A stretch of 64,000 bases of DNA from Effrenium voratum (lineage: Eukaryota > Sar > Dinophyceae > Suessiales > Symbiodiniaceae). Every line of letters starts with the position of its first letter. The stretch's first letter is position 1. Positions 1 to 64,000 of the stretch are shown one piece after another. The notes under the pieces were generated by a model. The model ran no database searches. It was not told the origin of the DNA and was given only the letters and a program-made list of their open reading frames with translations. The stretch is from positions 217,501 to 281,500 of the forward strand of contig CAUJNA010002890.1 of assembly GCA_963377175.1 (NCBI GenBank), written 5' to 3'. The translations under genes and the position numbers were made by a program.

Positions 1-453
1 TTTGCGGATTTGGCCCCCCAAAGCGAGAGTTGTCCTGTAATTACCCTTTACACCGACCTCGAGGTGTATTTTTGTGCGACAGAGCCCTTTTCAGGTCGAA
101 GGGAAGCCACGTTATTTTAAAAGTGTCTCCCACTCTCACACATAGACAGACCCCAACAGAGTGCAAGTCTGCATGTGTCCATGTGGGGGTTGATCAATAT
201 TCCCTTCGGCCCCCAAATGATCATGGGTAACTTTCCAATATATTACCCTGCCACCAACTAATATGGAAGCGCACAAACCCCCTTGCCAAGAGGAAACTCG
301 TGTTTCTACAGGGCTCTGTGCACTTCCATGTGAGTCGGGGTATCTCTTGAGTGGTTTTCCAACCACCGGTCATCCCACGTGACCCTTTTGTTCAACCGAC
401 GTCCCCTTCTCCCCGATCGCCCCCGATCGCCTCGCGCGAGCGAGCGCGCTCAG
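1..453. other. Window start, no assigned exon
   Basis: No coding segment could be assigned here. A stretch from about 243 to 340 is a degraded copy of TIR family J: CCACCAACTAATATGGAAG on the left answers CACTTCCATGTGAGT on the right. The final 80 bases are C/G-rich and end in an AG that serves as the acceptor of the first recognised DUF4336 exon at 454. The true 5' end of that gene lies here or upstream of the window. Confidence 0.5.
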
Positions 454-3400
454 GTCCGCAGGCAGATCGGCGAGGGCATGTGGTCCTTTGAACAGGAGCA
501 AAAGCTCGCGAACATCGCCGTGAACGCGCGCGTGCTCAGCCGGGAAAACCCGTCAATCCGCCGCCCCAAAAGAATCGGGGTGGCAAGCCCGGCCAGCCGG
601 CTCAACTTAGCTTCTTAGATGTTATTTCTCGTGTTTTGTGGTAGTTTCCGAATTGAACCCACCAGTTTTCGTCACTTTTAGCGGGGGATCAGAAAACGCG
701 CAGCCCGGAAAAAGAACGGGCTTACCCTTGCGGAGCCTACACATTCGTGGGTGTTTTAAGGAAGCTCCAACTCAGCTTGCCGGTTCGATAGGTAGGCAAT
801 CAGAAATGGAATGACCGCCAATTCGGGAATCCCTTCCGGTTCATTCCCAACACCCGGCATGGTCATTCCCTACTGATCACCAGCAAGAAAATCAGAATTT
901 CAATCTTTTGAAGCTTTTCTTCCTCAGTTCATGGACTTTATAGTTCTTGGGAAAGCCATTCGGGTGGTAAACAAAAAGTTAATACTTCTTTTGGCCAATC
1001 AACTCAGAAAGTGAGTAGCATTTCAGACTTTTGTCTTTTTTCATATGGTTGTCAGCCCGTGGCTGCAGCCAAACCCGGGTCTTCTGCAAAACTATGGTCA
1101 TATATTTAGGGTGGACGAAATCCCGCACCACTTTGAAACCGTGGGTTTAGATAATTTGTTTCTTGGGAGTTATGACATACGGGTCTCACGAACAGTTGCT
1201 TTTGAGGCTACTCTTCTTGGGCCTGTTCGACCGCGAGACAAAGGTAAGAAGCTCCCTCTAGAAGCTCCCTCTCGACGCTTTCCGGGATTTTTGAGGGACA
1301 ACTGCGTCCAGGACAAGATGTCTCGATCTTCAAATGGGTGTGGCTCAAAATTACTTCGCCAGGCCTACGCAGGTTTTAGCTGGTTCCATGTGCCAAGGCC
1401 ATTGTGGTCTCCATGTTTTTGAGCCACAGCCAAATGGGCGAAGCGGTCCCGGGTGTCCCCTGGACCGCGCGGGAGCGCCGCCGAGGTGCGGATGACGGTG
1501 ATCAAGCTGCAGGATGGAAGTCTGCGAGGGGCTCAGCGGGATGGGAGCTCCGAGCCTGGCCAAAGCCATTGCCACAACGCACTGCCTGAGTTCAGGAACT
1601 TAGTCACTTTTTGGGACCGTTTTAGTGGTAAATACGAAGTTTGGACTTTTTTTGGGCCATCCACTCAGCAAGTGAGAGAAAAGCCAAAGGCGCGGCGAAG
1701 ATCTTTTGGTGTTGGGCGGCGCCGTTTGTAAGTCTTTCGGGGTGACAGCCCCACCTAACATGGAACCTGAGGAATTAGGAGGGGGCCTGGTTTTGTCCAG
1801 GGACCGGGTCCCTGTCAGGTGCCACGTTAATTAATTGCAGGGAGGGTAATTGACCTGTCAAAAAGAAGGTTTCACCGCTCTTTCGATTCTTTGCACTTTG
1901 GGCAGACCCCGTGAATACTAGGTTTTGAGCACGGCTCAACTGGGTATGAGGGTTGCTGAAAGGAGGGGGAGCTCTTTTGGACCCGTTGTGGGTGACTGAT
2001 TGTATGGAAGGGCCCCACATCGACCTCTTTTGAGGGTGTTCTCCATTGAATCTCATGGCTTAGAGCAGTTTGGAGCTGGAGCACAGGGAGCCGTTGCAGT
2101 TTGGTGCCTATGACAGGATCGAGAAGGGCAATCCATGTCCTTCGTACGGCTCCCCTTGTGGTCAGTAAGGATCGATGAATGTCCCCCCTGGTTTCGAGGG
2201 TTTCCACCCTCAAACCTATCCCAGGGTTAGCATCCCCGTTTGGGGGTTGGTTTATATAAGAGAAACCAAAGGAAACCCATCATTTTGGGACTAGCCCTTG
2301 AGACAAAGCCATATAGTTGGAGGCTGGAAGAGAACCATGGGAGTCCAGATCCAGAGCCTCACCTCATCGGACTCGTCGGACTGCGAAAGCAGCATGCGAC
2401 TTGTGAGCCACATCCTCAAAATATGGGTAGATAGGTCCAATGGGCCGCCTTTTTAGTTCTTGAAGCATGGTTCTGGGTAGACCATTTTGATACCGATCGG
2501 TTTTGATTATGACTCATGTGGCTACCTGTTTGAAAAACCTATTGGCTACCGGTTCACCCACGTGCCAACCCAAACCCACCAAGTCTATTTATTTGCCCTT
2601 TAAGGGAATCCCTGGGTTCATTCCCTTCCCTATTGAACACTGGCACCACCCGCGGTCAACATTCTGGGAACCGGCGAAGGAACCGTTTTTCAGTCGCGGC
2701 AACCGGCTCGCTCGAGGTGGGTGCACAACCCAATTGCGCCCACCGCCGAGTGTTTGGCCTTGCTGAGGCAGGGCTCAAATGGAAGATCTGCTTCACTTGC
2801 GATCGGTGCGATACGGAATGACCCGAGTCCAGGTTTTGGGAATGAACTTCATGAACCTAGGGTTTTTTCACATTCTGTTTCCACCAAAATGGTCTTCCTA
2901 AAAAGTATAAAGTCCATGAATTCAGGGAGAAAAGCTTCCATGCTCGGTAGGAAATGACTAAGGCCAGGTTTTGGGAATGAACCGGAAGGGGTTTCCCTCA
3001 CAGGAAACCATAGGGGATAGTTTACAGGGGTCATTCCATTTCTCATTCTCTGCTGAGAACCAGCAAGTTGGCTTGGAGTCCAATACAGGCTTTACATAGA
3101 GCCAACAAACAAGAGGTGCTTTTGGTTTGCATAGCCCGCGGATGGTAGGTCTCCTGTTTGCTTCCTTTGACACATGATCCGAAAACGGGTCCATAGCTGC
3201 TATGTGCATGGCCATGCAACGAAGCTGAATTGGCGGTCTCCTGGTCATTTTTGTCCACTCCCCACGAGTAATTGGTGCTTGGGTGCGCCACCCTAGACCA
3301 CTTGTTGAATTTGGTGGTGGGTGGGGGTGGGGGTGGTGTACACAAAGTCTGGATCCTGATGCGTCAAACCGCTCGTTTTAATCCGCGGCTTTCACAAAAT

Positions 3401-6400
3401 CATTGGACGACTGCACGCCCAATGATTAGGACAGACAAAAGTGTCCTGTTCAGTGTAACCTTGTTATTAGTAGGTTATAACCCAGGTGGCCTTTTCCACT
3501 TACTAGCTGGCCGAACATCCAAGCAAAACCCCCCTGTTGCTGGGTTTCCGTGCACGGGGGGGGGGGGGGGGGTACAGAATGGTCTTACTAACTTGGCGAA
3601 TCGAACACCCAAGTACCAGCACTCGGAACACTTTTGATCTGGTTGATCAATATTGCGTAACTCCACCGAACGGGGGGCTTCTTTTTCTCGGGTTCTAGCT
3701 TTGGCTAGTCACAGCTGAGTAACTGCTTGAGTGATCTCTGGGTTGTCAAGTCCCTATAGTGATCTCTGGTTCTAACTTTGGCTTGTCGCCACTTACGAAG
3801 ACTCAAGCCAAAGTTGATCTCTGTTAGTAAGTTGAGTGAGGGAGTGTTAGTGAGTTGAGCTAAAGTGGAGCTAACACTCAAGCCTCCCTCACAACTAACA
3901 TCTAAGAGGGCTTTGCGCGGGTTCGGAAACTTTGGCTAGTCACAACTTACCAACTGCTTGAGTGATCTCTGGGTTGTCTCGTCCCTACTGTGATCTCTGG
4001 TTCTAACTTTGGCTAGTCAGCTACTTACTAACACTCAATAAGTACAAGGTAGTGATCTCTGGTTCTAACTTTGGCTAGTCTAACTCAAGCAGTCAGAGGG
4101 GCTAGTCAGTTACAACTTACTAACACTCCACTTACAACCCAAAGTGGAGCAAACACTCAAGCCTCACTCACCAGTAACATCTCAGAGGGAGGCTTTGCGT
4201 ACTCCGATCGAATTTTGGACGTCCGAAAATTTTCCGCAGGGAGCTGAGCCTTCCGGTGAAGTACATCGTGCTTGGCAGCGCCCAGCCCCAGGGCCCAGAT
4301 CGGAATGGGATCGACGGCCACTTGGGGCAGTGATTCCATTTTTGCCGGGTATTGCATTGCAGCAGGGGGCGGGAACCACCAGTTTTTTTTTCTTTAATAT
4401 AATAAATAAACGAAGAGGAGAAATGCGAAGGGTTACCTAAAGGAAAGGAAGGTGACTTGGATCCACTGGGAACGCGAACAAAACCAATACCCTGAAGAAG
4501 GAGGTGTCGACATCTACTGGGGGGCCTACTTGCTAGGTTAGTTTGAACATCCAAGCAGCCGGAGCCAAGAAGCTGGAGCCAAGAGGCAAAACTACACTGT
4601 CCGCTGGCTCGGAGGCTCTTTGTGCAACCAGCTAGCTTTCTGGTGACAGAAGGGCAAAGGTAGTATATAAATGGATGAACATGAGTTTCTTGAATTTAGA
4701 GTCACTTTTGCGGGAAGCACTGCGACTTCATCTGATTGGATTTAACATTCATCCTCTGTCAACATTCACAAACCAAAGCACGCCTCTTCATCAAACCTCG
4801 GGAAAAAGAAGAACACCTGATGGATACAACAAAAAACAAAAACAAAAACAAGCAGCAGGGCCACAGCGGCGCAGTCCCACAGCCCCGTATCTCATGAAAA
4901 ATCGTGTTTTTTGGTTGGGAGGGTTCCCCTACGAAAATAGACTACCGCACTTTCTCACCCTTTTTTGGCCCCGCAAAAAGGGTCCCCTTATTCTAACCTC
5001 TCCACTGGAGGACGCAGCTTTTGGTTCAGCGGAGGTACGAGCACAAGATCTTCGTGGCGCCTTTTGCCAGGAGATATCCCGAGGCGGAGGCGCGGCGCCG
5101 GCGCCGTCGCTCGCTGGCTCGCTGGCCGTCCAAAGACTCGGGGGGCGTTTGGAGCTTCGGCGGTTGAGCCGTGCTGACTCGGGGGGGGGGGGGGGTTGAA
5201 CCAGATGGTTCAAATGAAATGCCCCGTTTTTGTTTTGTCCTTATTTCTTAAGGCAAGTAGGTCATAACTTGTCACAACCATCCCAGTGATTCCATTGGTA
5301 TTGCGGCAGGGAACCAAGGGATTGCCACCCGAGAAAAGCAAACCCAGACGAAAAATCTGAAGGGTTGCCTACTATAGTGGTAGCTTGGATCCACTGGGCA
5401 TGGTAAGGGGACCAAATCAAGCAGGAAAGGCTTTTGAAGACTCCCCGAGGTCCGTTTCAGACTGGGTATGGCCTCTGACCCCCCCAAACGCCAACTCAGC
5501 GGTTGGGGGAAAAACTGCTAGGTCCCGCAGCTAGGTGGGTTCCCCTACTAAAATAGACTACAGAAGAAAGACGGTACCCTTACATTCTAACCTCTCTACT
5601 GGAGGACCTAGGTATGTAGCAGTCTGGACCAAAGAACCCCTTGCTCTGCCTTACCACTGTTTTGATGGGTACCAACTCCAAGAAGGCTGCTTGGATGCTC
5701 GGTTCGCCACATCTTGGAAAGTGGAAATGCCCCCTGGGTTATAACCCACCAATAACCAGGTGAACTCCACTGAAAAGTGGGTGAAACAGCCGAGGTTACG
5801 ATGCTCACGTACGAACTGGGCGCAGACCCAAGTGCCAGCACCCGGGCCCACTTCCTGCGGACATTTGGGACTTTTGATATGGGAAACAGGCAGTTGGCGG
5901 GTGCTGGGTGGGCAAAAGAGGCAGTTTCCTTGTTAAAAAACACCCCCCGTGAGGTTCCATGCTAATTGGAGGCTACCCGCTACCAAAGGTCGAGCCCTTA
6001 CGAACCTGGCGAAGACCCAAGACCCAAGCAAGGATGCCTTGGTAGATTATTCAAATTGGGAACCCTTGGGAGGAACTCAAAAAACATACACTCCCTCAGC
6101 CTAACATGAGGCCTCCGCAAATGGAACCAAGTCTTCCATTTCGGGGTTGGGAGCTTCCTTGTTGGTCTGTGGGAGATATCATTGTTGTAGTTTTTTACCA
6201 CTTTTTCAGTCAGTGGTCATCCCATGCCCATGGGACCTTTTGATCAACCCGCACATGGGAAACCGGCGTTTGCCCGGGGGCTGGGGGGTGGAGCGGGGGC
6301 GAGCCCAGCGGCCGTAGCAAATCGACAGGTCTTCACAGTTCCGCAGCAGTGGAGCTGGCCGCTGGATCTGCCCTCCGTCTTCTACGGGATCTTCTCCGCG

Positions 6401-9400
6401 GGAGACCTGAAGGCCCACTTTTTTACTTTTTTTCACGGGGGCCGGAGAGCATAACGTGGTGGTCGTTGGGAAAGATTTTACATGTTTGCTTATTGTGGTT
6501 TTGTGTTTGAAATCTCCACTTAACTGCTAAAAGTTATTTTTTTGCTCCCCTTCCAAAGTCAACCAAGATAGGTGTCTTTTTTGGGCTAGTTTGGATAGAT
6601 ACAGACGGGTTCCGCTGGTTTAGATGGGTTGTATTCCGTGCAACAGAGTTATTTGTCCTTGAAGCCGGAAGCTCCATCAGTGCGACGGTTTCAATGGAGA
6701 CCGCCCAACTTTTTTTGCGGGGGAAATCCAGTGTCCCTCGAGGGAGGGAGTTAGATAAGTTTGTTGCGGTAAGGTCGGCGCAAAAAGGGTGCATTGAGAG
6801 CCAGCACACGAAACCCCCCAACCACTGCGTCTTGGACAGTACTTGAGATTCTGGACATGGGGAAAAATGCAGTTGTTGGGGGGTACTGGAGCAAGGTCTT
6901 TGTTTAAACTTTCAGTGGTGTCTTGTTTGCCATTTGTTTGGTGTCTCACAGATGTGGAGGTGGATTCAGCTGAGAGGAAAGCGGATGACAAGGCCAAGCC
7001 GCCGCGGAAGCTAACAGGATCTGTCACGGTGCTTCGAGAAAGAGGCAAGCGCAAAGGTGGTCCTGGGATAAGAGCAAGATGAAGAACTTCTTCACGAAGC
7101 AGCATGGCGGAAGGGTGCCTTTACACAAATGACAAACTTCCTGCAACAAGCCTGCCTCAAACAATTGAAGCTCAAACCTCGCCCTTAAAATGAGCTCGCT
7201 CGGCAGATGACTGCCCCTCTCACCGCCGAAAGTCTCTTACCTAAGGGACACCACGGTTCAACTCCTCCATTGTCCTTGGTCCCCCATTTGGAGACAATCA
7301 ACTCCCGGGTAGATGATAGTTAGTAAAGGGTAATCCCAAGCCCAAATGAGCGGCTTCGCCGCCTTTCTAACTCTTTACCTGGTTCTGGGTAGACCATTTA
7401 GATAAATGTCATGAGTCGATCGGTTTTGATCATGACTCATCCTAGCGGTTTTCAATTTCCATCATGGTTGACCATTTACCATCGGTTTTGATCATGACTC
7501 AAGTGTGCCATGGTCGAAAGACCAGTTCCTTTGCTTGCGGTCAACGTTGGGATGGTCATCCAGCTGGTAGCGAGGGTTGTTAATATCCATGGTCGATTGC
7601 AATGAATGATTCCTATCGAGGGTGAGGCTCCCGATCCGTTTGGATTTGATCTCCTTTAAAGACTAGGTCCCCCAGCTAGGTGCCCTTTACCGTTTCTTTT
7701 TTCGGGGAGGGTTCCGCTACTAAAATAGACAAAACCGGAAAAACATCGGGTACCAACTTATTCTACCCTCTCTAAGGAGACAACCCCATTCGCTTCGCCG
7801 CCGCTTGGCGGCGAGATGTCGCTCCATTGAAGCTGAACGAAAAACTCGGTGACGTCGAGCACGCAGACTTGGCTTCTTGGTGTGTCTGTTCAGGGCCCTG
7901 GCAAGAGGATCGTCCATTTGCTTAAGCAATCTTCTTAGACAAATAAAACAACAAATAGATAAAAACAAATAGATAAATAGCACATGTCGTTTGAACACTA
8001 CTTTGTGTTTAAGTCCCTTTTGGTTTTGCAGGGAGTCTATAAATACTGGACACACGTTTTATTTGGTCCATGGGTCAAGCAAATGGACGGTGAGAGGGCC
8101 TCAGTCGTGCTTCCTACGAACCCCATGAATGACGAGCACAGCCAGGGACAACTGGCTGACTTGACTCATTTCATGTGTTGTTATTAGTATTTTTATGTTT
8201 TTAAATTAAGGGACTCCCCCCCAAAAAACATGTTTAAAACCACTGCAAAAAGGGTACACACCCATGTATCAATCTTCTCCCCCGTGTACACATTTGACTG
8301 GTGAAATTCAAAGCACCGGCCATCCACAGGGTGAACGCAGACAGCGAATTGAATCCCATGTTCATTTAGCCATCCTTGTGTGCCATCTATTTTCACTCAG
8401 GTGTACCTCTCGATGAGACTCTTAGAAGATACAAACGGACCCTTAGGGATCACGTTATCCTTTTTCATTTTCATGGGCGTTTCTCAAAAATGGTATTTGG
8501 CCCCCAAGAAAAACACTGCTTTGAGAAACTCCCACATACGCACCCCAATCAACGGATTCCTTCCGAAACGTGTTCGTTTCCATGGCTGTAGCTGTAGCGC
8601 AAAGCTTCAGCCCGATGTGCCCCCCCCCGCCAAACATCGAGGCCACAACAATGATTTGTAGATGAAACTCCTTTTGGGGGCCCCCTTTTGGGTTACTATG
8701 TGTGCATCTTGTTTTTTGAGGGCACCACTTTTTGGTGGCTTTACAGGGAGCCAAAAAGGACACGCACTATGTTTTTTGGGGGGGCTCCCCCTACCAAAAA
8801 AAGGCACCCATGTGCTTTTTGCCCTGTGGCTTACTCGTATTTTCACCCGGCCCTCCCTCCCCCAGCCGGCTTCCCCGCCCGTTTGCGCCCGATCCAAGCG
8901 GATCGATGGATGCGATCGCAGGACGGGGACAAGGAGGCTCCTTGGTCCTCGGAGATCGAGCAGCGGCTGCTGTGCCCTCAGGCTCGACAAAGCAACGGCA
9001 AGCGTGTTGCGGGGGAGGGGGGGGGGTGGAAGGGTGGGTGGCAACCTTTTTGTTGTCCTGTTTTAAAGTCGCGGAAGCAAATCGTTTGTCGAGACAAACA
9101 AGAAGCTGGTCTTGACACCTAGCGATTTGCTTCCCCGACTTTCAAAAAGGACAACAAAACGGTTGCCACCGCTACCCACCCACCCACCCACCCACCCACC
9201 CCTCCACCCCGCCCCCAGCTACCCCCCAACCTCTTCCCCTGACTTGCTCGATAAACAAAGAGAGGCCAGGGAACGCAACTTCCAGGCTTTTTGCGTCACA
9301 AATTCAGAGACGCCAGCTGAACACCGGCCAGCTGAACGCCCCTTTGGAAGCAACTTGAGCCTTTGCGTTAGGGGAGTGGAGTTCGTCTCTCAGAACGGCT

Positions 9401-12400
9401 ACGATGAATCAGCCAACGCATATTTAGCAGCTCATTCATCGTATATCAAACATCATAGTATGATGCGCAACGTGTATCAGGTATCACATAGCATATCAAC
9501 ATATGTGATATGCAAGAGCCATCATAGATCGTGCATCATATCAGAGCATATATATAATCTACGTACATCATGCATTGTACATATATATATATATACATGT
9601 ATATATATATATCATATGCCCTTTGCCGGTATGTTGTATATCTGGCGAAAGTACTGGTCGTTATGTTTGCCATGTGTCATCTATCATTTGTCACTCATTT
9701 TATTCGCCTAGGTTTCCCAGTGCATGCCTCGTACTGTTCAGTTGCCTTCGCAATGCAAAAGTGACATTGCTGGAGACAAACCACCGGACGTCAGCAGGAC
9801 CTAGTTGACCGTTTTCCTCCTTACCGTATCCGTGGGTCGGGTTCGGCTCCCAGCCCCAAGCTCTTTGCGCATTTTGTTTTGGGGGGCTCCCCCCCGGTAT
9901 GGCGGACGCGTGGTGTGCAGATCATAGCCTTCTTGTTTTGGGGTGTTCTTCCATTTGCTTATGAATATTTGGTATGTTCCGCCTGCTGGGTTTAGAAGGA
10001 CTTCATATCACTACCGGACATCTTCCACTTTATCCCTACTGGACATCTTCCACTTTATCACTGCCGGACATCTTCCATTTTGTCCAGGGGGCTTAAGCAA
10101 CTGGCCGAAATCCAGATCGCACCGGTGGGGATGGATGACGTGCCATGAATGCTGCCATACACCACACGCCAACTGGTTCAGGATTTCGCCGTCCACTCAC
10201 AGTATTTGTTGCCTAGGGGCCTAGATGAATTTACATCCACTACGGTTGAAGCCCTAAATATTGCAAGTGCGGAGCAGAAAAACAAAGGGCACGGTCCACT
10301 AAGGGAAGCACTGTGACATGATATCTGTGGCCCCCCTTCCCCTGATACAATGTTGAACTTGCAATATATTGGGCCTCGAAAGACAGGTTACGCGCTTGGC
10401 TTCAATGTTGAACTTGCAATATATGGGCTCGGAAAGACGGGTTACGCGCTTGGCTTCAACATTGTAACTGGGGGAGAGGTGTCCGCACGCAGCGGGCGAT
10501 GCCACAGAAATGGTGTCGACATGTGCCTTGGTGGCACTTGCACTATTTAGGGCTTCCACTGTAGCTCCCCCAGTTGTGCCTCTTTACCCTTTTTTGGGAG
10601 AGGGTTCCCTACTAAAATAGACAACAGAAAAAGGGTACCCTTATCCTAGCCTCTCCACTGGACCTAGTCCACATCTCCTTGAGGTTGGCGTTTTGGGTCT
10701 TCAGTCAAATCTATTTGAGCAACAGCCACACCCCTGTTGGCCAATGTCAGGAAGGGGTTCTACTAGCTGGTTAAGGCCTATGGAAACTTCAACCTTTATC
10801 ATCCCAGTAGCGCCGAGCGTCATGTGTCGACATCCACGGCTAAACAGCCCATACGTCCTGATGCTCCCAAAAGGAAACCAAAAGGGGATGGCATTTTGGC
10901 TAAAACCAACAATCCAGGCTTCCTGTATGACACCCAAATATATTTCTTGTTTTAGTTCTCGATTGTTTTGCTTGAGCCCAGGCCTCCATTTGACACCCAG
11001 CCCCTTTCTCGCGCACGTCGTCAGAACCGCCTGGGCTTTGGCTACAGCGCCTCCGAATGCGCCTTCTTCCACAAGAGGCGAGCCTTTAGCGTGAGGTGAG
11101 ACTCTCGTGCATAGGTGTCCATTGTTGGTTGCAAAATAGATGGCGTTCCTGGTCAACCAGGTGGTTCACTCATCTACCAGGGCCATCTATTTTTTCTACA
11201 AGGACACCTATGCTCTCGTGTTGACTTCAGGGAAATTTTTAGGGGGGAGTGGTCCAAGGGGAGGTTAACCCCATTAGAGGGTTATGACCCAGGTGGCCAA
11301 CCACTTGACTTGGCAACGCACACCCAAGTACTACAGAAATCGCAGGAGTCGATCATCCACAAGCAATGGACATGAGCCCCCGCCGAATTCCTCCACAGGG
11401 TTTTGTGACTTTTTGCAGGGGGGAGTGGTCCAAGGGGACCAGGGTGCCCTAAGGCTACTTAAAGGGGAATTGTGCGTCAGTTAAGTGGTTGGCAGGTGTG
11501 GTTCGGCATTGACCCCGGATTAATAAATTCCTGTTTACTAGTAGGGTTGGGGGGTGTCAATTTCTGGTTGATTATTCTGGGGTGCTACTTAAAGGGGCAT
11601 TGTACTTAGTGAGTGGTTGGCGGACACCCCCCTGTTAGGACGGGTTTATGAATCCGGGGTCAACATTCATCCGGACCGTACTAAAAAACGGGTGGCTCTC
11701 CTTGCAAGGAAATGAGATCGATGGTTAGCTTCACATTTTCCCTACGAGTTCGAGCAACCCCCTTTTTAAATAAAGATCATTACTAAAAGGGAACTCGCCC
11801 CTGAAAATCGTGCTGTCCTAAGGAGCAAATCCGAAGTTCACACGGGAGCATGCGGTGGAGATTTATGTCAGAACCATATTTGGGAGGGGAGCCCTGTTAA
11901 AATTCACAGCCAAGTGTGGGCTCCAACCCAAATTTCTATTTCAGATAGACGAAATGTGAAATAGAATCAACCGTATTAGACCTGAGAAGTCGGCCTTGGC
12001 AGCAAGCCTTTCATTGACACATGTCGCAATTCTGCTAGGAAGAATTCAACCAAGAAAGAGTCCTGGTCTAGTGATGCTTTTCCAGCAGAGGCAGAGGGTT
12101 GGGGCCGTTGGGTCAACCTCTTTCTGGGGTCATCAGGTTGACTGTTTTGGGGGAAAGTCAGAAACTGGTTTCGGTTGTTTCCCTTTAGCAAGCCACTTGG
12201 GTTGACCGTGACTTTGACAATGGGTAAATGGCTGGTAAAAAAAAAAAACAAAAAAACAAACAAACAGGTACTGACTTTTGGAAACCCTGGTAAATGTTCC
12301 AGTTTGACATACCCAAAAATCATGAAGCCAGTCTTTGTGGCTTGCGGAAAAAGGGCGGGGAGTCGCCGAGTTCCCGCGCATGTCTCGCACCCCGGAGGTC

Positions 12401-15400
12401 GAAGACGCTGATTTGCACGGACGCCTTGGTGTACGTGCCGGAGGCACGACCCGGCTTGGAACTGAAGAGATCTCAACTTACTTCCATTTGCTGAAATGAA
12501 TATGTATGTTTTATTTTCCCTTTAAGAATATTTGTGAATTTCTCCTTGTTGGCTTTAAAAGGAATTTATCACTACTGGTTTTTTTGTTTTTTCCAGGGGT
12601 CTTCACCAAATGGACGCTTAGTGCTCTATTTTTGGAATTTGGTGGCAAGCCCAGCCATCCGGTTCCGTAGCTGTTTGGATCCTTTTAGTGTTGAGTGGCA
12701 GTTCGTGTTCCATTTTTTGGACACCCTTGGGGTGATTTGCACATACCCGTGCTGGTTGCAAATCAAATCGCAACCTTACCTCAGGTCTCATGAAAAGCAT
12801 CCTGGTCTTGGGGGTCCAGCCTGTATTTAGAGGGCAGCTTTCTTTGATGTTTGGATGTTCAACCAACTCAGTAAGGAAGCTATGGGCATGGTTATAAGGG
12901 GACCAATTACCCTAGTTATAACCTTGCTTATAACCTGCTTACTGAGTTGGCTGGACATCCAAGTAGAGGGTTTGAGATGAAGGTCGGATGATTCCTTTCG
13001 GATTTTCCGTAGAGCGCCTCCAAGAATGCATTTGTTATCTCCTCCCCTTAAAAATGATATTGGGGACCCCCCGCCAGTCCCTCTTGTTGTAGGTAGTTGG
13101 CTTGTGGCAGTCTGTCCGGGATGAGTGGACTTGCACTTCCAGCCCCAGTTCGATCCGAGCCGATGTCTTGGTGTTGTATGGAATCCTCTAATTTACCGCA
13201 ACATTTCCCCTTTTTTGGTTGAGGTGTTTTTTTTCTCCAGCATTTGGGGCCATCATTGTCCAGTTTTGTGTGGTTGACTGTGGATGGTTTGCTTGCAGCA
13301 ATTAGGGCATGCCCACGTCAGGAGCCGCCCTCCGTGTTGGACACCGAGGAGCTCACAGGCGCGTCGGTTGCAGCGCGCGCAAAAAAAACACACGAAGACG
13401 GGAAGCCGTTATTTGTTTTCTCTTCTTCTTCTTCTTTTTCCGTCTTTTTTTTCTTTTTCTTCTCTTTTTCTCGGCTTGGCCTTTGTTTATTTATTTTTTG
13501 TTCTTCGGGGGGGGTCTCTTTTGGTGGCCCGTTTTGTTCTTTTCCCCGGCCCTGTTGAACATCACCCTTTTGGTTTGAAAAGTTGTCGCCTTCTGAGTTA
13601 TCTTTTGGGAGGTTCAAAGACCAATTTTTATGGGGAGCCATGGTTTTTTTCTCTATCCCCTAATGTTGACCCCTGCGCTTTCATTCCGTGGCGGAAACCA
13701 TTTGGACCTTAGCAGGTCACAACCATAGTGAACAATTCCTTGTTCCATGCTTTGACCTGGAGCTTGACATCCAAGTAATGTTGACCCCGGATTACGCAGA
13801 ACCCCTGGTTGATTTTGATCGGGGGGTGTCCCCTTTCAGTGGGGATTCAGACCACTTTTGGAGGGAACACCCCAAAAAATAATGGGACGGGTTTATTAAT
13901 CCTGGGTCAACAGTACTGAGCGGAAGCATTTTATTTGCCCCTCCCCATTTTCCAATAAGACGGCCAGGGAAACCCTGGAAATTTCGGTTTCGAAGGAATC
14001 ACCCCTTTGCCAAGAAATCTGGGCGCGAAGAGGGGTTGGTGGGCGGCCGGGGTGTTTCTCGTGTTGGCCTAAGGGTATTGTTGACTCCATATTCATCAAC
14101 CCCTGTTGATTCATACGGGGGTGTTCCCCTCCAACAAAGATAAATCCCCACTAAAACCAGGGAACCCCTATCAATAAACTGGGGCTGATTAAACATTGCC
14201 CATTTTGGGGGCGATTGTGCAGGTCAAAGGGCAAGACATGATCCCTACTGGCGACTATATTCGCCCGGCAAAAGGAGCTGTGATGAGCGGATTTGTTCCA
14301 TCTACAGAAGGGCTTCAAATCCACGAATTGAGCAAACCAGGTGTGGGAGACAGAGATTTGGATGCTGAGGGTTTTTTGTATCAAGGCCTAGCCTTCAACA
14401 GCCCCTCGCCCCTTCTTCCACCAAACCGCGCGGCTCACTTGTCCAAAGCTGACCTTTTGGTTGGCGAGCTCGCCTGGGGGTAAAACAGATCCACTACGAT
14501 GTCCTGTTGGGGATCCAATTCTTATTTCGGGTTTGAGAGTGATTGCAACTTCCACAGACAAGTCTAATTCCCCAACAGCTGCAAGCTTCGGGGTCTTCGC
14601 CCAAATAAGCATTGAGGAGCTTCGGCAAGGGCAGCTTTCAGGAAGGGTTTTTCCGGAGTTTTTTCCGGGGTTCCGGGGCTTGTTGGGGGCTTTTGACCTC
14701 GGATTGGATGGTTTTCGAGAGCTAAAAGGAAGCCTGCCACATGCCATCGCCATGCGGCCCATGGCCCGCAATCGCCAGACTTGGGGAAGACCAAGGGGAA
14801 CTTCGTCCTGGATCTCGTGGCACTGGTGAACTGGCACGCGCCTCAGATGGAACGTCTCGGGGTTTTCTGGGTGGCGGCAAGCCCTGCCGTTTTGTGAGGT
14901 TTTCGGGTGTTTTTAGTTAGTTTAGTGGTTGGGTTTCCATTTAACCCACGAAAAGTTGAAAACTTTCAACAGGGGATGTCAGGATGGGGCTATTTAACCC
15001 ACGAAAAGTTGAGAACTTTCAACAGGGGATGTAAGGACGGCCTGATTTAGGGCTGGGAATGGCTCCGAAAAAATTTCGAACGTCCGAGTAGCTGAGCGTC
15101 CGTCTCTCCGCTCTCCGGCGAGGCGCGGCGCGGGAGATGATATCCGACGAGCCATGCAGGACTTTGGGTCGAAGCGTAGGACTTGGTCATAGGATCCCCC
15201 TTGGCAGGGGAGCAGAAAACAACCGAGTTGAATTAATCATAGGTGTCCTTTTTAGGCGAGTGTGGTCAAAACTAGAAGGCACTGGTTGAGATTGGTTTTA
15301 TTCCATTTACCAGGGCCATCTATTCTTCCAAAGGTCCCTACTGTGGATGGTTGCGAAATCCAGAAATCGCACCACCTGGAATGATTCGAATACCCTATAA

Positions 15401-18400
15401 ATACCAACAAGCAATGGTTCTCACGGGTTCTTTTGGTGTAGGATTTCGTCCATCCACAGTAGGATCCTCTTGCGCCTCCCCGAACCCCCCCCCCAGCCGC
15501 CGCGGCGTTTTTTGCAGGGGGACTGGATTTTGCGGGTTTTCCTCTTTGGGACATACGAAAAGAAGTACCCTTTAAACACACCTCCGAATAAAACTCAAAA
15601 TTAAGGGCCGTGGCTTAACAAAATGGGTTGGGCACACGGCCGCCAAAGATTTCACTTTGGGGTTGTCACTTCTTTCGATTGGCCGCTCTCGCACAAGGCA
15701 AAGATATATTTGTTGAGCAGTTAACCCTACCTTCGAACAAGCTGAAGCGTCAACAGGGAAGGAACCCTTGGCCCCATTTTCTCCCAGTTTTTTGTGCGGC
15801 AGAAACCTGCAAGACGTTCGCCCTAGGATCTCCCGGTTTTCAGCACCCAAAATCTGGACGACCCGCAAGACAAAGATATGTTCCGGCCACATTGCCAGCT
15901 TCTTTTTCAGGTTCTGTCTTTGGTTTTCCGGAAAAACCTGGGACACGATTCCTAGATTTTTCCCTCTTTTGAGGCCCCGGTTTGCGGAACAGATGTTCGG
16001 GCAGAGATCTCAGCCCCGGTAACCCCATAGCTTCCAGCTGGGAGAGGAAGACAACTCCACCCCGGGTTCGGTTTCCGTTTTGCTGAAATAAGAACTTGTT
16101 CATTTCCCTTGCTTCTGAAAGGGAATTTATCACTGAAACTATCGCTACTGGACATGTCTTTTTGTGTTTTGCAGGAGACGTAAGCAAACGGAGGTAGGGT
16201 AAGTGGGGTAGTTGAGCGTTCCGCCACCTTCTTCTAGGTCCCCCAGTAGTGCCCTTTTACCCTTGTTCGTTGGGAGGGTTCCCCTACTAAAATAGACTAC
16301 AGACAAAAAGGGTACCAACTTATTCTAACCTCTCTACCTGATCACTCTTTTGCTTTTCACTTTTCTAACCTCTCTACTGGAGGACCTAGACTTGGATCTT
16401 CAAGCCAGCCCAGCAAGTAGGTCATAACCATGGTTATAAGGAGACCAACCCCAGTTACCCTAGTCTACAAGGAGCTTTTGGAGCCGGAACCACCTCAAAA
16501 ATGGTTCGTGGCTACCTGAATCTCCACCATTCTGTGGATGTCTTTTCTCTGGTCCCGATGCTTTGATGATGGAAAGGTGTCTTGACATGTTGACTTCATG
16601 GGTTAATGACCCCATTCTTTTGGGTAATGCCCCCATTTTTCTCTTTGACCTGTTCCATTTCACCCGCCGCCTTGCCTTGGATTTGACCGGAAGGACGAGG
16701 GCTCCGGCCCGAAACCGTCGCAAGCGGAGCTGCTGAGGCGGCTCGGGGATTCGCGCCCATGGGCCTGGGTGCCGTGGTTTGTTTTGGGGAAGGCAGCCGC
16801 TCACTGCCTGGGTTCCTGGACTTTGGTCACTTTTTGGGTTTGGGCCAGTTTGGCGGTGTATGAAAGTCTGTGTTTTTTTTTGGCTAAGCCACTCAGGAAG
16901 TGAGGCCAAATTTGTTGTCTGGTCCCCCTGTTTTGAGACAAGTCCATCGATTGTTTGACGCTTTTGGTTGGCTTATCAAAAATCAAGTCGGCAACCGGGG
17001 GGTGTTTTTTTCCTTTAACCTGTCATTCAGGGGGTGACTTTGACAGTGGAAAAAATGGGGCCATCTGTTTTGGAGTTGATTTGAAGGCAACCCGAAAGAA
17101 AACCACAATTTCGGGGGGGGGGGGGAGGGGGCGCCCCCTATTTTGAAGTCAAACCAAAGGTGTTTAGGTCAGTTGGTTGAGTCTAGCGCTCTTCTAAGGT
17201 CAGTTCGGTTTCCTTTCAGTTTCCCTCTAGGGGATACCTATGTTTCAATACACCTCCCTCCCTGCCGCTCTCATGGGAATGAGCATAGGTGGGATTTCTC
17301 ACTGACTTTTTTTTGGCCTGAGTGGTTGAGTGGACCAAGCTGGTCGGAAAGTGTCAGAAGCATCGGATTGCCATTTCACAGACCAACCTGCAAATGCGCA
17401 ACGTAGACGTCTCCAAGAGCAATCCAGCTAAAATGATGCGCATCTCAAATCCTATGCTGGTTGAACATCGAGCACGCCTACCCCCAAATGTTTGAGTAGA
17501 ACCTCCGCCGAGCAGATCCGGGCGTTCCAGGAACAAATGGTTGGTCATTCCCAAAATAATGGTTGGTCATTGACCCATTTTTAGAGGGTCAGAATGAGAC
17601 TCCAGCCACGTACTTACGAATCATGTTCAAGCTCTCTGTTGATTTGTAGCGGCACTCTGTGAATTTGAGGGGAGTTGCTGTGGTGGCACTTGAGGCGCTG
17701 TTAGTCTCGGGGGGTTCCGGGGTGCTGTTTGGTTTCCTTTTCTTCACTGTCGTTTGCGTGTGTTAGGTTGCTTTGTTGCATTGTTGGTTCTGTTCATCCG
17801 CAAGTAGGGGCGGCAAAAATCCGCCAGGTTTGGTTTACAAATGTTTTCATGTGTTAAGCGGTTTCTTGCTTTTTTGGGTTCTGTTCATTTTTGCCGCCGG
17901 GGGCGGCAACGCAAACCAGCAGCCAGTTTTTTGCAAGGCCCACGACATCTTGTTTTGGTGACTGCCTCCGGCTTGTGCAGAGGAAGGGCTGGCAGCGCGA
18001 CGCGCTGCTGTCCTTGTACTTTGGCCGCCGGCTGAGCCGAGCTGATCCGCTCCGAGCGGATCCGCGCTCGCTGGAGTTGGGACTTTGGGTAAGAATCGAG
18101 GGCCAGGCGGTTTTTTTTTGGGGGGCCTCGGAAACCGAGCGGTTGAAAGGCGGTTGAAACCAGAGTTCAAAGGCTTTTTCGGAGGCATTCGTGTTGAGCT
18201 TTTGGCAAAATCAACGAAGGACATGAAAGTTGAAAGTGCCGTGGGGGTGTCAACGAAGGACATGAAGGTGCCGTGGGCGTGTCAAATTGGTCCGATGGAT
18301 TTGAATCTGGGCCTGGACGCGGTGTCGGTGGCAAAGCGGTCAATCGTATGGTGCTTTTCTTTTGGTTCCCGTTCAAAGGCGGCACATGTCACCTCAGGCA

Positions 18401-21400
18401 AGTTTTAGGTTGGTGCTTTGGATTGGTTTGGGGAATTGCAGCCCTGGTTCTTTGTAGAGGGTACATGGGAAAGCCCATGTCCTAACTATCACTTCTTGGT
18501 GGCTCCCAGCCATCCAGTCCTTTAGCTTTTTAGCCTTTTGGCTTTTCACTAAAAACTAGTCAAACTTTTAGCGGGGGATCGGACAACGGGCAGGGGCAGC
18601 CCAGAATTGGACGGCGTTTTGGCCCCAAATCCCAGGCCCAGATGGCCAGAGCATCATCGACCCATCACAGGCCCCAGGGGGGGCTAGCCACTCGCCGGGT
18701 GCCTGGAATGACTGTTCCCCAAATGGAGCCACGCCCTCAAAACCGATTCGGGAAGATGAAGAATCGTCAGGGAGAATCCCGTTGCAACTGGGTGCGGAGC
18801 TCGGCCTTGGGAATTCATTGAAGCATGCTTCTGGGGATCGACCCTTAGTTCCTACCGGCTGGTGAGAAAAAAATCACTCACATAGATCTCCGGTCTTCTG
18901 TTTGATCGCCCACATGCTCTCCGGGATGTTTGAAGTCTGTGCTCTTCAAGTTTCAGGGCCGAGCTCCGGGGCCAAGAAAATCCGTGCTAAGACCGGCTCC
19001 AGCTTGCGAGGCCGGCTCCAGCTTCCTAAACCGGGTGCGCCCTGAGTACTTTTGAAGCCACCCCCGGCTTTTGACCCCTACCCAGTCATTCCTCGGTGGA
19101 TGGTCTCAAGGGAAAAGACCAACTCCAAGGACTTCCTGGCAGGAACCCTCCGAGGTTAACATAGGTTTGCTGTCTTCGTGTGACAGAACCCCCTTGGCCT
19201 TCTTGAGTTTGTAACAAAAAGGGCCTTAGGAGTCGTCGGGAAACCAACCCCCAAAATGCGGATTTGTGTTGCCTCAAATGCGAAGAACCCACATGGAGCG
19301 AGCCCGAAATAGCATCCCACTCCAAATGCACCAGGTCTTGCGACCCCACCGGATTTTGTAAAGGGGATCCTCCCGAAATCGGTGGCTCGCAACTTTTGGT
19401 TTCCCCGCAGGAAGGTCGTTCTCGTTTGCCGGAACATGTGGGCTTGTCTTCATTCTTTGGGAGGTGTCTTTCCGCGCCATGGACACTTAGAGGCTATTTT
19501 TGTAGCCAGGCACCCTTAAAAACAATACCCTAAACGAAGGAGGTTACAAAATATGAGAAACACTGCCCCAACAGAAGGAGGTTCAATATATACATACATA
19601 CATATATATATATATATATGTATATATATACAAACAAAAACAATACCACCAAAGAAGCAGGTTCAAAATAGGCCCTAATGCCCTCTCTGCCTTTCCCCCC
19701 CCCCTTCAAGGGGTTGGTTTCAGCAGGCCTTCCGAGCCATTGCGGGCCGGTGGATCGTGGGGCCTGGCGCTGAGTAAGGCGAGAGTCGGAGACCCTCCGA
19801 TTTCGGGAGTTCGTTGGATGCCCTTGGATGGGTGTGGCTCCAAATCAAAGAGCTAGGGTTACGCAGCGTTTGGTCTTTGGCTCCATTTGCCAAGGTGCCG
19901 TTTTGGTTCATGTTTTTGAGCCACAGCCATGTGGAAACTTTGAGGAATCCGAGAGAAACCAAAGGGACACAGGTTCTGCTTTTTTAAGAGCAACCCTAAA
20001 AGGAACACAAATTATGTTTTTTTAGGAAGCACCCTGGAAGGAGCGTAGAATTCTGGTCCACTTCAGGTAACGTTGATTTTGGATTCATTTGGACATGGAA
20101 AACCACCTCAAGGAACCCAGGACGCCTCCGAAACGATTGCCAGCTCGGGTGCTCGAGCGGTCGTCATTCTTTTGCTCGAAACCACTTGTTGCTTCCCCGC
20201 AACAAATGGGCGTGTGGCAACCTTCCGAAAAGGCGTTATTATTTTGAAAGCTTTAAAAGACGGGGCAAGCGGCCAGAGGATAAGCCTGATGATGGATGGG
20301 GGGAACGACATGCGCGCACAGAGACTTGACTCCTCGTTCTCAAGCTAGTTGCAGATGCCATTTCCTGCAGTTGATTAAATGCAGGCAATGTGTGGCTTTC
20401 TTCAATTCTGCTTTTCAACAAACATCAGCTGAAGAGAAGCAACTCGTCCGCAACCATCTGAAGCTGAAAGAGCAACTCTCATGACTGACCCACATGTGGG
20501 TCAAAGCGCGCAAAGGACCCATTTTTTGGAAAAGGACCCAGGAGGAGTTTGAGCGAACTCCATTTCGCACCGCTTTGAAACCATGGGACACTATTGTTGG
20601 TTGGTATTTACAGGGGAATCATCAGAAACCAGGGCGTCTTAGGCGGTGCGAAATGGATTTCGCGTCCATCCACAGTATGTTAGTAAGACGGGTACACAAG
20701 TGGTATGTAGTTCATCACGTGCTTGGTGCGTAAACCACGTTTCTGGCTGACCCCAAACCCCAGTAACTGTGGGTGACTCCCTCCCCCCCTGGCTGGCTGG
20801 TTTCAAAAGGAAACCCAAAGGAAGCCAACCGTTTTTATTTTGAGGCAAGCCCATTTCTTTTCGGAAACTCAGCCCGGTGCCCGGGATTTCTCATGGGAAG
20901 CTGATTTCTCATGGACGTCGATTCTGATTTCGCGGGAGCGCTAGAAGCTGCATTTCCATGATGCATGCGAGCGATAAGAGTTTTGCTTCCAATTCTCATT
21001 TACTTCTCAAAATGGATCTCGGACCCACTTTGGGTTGGTATTCAGGGGCAGGGTTAGTACGTGGGTAATTACCACGATTATAACTCGCGAAAGCTGTGGT
21101 TGTAAGTCTTTTAAGTGGCTCATGTGCCGGTTTTCTCATTTGGCGAACCCGGCACAAACGGAGTGAGGCCGGTGTGCTACTCCCTGGTCTACGGGGGGCG
21201 GATTCGGAAGGAAGTGAAGGACCGGCCGAGCAGCGGAGACATGGGTGTCCGTGAAAGTTATCCACTTGAGCAGGGGATCTGAGGAGAGACCAGTTTTACA
21301 TTTTAGGGTGGACTAAATATGACATGCTGCATTTGGATGGCCGCGAAATTCAAATTGCCCCAGCCAAGAAACCCTGGTTTCAGATGATTCCCCTGTAGAT

Positions 21401-24400
21401 AACAATCGACAATGGCTTCCCTTGGTTTCCAAGTGGTGCGAAATGGCTTTCGTCCACCCACGGTAGATTCTGGGTACCCCATGAGCAAAAAGCTCGAAGG
21501 TTAGCGTGGAGTCAGTTTGACACTGCGGGTTCTGGGCAGCGCTTTTTCCAGCTACCAAATTCGGACATTTGGGCGAGTATTCAAGTTGAGATCTCCCAAA
21601 GTTGGTGTGTTACACTTTGCATTTGGCGTCTTAAAAACCGGGTCCCAACATGGATTGGATATCGGCTTTCCCCTCAGTTTCCCTGTAGCACCAACCCCCC
21701 AAACAGGCGCCCTCCAAAGTTTGACGCGCCCACAAACATTTCGTGCGGATAGCTGGGGACAAGAGGTTTAAAGGCTTCCGACTGGTTCCCTTCTTGATCA
21801 GACAGGAAAAACCCAAGCTTTTCCAGATTAATACATTTCTGTTTATAAATATTGCGGATGCTCCCCTTCAAGAGTGATGCACCCCCACGAAAACCAGGGA
21901 CACCCCCATACTAATAAAAAGGGGTTTGTAATCCGGGGTCAAAATGATTTCTGACCAAAGGATTCAACCGGCCAGCGCGCATTTGTGCAACATGGTCCTG
22001 CCGCAGGTTTCATCCAACTGCAAGACTTCCCCTAGCCATGCCCTGTCTCATCTGGGTTTATGTTTTTTGAGGCGAAGAGTGCCCTCTTCACACTTGAAAG
22101 GAAAGCAACAACACAGCACCGTTAATATTGAGGTCGCCCCAAATTGGCACAATGTTTAGCACCTATCTCATTCTTCTCGTCGTCAGAGTCCGAAAACCCC
22201 ATAAGGACTGACTCTCATGGGGGCTGGGGGGAGGGAGGGAAGGGGGAGCCCCAAAAAACCCTTATTAAGCCCCTGTGCCTTATTTAGGGCTTATTTGGGC
22301 TCCCTCCCCCTCCCCTCCCTCCCCCCCAGGTCTCATGAGACTCGCAGGAGTGGTCTGAGCGATTATGCGACTGGGACATCCAGCAGCGTGCGCCTCAAGC
22401 GAGCCCCGTTTGTGTTGTTGTCTTAAAAGCAGTCAAGAGGACACCAGTCCTTCTAGTCCCAGTCCTTCTAGTCCCTCATTTTCCTTTGACCCTGGTTCAA
22501 TGCTTCTTTTTGGGAAGGTAGACTTGGAGCCAAGGAAGCTTTTGACAATTCATTTTGGGAGTCAGAGACCCGTTGCTGGGACGTTGCTGAAAAGCGATTG
22601 AAAGTCCTCAGAAACCGTATTTTCCAAACAGAAACCGACTTGATCTCAGGATTTTGGAGCACGGATTGAGAAAGACGTTCTCCATGTCCACCAGATTCTC
22701 CTCGCGCAGCTGTAGAGTGGGCTACGAGTGCGGCTGTAAACAGCTTCCGGATAAATCCCCATGTCCACCAAAAAGGGTCCCGATGTTTTGTTATTTAAGC
22801 AGCACGCCAGCAATTCAAGAGGGATGTAACAAAGATCATGGGGTAAAGCAATGTCGGATTAGAACATCTCAGGAATACAAGGTGAACCTTTGGTTCCTTG
22901 ACTAAGAATGGGAACCCAAATCAGGGGAAACCGAAAGGTTAGATCTGGTTGATTCGCTTTGGTTGCAAGTGAGTATATGGGATTACGCCACCACCAAGCT
23001 TAGAAAGTGCCCAGGGCTCTGTCCTTGCATGTTTGCTGGGTATGTGAAGGGCACCCCCCCGCAAAGTGACATGGAGCCCCCTGCTACAGGGGTCCCCCGA
23101 AAGGAGCGGCCTCCAAAATGAGTTGTGCGTCAGTTTTTGTTTTTCTTCCAGCTTTAACCAGGGTGGTTCCATGTTTCATGGATTGGATTTGGATTTGGAT
23201 TTCACCCCGTGGTTCCGAGTTCTGGGAGTTCCCGCCTACAACTCCCTCCTATCCGGGCTCCGAAGCATCAAGAAATAGGCCCGGGTAGAGAGGCATGGCA
23301 AACCAAGACCCCGGTGAGCGTGGATCGGTGAAACTTGAATGTTCGTTGCCCGGGCGAAGTGGGCTATGAACATGGTTATAACTAGGAACTGGTGCCCTTG
23401 GAACTTGGTGGCAAGCCCAGCCGTCCGGTTCCTTAGGTTGTTCGGGTTTTGGGGTTTAGTGGTTGGTTTTCCAGTTAACTCACTAGGAGTCAACCTTGCA
23501 GCAGGGCATCTGAAAACGGACAGCCCAGTTGTACCCATGGTCGTAATCAATCAATACCCGAGTCACTTGCTCAAAACCCGGGGAATTGGAGGGTAAGGGA
23601 CAATGCCCTTGCCATAAATGGGTGCAGATCTGAGCTTTTTCAAGTCTTGAAGCATGCTGGGTAGACCATTCTAACACCGATCGGTTTGATTCTGACCTGA
23701 CCTTGGTTGAAGATCCCCAACTGGTGTTTAGGCGTGCACCTTGGGTGGGGGTTTTTCATTTCGCTCTCCAACAGTAAAGCTCTTAGCAGATCTGACGGCC
23801 AGCCCAGGTAGAACCATGCTTGTGAATCACTCATGGTAGGTCTCCCTTTCCGTGATATCTCACCCACCGCTTACTCTCAGCGCTTTTTCTGCCGCACCGA
23901 ATCCATCGGCCGTTGCGCTCTCAGGATCCTGCCTTGTCACTTCGCCGGGCCGGTGGGCCTAAGCCTCGGGCGATCGGGCGACGAAGAAGCGAGCGGGGCG
24001 ATTCGCAGCCTTGGGATTTTTCGGTGGGCCGGAGCCATGGTCGTGTTGAGCACCTGAAGCATCAAACCACAGACGTGGTTATTTTTCTTTTTTTGTTTTT
24101 TTTTCTTCTCCGAATTTGGATTTCCCCAAAAGGTCCGAGCTAGCAACTCTTTTGGGGGTTTGAACACAGGTGGCCCTTTCCACTTGTCAAGACTTGGCAG
24201 CGAACCTCCAAGTCGACCCTTGGCAGTGCACCGATATCTTTGACTTCCCATGGGTTTTGCCGTATCGCAGGGTAGAAAGACTTGGTTTAGCTTCCGAGTT
24301 GGGAAGTTGTTGGTAACCTAGGTTACAACCCGGAAACACGCCTTCTAAGTGGAGTTGATCTTTTCTTAGGGTATGATGTTGACCCTCTACTCAAAAAGGA

Positions 24401-27078
24401 GGTATTTACCATGGAAAACCAGGTTTTCTCCAAAATACCCTAAGACACGTGTGTATTTGGAGCAGGGGGTATACCCCTCAAACCAGTGGATATTCGGGTG
24501 ATAACTCTTCACCTCCTCCATTCCGAGGCGGCAACCGGGATGACATCCGTCGAGCCTTCGAGGTACTCGAGGAGAACGCCGAGGCGTGGCATGGCTTGGC
24601 GTGGAAAGGGTTGGTCCATGGTTATAACCGCTGGTTGGGGCGTGGAATACCGGCGGTTGGGCGGATCTGTAGCCAAATTTTGAGGAAATGTTTTATGGGG
24701 GCTGGGGGGAGGGAGGGGAGGGGGAGGCACGTGGACTATAACCTTGGTTGGGAGGGTTGTAACTTGGCTGTAGCCGTGGTCACAAGTGTTGTAACTTGGC
24801 TGTAACCATGGTTGCAAGGCTTACAAGTAGTGGGTTGGTCCTCCCTGCCCCCACCTCCCTTCCCACCAGCCCCCATGAACCATGGTTATAACCTACCCCC
24901 CGCCCACTACTTGACGTGGAACCTGACAAGGGGGGTGCTGGAAGACCATTTCTCCCTTTAAAGGGACCCCCTGTCAGGTTCCATGTAAATTGGTGGGAGG
25001 GTAATCACGGAGTTGTTTAAATATCCGGAGACACCTAGTGGCTTGCGAGCCGATTTGTTCAACATGTTTTTTGGCGGGGGTTCCCTATAAAAGTCAACTG
25101 CCCAAGAAGGCACCCATTTTTTTCTGTGGCCACCGGGGATTTCTGGATCGACGACATCTGCCGTTCGGGTTGTCGGTTGCAGCCTACATCGTTGTGCCCA
25201 TTTGTGTGTGTCAAAATCTACTGTTGGGACCCCCCCAAATCGATGGTTTCCTTCTAGTTTCCTATTTAAATTGAAACCACCCCAGAACATGGTACCCTCC
25301 TCAAAAAGTCAATGGTTTCTGGTTTCCCATAAAACCCACCCCAGAAAGCCCCAAGGTTCAGTTGCCAACAGGAAAACCCCATGGTCGGGTTCGAAATTTC
25401 GCTAGTGTTTTCCCTTCAGGATTGTCATCCCACGTGGGGCCCTTTGTTGCCAGGTTTTTTCACGGGAATCAGTTGAACTGGGACAAGGTACCCTCCGAAA
25501 CTTGATGGCTCTCAGCCATCCGGCTCCTCAGCTTGTGGCCTTTTTCTTCTGTTTAGTGGGTAGTTTCCGAATTGAACCCGCTACAAGTTGCTCACTTTTC
25601 AATCCCCTTAGCTTCTTAGATCTGTTTAGTGTTTCGTGGAAGTTTCTGAATGTAACCCACAAGTTGGCGCCACTTTTCGCGGGGGATCGGAAATCGGGCA
25701 GCCCAGAAGAAAAAATGTCGCGCCCAGTTCGGTCCTTAGGCGACCAAGGAGCCCGAGTTCGCGCTCCCGTGGCCTTTCCCACAGCCGGTGCGATATCCCG
25801 CCCAGGCGCGAACTCGCCGGGAGAACTCGCGCGCGAGAGGGGCGGGCGAGGGGCGAGTAGTTAGGTGTCGAGCCTTTTGAGGTCTCCTGCTATAGCTGCT
25901 ATGTGCGTGGCTCGTCTTGTTTTAGGATTCGGACCTGCAACATGGCTCAACAGTGTTCAGGGCTTTTGGCTTCCCTTAAACAAAAGCAAACAAACACCCA
26001 GTTTACACCGAAACACGCACGCACCTCCCGCACGATGTGGGGTTGACGAACTGTGATCAGAGATTCAGAGAAACGGGCCCTGGAGATAGGCCAGCGGTTT
26101 GCTTGGGGTGTTCGTTGCCAACGTCAGGTAGGCCATAGCTTCTGGGGACCAACCCCGGCCACCAAGCTTGTAACCTCCATCTGCTTAACCATTTTTCCCC
26201 TTGCTGGTTTTAAAGAGGAGTTGATCGCTACAGGGAGTATTTTTTATTTTTTCCAGGGGTCTTAACCAAATGGAAGACAATGGCATGGTCATGAGACCCA
26301 CTTCCCTGGTTGAACATCCAAGCGGCCAGAGACCACACTCCCGTGGAAGGGAACTGCTAAGCTGACAGCTTGGGATACATCGCCGATGGCTTCTGGCTTG
26401 GGGATGAGTTGCCTGATGGCTTGGCGTTTTTTGCTTCGGCCTCTGCAGGGCTCCTTAAAAGATCAAGCAATTTTGCGACCATGTGAAACATGGCTTTTGC
26501 ACCATTTACAAGGCAATGTTCAGGTGTATAATGTAAGGATCTCTGTTCTGAGATCAGCACCAGGGTTGGACCCATGAAGAAAACCCTACGGTTCAGCCCG
26601 CATCAAAAGAATGGCAAGGACCCAATTTAGATGATGGAAATCCTGAACGGTAAACAATGGTGGTGAAATATGAACCCAACTGTTGTTTTAACGGTGGTTT
26701 GAGTGTAGGGTGTTTACTCCCAGAAAACTCCTGGGCTGGCACGGTTGGCGTTTGGAACTTCACGCTCTGCAGACCTAGTTTGTAATAATTTGTACCTGTC
26801 CATAATGGAAAGAGGCCAATTGTTTTCTTCCTCGTCTCCAATGGTACAGGAGACCCATCCTAAGAGGAAAGCAATGTCTGGTCCGCTTCTACGTTGGAGT
26901 TGTCTCACCGTTGACATGAGTTTCCAAGGGAAACCAACCGGACACCACCTGGAGGTCCCTGTTTTAAAGAAACCCCGGGTCCCCGTGTGTCGGTGTTGTC
27001 TCCGCCGGATCTTCGCGCCAGGATTTGAAGCTCCTGACGGACATCCGCGGCGCCTTGCAGACGCTGGACGTCATCTGA
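454..27078 (+). CDS. DUF4336-family protein, 17 short exons, 5' end missing
   Basis: Proposed exons: 454-525, 1486-1523, 2717-2767, 4240-4284, 5035-5089, 6329-6412, 8922-8981, 11025-11077, 12398-12443, 13322-13350, 16700-16726 (weakest), 17983-18080, 21164-21219, 22348-22385, 23925-23956, 24528-24583, 27022-27078 (TGA stop). Phases agree at every junction and sum to 299 codons. The joined protein follows the plant/algal DUF4336 order: GMWSFEQ, RMTVIKL, WVHNPIAPTAECL, VKYIVLG, YEHKIFVAPFARRYPEAE, QQWSWPLDLPSVFYGIF, PWSSEIEQRLL, SECAFFHKRSKTLICTDA, GWQRDALLSLYFG, DWDIQQILPCHFAGPV. Family function is not established. The fold resembles metallo-hydrolases, and EHK, TDA and PCHF could be metal-site positions; that is inference. 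All 16 donors read GC (13) or GA (3), all acceptors AG, 15 of 17 followed by G. Family identity is strong; single boundaries could shift by a few bases. Confidence 0.8.
526..1485. other. Intron 1 of the DUF4336 gene
   Basis: GC donor after the codon for Asn in IAVN, AG acceptor before the Val of VRMTVIKL. Inside lie a family E element (about 605-706), a family F-like fragment (about 1099-1180) and a complete family H element (1336-1431). The intron is therefore older than, and a host for, several insertions. Confidence 0.65.
1336..1431 (+). mobile_element. Introner family H, copy 1 (96 bp, in intron 1)
   Basis: The ends read GGGTGTGGCTCAAAA and TTTTTGAGCCACAGCC, a near-perfect terminal inverted repeat. 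The 4 bp AAAT occurs immediately on both sides (1332-1335 and 1432-1435), consistent with a target-site duplication. The element belongs to the same family as the intron in the second PAN-like gene at 63689. Here it sits inside an existing intron, where its target carries no AG/GT. Confidence 0.8.
1750..1849. mobile_element. Family J TIR element, diverged copy
   Basis: The left side reads CCACCTAACATGGAACCTGA and the right side TCAGGTGCCACGTTAATTAA followed by GGGAGGGTAA. Together these form the imperfect inverted ends seen in the cleaner family J copies at 24894, 31600 and 37246. It lies in intron 2 of the DUF4336 gene. Confidence 0.55.
3272..4239. repeat. Intron 3 repeats: G/C-runs and direct repeats
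   Basis: Contains a poly-G run near 3557-3572. From about 3690 to 4140 there is a patchwork of direct repeats built on GTGATCTCTGG, TAACTTTGGCTAGTC and TTACTAACACTC, seen at least three to four times each. A partial family B end (GAACATCCAAGC) is near 3517. No coding potential seen. Confidence 0.55.
4911..5012. mobile_element. Family D element, 5'-degraded copy
   Basis: Carries the family D core GGGTTCCCCTACGAAAATAG and the right half ending in ACCTCTCCACTGGAGGAC. It ends 22 bases upstream of DUF4336 exon 5, so it forms most of the 3' part of intron 4. Confidence 0.6.
5518..5611. mobile_element. Family D TIR element
   Basis: Begins CTAGGTCCCGCAG and ends CTGGAGGACCTAG, an imperfect inverted repeat. 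The internal core GGTTCCCCTACTAAAATAGA is shared with copies at 7663-7780, 10561-10667, 16234-16389, 31871-31994, 42531-42642, about 47149-47238 and about 51990-52130. Confidence 0.7.
6413..8921. other. Intron 6 of the DUF4336 gene (2.5 kb)
   Basis: GC donor after GDLK, AG acceptor before DGDKEAPW. Contents include a family G-like end (about 6570-6640), a fragment at 6832-6925 that recurs at about 30165-30235, several family I ends (7380-7510) and a family D element (7663-7780). A short open stretch at 6951-7080 rich in Lys, Arg and Asp was considered as an extra exon, but the family does not require one there. Confidence 0.55.
7663..7780. mobile_element. Family D TIR element
   Basis: Starts CTAGGTCCCCCAGCTAG and carries the shared core GGTTCCGCTACTAAAATAGA. 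The right end is eroded (CTCTCTAAGGAGAC). Located in intron 6 of the DUF4336 gene. Confidence 0.6.
9175..9206. repeat. (CCCA)n microsatellite
   Basis: Tandem CCCA units in intron 7 of the DUF4336 gene. They generate a long Pro/Thr/His open frame that is not a gene. Confidence 0.8.
9567..9616. repeat. (TA)n / (TATACA)n microsatellite
   Basis: Alternating TA/CA stretch in intron 7. Similar stretches occur at 19588-19632, 28981-29003, 51688-51706 and 58078-58096. Confidence 0.8.
9948..10105 (+). mobile_element. Family C element with internal triplication
   Basis: The left end is CTTCCATTTGCTTATGAATA and the right end is CCAGGGGGCTTAAGCAA. The internal segment CTGGACATCTTCCACTTTATC is present about three times in tandem, lengthening this copy relative to the others. 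Confidence 0.65.
10561..10667. mobile_element. Family D TIR element
   Basis: Starts GTAGCTCCCCCAGTTGTGCC, carries GGTTCCCTACTAAAATAGAC, and ends CTCTCCACTGGACCTAG. Located in intron 7 of the DUF4336 gene. Confidence 0.65.
11110..11212. mobile_element. Family G TIR element with 8-bp target duplication
   Basis: The ends are CATAGGTGTCC and GGACACCTATG, an 11-bp perfect inverted repeat. CTCTCGTG is present on both sides (11102-11109 and 11213-11220). Further copies, more or less complete, are at 15239-15336, 46899-47107, 61204-61313 and 63050-63161. An 8-bp duplication is typical of hAT-type transposition; that assignment is inference. Confidence 0.85.
12481..12615 (+). mobile_element. Family C element
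   Basis: Left end CTTCCATTTGCTGAAATGAA, right end GGGGTCTTCACCAAATGGACG. Near the right end it carries the conserved pyrimidine-rich TTTTTCCAGGGG, which resembles a 3' splice site. Located in intron 9 of the DUF4336 gene. Confidence 0.75.
12850..12965. mobile_element. Family B TIR element
   Basis: TTGGATGTTCAACCAACTCA at the left is mirrored by TGAGTTGGCTGGACATCCAA at the right. The interior has GGTTATAA-type palindromic segments. Other copies or partial copies: about 32753-32875, 44817-44933, 52616-52849, 53673-53838 and 55251-55396. Confidence 0.75.
14945..15042. repeat. Internal tandem duplication in a family E element
   Basis: The segment reading AACCCACGAAAAGTTGA, then AACTTTCAACAGGGGATGT, occurs twice with a period of about 50 bases. 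The surrounding GGTGGCGGCAAGCCCTGCCG and TTTAGTGGTTGGGTTTCC identify the host element as family E. Confidence 0.7.
15239..15336. mobile_element. Family G element, right end altered
   Basis: Begins CATAGGTGTCC, contains the family segment CCATTTACCAGGGCCATCTA, and runs directly into a family F element at 15337. The usual right end GGACACCTATG is replaced by AAAGGTCC. Confidence 0.65.
15337..15463. mobile_element. Family F TIR element (127 bp)
   Basis: The ends CCTACTGTGGATGG and CCATCCACAGTAGG form a 14-bp perfect inverted repeat. Internal segments (GAATGATTCGAATACCCTAT, AAATACCAACAAGCAATGG) match the copy at 61073-61206. Related, less complete copies are near 20558-20677, 21300-21472 and 62836-62921. 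Confidence 0.85.
16234..16389. mobile_element. Family D TIR element
   Basis: CTAGGTCCCCCAGTAG at the left and CTACTGGAGGACCTAG at the right form a 16-bp inverted repeat with one mismatch. The right part is partly duplicated: CTAACCTCTCTAC occurs twice. Confidence 0.8.
16700..16726 (+). CDS. Tentative linking exon (11 of 17) of the DUF4336 gene
   Basis: Reads APARNRRK. It joins in phase after the exon ending VLDTE (GC donor at 13351) and before the GWQRDALL exon (acceptor at 17982) if a GA donor (GAGCTG) is used. It corresponds to the basic stretch that precedes GW in the family. It rests on phase and position only. An overlapping frame is also open across it, so this is the weakest exon of the model. 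Confidence 0.4.
18500..18603. mobile_element. Family E element
   Basis: Shows the recurring family E landmarks in order: GGTGGCTCCCAGCCATCCAG, TAGCTTTTTAGCC, and TTTTAGCGGGGGATCGGA followed by GGGCAG. Other copies: about 605-706, 23403-23527, 25505-25708, 28105-28217, 32029-32162, 38441-38563 and 45833-45958. Its inverted ends are weak, so its mobility class is unclear. Confidence 0.65.
19830..19928 (+). mobile_element. Introner family H, copy 2
   Basis: Starts GGGTGTGGCTCCAAATC and ends TTTTTGAGCCACAGCC. The interior CCATTTGCCAAGGTGCC matches the other family members. Flanking 4-mers do not match cleanly, so no target duplication is claimed. Located in intron 12 of the DUF4336 gene. Confidence 0.75.
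21300..21472. mobile_element. Family F-like element, variant ends
   Basis: GGTGGACTAAATATGACATG at the left and GAAATGGCTTTCGTCCACCC at the right. The interior includes CCCTGTAGATAACAATCGAC. The TAGGGTGGAC or TAGGATGGAC head recurs near 1107, 55928 and 59724. Confidence 0.5.
22213..22331. repeat. Inverted repeat around GGGGGCTGGGGGGAGGGAGG
   Basis: CTCATGGGGGCTGGGGGGAG at the left is the approximate reverse complement of CTCCCTCCCCCCCAGGTCTC at the right, with GGGCTTATTTGGGCTCC inside. Just downstream is DUF4336 exon 14 (22348). A sequence like the left arm recurs at 24696-24725. Confidence 0.55.
24894..25003. mobile_element. Family J TIR element (110 bp)
   Basis: The left arm TACCCCCCGCCCACTACTTG continues into TGGAACCTGACAAGGGGGG. 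It is answered on the right by CCCCCTGTCAGGTTCCATG and then TGGTGGGAGGGTA. Located in the last intron of the DUF4336 gene. Confidence 0.7.
26175..26275 (+). mobile_element. Family C element
   Basis: Carries the family interior CCTTGCTGGTTTTAAAGAGG, the tract TTTTTTCCAGGGG and the right end TCTTAACCAAATGGAAG. The left end is eroded. Located in the last intron of the DUF4336 gene. Confidence 0.65.
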
Positions 27079-27684
27079 TCCCGGCTCCCGTCGTTTTCCT
27101 CACGAAGCAAAACGTCACAGGGATCCGGGGAGCCTGAACGCTTGGACCCAGTGGATCCCGGGCAAAGCCAGGAAGGTAAGCCTGAAACGCCATGCTCCTT
27201 TTGCTTTTAAAGGACGGCTTTAGCTGTTGGCTTTCCTTTTTGGCCAGTTTCCTTCTTGGTTTTCCTGTTCCTTGTGGTTTTGGTTTCCAGCTTGGTCGGT
27301 TTTTAGTTTTTTAGTGGATCCACGATCCGGATCCTCGGATTTTCCAGGAGGCTCGGTGCATGGGCCTCCCAAGTTTTCACTTTCGCCGCGCTCGGCTCAA
27401 GGCCGAGCCGCGCGCTTTTCTGAAAGTCTGAAAGGGGCGATCAATGCGTCAGGAAAGCGGCTGGTCATAAACCATGGTGAGGACACCCACAAAAGCCGAT
27501 GGTTATAAGCTATAGGTCTGCGTGCAGTGGGTTATGACCATGCTTCCTAACCACTTACTAAGTACCCGGCTCCAGTGGGTTTGGACCAGAACTTACCAAC
27601 CGCTTGCTGAGTGCCGATCGATCGCCCCTTTAAGAGCGGATCACCGATCGCCCCTTCGGCCGATTTGAGAGTCCTCGGCCGAAA

Positions 27685-29770
27685 GGGCGGCGTCTCAAGA
27701 AATCTCGTGCGAATTCTCGCGCGGGAGGCAGGCCGTCCCCCAAGCTTCTGCGAAAGGACATTCTCCAAGATACTGGACCCTTTTTGGGCGGCGTTAGAGG
27801 GAGTCCCAAGGGAAACTCAATCTTTTTGGGAGTCCCCAATTTTGTTGAGACATACCCATTTGCGACGTTGGGGGGGTGGGCCGCGCACACATGAACAGAA
27901 ATCAAAACCTTTCTTGGCAGATCAGACAGACTATGACTATGATTTCTGAAGCCGAGTGAGGTTTGCGTTTCGGCTCCCATAGACTCGCCATCGACCAGCC
28001 ATTAAAAAGCCTTCGCTCGCTCCTGGCGTTGGCGGGAAGGAAGGCGGAGACTTTGAAGCGCCAGTGGAATCAGAGCGTCTTAGAGTTTTTTTTATTACGA
28101 TGCTCGGTGGCTCTCAGCCATCCGGTTCCTTAGCTTTTTTGGCTTTTCAGTGTTTAGTGGGTAGTTTCCGCAACGAACCCACTAAAAGTACAAAACTTTT
28201 CGCGGGGGATCGATTTGAAAACGGGGGATCGATGAGACCTCAGGGATCACGAGCTGGTTGATTACTATAGGGAGCGTGAAAATTTCAGAGGGCAACGATC
28301 CTTCACCTTTTGGTAAAACAGCCTCTGATTCATCCACCAGGTGAGTCACAATCAAAACCGATTCGGGTAGATGAAGCTCAGTACGGGGCGATCCCATAAA
28401 TAGGTGCGAATCTCCGCCTTCTTAATCCTGTACATGGTTCTGGGTTTACCATTTTTGTACCGGGTTTTGATGATGACTCGGGTCGAGAAAAAAAACACGG
28501 TTGACATGCACATCGATGGCTCTACTTCGAGCCGGCGCGGTTTTGGGTCCGGTTTTCCTTTTTCCGTGGGGCACGTCGAAATCTTGAGGGAGCTTTCCCT
28601 GAAAACAGAGGGTGGGGGGGGGGGGGGGGCGGATTTCTGTGCTTGGGTGTCCAAGCATGTCTTGCATCTTTTTGGTTTCCCCTGATTGCATTTGCACGGG
28701 TCACCAAGAGGGTCATTCAAGCTCGCGGGAAATCCTTGCGTCACTTTTTCTAGACCCCCTGCTCTGTGAAAGTTATTCTCCGGGATTCCTTTCTTTCAAA
28801 TAGGGGGGGGGTGCAACAAGTGTGGGCGGGTCTGGAAAACGGTCAACGTGACAAGGTGGCTTCTGCCTTCAGTCAGATTGAACCTGGGAACAAGCTAAGC
28901 AAGGGCTTCCTTTGTCCTTTTTCTGGGTTCGATGCGTCGACCCTTGAAATCCACGGTTTTCGGAGCATCCGAGTTTAACAAGCATATATATATATATATA
29001 TAATCATTCAGTGGTCACACTCCGCAATGCCTTTATACTTTTTTGGTGGTTGAACGCTCATTGTATAGTGACTACATCATTTTCCAACACGCGGAAAGTG
29101 TAGGCAATGGTAAGCACACAAGCAAAACACAGGTAGAGCAGATCGACGAAAGCAAAGCAAGGTAGGTCAATGCTAAACCAAGGTTAGAAAGCAAGGTTAG
29201 AAAGCAAGGTTAGAAAGCAAGGTTAGAAAGGGCAAACAAGGTAGACACAGGCAAACAGAGGCAAGCGATTGAGACTTCACAAGCTTTCGCCAGGTCCCCG
29301 CGAACCCAGGTCCAAAGGTGCCACACCTTTTCGAGGATTCCGAACCCTGCTATTTCCCATGGCCCGTCTTTTTTTTTTAACGTAAGCCACCCTTTTTGGT
29401 TGGTTTCAAGAAGAAAACACAAGGACAACCACTTAAAGTAAACCCTTTTCGGTTGGTTAAAAACCAACAAAAAGAACAACCACCATTTCTTCTCTTGCTC
29501 TTTTTGTTTCAAAAACCGTGTAAACCCTTTTTGGTTGGTTTTCACCCAGAAAAGGACCACCAGCATTTCTTTTCCTCTTTATTTTCAGACAGTCTTTTGT
29601 AGCATTTTTAATGTGAAAGTCATATCCCCGCCAACACCTGGTCTCTTCTTTTTTGGGGGGCGGGAGGGGCGGGGCTCCGCTTGAAAAAGACGCCCCGAAA
29701 TATCAGCTGGAACCCGGGAACAGCAGGAGCTATCGCGGCTGCAGGCGGTGCGCAGCAGCCGGCGCCGGGG
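27685..29770 (+). CDS. Possible N-terminal exons of the HflX GTPase gene
   Basis: Three islands in order look like the N-terminal part of HflX. Around 27688-27735: SRNLVRILAREAG, compare the segment with ...LVRLAEAAG in HflX. At 28040-28081: EGGDFEAPVESERLR, compare GPGETQLExDRRRIR. At 29721-29770: QELSRLQAVRSSRRR, compare the basic helix before G1. Boundaries and phases were not resolved and no start codon was identified. The match is suggestive only. Order and position just upstream of the G1 exon at 31803 are the main support. Confidence 0.35.
28105..28217. mobile_element. Family E element
   Basis: CTCGGTGGCTCTCAGCCATC, TTCCTTAGC, TTTAGTGGGTAGTTTCCG and AACTTTTCGCGGGGGATCG occur in the family order. 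It follows directly after the putative exon at 28040-28081. Confidence 0.6.
28343..28479. mobile_element. Family I TIR element (137 bp)
   Basis: The left end GAGTCACAATCAAAACCGAT is mirrored by the right end GGGTTTTGATGATGACTC. Internal landmarks are CATAAATAGGTGCGAATC and GTTCTGGGTTTACCATTTTT. More or less complete relatives: 2399-2516, about 7380-7510, 18733-18830, 23600-23700, 30290-30390 and 42845-42984. Confidence 0.7.
29182..29232. repeat. 13-bp tandem repeat, 4 copies
   Basis: The unit AAAGCAAGGTTAG is repeated about four times. The flanks contain looser copies of GCAAGGTAG and GCAAACA. No coding sense. Confidence 0.85.
29386..29570. repeat. Threefold direct repeat with CCCTTTTTGGTTGGTTT
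   Basis: The core CCCTTTTTGGTTGGTTT occurs at about 29391, 29441 and 29526, each followed by an A-rich stretch and AAGGACAACCACC or similar. This is a local segmental triplication without coding potential. Confidence 0.65.
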
Positions 29771-29781
29771 ACGCCCAGACG

Positions 29782-29946
29782 CTTCCATTTGCTGTTTCAG
29801 AATATATGTTGTTTTTCTTTTTTTGTTTTTAACCATGATTATTTTCCTTTGCTCCTTCAACCATGATTTTCCCTTGTTTGTCTTAAAATATTCATCACTG
29901 CTGGACATATTTTCTCATTTTTCCCAGGGGTCTCAACCAAATGGAA
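29782..29946 (+). mobile_element. Family C element
   Basis: Left end CTTCCATTTGCTGTTTCAG, interior CCCTTGTTTGTCTTAAAATA, tract TTTTTCCCAGGGG and right end TCTCAACCAAATGGAAG. It follows the putative HflX helix exon. Confidence 0.7.
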
Positions 29947-31282
29947 GGACGGGATCGAGGGGATGCGTTGAACGAAGCCCGGGCTTTTGGGTTGTCGTTG
30001 GGCTTTGAGCGTCCAAGCGCGAGCGAGACTGGGAAACACCGCATCAATCCAACCATCAAGGCTGCATGGCCAAACTTGCTGAGAAGGGGCTTTTGGGTAG
30101 GCTCTATGGGGGGATTTTGGAGATGGCTGAAAAATATACCAGTTGTTGGGGATGTGTTTTTCGGATCTTGGACAGTACTTGGGATTGTCGGGGGTGTTTT
30201 TGTGAAAACCTCTGTTTAAACTTTCAATGGTGTTTTGTTTGGGTTCAACTGTCCATTAAAACAAAAACAACTAAAAAGAACAGATCCCGCTGCCATAAAT
30301 GGGTGCGGATAGACGCCTTTTTGATTATTTGCATACATGTTGCTGGGTAGACAATTTTGCTACCCGGTTTTGCTTATAACTCATCTGACTCCGCAGGTTG
30401 TGTGCCACAAGTTGGGAGGAAGTCGGTCACATGGTTATAAGGACCGGCCTCATCTACTGATATCAATGGATATAGCCTACTTCTTGAGTTGGTTCAACAT
30501 CCAAGTTGACACCTTAGATGCTGCATTGGGAAACCCCAAAGGAGCCCTTTCCAGTCTATGAGGGAGAGAGATCTTTGAAAGTGAAACGAAGCTGGACATT
30601 TTGGGGCGGTCTCGAGGGACAGCCTTCACCATAATCTTCTGTTGAGGGGGTGCCATTTTTTGTTGTTGTTGCTTTTGGTCGGCTCAAGATAGGCGATATC
30701 ATGTCTGTGAACCAAAAAATGCTCATCGGATTGGTCAGTTGCAAGTTTTCTTGAATACCTGATCCACAAAGGGGTCACTAGTATTGACACATGAGGCTCG
30801 GTCAAAGTTAGTGTCAGCCTTTGGTTCATTTGGGAGGGACATGGGGGCTGAGCTCCAACTTGCAACCATCGAAACTAGGAGACTCACTTCCCATGTCCTC
30901 TTCAATTGTGACCATGCTTCACATACCCATGTGAGTGTATCGCATCATAGGGCCCCCCCTATGTCATTGGAAGCTTTGCTGTGCGGGCGACGCTCCGCAA
31001 TGTTAAAGCAACCCACTTCAAGCAAACAAAGGAGTCATCGAGATGAAAATCCAACTTGTGTATCAGATATTAGAGGTATATCTTCCACAGTTGTGCGTTC
31101 CAACGTTTCTCTCTCCTTTCTTTGCTGAGAAGAGCAACGGCGGAAGGTCAGCCACCGCAGGCTTTCTTTGATGTTCCTGTCTTTCTCTCAAAGCCTACCA
31201 CCAAATCTAAGGCCTTCCTTCCATTTGCTCAAGAGTAGTATTTTCATGATCACCTGTTGGTTTTAAAGGGAACCTATCACCG

Positions 31283-31390
31283 AACATCTGTGGCTCAAAA
31301 CATGTACCAGAATGGCACCTTGGTACATGGAACCCAAGCCTAAACCTACGTAACCCTAGCTATTTAATATTTTGAGCCGCACCCATATGT
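31283..31390 (-). mobile_element. Introner family H, copy 3 (antisense)
   Basis: On the - strand it starts GGGTGCGGCTCAAAATATT, contains CCATGTACCAAGGTGCC and ends GTTTTGAGCCACAG. It is thus the same family as the copies at 1336 and 19830, inserted in the opposite orientation to the gene. Confidence 0.75.
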
Positions 31391-31599
31391 TCCACAAAGC
31401 CAACCGAAGACCACCCAAAGCCCTTGGTTTCATCGCGCCGGGGGCGTCGCCAAGAGGCACCCGCCGGGGGCGCGAGGGCATGCAGTCGATCAGCCGGACA
31501 CTCAGACTCCGGACGTGACGTCGGACAGCCCCCGCGGGGTTTTCCTCTTGGAGCTTCCCAGCCCCCTCGGTGGCTCCCAGCCATCCGGTTCTCAGCTCC

Positions 31600-31705
31600 C
31601 ACCCTCCCACCAATCAACACGGAACGGAAATGGTGCCGTCAACAGGAGAACGGTCCAAACCAGGACCCCCCCCCCTGTCAGGTTCCATGTTATTTGGTGG
31701 GCGGG
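31600..31705. mobile_element. Family J TIR element
   Basis: CACCCTCCCACCAATCAACA at the left is answered by GTTCCATGTTATTTGGTGGG at the right. It sits just upstream of the HflX G1 exon, in the preceding intron, and overlaps the end of a family E-like head (GGTGGCTCCCAGCCATCC). Confidence 0.65.
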
Positions 31706-31802
31706 CAAAAAAGCGGAGCCACTCCGAGCGCCACTCGGATTCCACGGTTGGAGCGCCTGGCGTCCGCGCCGTTGCGTTCCTTCGCCTTTCTGGAGCCCCG
31801 AG

Positions 31803-31837
31803 GTTTGGTGGGCTACACCAATGTCGGCAAGAGTGCC
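31803..31837 (+). CDS. HflX exon with the G1/P-loop motif
   Basis: Reads LVGYTNVGKSA, matching the HflX P-loop (VGYTNAGKS in bacteria). The GT donor (GTCCGA) joins in phase to IVNRLAG at 33233, giving the expected GKS-x-x-x-N-R-L spacing. Confidence 0.8.
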
Positions 31838-34800
31838 GTCCGACGCCCAAGCGCTCAACTCATGGTCTGCAAGGTCCCCCAACTAGGTGCGCTTTGACCG
31901 TTTCTTTTTTGGGGGAGGGTTCCCCTGCTAACATAGACTACAGAAACAAAGTTGGTGCCCTTATTCTAACCACTCCCACTGGAGGAGGACCTAGTCTGTC
32001 TCTTGAGGGCCTCCAACTCAACAGCGTTGGTGGCAAGCCCAGCCTTTTGGTTCCTTAAAAAAAGCTTTTTGGAGATCTTTTTAGTGTTTAGTGGTAGTTT
32101 CCGAATTCACCCACACGTTTTCGTCACTTTTGGCGGGGGATCAGAAAACGGGCAGCCCAGAAACATGGCATCTGTAGGCGGGCACCTGGACGATCAGTTT
32201 CCTCTTGCGTCATTTCCCTTTAGGGCTTGGTTTAAAGGGAAACCAGGAAACCGTTCAATTTGGGGGGGTCCCCTCAGAAAAGACAACCATGAGCTTTTCC
32301 CCAACAGCTGAATTGAGACCCACTCTGTTTCTAACCAAACTAACCCAAGAAGGACACGTGCGGTCTCAAAAAGCCTAATTCGAGTTGGGGAGTCCTTTCC
32401 CCAAGCCGACGAGTAGAGGAACGTCTAGGGGATGTTTTCGGTAGGCGTTTTTGTGTTCTTCCCCTTTCTTTCCGGGACGGTTCCCTGGTTGCAAGAAGGC
32501 CTGAAAGGAAGACCAGTTTCTTCAAGAGGGACTCTGCTCTGGGTCCTGAAATGGGGTTCCAAGCTCAACTTTTTCGCTCCAAATACCCCGCTTTTCTCAG
32601 GGTAGTGTTGGATGGCTTTCCGAAATGCCAAATCTTTTTTGGTAGAGGGTTGACATGATACCCCTGAAAAATGGAGAGGGGGTTCATGGGAGTAATAGTC
32701 CTTTTCACAAACTCCTTCAGTCTGGGAGCAATCTCCTTTAGGGGACCTTTAGTACTTGGCTGTTTGGCCGGGTGTAACCCGCTAACAGCAAGGTCAACTC
32801 CACTGAACGCGGGCTTTTTACAACCCTAGGTTACGACCACAACTGACTAACTTGGCGAATCGAACACCCCAGTAAGAGTCTTTTTCCAACCCCCTCCCCC
32901 CCCAAATCCCCCAATCCCCCAATCCCCCAATCCCCCAATCCCCCAATCCCCCAATCCCCCAATCCCCCAATCCCCCAATCCCCCAATCCCCCAATCCCCC
33001 AATCCCCCAATCCCCTAATCCCCTAATCCCCCAATCCCCCAATCCCCCAATCCCCCAATCCCCCACCCCCCTAATCCCCCCGTTTTTGTTTCATTTCAGG
33101 GCTGACCCACTTGGTGAATCGAACACCCCAGTAAACCCCCCTCAATTCCCCCAGCATGTTTCAGGGGAGCCGTGTTTGTGCGGCCCTTTGTTCATTTTTG
33201 TTGAATTCGCGGATTTGGTTTCGGTGTCCGAGATTGTGAATCGCCTGGCCGGCTCTGACTTGCTGGTGAAGGCCTGCCGGACAGATCGACATGCCGGCGA
33301 GTTGCGAGCTATGAACTTGCGATCGGTGCGAGAGATGTGTTGGCGACGGCGAAGGGAACACCACGTACTTTGGAGGGGTCCCGTGAAAAAACGACACACA
33401 CACACACATTTGGGAGTCGCCTTTTCTCCCGTGACCTTCGCCGCGCATGTGATCAGTTTCCAGGATGGGGTCTTCGTGACTTTGGACATTGCTGCCCGCC
33501 GGATCAAGCTGTCCGCGCCCCGGATCGAGTTCCGGGCCAAACAACCTGATCTTGGAATGGGTCAAAATAAGGATTCTCCCCCCCAAGAAAAAAACAAAGC
33601 AAGGGATCCCCCAAAAAGGCACCCCCCCCAAAATAAGGGACCCCTTCTTTTGGTTTCCTTTAACCTTCAACGCCCCCCCCCGGGCTTGGTGCATGGAAAT
33701 CCTCCAGGGTCGAAAGGAAGCTTGCGTTCCCCTCTGAAGTGCTTGGTACGTTGCCAGAAGCAAGCTGCTTGCCAAAGGCATCGCCGCAATCAGCCACTGG
33801 TTTCACAGCATTCTTTCCCCCTGAGGCAGGATTGCTCCCGAACCTCCAGAAGAATGTCAAACAAGTTATCCCGCCACTAGACTCTTAAACTTTTGGAGTG
33901 CAGAGCGTGTCTTTTTGGAGGCCCTTTCGGTTGAAAAGGAGGCCAAAGGGACGCCACTTATTTTTTGGGGTCCCTCAAGCAACAGACAAACCCGGAAAAC
34001 CATCCACTCAAAGCTAAAGGATTGGTCGCGTTCCTTTCCAGAGGCCACTTAGGCCACTTACAGGGGCAAGGTACTTAGCAGGTGGTTAGTAAGCCTGATT
34101 ATACTCCATAACCCCGGCAAGTGGGTTTTATCCAGGCTTTACTACCCACTTCCCTCAGGAACAATGCCCCTTTAAGCCGCGAAACGGCTCTTCAACCTGG
34201 GCTCTTCAACCTGGGCCTATCACTCCATTTGAGCCACAATCGCAAAACCGATTCAGGCAGAAGGTTTGGGACAATCCCTTCTGGGTAGACCATGTTACTA
34301 CTAATGTTGACGAATGTTGACGAATTGCCCCATCTGTTTTGACGCATGTTGACCCAGGATCTAAGTAGAACCCGTCCTAATCGCTTTTGGGGGGGTGAAC
34401 AAACCCCTCCAAAAGTGGTCCGAATGCAACCACGAAAAGGAATGGAACACCCCCCCAATCCAAATCCACCAGGTATTAACCAGGCTCCCGCCTGCTGCCG
34501 CCGACCCTCGGCGCATTAAGGGAAAAGTCACAAGGACCGGTCCTGAAACACGTCCGCAAACCCAGGGACCACTTATAAGATTTTCTACGACCACAAACAA
34601 GGATTAACGGAAAAATCAGAAATATGGCAGCTAGTCCGTTAATTGCCGCTTGGGCCGGCTTGCGCCCAAGTCACTTCGAGTTGGCCCGGGAGCAGTCGCC
34701 TGTCCCGGGTCGCCCTGAAACTGGCCCTCCCGAAACTGCCCCGGCGACAGTGGCCCTAGTGGCCCTGGACCGGTCGCCGGCAGGGACCGGGACTTGGGAC

Positions 34801-37800
34801 CCTGTCCAGGCTGGTCTGAGTCTGGCGCGGTTTGACTCGACGTATTGGACTCTCTTGCAGATTAGATCCAGGGATCCTCTACTACCACAAGGATTAGCGG
34901 AAAAGTCAGACAGACGGCAGCTCGTCCGTCAATGACCGCACGGGCCGGCTCGCGCCCAAGTCACGTTGAGCTGCTCCTACAAACAAGGCCGTCGGTGCCC
35001 CTCAACCGGTCGCAGGGAGGGACTGGGACTGACTTGGGACCCTGTCCGGTCCTGAAACACGGGTGCCAGTCCGGAAACAGCGACACTGGAGGAAACAGGT
35101 GTCTGGAGCTGAGGTGGGCCGATACCAGCAGGACTCGATCCTGGGACCGGCTTGGACCAGTCCTGAAAGTTTGGCCGGCACCAGTCCCAGGACCAGCCCA
35201 GGACCAGCCCCAGGACCGGTCTCCCAGGACCGGGACCGGTCCTTCGCTGACTGCAAGTAATCTGAAGCTGTCCCAGGACCAGGTCCCGGACCGGTCCTGG
35301 GAATCCACTTTTTGTGCTTTCGGGCGTGCTTTACAGGGACTATCATTGATTCCAATCACTTCCAGTTGCATCCCACGCCAGTCCCCTCTGCAGGAGGCTG
35401 GGACGGGAGGCAGAGGGTCGGCGGATTTTTTGATCCGGGGTTCGCATTGTGCCTCACTGGGAGCGTACGGACCGTCGGCCGCTTTCCGACACCCGCAGCC
35501 CGGGCCTGTTTGCGCCGAGGCCCTCAGGGGGTGAGTGCCACATCCTCGACTCGGTCGGCTTCATTAAGGCGGCGGGCGGGGGGATTTTGGGAGCGGTTCG
35601 TGCGCACCCCTGCTCCAAATGCCCGGCTTCTTTTTAGCGTGTCTTGTGGAAAACTTGGTTTTCCATGGTAAACACCTCCTTTTTTAGTGGTTTTTCTCTT
35701 TGTTTTCCAGAGTAAACACTCTCCTTGTTTAGCGTTGTTTTTTGTGAAACACCTGCTTTTCCATAGCAGATTCCTCCTTTTCTTCAGTAGGGGATTGACG
35801 TGATACCTTTACACAAATGCATGGGTAATTTGGAGTAGGGGGTATGGCTATGAATTTCAAGATTTGGAATCTCCTCAGAAGTGGTTGGACATGAATCCCC
35901 ACCCCAATTCCACCCATGGGTCCAGGACCCATGAAAATGTATGCCTGTCCGATGGTTGTGTGGCAGGTTGTGTGGTGGCAAACCTTCCAACAAAGTGGTG
36001 GGTTTGCCCCCTGTCCTAAAAAGGACCAATCTAACAAATGGGTTCTGGGATCATTGAAAGGCAATCGGAACCTGTTTGGGTGTGCTTCCTTCTTTTGCAG
36101 GTAGCCCCCAGAATGCCGGTCCAATCTTTTCAGGCCAGAATCGGTTTACCTGGCTCAATCATCTACCAGGGCCATTTATCTTCCAGCATCTTCCAGCCCA
36201 TGACGGTCCCCACAACAACCTTGGAACTAGGTGAGAGAGACGTCGGGAGCATGTGTTTTGGCCAACCTGTCAGCACGTTTGGAAGGAAAAGGCACCTCTG
36301 TGTTCGCGCACTGGGAGCTTGGTGAAAGGGACGCCCCCCCCAAGAAAAGTCTTCAGAACCCCTTCCAAATGCAACTACTTTAGCCGGAATCTCCGAGCCC
36401 TTTGAACGACTTTGCAGATTTGGGCACAACATTAAAGAGATCGTGGTTACGAATGCGATTTACCTTATGGTGTTTTGAGCACATGGCCATAAACATAGAA
36501 TTTTCGGTGTCCCTCCCGGCCCCCATCCCCCCTTTTCAAGCCTCAAGCCTCAAGCCTCAAGCCTCAAGCCTCAAGCCGAGCGTTGGACACAAACCTTCCA
36601 TTTGCTGAAATGAATATGTCTTTCTTTTCCCCTGTTGGCTTTAAAAAGGAACTTATAACTACTCGACCTCTGCTTAAGCAAATGGAAGGTGGCTAACCAA
36701 ATCAAAGCTCGGCCGCTTCCGCTGGCGCCCAAGCCAGGACCTCCCGCTGGAACTCTGCGAGGCCTTCCGCGCCACGGTGCAGGAGGGCACCGGGGCGATT
36801 GGCACCGGGGGGCGATGGTTTTTGGGGCTCGGAGAGCAAAAGGACCAAACAACGCCGAGCGACGTGTTTTTCCATTCTTCCTTCACTTCCTTTTTTTTTG
36901 CGCGCGTCATTCTTTCACTCCTCCTTTTTTTTTCTCCTGGGGACGGGGGGTCCGTACAACGTTCTTTCTTCCGGCGCGGGGGGGGGGGGGAAGGTCCATG
37001 TTCTTTTCCTGCCCCAGGGAGCTGAAAGCCATAGTTCCGACTTCGATTTTTCCACAGGGGAAACTGATCGAGATTGAGAGCAACAGGGTACAGCCATTTT
37101 TCCTCTAGGGTTTGGGTTTAGGATGTTTTTTCCACAACAACTAATCAACAGGATTTGGGAGGCTGATCAACAGGGTACTTTCTTTTTTGTCGGGGGGGGT
37201 CCGAGTCCTAAAACGAGGGCACGGCCATTTTGTTGAGGCTGGCACTACCCTCCCACCAACTAGCATAAGTGCAACAACAAGCCCTTTCCAAGAGGAAAGT
37301 AGTCTTTCTACAGGGGTCTGTGCACTTCCATGTTAGCTGGTGGGAGGGTAAGCGCCCTGAGTGGAGTTCACCTTGTTTTTGGTGGGGTATCACCCACACG
37401 GCGAACCACTTGCTAACTTGGCCGAACATCCAAGTACCCATTTTGGGGTTGCGCCGATCTCGGGGGTTCCCCTATTTGGATCTTAGTATGGTTGGAACAA
37501 CCAACCAACAAAGTGTTGGTGGACATAAATCCCCTGAGTTCGTGACCCATCATCCTAGGGCCAGGGTTCAACCCCCATTACAAGAATGGTTGACCCAATT
37601 TGGATGATGACAATCCTGAACGGTAAACCCTGGTGAATCTGAACCCAACCATGGCTTTAAATGGTGGCAACTGAACCAGGGTACATGGCGGCTGTTGCAG
37701 AGGCCCCCAAATGACCTTGGGTTACTTTTCCCATTTAGTGGTTGAAATATCATCCTTGTAGCGGTTTTCCAACCAATGGTCATACCAGATGATTTGCAGT

Positions 37801-40800
37801 AATTCAATCTTGCCTGCCTGAACTCCATTTAAAGGGGCAGGGTACTTAGGAAGTGATCAGGCCCGGTTTTACCCCGCAACAGCCATGGTTAGTCTCCGTT
37901 CAGGGTTTTTACCACCTACCTGACACACCCTGCCCGTAGCAGGGATCAAAATCATACCCAGCTCAGAGGGGCATAGCCAGGAGCTTCAGGAGGCAGACGT
38001 GGTGCTGCACGTGCGCGACATGGCCCACCCCTCCCGTCAGGAGCGACCACTGGTGACATCTGGGAGAAGAAAGGCCCTGAGGTGGACCCCTTTCTTGTGG
38101 TTTTAAAGGGAAGCCGATTGCCAAGCCACAATTTTGGAGATTCCCTGAAAAAGAAGTACCCAAATAGCGCATCGATTTGAAGGGTTGATAGGTGTTTCGC
38201 CCGCGAAAACCTGGGGGGTCAAGGAAATGTGCATGCCCGCAAGATTGCGGGTCAAGTTTGCTGGATGACGACTTGGAGGTGGGTGTCTGATTGATTCAGG
38301 CCTCTTTCAAGACTAGTTTTCTGAAAAAAGTGGCTATGAATTTAGCTAAGGAACCCCCTGGAAAGTGGTTGGTGGACAGAACCCACCTAAATGATGTCCA
38401 CCAGTTCGGGCCCGTAAGTAAAACATCATGCCCCTATGTTCTCTCTGTGGTTCCCAGGCATCCCCTTAGCCTTTTAGCTTTTTTGTGTTTCGCAGGGATT
38501 TTCATTGAACCCACTAAAAGTTAGTCACTTTTAGCGGGGGATCAGAAAACGGACAGCCCAGTTCTGTGTCTCGCTTTTGGGTTGAGGGGGCTCTTGAGAC
38601 TGGCGACGGGGAAACGCCTTCGAAACCATCTGCGGGTTCCGTGGTTTTGAGGCAGACCCGCACACTGGCACTCCCCTCAGTTCCAGGCTGATTGAAAGAA
38701 TGGCCTTGGGGCCCAGTTTGAACGGTGCAACACCCTAGGTAAACAACGGTGATTCTATGACCCCAGTTGTTTTGATTGTGGTTTGACTCCCACGTATGGT
38801 TTTGTCGGAATCCTCAAAATAGCTGGTTTGCTTTTGGTTTTCCTTATTTGAGAAACTTGCACATGGCATGGCGGCGACGCGTTTCTCTTTCAGTGGTTCA
38901 CTGGCTTCTTGGTGTGCCAGGAGCAATGGAAGATCGTGCGGCAGGTGCTTCAAGAAACAGAGATCGACCCCGACCGCATCATGGAGGCAGGGTGGCTCAA
39001 AATTCAGGATCAGGGACAGAAAACATGTTTGTTTTTCCCTACAAGCTGAGATCACATTTGCCAGGAGATTTGGAGAAGGTTTTCTTGTCACTCAGGCGGT
39101 TTTGGGATATAACATTGGGACCCTGAAGTGCTCAGTCTCCTCTCTATGTGCGCGGAATTTGTGGACAGGTGTGGAACAAGACTGACCTGCTGACCGAGAA
39201 AGAGGCCCGGTCAGTGAGTCAGGGCAGACGTGGGTGTGCTACAAGGGCCTAAAAAATTTGAACGGTGTCCACGGGTGAATGTGGAGAATCCGACCACTGT
39301 TGGAGGGGCCCCTACCCCAAACTAGGGTGATTAATATTTGGGTCAACATTCCTAAGGGTCCGCACAATCTCGTTGGGTTTCTTTTTGAGTTCCCTGTGAA
39401 TACCGACCAAAGGGGGTCCAGCATTTTGAGAAACTCCCAATGTTTGACCTCAGTTTTTCAAGGCCGACCTTTTGACCTTTCGGTTTTCTCTTTTTGGTCC
39501 ACTTTTAGTAAAGGTCCCAAAAGGTTAGCCTTTTTTTCCCGGGTCGTTTGGGCAAGTGAGTCACCCCTTTAGAATTCAGTCCGGCGCAAGTTCAGATTCT
39601 GCAACACTGCGCTTGCTGCCGTGGAGGCGGTTGCTTTGCGGCAAGTCATGCTCGCTTGCAGGGGATGGCTTCCGGGAATTCCTTTGATTTGCCTGGAGAC
39701 ACCATCAATGGGTAGAGCTGTACACGATAAATATGCAGCAGAACCAATCACCAGATTGGGCCAACTCTTCACTGTTCTTCTGGTTTTTGGTTCTTTTGCT
39801 CGGTTCTGTTCATTTCTAGCGGGTGGCAGCAAACAAATGAGTGGTTTGATCACAACGGACAGCTACCACAAAGGCGGACTCCGGTTTTTGGTTTCCCGAC
39901 GCTTTTTGCCCCAATGCCGTGCAAGAGCCCTCCTATACCTCAAACATTGGCCCCTAAAAACCCCTCCAATTGGTGGTTTGGATTGATGGTTTCGGGTCGA
40001 GGGGGTTGTTTCAGAACCAGGGGCACCCAGCTGGTTCGAATCTGTGGCTGGTTACAAGAAGTGAAGACGGGGTGGTGTCCGATTTACCCTCTACAAGAAC
40101 CCAGGGACCCGTTCTGATTCAAACCCGAAGCTGGTTGGAACCCGTTGCCACGAGCCGAGGTGCGGCATCTCTTCTACATCCATCAGAAGCAGGACTGGAC
40201 CGACGCGGAACCCTGTTTGCTCATTCCCATGGGAGGGGGAGTTCTCAAAATGCTGGACTTTCTGTTGGTTGCTTGGAGCCCCACCAAAACACACAATTTT
40301 TTGGGGACCCTGATTTTGAGAAACATCCACGCTTCTCGCATTTGTCCCCACCTCAGCCTCTTGGTGCTCTCCCCCTTTGCAGGATTCCACGCCAGTCCAG
40401 TGGGTGAGCGCGTTGACCGGTGCGCGCCTTAGTTTGTTGTTTGCCGAGTTGGCCGCATGCGAAGTAAATGGTTTTTCACCAGACCAAAAGGGGAGGGGTC
40501 CAAAAGGGGGAGACCACAAGGAGCTTGGTTTAACAGTTGTTTAACCATGGTTTAAACAAGGGGTTGAAGCCCTTTTCTGGGAATGCGCAGAATGATTTTA
40601 TTCATCTCTTGCAGATTCAGCAGTTCATGTGGTTGTTTTTGGTCCCGAATTACATTTGTTGAATGGTTGGTTGGGTTGGGTTGGGTTGGGTTGGGTTGGG
40701 TTGGGTTGGGTTGGGTTGGGTTGGGTTGGGTTGGGTTGGGTTGGGTTGGGTTGGGTTGGGTTGGGTTGGGTTGGGTTGGGTTGGTTGGGTTGGTGCAAAA

Positions 40801-43800
40801 TTAGCTTAACCAACCAGTTGGTACCCTTGAGGGGAAACAAAAGGTTGTTGACAGTTTTTTTTTTTTTTTTTTTTTTAAACATCAGGTTCCATCTTGGTTT
40901 GGATAGGTGGTTTGGAGATGGCCTGGCGCGGGGTCAAAATGACCCTACAAGAAGAGGTTCAAATCCCAGCCCTCACAACCAAAAACAGAAAGCCGCCCAT
41001 CCCAACCAGTTGAAAGGACGCTGATTTTGGTTGGTTTGAAGGGGAAACCAAAAGGACACACAACTTTGAGGGTGTCAACTCATCATGCTTGGCTATGAAT
41101 GATGATGCCTTCTCAAAAACGATTGGTGGACCCAAAGTCCCTACCCAAATTACAACCTGAAACTTTGTACTTCACATGGCATCATAAGGGTTATAGTAAG
41201 GCTTATATAAACCATGTTAGTAGAACCACAAGTCGACAGGACTTTTGGTTGCTGCTCACATGGAACCCAAAATTGGGGGTCCAATTCTCAAGGGGAGACC
41301 CCTCTGCGAATGGATTGTGTGATTGCAGATCCATTCCGTTAATCCGCAGCAATATTAGAGGCAACCTATTCACCAATACCTCTACAATTGTGCCATTTTA
41401 AAGCACCCCCCAACCCCATTCTACGCATTGAACTGCCTAGTGCGGGGTTTCCATTTTTTCCAACTTGCCTCATTCACGGAATGGCCTGGGGGAGGGTAGC
41501 AAGGTAGCAAACAACCAGATTCCCAGTTCGCAGTTGTGAGATGTCCACAATTTCGGGTCCACTAAAATGAACCCATGGGTCCCCTGAAAGAAAACCACCC
41601 GTTGGTTTATAGAGTCATTCCATTTCTCATTCCCTGCGGTTTTTACCCGCAAGAAGAAACAGTTGGTATTTTGGAGGTGCCGGTAGAAACCCCCGCCCCA
41701 ACGACTGAGGCGCCGGGTTCCCAGAGCTCCTCGAATCACTGGAGAAGAAGCTCCAGGCGCGAGACCAGATCTTGGCGCCCCGGCCATCCGAATCCGTAGG
41801 CTCTTAGCCTCACTGAGTTCATGGACTTTGAACTTTCTGGAAAGACCATTTTAGTGGTGAACGAAAAGTTTGGACTGTTGTTGGCCCATCCACTCAGGAA
41901 GCTTGTTAGTTGGTTCAGTGGCTGAAAAGTCCATGTTGCCCACCACTTTTTTAAAAGGGTTGTTAGCTTTTTAGTTGGTTTAGTTGTCCATCTAGGCTAC
42001 GAGTTGAACTTGTACCAGGGATCAGAGGACAGCCCAGAGATGGTTCCTTTTGGCAGGCTAAACCCCAAGAGGTGCTTTTGGGACGCCAAGAGATCTCTGA
42101 AGTCTTGGTGCTCCTTTTGACGCCTCAAGGCTCGGTTTCCCCCAGCTCAAGAAGCGATCTTCTCAAATCCCAGGTGGCCTCAAACCTGCGAGAAGCGAAT
42201 TTTCCCGGGATCTCTCACATTCCGCGGTCGTTTTTTTGGGCTTCAAGAAGGTTCAAGATGTTCAAGCGATCCGCTTGACATCTCTCAGCTCGGTTTTGGG
42301 GTTCCTGAAATGGGTTGAAAGGCTCTCCCTTGGGGTATGCATGCGTATATGTTTCTGCAAAAAAGCGAGGCATGAAGCCAGGGAGTTCCTTCGGTCATGG
42401 CCCAACAAAAGCAAGGCTATGTCCATTGAGCCACAATCAACACGGTGTGGCTAAGGAAGGGGGCAGTCCAAAAGAAGATTAGACGCGGCCGCTTTCCTGA
42501 TTGTTTAGAGGGGGTTGGGTGGACCCTCAACTAGGTCCCCCAGTAGTGCCCTTTTACCCTTTATTGGGGGAGAGTTCCCCTACTAAAATAGACTACAGAA
42601 TCAAGGGTACCCGTATTGTAACCTCTCTACTGGAGGACCTAGTCAATCATAGGCTTTGATCATGACTCAAGTGTGTCGCTGGGCGCCATGCACTGCCCTG
42701 AGTGAAAACGAATCATTCCAAGTGCCCATGTGCGAGCAAGTCATGCTTAAGGGGCCATTTTCCATAGACAATCAGTTGGCACATGGCTGGCTCTTACAGC
42801 GAAACCAAAAAGACGAAATCACGATTTTGAGGGGTATCCAATTGCGCCATAATCAAAACCCGGGTAAGTGAAGGTTGGAAAGGGGCAGTCCCAACCAGAA
42901 TTATGTGCGGCCGCGTTTTTTGTTCATTGCATTGGTTTTGGTAGACCATTTTTATACCGACCGCTTTTGATTATATATGACTCGCATGACCCCATCTAAG
43001 CGTCCAGGCTGTTGCTTTCCTGTTGCTATCCCTCAAGCTTGTTTACGGGAGCCCAAAAGGAAAGCCAACGGCATCACCCATCAACGCCAGAACCATGTTC
43101 AATTTGGGTCTGTCTTCTTTTTGAGGGTACCCCTGTTTTGCTTGGCTTTAGAGGAAACCAACAGGACAACCGAAGCCATTGTGAGCCATTTGAGGGCCAC
43201 GCGGTGCGGCTGGTGCCGCGGCCTGAGGGAGCATGCATCCAAGTTGGCGTTGGGAGCTAAGGAGCGACCAGGAGGTCTGTAAGGACATGGTTGGTCTCTG
43301 ACTGTTTTGGATCCTTATCCCCTTCTTTGGTTGGTTTTACAGGGAAACCAAGAGGAAGACAAAACGGCGGTTTCGTGTGGTTCTTTTTGCTGGACGGGAA
43401 GCCCTTCAAACGCGCCCATTCCCTTCTTCTGGGTCCTCTCTGTTTCTCCGTTTTGTGATGGATTCCAGGATGCTTGAAGGGGAAAATCTGGGCTTGTCTC
43501 CAAATCGGGACCCCCCCCGGTGTGGTTTCCCTTTGGTTGGGCTTAGAGCCAAAAGAGGGTACCGACTCTCCAACACAAAGACGCACCCCACCCACCTTTA
43601 TCGCATACAGGTGCCTTTTTTTAAAGTTGGCTTTTCTTTACCACAAGAACAGGTGTGTACCACCTCCGAAGAAGTTCCTCGAGCTATCGCCAAGCTGTCA
43701 TAGCTTCAGGCCTGGTCGCAACACGGCGGCAGCACTGGAGGCTCGCACTGGGATGCTAGGGGTACCTTCCCCAGTCTTTCCTCCACGAACCCCCGCCCCC

Positions 43801-46800
43801 GACCATCCAACCCGGGATGTGCGACCAGGTGCCTGCCAAGGGCGCCCAGAAAGCTACAGCCTCGGCAGAAACGATTGGGAATCGGCAACGATTGGGTGGG
43901 AATCGGCTGGGAGAGAGAAAGAGAGAAAGAGAGAGAGAGAGTGACATCACCAAGAGTGACATCACCCTCACGGCTCGAGAGGGCGAGGTTTAAAAGCTAC
44001 CAGGGAAAAATAGATCTGGACCAGGCGTTGGTTCTCCCATTGGTGAAACTGTCCAACCCTCGGGGTCAGGAAAGCCACCAGCCGGCTTTCAGGGTTCCGG
44101 AGGGTAGGACACCACTGCGCTGAGAGTCTCGGTTGTCCGGTGGCACCCTTTCTTCCCCCTTTTTTTGGTGGCTGCCCCCCACTAAATTGGTCTTCCCCAA
44201 AAAGGGTTCCCTTTTTTCTAGGGTCACTGAACAACTGAGCTTATTGGAAATTGGCCTATGATTTCGCCCAGGGGCTGTGACCAAGCGTTATTTGGCTTGC
44301 ACCCCCGCGACCCCGACGCCGATCGACCGAGGTCCGGATTCCACATGGTCTATCGCCGGGGGAGGTGAGGAACCGGCATGGGGTGGAGAATGCAGATGTA
44401 TCAGGGCTCCCAATTTGCGCGTGGTTGCTTTTAGTGGACCCCCTTCCAAATGTGGTTTTGTGCTTTCGTCTTCCTTTAACGCACAAAACAAGGGGGGGGA
44501 AGCCTAAAAAGAAAGAGACACCCACATTCTCTTTAAACATCAGCCCGGGTGAAATATAGGGAACCCTCGCCATCCCTGGCTTCTTTATTGCGTGAACATT
44601 TGGAGGCGCCTAGATGGCATCGGCGATGTTGCTGGATGCGCGCGAATGTTTCTTGGCTTGGTGTGTCGTTATTTACTCCTTTTTAAAGAGGCCTCTGCAC
44701 AGCGCGTGCCTGGAGCTGGGCTGGTTGCCTAAAGAAGTGAACTTGCAAGGCGGCACCGGCTGGTTTTCTAAACAACCGATTTGCGATTTGCCTTTTCTAC
44801 AACTGGGGGGGGTGCGTACTTGGGTGTTCGGCCAAGCTAGTAAGCCCCCCCAAGTAGAGTTAAGCTTGTTGTTAGCGGGTTATAACTCAGGTGGCTAACC
44901 ACCTAGTAGCTCGGCGAATCGAACATCCAAGTGCCCACTGATTCAACTCATCTGGGCATCATCGTGACCACCAAGGGAGTTTCGACCCTTGTTGCATGGC
45001 AGGCCGGAGCCTGGTCCATCTCTACTCATCTGGGGATCGCGTCCAAATTTCCCAGATCGGGGGTTGTCCTGGTTCCCTTTTGGTTTTGAGGTTGAGTTTC
45101 CTGTTTAGGCTTGCCAAAAAGATGTTGTTGTTTTTTTGATGTGAAGCTAAGGTTGGTGGTGGTTCTATTTACATGTTACATGTCCCTAGCCAGGGTACGT
45201 CACGTAAGTAGTTAGTAAGCCTGGTTCTATCCCTCTTGGGAGACTTATAACTACTTGTGAATGTATATTTTTTTTCCCACTTACTAAGTACGCTGCCCGT
45301 TTTTGTAAGGGAATGGGTTTTGATCGTGGGTACTGCCCACTTACCTCACGTACCTGCTGCCCATTTCAGGGAATGGACCGCCGAAAGAGCGCCGCCGTCG
45401 GTTGGCCGGTCGCAGGCCGCTGAGATGTGGGCCTTCCTGCATGGGAACTGTTCGGCCGCTGGGTAGATCTCGAGCGCAAGCGATCGGGGGGCAGATTTTT
45501 GGGAGCTCTGGGGCAAACTTCTAGGTGACACTTCCACATTCTTTCCAGGGATCCTTCTTTCCAGAAAGTCATCAGAATTTCAGGGGAAACAGCTGGTTTT
45601 TGAATAGAACGATGGTTAAAAAGAATGGGGAATGAACCCCTAGAAAACTGAGTCACTTGCTCAAAACGAATCAGGTTGGCCGTTCTTGGGTTTGGGTCCC
45701 ACCGTTCGAGTCGTTCTTCAGTGGTTCCTCTGGGGAAGTGGAGAAAAGTAAAGGACAAGCCCAGCTAGAAATTGTTCCATTCTTGAAGCATGGTTCTGGG
45801 TAGAGGATTTCAATACCGGGTCTTGATGATCTTGGTGGCTCCGACTCCCATCCGGTTCTGTAGCTTTTTAGCTTTTCAGTGTTCAGGTGGCAGTTTCCGT
45901 TGAACCCACGAAAAGTTAAAAACTTTTAGCGGGGGATCGGAAAAGGGGCAACGCAGCTATGACTCAGCTGAGCTCAAGGTTGAAGGGCCGATGCCTGGGT
46001 TGTGGAGACTCCAGGTAGTTCTTTCCGGGTCCGAAATTCGGCCACTGAGATGGACGAAGTGTGGGATGTCTTTGGCTTTTCCGGATTTCGGTACCTTCCA
46101 TGGGGGCCTTTCTGTTTGGGGAAGCATCCGGAACCCACTTCCAGTTCTTGCCTCAGCTGGCTTCATCTTGCTGCAGGGAAAATTGACGTGGAAAATGGAC
46201 CTTCTAAGCCATCCAACTGGTGGTTTTTCTTTTTAAGGGAATCCCCTTCTGGTTCATTCCCACCTTCCCTACCTATCGCAACGGCAAGTTCTGCTGTTGA
46301 TTGCAAGGCTATATGAACCTTCACACCCTCATGGATCCGCTCCCTGTAGGGAAGTCGAGGAAAAGGCAGCCCCCGTGACGATGTATGGGTCTGCAGTGTT
46401 TTGGGGTACCCGTCGCTTGGCGGTTTTAAAAGTGTTTTAAAGGAACACCGAAGGGAAACCCGCCTTTTTTCCTGTTTTTTGGGGGGGTCCTCTGAAAATT
46501 GCTCAACTGAAAGCAAATTGTACGATTTGCAACTGATAGAAGATGAATGGACAGCACAGCAACCAAAGACATCAGACAAGACTTGGACAGGCAGGACAAA
46601 AATTCGAGGAGCATCAGGAATTTTCAACACAAATGCGGCCAGATGATGAGGAACAACACAACAATTCCCAAAAGCAAACGTGGTACAAGCACCACAGAAT
46701 CAACAGGCGGACCTCCCCCAAAATGTTAGGCTTTCCTTGTGGCTTACCTTTAAATCAAGGCGAACAGCGTACGCACGCACACAGAAATATCAGCCGTTCT

Positions 46801-49800
46801 GTGCCGTTCAGAAATCGATCGACGTCTATCGAGCCTGGGCTTAGGTTGTGGAGGAATCGATCTCCTCCTGCAAGGAGCCGTCCGGTTGGGTTTCGAGGCA
46901 TAGGTGTCCTTTTTGGTTGTTTTCGTAGACGAATAGATGGCGATTCCTGGTTTACCTGGTGGTTTTTCCTCATCCACCAGGGAAACGCATCTATTTCCCC
47001 CAAAGGGACACCCATTCCAACAACGTGTAGAAAGTGCAGAATTGCTTTTGGAGGTATCCCCAGACCAGGGAAACCCGTCTATTTCCAACCTAAAAGGACC
47101 CCTATGTTTCAAGGGCATTCTTTTTAAAACCACCAAGCAAAGGTAGACAAGGTCCCCCAGTAGTGCCCTTCTCTCCCCTTTCTTGGTTGGGAAACTTTAC
47201 CCTACTAAAATCGACCAAACATACAAAAAGGGCATCTCTCTTTTTTTCTTCTGAAAAACCCCCGGTGTTTTTTTTCCTTAAAAAACAAAAAAACAAAAAA
47301 GGATCTGAGGATCTGAGGATGTCACGGGATCAAAACTGCCGGTGTATATATGAGCCACGGACAAAACACACGAAGACCACTTTATCAAGGCGGGGTACGT
47401 TTTTGCATAACACATGCCAAAACCATGCAAAACGATAAGGTCTCCCCCAAAAACGATAACCCTTAGCTAACACACGGCTCAATAATAACCCCTGCAGTTG
47501 CAACTTAGCTAGGGTGGGACCCTTGCGTGGCCACCGTAAAACGAGAAGGCGAGTCGCCACTTTCGAGCTGGAGCTGCCAAGGTGTGCTTCGTAAATACGA
47601 CACTTGTACTGAGAAGTTGCGATTTTCGAGCTGGAGCTGCGGAAGTGTACTTCGCTTACCAGACTTGTACTACAAAGTTGCGATTTTCGAGCTGGAGATG
47701 TGGAAGTGTACTTCGCGTACTAGACTTGCACGACAAAGTTTCGATTTTCGAGCTGGCGCTGCGGAAGTGTACTTTTCGTACTAGACTTGTACTCCAAAGT
47801 TGCGATTTTCGAGCTGGAGATGCGGAAGTGTACTTCAAAGTACTAGACTTGTAATACAAAGTTCCGATTTTCGAGCTGGAGATGCCGAAGTGTACCTCGC
47901 GCACTAGGATTGCACTACAAACTTTTCGAGCTGGAGCTGCGGAAGTGTACTTCGCGGAAGTGTACTTCGCGTACTAGACTTGTACTACAAAGTTGCGATT
48001 TTCGAGCTGGAGCTGCGGAAGCGTACTTCCCGTACTAGACTTGTACTACAAAGTTGCGATTTTCGAGCTGGAGCCGCGGAAGTTTACTTCGCGTACTAGA
48101 CTTGTACTACAAAGTTGCGACTTTCGAGCTGGAGCTGCGGAAGTGTACTTCGTGTACTAGACTTGTACTACAAAGTTGCGATTTTCGAGCTGGAGCTGCG
48201 GAAGTGTACTTCGTGTACTAGACATGTACTACAAAGGTGCGATTTTCGAGCTGGAGCTGCGGAAGTGTACTTCGCGTACTAGACTTGTAGTACAAAGTTG
48301 CGACTTTCGAGCTGGAGATGCGGAAGTGTACTTTGTGTACTAGACTTGTACTACAAAGTTGCGATTTTCGAGCTGGAGCTGCGGAAGTGTACTTCGCGTA
48401 CTAGACTTGTACTACAAAGTTGCGTTTTCGAGCTGGAGCTGCGGAAGTGTACTTCGCGTACTAGACTTGTACTACAAAGTTGCGATTTTCGAGCTGGAGC
48501 TGCTGAAGTGTACTTCGCGTACTAGACTTGTACTACAAAGTTGCGATTTTCGAGCTGGAGCTGCGGAAGTGTACTTCGCGTACTAGACTTGTACTTCAAA
48601 GTTGCGATTTTCGAGCTGGAGCTGCGGAAGTGTACTTCGCGTACTAGACTTGTACTACAAAGTTGCGATTTTCGAGCTGGAGATGCGGAAGTGTACTTCG
48701 CGTACTAGACTTGTACTACAAAGTTGCGATTTTCGAGCTGGAGCGCTGTGGAAGTGTACTTCCTGTACTAGACTTGTACTACAAGTTGCGATTTTCGAGC
48801 TGGAGCCGCGGAAGTGTACTTTGCGTACTAGAATTGTACTACAAAGTTGCGACTTTCGAGCTGGAGATGCGGAAGTGTACTTCGCGTACTAGACTTGTAC
48901 TACAAAGTTGGGATTTTCGAGCTGGAGCTGCGGAAGTGTACTTTGCGTACTAGACTTGTACTACAAAGTTGCGATTTTCGAGCTGGAGATGCGGAAGTGT
49001 ACTTCGCTTACCAGACTTGTACTACAAAGTTGCGATTTTCGAGCTGGAGCTGCGGAAGTGTACTTCGCTTACTAGACTTGTACTACCAAGTTGCGATTTT
49101 CGAGCTGGAGCTGCGGAAGTGTATTTCGCGTACTAGACTTGTGCTACAAAGTTGCGATTTTCGAGCGGGAGCTGCGGAAGTGTACTTCCCGTACTAGAAT
49201 TGTACTACAAAGTTTCGATTTTCGAGCTGGAGCTGCGGAAGTGTACTTCGCTTACTAGACTTGTACTACAAAGTTGCGATTTTCGAGCTGGAGCTGCGGA
49301 AGTGTACTTCGCGTACTAGACTTGTACTACAAAGTTGCGATTTTCGAGCTGGAGATGCGGAAGTGTACTTCGCGTACTAGACTTGTACTACAAAGTTGCG
49401 ATTTTCGAGCTGTAGATGCGGAAGTGTACTTCGCGTACTAGACTTGTACTACAAAGTTGCGATTTTCGAGCTGCAGAGGCGGAAGTGTACTTCGCGTACT
49501 AGACTTGCACTACAAAGTTGCGATTTTCGAGCTGGAGATGCGGAAGTGTACTTCGCTTACTAGACTTGTACTACAAAGTTGCGATTTTCGAGCTGGAGAT
49601 GCGGAAGTGTACTTCGCGTACTAGACTTGTACTACAAAGTTGCGATTTTCGAGCTGGAGCTGCGGAAGTGTACTTCGCGTATTAGACTTGTACTACAAAG
49701 TTGCGACTTTCGAGCTGGAGCTGCGGAAGTGTACTTCGCGTACTAGACTTGTACTACAAAGTTTCGATTTTCGAGCTGGAGCTGCGGAAGTGTACTTCGC

Positions 49801-52800
49801 GTACTAGACTTGTACTACAAAGTTGCGATTTTCGAGCTGGAGCTGCGGAAGTGTACTTCCGTACTAGACTTGTACTACAAAGTTGCGATTTTCGAGCTGG
49901 AGATGCGGAAGTGTACTTCGCGTACTAGACTTGTACTACAAAGTTGCGATTTTCGAGCTGGAGCTGCGGAAGTGTACTTCGCGTACTAGACTTGTACTAC
50001 AAAGTTGCGATTTTCGAGCTGGAGTTGCGGAAGTGTACTTCGCGTACTAGACTTGTACTACAAAGTTGCGATTTTCGAGCTGGAGCGCTGTGGAAGTGTA
50101 CTTCCTGTACTAGACTTGTACTACAAGTTGCGATTTTCGAGCTGGAGCCGCGGAAGTGTACTTTGCGTACTAGAATTGTAGTACAAAGTTGCGATTTTCG
50201 AGCTGAAGATGCGGAAGTGTACTTCGTACTAGACTTGTACTACAAAGTTGCGATTTTCGAGCTGGAGCCGCGGAAGTGTACTTTGCGTACTAGAATTGTA
50301 CTACAAAGTTGCGATTTTCGAGCTGGAGATGCGGAAGTGTACTTCGCTTACCAGACAGACTTGTACTACAAAGTTGCGACTTTCGAGCTGGAGCTGCGGA
50401 AGTGTACTTCGCTTACTAGACTTGTACTACCAAGTTGCGATTTTCGAGCTGGAGCTGCGGAAGTGTATTTCGCGTACTAGACTTGTGCTACAAAGTTGCG
50501 TTTTTCGAGCGGGAGCTGCGGAAGTGTACTTCCCGTACTAGACTTGTACTACAAAGTTTTGATTTTCGAGCTGGAGCTGCGGAAGTGTACTTCGCTTACT
50601 AGACTTGTAATACAAAGTTGCGATTTTCGAGCTGGAGCTGCGGAAGTGTACTTCGCGTACTAGACTTGTACTACAAAGTTGCGATTTTCGAGCTGGAGAT
50701 GCGGAAGTGTACTTCGCGTACTAGACTTGTACTACAAAGTTGCGATTTTCGAGCTGGAGCGCTGTGGAAGTGTACTTCCTGTACTAGACTTGTACTACAA
50801 AGTTGCGATTTTCGAGCTGGAGCCGGAAGTGACTTCGCGTACTAGACTTGTACTACAAAGTTGCGATTTTCGAGCTGGAGCTGCGGAAGTGTACTTCGCG
50901 TACTAGACTTGTACTACAAAGTTGCGATTTTCGAGCTGGAGCTGCGGAAGTGTACTTCGTGTACTAGACTTGGAAAGTGTACTTCGCGTACTAGACTTGT
51001 ACTACAAAGTTGCGATTTTCGAGCTGGAGCTGCGGAAGTGTACTTTGCGTACTAGACTTGTACTACAAAGTTGCGATTTTCGAGCTGGAGATGCGGAAGT
51101 GTACTTCGCTACTAGACTTGTACTACAAAGTTGCGATTTTCGAGCTGGAGCTGCGGAAGTGTACTTCGCGTACTAGACTTGTACTACAAAGTTGCGATTT
51201 TCGAGCTGGAGCTGCGGAACGAGCTGGAAAGTGTACTTCGCGTACTAGACTTGTACTACAAAGTTGCGATTTTCGAGCTGGAGATGCGGAAGTGTACTTC
51301 GCGTACTAGACTTGTACTACAAAGTTGCGATTTTCGAGCTGGAGCTGCGGAAGTGTACTTCGCGTACTAGACTTGTACTACAAAGTTGCGATTTTCGAGC
51401 TGGAGCTGCGGAAGTGTACTTCGTGTACTAGACTTGTACTACAAAGTTGCGATTTTCGAGCTGGAGTTCCGGATGTGTACTAGACTTGTACTACAAAGTT
51501 GCGATTTTCGAGCTGGAGATGCGGAAGTGTACTTCTCGTACTAGACTTGTAGTACAAAGTTGCGATGTTCGAGCCGGATCTGCCAAAGTTCGAAAACACT
51601 GTAAAACGATAAGGTCTCCCCCAAAAACGATAACGTTCAAAAAAGTACTAGGGCCAAGTAAAGTGTTTCGTCCGCTCCTCATATATAATTATATATATAT
51701 ATATCTTCTAACAAAAGTTGGCATCTCCTCCTTCCAGCTCCAAGCCCCGAGCCAGCGGGCTCCGAAGCCAAGTCCAGCTGGTGGGTGTCCAGGGCTTAGG
51801 TTTGGAAATCCATGGAAATCGATGGAACCGCTTTGGAACGGACGTTTTTTTTTTTTTAAACCACTCGCCAGGGAAGTCCCAATCTTTCTATTGTTTTTTC
51901 CAAAAGGTCCACTTCTGCCCCATGTTTTGCGGGCTGAGCTGGCAAACATCTCGCCCCCACCGGACACCACCTGGGCGTTCCTCGAGTTGCGCCCTTGTAC
52001 CAACCTTTTTTTGGGAGGGTTCCCCTACTAAGATAGACAAAACCTTTTTCTTTTTTAAATACGAGAAAAAAGGAACAAACACATCGGGGTACCCTTATAT
52101 ATTCTAAGCAACCTCTACCGGAGGACCTAGCCCACCGAAGCGATCCAAAGGGCGGGCAAAGTTGTCGCAACGCCGAAGACGAGGACAGCGGGGACCTGGT
52201 GCTGGAGGTGAAGATGGACCACGCCGCGAGGTCCAAGCCGCTCGTCAGAATGAGAAGGACGGTGGGGTCTCCTTGGTACTCTTCCATTTTGTTTAAAGTG
52301 TGTTTTCTTCTTTTATTTTTGTTTAAAGTGTTTTCTCCCTAAACCCTCATTCATCTCATTCATCTCATTCATCTCGGACCCTTGGATAGGAAAAGTCGTC
52401 GGCTTCCCTAAAACCTCTCCAACCCTTGGCGTCGATGCCACCAGGTGGGGGACCGCAGGTGTGAGTCCGCAGGTTCCATTTGCCAGGGTAAGCCATTTTG
52501 GGTACTTTTTTTGTACCCACAGCCAAATGAATCGATTTTTTAAGTTTTCCCTTGTTGGTCTTAAAAGGCATTTATCACTGCTGTTTTTTTTTCCAGAGGT
52601 TTAACGAAATGGAAGTACTTGGATGTTCGGCCCAGATACTGGCAACAGGATTTCACCACCAGGTTAAAGGGAAGCCGTGTTTCTGACTTTAAACCCCACA
52701 GTCAACATATTGCTCCCGGAGTTCGTAAGTGGGGAGAAGGCCACCTGGGATCTATAAGCCACGAAAACTAAGGTCCACTCCACTGCACGGGGGACTTCTT

Positions 52801-53370
52801 TACGCGGGTTCCAACCGAACGCTTACCAGCAAACCGAACATCCAAGTACTGCGAAGGCTTCCCATCAGATTCCTTTTAGCCATTGAGCTGCAAATCCGGA
52901 AAGTGCCGGGCCCGACGAGAAATCCGGATTCCCGGTAAAAGAGCACGGCGGGGTGTATGAATCTGGGGTGCACGTGACCTGAAGTCTCCTCCTTTTTTTG
53001 GCACAAGTTGTATGTTTTGGAGACGACAGAGTCAGAAAGTATGTTGTGTGTACCCCTTGTTTGTGGGCCAAGTAACGTCAGGGGACAATGATGTTGTTAA
53101 CATTACTTTGCTACTGTGGCTAAAGGGGATTGATAAATCCGACAGTTACTTTCATGTACTACTGTTTGACTACCCAAGATAGTCTTAAACCTTCTTGGGT
53201 TGATTTACCCAAGAAAGACCAACTTGGGGAGTTCCAAAGCAGAAACCTGAATAATTTCGTCCTTTGAACCACATCTCTTTCCCCAGAAAATCGGCTCCAG
53301 GCTGGTCAAGGAGGAGCAAGGGATTCCGGTCCGGGGCCGCCCCATGTTTTTCACCTTGCGAGGTTTCTGA
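31803..53370 (+). CDS. HflX/GTPBP6-type GTPase, G domain and C-terminal exons
   Basis: HflX proteins are ribosome-associated GTPases that rescue or split stalled ribosomes; eukaryotic forms usually act in organelles. Proposed exons: 31803-31837, 33233-33271, 33464-33535, 35536-35568, 36738-36782, 37981-38040, 38921-38986, 39169-39204, 40383-40419, 41710-41756, 43195-43224, 45416-45454, 52184-52230, 53301-53370 (TGA). In order they give LVGYTNVGKSA (G1), IVNRLAGSDLLVK, DGVFVTLDIAARRIKL, ILDSVGFIK (G3), DLPLELCEAFRATVQ, ELQEADVVLHVRD, VWNKTDLL (G4), VSALTGAGFPELLESLEKKL (G5), AVRLVPRP and AAEMWAFLHGN. Phases agree throughout and the sum is 218 codons with stop. Donors are mixed: 3 GT, 7 GC, 3 GA. 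The last two exons are less certain. N-terminal exons lie upstream (see 27685). Confidence 0.75.
31871..31994. mobile_element. Family D TIR element
   Basis: Starts AAGGTCCCCCAACTAGGTGC, carries GGTTCCCCTGCTAACATAGA and ends GGAGGAGGACCTAG. GTCTG occurs next to both ends (31866-31870 region and 31995 region), a possible short target duplication. It starts 33 bases after the G1 exon. Confidence 0.65.
32029..32162. mobile_element. Family E element
   Basis: GGTGGCAAGCCCAGCC, TTTAGTGTTTAGTGGTAG, CCGAATTCACCCAC and GGCGGGGGATCAGAAAACGG appear in the family order. In an HflX intron. Confidence 0.65.
32753..32875. mobile_element. Family B element
   Basis: TACTTGGCTGTTTGGCCGGG at the left, CTTGGCGAATCGAACACCCC then AGTAAG at the right, and GGTCAACTCCACTGAACG inside. 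The same right end recurs at 33108-33136, so part of it was duplicated around the microsatellite that follows. Confidence 0.6.
32904..33075. repeat. (AATCCCCC)n 8-bp minisatellite
   Basis: About twenty copies of AATCCCCC, equal to GGGGGATT on the - strand, with a few unit variants (AATCCCCT). The same family B end (CGAATCGAACACCCCAGTAA) flanks it on both sides at about 32856-32875 and 33115-33134. The long - strand Gly/Asp/Trp/Ile open frame here is only the translated repeat. Confidence 0.9.
34061..34176. mobile_element. Family A TIR element
   Basis: CAGGGGCAAGGTACTTAGCA at the left and TCAGGAACAATGCCCCTTTA at the right. The interior AGTAAGCCTGATTATA is mirrored by CCAGGCTTTACTACCCACTT. Other copies: 37831-37940, 45191-45369 (composite), 56485-56604, 57314-57462, about 60656-60790, 61742-61844 and 63353-63446. 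Confidence 0.7.
34603..35300. repeat. Direct repeat pair and GGACCGG-rich low-complexity DNA
   Basis: The segment starting GGATTAACGGAAAAATCAG at about 34602 recurs at about 34892 as GGATTAGCGGAAAAGTCAG. Each copy continues through a GGGCCGGCT..CGCGCCCAAGTCAC stretch into DNA dominated by GGGACCGG, GGACCAG and CCTGGGACC words. It gives long open frames rich in Arg, Pro and Ser that I do not regard as genes. It lies in the intron before the G3 exon. Confidence 0.7.
35536..35568 (+). CDS. HflX exon with the G3 motif
   Basis: Reads CHILDSVGFIK, corresponding to VLLTDTVGFI in HflX, with DTVG changed to DSVG. The GC donor (GCGGCG) joins in phase to DLPLELCEAFRATVQ at 36738, matching the family LPxxLVEAFRATLEE segment. 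The upstream acceptor is TGAG; an alternative at 35527 would change phase. Confidence 0.75.
36533..36580. repeat. (AAGCCTC)n 7-bp tandem repeat
   Basis: About six copies of CAAGCCT in tandem, ending at AAGCCGAGC. In an HflX intron. Confidence 0.9.
36595..36688 (+). mobile_element. Family C element (short)
   Basis: CTTCCATTTGCTGAAATGAA at the left and CTGCTTAAGCAAATGGAAG at the right, with CCCCTGTTGGCTTTAAAAAG inside. It lacks most of the pyrimidine tract of the longer copies. It ends 50 bases before the AFRATVQ exon. Confidence 0.75.
37246..37350. mobile_element. Family J TIR element, best copy
   Basis: TACCCTCCCACCA and TGGTGGGAGGGTA form a 13-bp perfect inverted repeat. It extends imperfectly inward (ACTAGCATAAGTGCA versus TGCACTTCCATGTTAGC). 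A degraded relative is at 59209-59300. Confidence 0.8.
38441..38563. mobile_element. Family E element
   Basis: TGTGGTTCCCAGGCATCCCC, TTAGCTTTTTTGTGTTTCG, ACCCACTAAAAGTTAGTCAC and TTTTAGCGGGGGATCAGAA appear in order. AAAAGT and ACTTTT form a small internal hairpin. In an HflX intron. Confidence 0.65.
39169..39204 (+). CDS. HflX exon with the G4 motif
   Basis: Reads VWNKTDLLTEKE, which contains the NKxD guanine-recognition motif. It joins in phase from RIME at 38986 (GC donor), giving RIMEVWNKTDLL, closely like the family IEVWNKIDLL. Confidence 0.85.
40383..40419 (+). CDS. HflX exon with the G5 (SAL) motif
   Basis: Reads DSTPVQWVSALT and joins with 41710 through a GT donor (GTGCGC) to give VSALTGAGFPELLESL, equivalent to VSALTGEGLDELLEAI. 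The acceptor follows a pyrimidine-rich CCCCCTTTGCAG. Confidence 0.8.
40671..40790. repeat. (TTGGG)n 5-bp microsatellite
   Basis: About 22 uninterrupted copies of TTGGG followed by a few irregular units. The + strand is strongly G-quadruplex-prone. It is not the TTTAGGG telomere repeat expected in dinoflagellates. In an HflX intron. Confidence 0.95.
42531..42642. mobile_element. Family D TIR element, best copy (112 bp)
   Basis: CTAGGTCCCCCAGTAG and CTACTGGAGGACCTAG are the ends (16 bp, one mismatch). TCAA is present at both flanks (42527-42530 and 42643-42646), a possible 4-bp target duplication. Confidence 0.8.
42845..42984. mobile_element. Family I TIR element
   Basis: GCCATAATCAAAACCCGGGT at the left and CGCTTTTGATTATATATGAC at the right, with TTGGTAGACCATTTTTATAC inside. 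The GTGCGGCCGCG stretch also occurs in the neighbouring fragment at about 42485. Confidence 0.6.
44817..44933. mobile_element. Family B TIR element
   Basis: TACTTGGGTGTTCGGCCAAG then CTAGTAAG at the left; CTAGTAGCTCGGCGAATCGA then ACATCCAAGTG at the right. The interior has GGGTTATAACTCAGGTGGC. Confidence 0.7.
46899..47107. mobile_element. Composite family G element with two right ends
   Basis: Begins CATAGGTGTCC. It has one right end at ACGCATCTATTTCCCCCAAA (about 46986-47015) and a second at CCCGTCTATTTCCAACC followed by AAAAGGACCCCTATG (to 47107). This suggests an internal duplication or one copy inserted into another. Confidence 0.6.
47429..47460 (+). repeat. Left 32-bp flank of the 61-bp satellite
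   Basis: Identical over 32 bases to 51603-51634 on the other side of the satellite. It starts AAAACGATAAGG and ends CAAAAACGATAAC, with CTCCCCC between, so AAAACGATAA also repeats inside it. Confidence 0.9.
47553..51585 (+). repeat. Satellite of about 66 copies of a 61-bp unit
   Basis: Units begin TTGCGATTTTCGAGCTGGAG, continue CTGCGGAAGTGTACTTCGCG and end TACTAGACTTGTACTACAAAG minus register shifts (61 bp). Copies differ mainly at GAGCTG/GAGATG and TTCGCG/TTTGCG/TTCGTG, plus a few short indels and truncated units (for example near 47935, 50215, 50825, 50972 and 51225). GAAGT-GT-ACTTC in every unit is a perfect inverted repeat with a 2-base spacer. The period is not a multiple of three and one frame has TAG in each unit, so it is not a protein repeat. 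There are no spacers, so it is not a CRISPR array. Confidence 0.95.
51603..51634 (+). repeat. Right 32-bp flank of the 61-bp satellite
   Basis: Direct repeat of 47429-47460, same orientation, with no mismatch over 32 bases. Sequence outside the pair differs on the two sides. Confidence 0.9.
51990..52130. mobile_element. Family D element, left end eroded
   Basis: Carries GGGAGGGTTCCCCTACTAAG and ends CTCTACCGGAGGACCTAG. It contains an extra A/T-rich insertion. It ends 54 bases before the DSGDLVLEV exon. Confidence 0.6.
52437..52531 (+). mobile_element. Introner family H, copy 4 (left end eroded)
   Basis: The interior GCCACCAGGTGGGGGACCGC, CCATTTGCCAGGGTAAGCCA and the end TTTGTACCCACAGCC match the intron of the second PAN-like gene closely (compare 63709-63797). 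The left inverted end is not recognisable. A family C element follows directly. Confidence 0.7.
52532..52614 (+). mobile_element. Family C element abutting families H and B
   Basis: TTTTCCCTTGTTGGTCTTAA, the tract TTTTTTTCCAGAGG and the right end AACGAAATGGAAG are present. It starts at the end of a family H element and its right end is joined to a family B element (52616-52849), giving three element families head to tail. Confidence 0.65.
52616..52849. mobile_element. Family B TIR element (long copy)
   Basis: TACTTGGATGTTCGGCC at the left and CCGAACATCCAAGTA at the right. The interior has TCCACTCCACTGCACGGG, as in the copy at 53673-53838, which reads ACTCCACTGAGCGGGG. Confidence 0.7.
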
Positions 53371-53672
53371 AGCGCTTTGGCGGCGCCTGGCTGCTCTGAC
53401 GAAAAAAAGGCGCCCCACCCATGTGCCGACGCCGCGAGCGCGCGAAAGCGGCTGTGAGCGCGTGGCTTTCCGCCTGGAGCCGCGGACCCGGCGACGAAGG
53501 GCGACGAAGGATGACGCGAAGGACGGGGTTGTTGTTGTTTTTTTTGGGCGGAAACCAGGGCCACCACGCCTGCATCTCAAAAAACATAAGAGGAAAAAAC
53601 GGGACAAAAATCAACAACAAGGTCCTTTATGGTGGTTCCAGCAAAGCCGGCTTGCCTGCTAGACTTCAACAA

Positions 53673-53838
53673 CTACTTGGACGTTTTTTCTTTCGCCAAG
53701 TTCGCAAGGGGGCAAGGCCACCTGTGTAAGCCACCAGGTGAACTCCACTGAGCGGGGGGGGACTTCTGTCTGCGGTTGTAACCGAACGACTACCAACAGC
53801 AACACTCACTTAGACTTGGCGACTCGCACATCCAAGCG
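53673..53838. mobile_element. Family B element
   Basis: CTACTTGGACGTTTTTTC at the left and GACTTGGCGACTCGCACATC then CAAG at the right. The interior CACCAGGTGAACTCCACTGA is shared with other copies. Confidence 0.6.
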
Positions 53839-54307
53839 GCGAATCGAACACGTTAGGGGTCCAAGACCCTTTGACCAGGGTGTAAACAGTTGAACGGGGG
53901 GTGTCATGATTGGAGAATCATGTGAGAAGTGTTTCGCCCCGATCTTTTTGGGGCTTTGCACAAGAAACAACCACAATCTTGATCAAATTTTCAAAGCGAG
54001 ACACAGAAGGCATCAAGCCGTGATGCCTTCGAGTCAAAACAGGCCTCTTCGGCTGAGCGGGTACAAGCGGGTGAGTGTCAGAATGGTTGGTTTGATTGGC
54101 ACCGCTTGAAACTAAAACCAGAAAGCGTACCCTCAAAAAGACGAGCGCCCGAGCGATTGGGAGCCGGGGATGCTTTTGTGGAGAGGGAAATACAACAGTT
54201 TGGGTGCGTGTTTCTTCGTTTAGGAGTGGTCGATCAAACCGCAATCCGGCCTGCATTTTACTCATTGCCAAGAGATTCAACGTGGACATGGCAATTTCTA
54301 GATTTGC

Positions 54308-54424
<117 letters not shown>

Positions 54425-54669
54425 TTTGTTTGTTCTTTCTCTTTCTTCGTTTCTTCCTTTCATGCTTATGGTTTCTTCCTTTCTTCCTTTTTCCTTTCTT
54501 CTGCTCTTCCTTACTTTGTTCGTTTTTTGTGTGATTTGTGTGCCTGCTTGCCTGCCTGCCTGCTGGCCGGCCGGCCTGCCTGCTGGCGGGTGTACTGGCT
54601 GCCCACGTCCGTGTGCGCCTGACTGCCTGCTGGCTTGCCTTGCCTTGCCTTGTTTGGCTTGTGTGTTTT

Positions 54670-54793
54670 CTTCCATTTGCTTAAGAATATGTTTGTTTTC
54701 TATTTTCCCTTGTTGGTTTTACAAGGAATTTATCACATTTTATCACTACTGGAGACTTTTGTATTTTTTCCAGGGGGCTTAAGCAAATGGAAG
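54670..54793 (+). mobile_element. Family C TIR element, best copy (124 bp)
   Basis: CTTCCATTTGCTTAAG and CTTAAGCAAATGGAAG form a 16-bp perfect inverted repeat. TTGTGTGTTTT is present directly on both sides (54659-54669 and 54794-54804), an apparent 11-bp target duplication, although the flank is low-complexity. It has the family's TTTTTTCCAGGGGG tract near the right end. Confidence 0.85.
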
Positions 54794-55034
54794 TTGTGTG
54801 TTTTGTGTTGTGACCTTGCGTGGCTTGTGTTGTGTGACTTGAAATGGGGGGCGCAATGAAGCAAGTCTGCGCAAGGACGGGCTGAAGGACTATGACCTCA
54901 GAGCATCAGAGTGCTGGACAGCTCGGCTCCATGGCATCTTGGAGTCAGATGCCAGAGGCAGAAGCTGGTGGGCCAATCCCACCAGAATGGTTCTAAGAAC
55001 CCTTCTAAGAACCCCTTCTGAGAAGGTTCTAAGA

Positions 55035-55148
55035 ACCGCTGTGGGGGCCTTTTCATTTCCGCATGGGGCGAAGGTGGCGCTCGCTGAGGAAAAGGGCGTC
55101 CTCATTTTACACGAAAGCGAGGTTGGATGCTGCGGACTTGGCTGGACC
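55035..55148 (+). CDS. Unassigned coding island ending at a GTAAGA donor
   Basis: Reads FSFPHGAKVALAEEKGV, then LILHESEVGCCGLGWT, and is followed immediately by GTAAGA. Composition and hydrophobic pattern look like a real exon, but I do not recognise the family. The start is not resolved. It could belong to a separate gene between HflX and the 56871 exon. Confidence 0.4.
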
Positions 55149-55250
55149 GTAAGAGGCACACCTAAGCCACGCGTGCCACGGTCCAAAGACAGGTTGTCTT
55201 GTCAGATTGATGGTCCACCGTTTGGGAAAAGGGCAACATTCCAAGGGTTC

Positions 55251-55396
55251 CTACTTGGATGTTCGATTCGCAAAGTTAATATGTGGTTAGCAACCTGAGT
55301 TTCAACCCGCTTTATGTCCCCCGTTCAGCGGAGTTAGCCTTTGTGGGTTACCACACAGTTGGCTAACCACGAACTTGGCAACGAAGATCCAAGTAG
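55251..55396. mobile_element. Family B TIR element (146 bp)
   Basis: CTACTTGGATGTTCGATTCG at the left and AACTTGGCAACGAAGATCCA then AGTAG at the right. The flanks AAGGGTTC and AGGGCACC are only loosely alike. Confidence 0.75.
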
Positions 55397-56484
55397 AGGG
55401 CACCATGTTAATTTCGGATTCATCCGGCGGACCCTACTAGTCAGAGCGGAACCTCCCTAAATTGGGTTCCATTTCTGTACTAAAAAGGGAACCCCCCTGT
55501 CCCTGTAAACCAACCCCAAAAGGGGACCAACTTAAAAGCACAAGACCTCTAAGAGGCGCAAGATCCAAAGAATATGGTTTATTTCCCCTGCGTTTTGAAA
55601 AGGGAATCTATCATCACTGGACGTATTGAAAAATCGCTACGCGATCCGCCGGCGCCATCTGCCATATAAGTTCCCATGGCTTGGATATTCTATGCAGCCA
55701 TTGCCCGACATGTCTGGCTCCAGGGTAATTCGACCTGCAAGTCATTGCGTCGTTGCGATCGGACTGCCCTACGGGCAGGGATCGGGCTTTGTCAAAAAGG
55801 GAAAGCAAGCGCAGGTGGTTTGAACACCAGCCCAGATGCAAGGCGTGCGCAAGGAGCAAAGCTGCAGGTTCCCTTCAAGACTATCTAGGACCGAAACCAG
55901 GGGCTCCTGGAACACTATTTTCTATTTTAGGATGGACTAAGTATGGAACAGAGTCAGACACATGTTTTTTTTGGAGCATCCCTGTGGGCCAACATGCCCT
56001 TAGTTCTCATGGCCCCTAGGGCGCCAGAGAGATATTCTGGGAGGTCTTGCCGCAGTGGCAGGTGTGCAGGGGTCAAATCCACTCGTTGCTACTTTGAGAT
56101 GAACCGAACTGAACCGGTCTCCTTCTAGCTATAAACATATTTCGGGTAGACTAGGTATGGAATAGAATCAGAACATGTTATTTTCCGTGTACCCCGGCCA
56201 AGACTTAGCGAAGGGGGTCCTTTGTTTCTGGGAACAATAAAACACGATTCTACCTGCTGGTCCATGTTTGATCGATCTGGTCGAATGTGAGCATCAAGCC
56301 AACACAAAGCCAACCTTTCGCCCTGGGATTCAGGCAGGGAACCATTGAAGCCAACTTGTTTGGTTGGGTTCATACTTGGCCACCATTTTGCTTGACCGTT
56401 CAGGATTGTCATCATCTAATTTGTTGGTCCTCTTGGTTGCCATTCCTTGAATGGACGGGTTTTGGAAATCCCAAGTTTCAACCC

Positions 56485-56604
56485 TGAAAGGGGCAAGTAC
56501 GCCAGGTGATACTCCACTGAAAGGAGACTTACAACCATGTTCAGCTGGTAAGCATCATGATTGCTACCCACCTACCTGACGTCTGCATCCATCGCCCCTT
56601 TCAG
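56485..56604. mobile_element. Family A TIR element (120 bp)
   Basis: CTGAAAGGGGC and GCCCCTTTCAG form an 11-bp perfect inverted repeat. Inside, TACGCCAGGTGATACTCCAC and CTACCCACCTACCTGACGTC match other family A copies. Confidence 0.8.
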
Positions 56605-56687
56605 TACCACCAGGGGTCCATGAATTCAAGCGACCTTGGGGTGGAGTAGCGCACCATAGGCGAGCAACCGGAAGCCACCAGGACGTA

Positions 56688-56820
56688 TTTTTAGTAAAAT
56701 GTAATTTAGATATAAAGTGTTAACTAAAATTATTATAATCACATTAATTAACTGTATTAATTACATTGATTGATAACTTATAATGTAATTTATAATTTAT
56801 TAACTTATGTTATTTTTGAT
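56688..56820. other. A/T-only island upstream of a putative first exon
   Basis: About 130 bases made almost entirely of A and T (for example TTAATTAACTGTATTAATTA), unlike anything else in the window. It ends about 50 bases before an ATG opening a signal-peptide-like frame. It could be promoter-proximal DNA or an unrelated insert; nothing in it is diagnostic. Confidence 0.5.
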
Positions 56821-56870
56821 TGATTCGTATGAAGTGCATTTTAGCAGAGCCCAAAAACCTCCAGTCGCTA

Positions 56871-57031
56871 TGTTCGCCGCGCTCCTGGCCGCGGCTTCCG
56901 CCGCGTCCGCCGCGTCCGCCGCGTCCGCCGCGTCCGCCGCGCGCTGCGGCGGAGCTGAGCCGCAGCTGGGGCTCCGGGAGGGTTTGGCCGCGGCGGACCT
57001 AGGGAACTGCAAGGCGGAGCCGCCATGGTGA
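56871..57031 (+). CDS. Putative first exon, signal-peptide-like Ala/Ser-rich start
   Basis: ATG opens MFAALLAAASAAS followed by four GCCGCGTCC repeats (Ala-Ala-Ser) and then RCGGAEPQLGLREGLAAADL. The frame stays open to 57031. It resembles a secretory or plastid-targeting leader of a dinoflagellate gene. No splice donor could be fixed. It might begin a gene that includes the islands at 58853 and 60070, but no phase proof was found. The Ala-rich repeat could also be chance translation of GC-rich DNA. Confidence 0.4.
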
Positions 57032-57313
57032 GAGAAGCCACCAGAATACCCCCACTTTCTTTTTTAAATAAAGAATTATATATATAAATTTTGGGTGCTT
57101 GTGCAAATAGGGCAACTTGGTTGGTTACTAAGGAGAGGCCATGTTTTTTTCTTCTTCTTCTTTTTTTTCAGTTTTTACCCACTTAGCAGTATATGATACC
57201 CCCCAATACTGGAAGAGCCCTTGAACTACTTGGGTCTTTCTCAAAATTGGGGAGCCATGGTAATATCTAGGACAACGGGCTAGTTGGTCCCCTTGCCATG
57301 GCTATAATCTGAA

Positions 57314-57462
57314 TCAAGGGGCGATCGAGGCGATCGATTCGGTACGTCGGGTAAGTGAGAGTACGCTTGATTATAACCCACTGAAGGGAGACTGAAGTAA
57401 CCATGGTAGCTAGGTTATAACCAGGCTTGCTGACCACTTACATGACGTACGGTGCCCCTTGA
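57314..57462. mobile_element. Family A TIR element (149 bp)
   Basis: TCAAGGGGC and GCCCCTTGA are the ends. Inside, GGTACGTCGGGTAAGTGAGA is mirrored by GACCACTTACATGACGTACG, and TTGATTATAACCCACTGAAG resembles other copies. Confidence 0.75.
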
Positions 57463-58235
57463 AGGAGTCATGTGAACGGCACCTCTTTCCTTTTATGTTT
57501 TCCCCAACTGCAAGATGTCTGGGCTCCAGTAGGCCCAAATAAGCTCAGTTGTAAAACCTGTTTACTCCCATTGCTCATCCCCTTTCTAAAAAACGAATTG
57601 CTCCCCCCCCCAACACAGGAGGCTGCCATCATCTTAAAATGGTCGCCTGTCCACTGCCATGATTGTTGGAAAGAGCGCACAAGGTGTGTTCATCAAGCAT
57701 TCCCCCTTGGATTACATGTTGGCTGTCCAAATGGTGTGCAGTCAGAGCCATGTTTAAGCCGTTTTTCCAAGAGGACGAAAAACACACAAACGCCATCAAC
57801 GAATTCCAGGAACGGCAAACAAAAGCACAAGAAGCCATCAATGCATGGCCCCCAAAAAAGGCCGTCAATGAAAGGCAAAAAAGCCACCGAAGAACGGCAA
57901 AAATTAACAAAAGGGCGCTGGTGCACCCAGCCGCGCTACCTGACGAAAACTCTGCTCGATAGAAAAATAGGGAAACGCACCGTAGCAGCTGGCCTCCTGG
58001 GCTTGGTGTGTAAAACGGGGAGCAGTTCTCATGCGAGCGGGCGTTGCTCGTGATTTTCTGTTCCTTGCCTTTTTTTGGTAATATATATATATATATAATT
58101 CTACTAGGAATCTGTTTCCTTCTGGTTTTGCGAGCGTCTCTGGCAGTTTCCCAGAATCCCCTTGCTTTCTGAAAGTGTTTCTCCTTTCCTTTCCTTCTTT
58201 TCCTTCCCTTTCTTTCTACTAGCGTCTCTAAACTC

Positions 58236-58628
58236 CAGTTCATGCACTTGGGCTTTTTCCTTTCCTGGCCTTTCATCTCATTATCCTGCCTTCACTGCAT
58301 CATGTCCAGCTTTCCTGTGTTCATTGCTGGCATCTCTGCTTTTGTGCTTCCTTCTCCTTTGCAGTCACGTCTTAAAAGGGGGGGTGTTGCCTGCCATTCC
58401 CTGCCTTATCCTTTGCCTTCCCTTCCTTTGCATTTTGTTATTTTATTAAAATCTCTGCTCTCCAGTTCATGCAATGGGCGCCTGCCAGTTTATGCACTGG
58501 CAAGCCTTCCAGTCTGTTCTGGCCCAAGGTATTCCAGTTCATGCACTCGGGGTTCCTATAGTTTATTTTGGATTTTTCCGCGTTTTCAGTTCATGCAGCG
58601 ATTTTTTATATGCTTCCAGTTCATGCAC
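58236..58628. repeat. Dispersed CCAGTTCATGCA words
   Basis: CCAGTTCATGCA, or a one-base variant, occurs six times at irregular spacing: about 58237, 58465, 58489, 58532, 58588 and 58616. The DNA around them is otherwise unique and T/C-rich. Confidence 0.7.
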
Positions 58629-58682
58629 CCCCAGCCTTTTTTATGAGTTCTCTCACCATGGTTACTTACGAAGTACCCCTTC

Positions 58683-58852
58683 AACAACGCCAGCACCTAC
58701 CCACCCCACCCACCCACCCCCACCCCAACCTCCCCCCAACCTCCCCCAACCTCCCCCAACCTTCCTTCCCCTCCCACCCCCACCCCACCCCCACCCCACC
58801 CCTCCCACCCCCACCCCACCAACCCCCCACCCCCCCCACCCCTCCCCGGCAG
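58683..58852. repeat. C-rich (CCCCAC/CCCCAAC)n tract ending at an exon
   Basis: A 170-base pyrimidine-dominated strand made of CCCCACC and CCCCAACCT words. It ends CCCCGGCAG directly at the coding island 58853 and may act as an oversized polypyrimidine tract. Confidence 0.75.
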
Positions 58853-58924
58853 GTGGCCTGGGCCACCGCCCAGCAGATCCCGCGGGCGCTGGCCAGCGCG
58901 GACTTCGTGCTGAGCGAGCCTCGG
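58853..58924 (+). CDS. Unassigned exon (24 codons)
   Basis: Reads VAWATAQQIPRALASADFV then LSEPR, bounded by a CAG acceptor and a GTCAGA donor. The amphipathic, Ala-rich character and the clean boundaries make it a convincing exon. The protein family was not recognised. Confidence 0.5.
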
Positions 58925-59208
58925 GTCAGATCTCCTCCCTTCTTTCCAACGATCCAGCGGCGGTAAAAGGAAACAAAAGAGGGACACCACCCATTTTTAG
59001 GTGCGTTTTTTTTTTTTTTAGGGGGAAGGGGTGTTTTATGTGTTTTTTTTTTTTTTTGGGGGGGGGAAGGGGAGGGGGAGGGGGGGCTCGGTTTTCCTGG
59101 TGGTCTTCCTTCAAGCCTACTGTGGTTGGGGAATCGAATCATTCCAGGGTTTCTTAGGTGGTAGAGACTCAATTAGTCATTTTTTAATCATATATGTGTA
59201 TATGATAT

Positions 59209-59300
59209 GACCCTCTTTCCAACATGGAAGTGGACAGAGGGCTTTCCCAAAGGAAAGTCGTCTTCCGAAGCCCTTCTGTCAGCTTCCATGAGTCACCCCT
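59209..59300. mobile_element. Family J-like element, degraded
   Basis: ACCCTCTTTCCAACATGGAA at the left and CAGCTTCCATGAGTCACCCC at the right, with CCCAAAGGAAAGTCGTCTTC inside, like the interior of the copy at 37246. Confidence 0.55.
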
Positions 59301-60069
59301 TGGAAAAAAGCTACAGGATTATTCCTGCCTGAAACGTTGCAAGATTTGGGGGGTGTCTTGTTTTGAGGGTACACTAGTAACAACTGTTGGATGGTTTTAG
59401 ATGCACACTAAGAGGAAACTACACATCTTGGGGGTTCCCCTAAATTGCAGACACTGGGTTCTCCTCCCTTTGGCTAAGACATGGGTTAGTTTGTACTTCT
59501 TCCCGAAACCACACATCTGTTTTATAGGAAAAGCAACCAGGTCCTGGTTCCTTTCAGGAAAACATGACGACCTCAAACAAAAAGCTCAAAACTGGGTAGT
59601 TTCCTTCCGCTGTTGTCCAAACTATGGGCGGCTTGTTTTTTTTGAGGGTGCCCGTCATTGGGGTTGGTTTAAAAGAACGCCTATAGGAGCCCACCGTTTT
59701 TTGAAGCAAACCCACATCTTGTATAGGGTAGACTATGAAACAGAATCAGATGATATTGTCTTGCTGGTGCTCAGCAGGGAATGAGGGAATGAGACTGGGC
59801 ATTCCCTTAAAAGGTAACATTCATGTGGTGGCCAGGAGTATTGATCAACTTCATCTGTTTGATATGGCCATGAAGTTGATTGCAGAACCACCTCAAAGTA
59901 AATGGTGAACATGACTCCCCACCGTGATGTCGACCAAAGGGTCCCGCCCCCATTCTGATTTGTTTAGGCCCTTGCCCCCCCAAAATGGCAACGGCTTCCG
60001 TTTGGCTTCCTTTTTGTCCGCAGGCCTTTGCGAGGTGGCCTAAGACACCTTGCCGTTTCGACACGCCAG

Positions 60070-60205
60070 CGGCGCGCGTTTTCTTCCCGAGGACGACTTG
60101 GGCGCCATACCTTTCGCGGCGAACACGGGGCGCCTGGCCTTCTTGGAGAGACGCTTGGATTTCTTTCTCGGCCGCGCGTTTGGCGGGTTCAACCCATGGG
60201 CCAAG
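60070..60205 (+). CDS. Unassigned exon (about 45 codons)
   Basis: Reads ARFLPEDDLGAIPFAANTGR, then LAFLERRLDFFLGRAFGGF and NPWAK, after a CCAG acceptor. A GA dinucleotide (GATCGC) follows the last Lys codon. Base composition is clearly GC-rich relative to its surroundings. I do not recognise the family. It may continue the 58853 island. Confidence 0.5.
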
Positions 60206-61072
60206 GATCGCGGCTTCTCTTCTTTTCGGGTCCCGATTTTGCCCGCGCTCCATATTGTAAGCCCAAAGGTTTGGGGGGGTTGCTTGTTGTTCTTTTGCCC
60301 CCCCCCCCTTCGTTTTCACGGATGCCCTGGAGGTTCAGGTGACAAAAGGGCTTGACCTGGTATGCATGACCAGCGGCTTTCAAAGGCGCCAACAAGGGGC
60401 ATGAACCAGAGATCTTTCACCATGATCGCGCAAATGGCTTTTTCATGAAGCCTTCAATGGTGATTGACCTTTTGCTCAGAGAAGAGACACTTAAAGGATT
60501 CATGTGTTTCAAAGGGAAGCGAGATGGTTTCACTTTTCTCGGGAAGCTTTCAACCATTCTGTCCAGGGATCCTTATTTTCAGGAACCATCAACGTCCCAG
60601 GTTGCAACCAGCTTGGGTTTAAAAGAAAGGGGATCCAACCCCTACTTAAAGGAACATGTTGCTTAGTAAGTGGGAAATCATGGTTATATCCCACAAAAGC
60701 CTGGTTTCATTAGTTCAGTCTGCCTGTGGGTTCTCTCACCAGGCTTACTCTCACCATTTGCCTGACGTACCCTGCGTGGATCGCCCCGAGTAGAGCTTTG
60801 ACTTTCCTTTACTCAGTTGCCCGGCGCTGCCATGGTGTCATGTGTTTTTTTGGGTTTCGGGTTCCCCTTGAAAGTCAACCAAGGACGCCCGTGTTTTTTT
60901 GCCGTGGAAATCCACCGGGCATCTGAGTTGACACCTTTTGTCAGGAATGCATCCCATGCCCCAGCTGACGGGCGATGCGCTGGACGGGGTGATCGCAGGC
61001 CAGGAAGTTTTTGTTTTTGGGCCACGGCTGGATATTGTGCTGATGAAAAAGCGCCCAAAACCACGGAGGCGA

Positions 61073-61206
61073 GACTGTGGACGGGCGAACTGTTGCACCA
61101 CCTGAGAAGCCGTGGAATGATTCGATTCCCCAGCAAATACCAACCAACAATGGCTTCAACCATGGCTTCAAAGTGGTGCGAAATGGATTTCGTTCATCCA
61201 CAGTAG
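61073..61206. mobile_element. Family F TIR element
   Basis: GACTGTGGACGGGCG at the left and CGTTCATCCACAGTAGG at the right, with GTGGAATGATTCGATTCCCC and AAATACCAACCAACAATGGC inside. Its right end is shared with the left end of the family G element that follows. Confidence 0.75.
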
Positions 61207-61313
61207 GTGTCCTTTTGATCGGTGAGTTTGTTGGAACATAGATGGCACTGGTTTCCCTTTGGTTCTAATCATTTACCAGAGCAATCGGTTTTTTCCCCCC
61301 CAAAAGGACACTG
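61204..61313. mobile_element. Family G element
   Basis: TAGGTGTCCTTTTGATCGG at the left and CCCCCCAAAAGGACACTGG at the right, with CATAGATGGCACTGGTTTCC inside. It overlaps the preceding family F element by the three bases AGG or TAGG. Confidence 0.7.
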
Positions 61314-61741
61314 GTGGCCAATGAACACCCCCTACTGATAAACCCCTGTTTATTAATATGGGGTGTCCCTGGTTTTAGTGAGGATTGTTCACTTTTGGAG
61401 GGGAAGACCCCCCCTATTAATAAACTGGGGTTGAATAAATCGGGGGTCAACATTATACACAAAAGTTCACAGGTTGTGCTCCGCCCGGCTCTTGGCAACA
61501 CCCTGAGGTCCCAACTTTTTCTACACTGGTGTCACTGGACACCTGGCATAAGGTGTTGTGCTGGGTTTTCTTTCCGTTTTCCTTTGCGAGCAGAAGTGCG
61601 CCAGTGTGAGCGGACCAAGAGCCTGCATGTCAATCACGTTTGTACAACCTATCAACATTTGGTTTCAGAGGGAACATGTTGAACCCACCTCCCTTGATGC
61701 TTTTCATGCAGGGCAAGAAAGGGCAAGCTATTCTGATGCTA

Positions 61742-61844
61742 CTTGAAGGGTCGATCGATTCGTTACATCAGGTAAGTGGCTAGTAAGCCTGGCTATCACA
61801 ACCATGGCTTTTGTGGGTGACCTGACGTACAATGCCCCTTGAAG
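61742..61844. mobile_element. Family A element just upstream of PAN-like gene 1
   Basis: CTTGAAGGGTCGATCGATTC at the left and CTGACGTACAATGCCCCTTG then AAG at the right, with TCAGGTAAGTGGCTAGTAAG inside. It ends 81 bases before the ATG at 61926. A related element holds the same place before copy 2. Confidence 0.7.
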
Positions 61845-61925
61845 TGGTGCGGCTGAACCTTCCGTAGCTTTCTCGATCGAGCCCGCCGCGAATCGCCTTG
61901 GGTTTTTTTCATATCTCTCGGAGTC
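61845..61925 (+). promoter_or_regulatory. 5' leader conserved between the two PAN-like copies
   Basis: The block from ACCTTCCGTAGCTTTCTCGA through TCGAGCCCGCCGCGAATCGC is nearly identical before copy 2 (63448-63517). It differs mainly by a TTTTTTCATA-type length change. It is probably 5' UTR or core promoter. No TATA box or spliced-leader acceptor could be fixed. Confidence 0.45.
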
Positions 61926-62648
61926 ATGAGCGTGATGAGGTGCGCGCTGCTAGTCACCCTTGCCGTTGGCCAGGCAAGCATGGCAGATGACGCCTCATGT
62001 GCTATGCAGCTAGCCACAAGAAAGGAGGAGCTCACTCAACGCATCAACTTTACCGAAGTGAAAGCATACCGTGGCAAGTACTGCTACAATCCAGGTGATG
62101 AGAAGAGTGGCGAGTATGGACGCCTGAACGGCCTTGCCAGTCAGCAGGAGTGTGAGGACTACTGTTCCGCCGACCCCAAGTGCAACTTTTATGCCTGGTA
62201 CTCACGAAGCAGGTGTGATGCATGTGCCCTTTACCAGAGCTGCACATACCAGCGCGACTCCGTGTGTCTGGATGGCCACTATCCGAAGGTGTACCAGAAG
62301 TCTCCTGAAGACACGGCCCGGCAACCCACACCAGTAAAAGGATACGTGGCGGATGTGACAAAGATGGGTCAGTACTGCAGGGGCGCGGAGATCGTGACTC
62401 TCGAAGAAGCGACCCTGGCAGAGTGCAGGTCCAACTGCAGTATGTTCTCCAACTGTTGGTACTTGGGGTACTACTACCGTTCTTCGCCGCGCGAGGATGC
62501 GACTGGCACTTGCACTGCTGCCTGCCGCCTCTTCAAAAATTGCAATTCGAGGGTGCCCTCTCTGTGCGAACCAAGTCCATACGTGTTCATGGCCACGACC
62601 ACCACCACCACAACCACGACCACCACGACCGCGAACACCACCCCGTGA
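61926..62648 (+). CDS. Secreted Cys-rich PAN/Apple-like protein, tandem copy 1
   Basis: 240 codons in one open frame. Residues 1-20 (MSVMRCALLVTLAVGQASMA) look like a signal peptide. Two similar cysteine-rich modules follow. Module 1, about residues 50-125, has YCYNPG, ECEDYCSADPKCNFYAWY, CDACALYQSC and a C-terminal Cys. Module 2, about 148-225, has YCRGAE, ECRSNCSMFSNCWYLGYYY, CTAACRLFKNC and a C-terminal Cys. The C..C..CxxxxW/Y..C spacing is PAN/Apple-like, a fold used for carbohydrate or protein binding; that is inference. The tail is 12 consecutive Thr plus ANTTP, typical of a glycosylated linker. NFT at 41-43 is a possible N-glycosylation site. The stop lies inside CCCCGTGAGC, a good GT donor, so a further exon cannot be excluded. 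Confidence 0.85.
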   Translation: MSVMRCALLVTLAVGQASMADDASCAMQLATRKEELTQRINFTEVKAYRGKYCYNPGDEKSGEYGRLNGLASQQECEDYCSADPKCNFYAWYSRSRCDACALYQSCTYQRDSVCLDGHYPKVYQKSPEDTARQPTPVKGYVADVTKMGQYCRGAEIVTLEEATLAECRSNCSMFSNCWYLGYYYRSSPREDATGTCTAACRLFKNCNSRVPSLCEPSPYVFMATTTTTTTTTTTTANTTP

Positions 62649-63352
62649 GCTGCACTGCACCGCATCTTGGGCGCTGAAGTGGTTCCATCCCGCTCAGTCC
62701 TTCGTACAGGGATCAAAAGGTACCCATATGTAGGGATCGAGTTGCCAGTACCCATTTCAAGATACGTTTCAAAGCCGTCATATATAATTAAGCTGCCCAG
62801 ATGTCCGACATTCCCTCCCACGCGTGCTAGCTTGGGTTGAAACCATGGTTGAAACCATTGTTGCGCGGTATTTACAAGGAACGGTGGTGCGGAATGGATT
62901 TTGCAAGCATCCACTGTATGCTTTTTGGGAGGACAATCACCAGCTACTGGCTTGGTGTGATCTCGGTCAAGAAGGTCTACTCACACCAATGTGCGTGAAA
63001 GACCTGGAATCCAGACAGAGCGAAGGAGCAAAGCACTGTTGCGAGAGAGGGTGTCCTTTTTGTAGGGTTTGTTTGGATTGAAATGGACGGGTTCCACTGG
63101 TTTAGATTGGCTTTATTGCATTCACCAGGGAGCCCCATCTATTTTCCAAAAGGCCACCTATGTTGCCCCTATCTTGGTGTTTGTGTTTGCTCTTGCGCAC
63201 GACACAGGCGAGCGCCAGGTGTCACATACATATGGGTGGGTTGTCTTTTTGCAGGAATCGGATCCCTCAAAATGGCATCCTTTTTCCTTGTCCTAAAAGC
63301 AACCAGAAAGGGTACTCCTTTGATTTCCCTTGAAACTACCCCGTAAAGAGAG
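62649..63352. other. Spacer between the tandem PAN-like copies
   Basis: No gene recognised. Contains a family F-like fragment (62836-62921) ending GCATCCACTGTATG and a family G element (63050-63161). Confidence 0.6.
63050..63161. mobile_element. Family G element
   Basis: GGTGTCCTTTTTGTAGGG at the left and TTCCAAAAGGCCACCTATG at the right, with TTCACCAGGGAGCCCCATCT inside. A similar GATACAGACGGGTTCCGCTG interior lies at about 6600. Confidence 0.65.
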
Positions 63353-63446
63353 TACTTAAGGGGCAGGGGGGTACGGTTACAAGTCTGCTAAGTGGGTTAT
63401 CAGCGGGCTTACCGACCACTTCCCTGACGTACAATGCTCCTTGAAG
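63353..63446. mobile_element. Family A element just upstream of PAN-like gene 2
   Basis: GTACTTAAGGGGCAGGGG at the left and CCTGACGTACAATGCTCCTT then GAAG at the right. Its right end aligns with that of the element at 61742-61844. It marks the start of sequence shared between the two gene copies. Confidence 0.65.
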
Positions 63447-63517
63447 TAGTGAGGCTGAGCCTTCCGTAGCTTTCTCGATCGAGCCCGCCGCGAATCGCCT
63501 TTGCTTATCTCGGAGTC

Positions 63518-64000
63518 ATGAGCGTGATGAGGTGCGCGCTGCTAGTCACCCTTGCCGTTGGCCAGGCGAGCTTGGCAGAGGACGCCTCATGCGCCATGCA
63601 GCTAGCCACAAGAAAGGATGAGCTCACTCAACGCATCAACTTTACCGAAGTGCAAGCATACCGTCGCAAGTACTGCTACAATCCAGGTGGGTATGGGTCA
63701 AAATTAAGCCACCAGGATGTGGACCGCAGGTTTTAGTCCATGTTTGCATTTGCCAGGGCAAGCCATTCGGGGGTTATCCTATTTTTGACCCACAGCCAGG
63801 TGATGAGAAGAGTGGCGAGTACGGACGCCTGAACGGCCTCGCCAGTCAGCAGGAGTGTGAGGATTACTGTGCCGCCGACCCCAAGTGCAACTTTTATGGC
63901 TGGTACTCACGAAGCAGGTGTGATGCTTGTGCCCTGTACCAGAGCTGCACATACCAGCGCGACTCCGTGTGTCTAGATGGCGACTATCCGAAGGTGTACC
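63518..64000 (+). CDS. PAN/Apple-like protein, tandem copy 2, with intron; 3' cut
   Basis: Second copy, exactly 1592 bp downstream of the first ATG. Exon 1, 63518-63686, encodes the same signal peptide and the start of module 1 (YCYNP). Exon 2, 63800-64000, continues GDEKSGEYGRLNGLASQQEC to YPKVY and leaves the window inside module 1. The intron 63687-63799 (GTGGGT...CCAG, phase 1) is absent from copy 1. Read through, the frame would stop at VDRRF. Differences from copy 1 are few and conservative in character (for example SMA to SLA, KAYRGK to QAYRRK, YCSAD to YCAAD, FYAWY to FYGWY), so the copy appears functional. Confidence 0.85.
63687..63799 (+). mobile_element. Introner family H, copy 5: intron of PAN-like copy 2
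   Basis: The intronic insert 63689-63797 (109 bp) begins GGGTATGGGTCAAAATT and ends TATTTTTGACCCACAGCC, an inverted repeat. AGGT lies on both sides (63685-63688 and 63798-63801). Copy 1 has a single AGGT at this point (TCCAGGTGATGAG). Splicing between the two AG|GT copies removes GT, the element and AG, restoring the uninterrupted frame exactly. Family copies at 1336, 19830, 31283 (-) and 52437 show it is a dispersed element. Confidence 0.9.

Follow-up and report, generated by a model that had tools for sequence, protein, structure and literature searches.

How might a transposable element become an intron upon entering a gene, with the encoded protein left as it was? The question is raised by two tandem gene copies near the end of the window (the whole 64-kb stretch of DNA that was analyzed), of which the first is uninterrupted and the second carries an insert. 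The insert, its terminal inverted repeats (TIRs), the duplication that flanks it, the dispersed family to which it belongs, and the corresponding uninterrupted site of copy 1 are all directly observed (Table 1). From these features, we infer that a nonautonomous TIR transposon (a MITE of the family here called F1) probably inserted into copy 2 after the tandem duplication and made an intron there, which would be spliced out with no change to the protein. Such an event would be an intron gain of the introner type.

Table 1. Positions of the gene copies, the insert, its predicted splice junctions (slashes), and the F1 copies in the window
Feature	Positions	Strand	Description
Gene copy 1	61926..62648	+	Intact, uninterrupted ORF of 240 aa (ORF list); Cys-rich, with a Thr-rich tail
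Empty site in copy 1	62090..62102	+	Reads TCCAGGTGATGAG without interruption (sequence)
Copy 2, predicted exon 1	63518..63686	+	169 nt; ends ...CCAG; intron phase 1
Left direct repeat	63683..63689	+	CCAGGTG (7 bp); holds AGGT at 63685-63688
Predicted intron	63687..63799	+	113 bp; donor CAG/GTGGGT, acceptor CACAGCCAG/GT
MITE-like TIR element, F1	63689..63797	+	109 bp; from TIR/TSD scans and family search; CAGGTG at both boundaries
Right direct repeat	63796..63802	+	CCAGGTG (7 bp); holds AGGT at 63798-63801
Copy 2, predicted exon 2	63800..64000	+	Open to the window end
F1 copy	1336..1431	+	Exact duplication AAAT inside CAAATG at both boundaries; surroundings without a recognized gene
F1 copy	19830..19928	+	Flanks GGAT and ATGT, duplication not exact; right boundary CATGTG
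F1 copy	31288..31384	-	Flanks ATAT and ATGT, not exact; terminal CC missing at right end; left boundary CATATG
F1 copy	52437..52524	+	Left end lost; AAAT on the right only; right boundary CAAATG

The preliminary description of this locus had proposed an alignment of both gene copies. Identity is 96% over the two blocks (182 nt and 205 nt) beside the insert and 93% over a block of 84 nt further 5′, and the net difference is 113 bp. Copy 1 had been said to be uninterrupted near position 62090, and this is borne out by its sequence. At the corresponding place, copy 2, which starts at 63518 and leaves the window at 64000, reads TCCAGGTG...CCAGGTGATGAG, the sequence of copy 1 being split there by the net 113 bp. 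About 1.6 kb separates the filled site from the empty one, the paralogs being nearly identical, and copy 1 provides the intron-free counterpart of the insertion site that is looked for in the case of introners.

The product of copy 1 has weak similarity to a PAN domain (PAN_1; E = 0.017; 15.4 bits), which falls below the curated cutoff of 21.4. No relative of this protein was found at E values of up to 10 in a protein search (96 word-sharing candidates), and a protein search of viral_contigs with the same product gave no match; yet the gene at 61926 to 62648 is duplicated, and its copies differ by an excess of synonymous changes. A dispersed repeat resembling CTACTTAAAGGGGCATTGTACGTCAG is found at 11584 to 11621, 34146 to 34176, 57419 to 57467, and 63412 to 63449. 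One of these repeats is at the 5′ edge of copy 2 and may mark the breakpoint of the duplication.

With AGGT taken as the target duplication, the insert is an element of 109 bp. Its TIRs are imperfect (GGGTATGGGTCAAAATTA versus GGCTGTGGGTCAAAAATA; 3 mismatches in 18), and AGGT stands immediately outside both ends. The earlier account of copy 2 as split by a 109-bp TIR element with AGGT flanks is correct in these respects, although the direct repeat is actually 7 bp long. Because the motif is palindromic and the outer bases match the ends of the element, the true target site duplication (TSD) could be 2, 4, 6, or 7 bp, any of which leaves the net insert at 113 bp. The F1 copies with exact duplications have the properties of MITEs, being short (96 and 109 bp) and noncoding, with TIRs that differ over the outer 14 bp at two positions in the 63689 copy and at one position in the 1336 copy.

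An iterated nhmmer profile search of the 64-kb window found five F1 members at E values below 1e-3, and the next best match had an E value of 0.048. The element had been described as dispersed elsewhere in the window, and the search agrees, with four further members besides the one in copy 2. Five copies in 64 kb is dispersal of the kind that marks an introner, as is family similarity up to the intron boundaries: the F1 alignment spans 63689 to 63797, and the predicted intron spans 63687 to 63799. A consistent 4-bp duplication across the family had also been expected. This is the case for two of the four copies that retain both ends (AGGT and AAAT) and not for the other two, in which the duplication is inexact; the fifth copy has no left end. 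These inexact flanks weaken the claim of a universal 4-bp TSD, although older copies would lose exact duplications through decay as well. Only one F1 copy is inside a recognized gene. The other four are located where the scanned ORFs show no known domain, so that a single site gives evidence of intron formation.

None of the 108 ORFs scanned had a Pfam domain, that of a transposase included, at an E value of 0.01 or better. These ORFs were handpicked from 140 among the 164 that passed a filter for length and composition, which left out the array at 47.3 to 51.7 kb. The window had no Rfam match at the gathering score, and no tRNA was found in it. Gapped patterns containing both TIRs of F1 had no matches in viral_contigs and none in genome_contigs (a prokaryote collection). 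A 17-mer from a single end of F1 matches 13 viral contigs, and these matches are taken as chance.

Could the insert be an assembly error or a chance resemblance? Copy 2 does lie at the edge of the window, but its insert belongs, with its TIRs and target duplication, to a repeated family, and structures of this kind are far more frequent in the window than in simulated sequences. When 13-bp TIRs (two mismatches at most) flanked by an exact 4-bp repeat were scanned for, the window had 11 matches versus 1, 1, 0, 1, and 1 (mean, 0.8) in five order-2 Markov sequences of 64 kb each; two of the 11 (42531/42535) are one element. We regard such an artifact as highly improbable.

The exact empty site, the 7-bp direct repeat, and the four other members of the family all count in favor of an intron derived from a MITE. 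According to the proposed mechanism, the nonautonomous element would have entered the coding sequence of copy 2 at a CAGGTG after the gene duplication, and the target duplication would have set AGGT at both of its ends. The left duplicate would become the donor (CAG/GTGGGT) and the right duplicate the acceptor (...CAG/GT), and the spliceosome would excise 113 nt as a phase 1 intron, leaving the protein unchanged. The ends of the element are those of the predicted intron, except for the GT and the AG that come from the duplicated target. This agrees with the earlier proposal that both predicted splice sites would lie inside the duplicated target of a TIR element with a TSD at an AG/GT site.

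The reading frame fits the same prediction. As had been claimed, predicted splicing of 63687 to 63799 restores the frame with zero net change. This is the only pair of sites to do so among the nine frame-keeping donor-acceptor pairs listed for the scanned range (GT, GC, or GA donors), the other eight giving changes of −12 to +36 nt. Read without splicing, the frame of copy 2 meets a stop at codon 73, within the insert; with 63687 to 63799 removed, it stays open over 123 codons, as far as the window end. Compared with copy 1, exon 1 has 3 synonymous and 5 nonsynonymous differences (pS, 0.080; pN, 0.038), which is a weak difference when taken alone; exon 2 has 6 and 3 (pS, 0.149; pN, 0.019; approximate Fisher P = 0.0024); and both exons together have 9 and 8 (pS, 0.116; pN, 0.027; P = 0.0028), all of these values pooling both lineages and all of the time since duplication, including the period before insertion. 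The frame kept without net change and the synonymous excess count as support for splicing, and in our judgment, the insert is likely to be spliced out.

The eight other frame-keeping pairs count against this splicing model, as does a competing AG within the element (CACAG; last base at 63795), which precedes the acceptor required by the frame by 4 nt and whose pairing with the donor at 63687 would shift the frame. This AG would suit a recent insertion that is not spliced and has left copy 2 a disrupted gene, as would the position of the other four F1 members where no gene is recognized, which is that of a general MITE. Such a disruption is nonetheless improbable in view of the insertion at an AG/GT site in the very register that restores the frame with zero net change, and of the 67 compared codons downstream, which have no other lesion and show the synonymous excess. 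Folding of the RNA was considered as a possible aid to splicing at 63689 and was rejected, since the predicted hairpin of this copy is not stronger than those of shuffled sequences (z = −1.0; 34 of 200 shuffles were equally good). The predicted hairpin of the 1336 copy has a z score of −3.04.

If the insert is an intron, it is the element itself, which at some time entered a site resembling the one in copy 1. A gain that postdates the duplication takes one event, whereas an insertion that predates it calls for another, the exact loss from copy 1. The latter history, in which a MITE-derived intron predates the duplication and was lost precisely from copy 1 via cDNA conversion or via deletion between the CCAGGTG repeats, would be consistent with an ORF that is uninterrupted over the whole of copy 1, and the 7-bp repeats offer a possible basis for exact deletion. 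It is rendered unlikely by the need for two events and by the 105 bp 5′ of the copy 1 ATG, which recur in copy 2 with only a slight difference in length. By eye, there is no poly(A) tract right after the copy 1 stop codon, and no convincing spliced-leader relict was found near copy 1. A search of the window with the leader sequence (no more than 6 mismatches in 21) gave a sole match, at 42425, far from both genes. CCGTAGC, the first 7 bases of the leader, is found 5′ of both copies and recurs at four further plus-strand positions in the window; being common to both copies, it does not single out copy 1. The idea that copy 1 is a retrocopy was rejected on the basis of the shared upstream sequence and the lack of a convincing relict. 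Gain in copy 2 by insertion of the MITE is the reading that we favor.

The boundaries of the F1 copies suggest how the site may have been chosen. When read so as to include the first base of the element on the left and its last base on the right, seven of nine F1 boundaries fit CANNTG, a motif noticed post hoc; the misfits are the left boundary of the 19830 copy and the right boundary of the 31288 copy. We tentatively propose, as a possibility short of an even chance, that F1 integration prefers the palindrome CANNTG and that its CAGGTG version would set both splice sites, survivors in exons being filtered to CAGGTG and copies in noncoding DNA having any CANNTG. CAGGTG contains the proto-splice site CAG/GTG, so that the choice of target alone would fix both splice sites. 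The AGGT word makes up 5 of the 720 four-mers of copy 1, and a splice-competent site would therefore seldom be met by blind insertion. CAGGTG accounts for 35 of 332 CANNTG sites in the window and for 2 of 9 in copy 1; under CANNTG targeting, a chance insertion at a splice-competent site would therefore not be rare. This last consideration gives some weight to the unspliced insertion discussed above, for which 2 of the gene's 9 CANNTG sites would appear splice competent by chance. If the proposal is true, a transposase target preference that overlaps AG/GT would account for new introns at proto-splice sites, with the protein unaltered, and this idea of target choice becomes testable from the present locus.

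Comparison with introners described elsewhere places the probable MITE-derived intron in a known context. The excerpted text of Gozashti et al. 2022 (PMC9860276) gives 548 introner families, most of which leave mRNA length unchanged. The match to the introner concept made in the preliminary description holds for the TIR element with a TSD at AG/GT, a mechanism published in that text, and is qualified by the exact TSDs in only two of the four two-ended copies. In the same excerpts, introners of Symbiodinium microadriaticum have a 4-bp TSD, TIRs, and a 5′ splice site from the TSD. Like family 1 of that species, whose published example spans 115 positions, the F1 element is short, has TIRs and a 4-bp TSD, and would make an intron with a TSD-derived 5′ splice site. 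As far as the descriptions can be compared, it differs in that family 1 carries its own 3′ splice site, whereas the frame requires an acceptor AG from the duplicated target in the case of F1. Introners of Florenciella are like F1 in this regard: according to the Fig. 2E legend of PMC9860276, the insertion site supplies both splice sites, and the element carries neither. Florenciella is of another lineage, however, and the likeness is one of splice-site layout, not of sequence or ends.

Similar features are reported for other dinoflagellates. Amoebophrya introner elements, as portrayed in part of PMC7789003, combine inverted repeats (8 to 20 nt) at the ends of the intron with direct repeats (3 to 5 nt) across its boundaries; they are defined on noncanonical introns (1% and 15% of the canonical introns have a comparable layout), whereas the F1 intron is predicted to be GT-AG. 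In Prorocentrum cordatum, introns that have an inverted repeat at each end are ascribed to nonautonomous DNA transposons in the sections of PMC10666404 consulted, and F1 resembles these; the catalogue there is pattern based and the host G+C content is 59.7%, in contrast to about 50% in the window. A passage of the review PMC11453091 attributes to Roy et al. 2023 introners in five dinoflagellate genomes and 12,253 introns from recent insertions in Polarella glacialis. The likeness of F1 to these would be that of introner-driven intron gain, in related hosts if the F1 host is a dinoflagellate. The portion of PMC10522408 seen merely applies such introner catalogues. The locus is a clean new single example of a process already known on a large scale, as the excerpts of PMC9860276 make plain. 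Near-identical paralogs, one empty and one filled, make the target, the duplication, and the splice sites of the intron's origin readable base by base.

A search for other pairs of empty and filled sites gave three gapped repeat pairs in the window (with the 61-bp array left out), one of which is the 63689 locus; the remaining two have short or low-identity arms and long overlaps. The window is rich in several kinds of inverted-repeat element. A second scan, for inverted arms, found 57 structures (average over ten controls, 7.2), and a direct repeat of at least 4 bp accompanies nine of the 57 (control mean, 0.8), the 63689 element not being among these nine. Five of the nine are doubtful, with palindromic words inside the arms (CTAG, AGCT, CATG, CATG, and AGTACT). 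Among matches to the first scan, the repeat words at 16238, 42535, and 52619 are likewise palindromic (CTAG, CTAG, and GTAC) and may be arm sequence rather than duplications.

Several individual elements were also noted. The 8-bp direct repeat (CTCTCGTG) of a TIR element at 11109 to 11213, with ends CATAGGTGTCC, points to a transposon class different from that of F1. Another, of 198 bp at 11296 to 11493, has ends GCCAACCACTT and AGGTG flanks and is likewise at a CAGGTG site. It was considered as a second introner and rejected, as none of the six frames is open throughout when its 240-nt flanks are joined; a short exon would still fit. Exact 4-bp flanking repeats accompany TIR elements at 12481 to 12616 (CTTA), 29782 to 29947 (GACG), 42531 to 42642 (TCAA), and 28744 to 28841 (GTCA), the first two of which have the end CTTCCATTTGC in common. 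A large tandem array occupies 47561 to 51583 (61-bp unit; about 65 copies; 87% matches), and simple tandem arrays are found at 32900 to 33080 (CCCCCAAT), 40665 to 40793 (GGTTG), and 54316 to 54422 (TTGC units).
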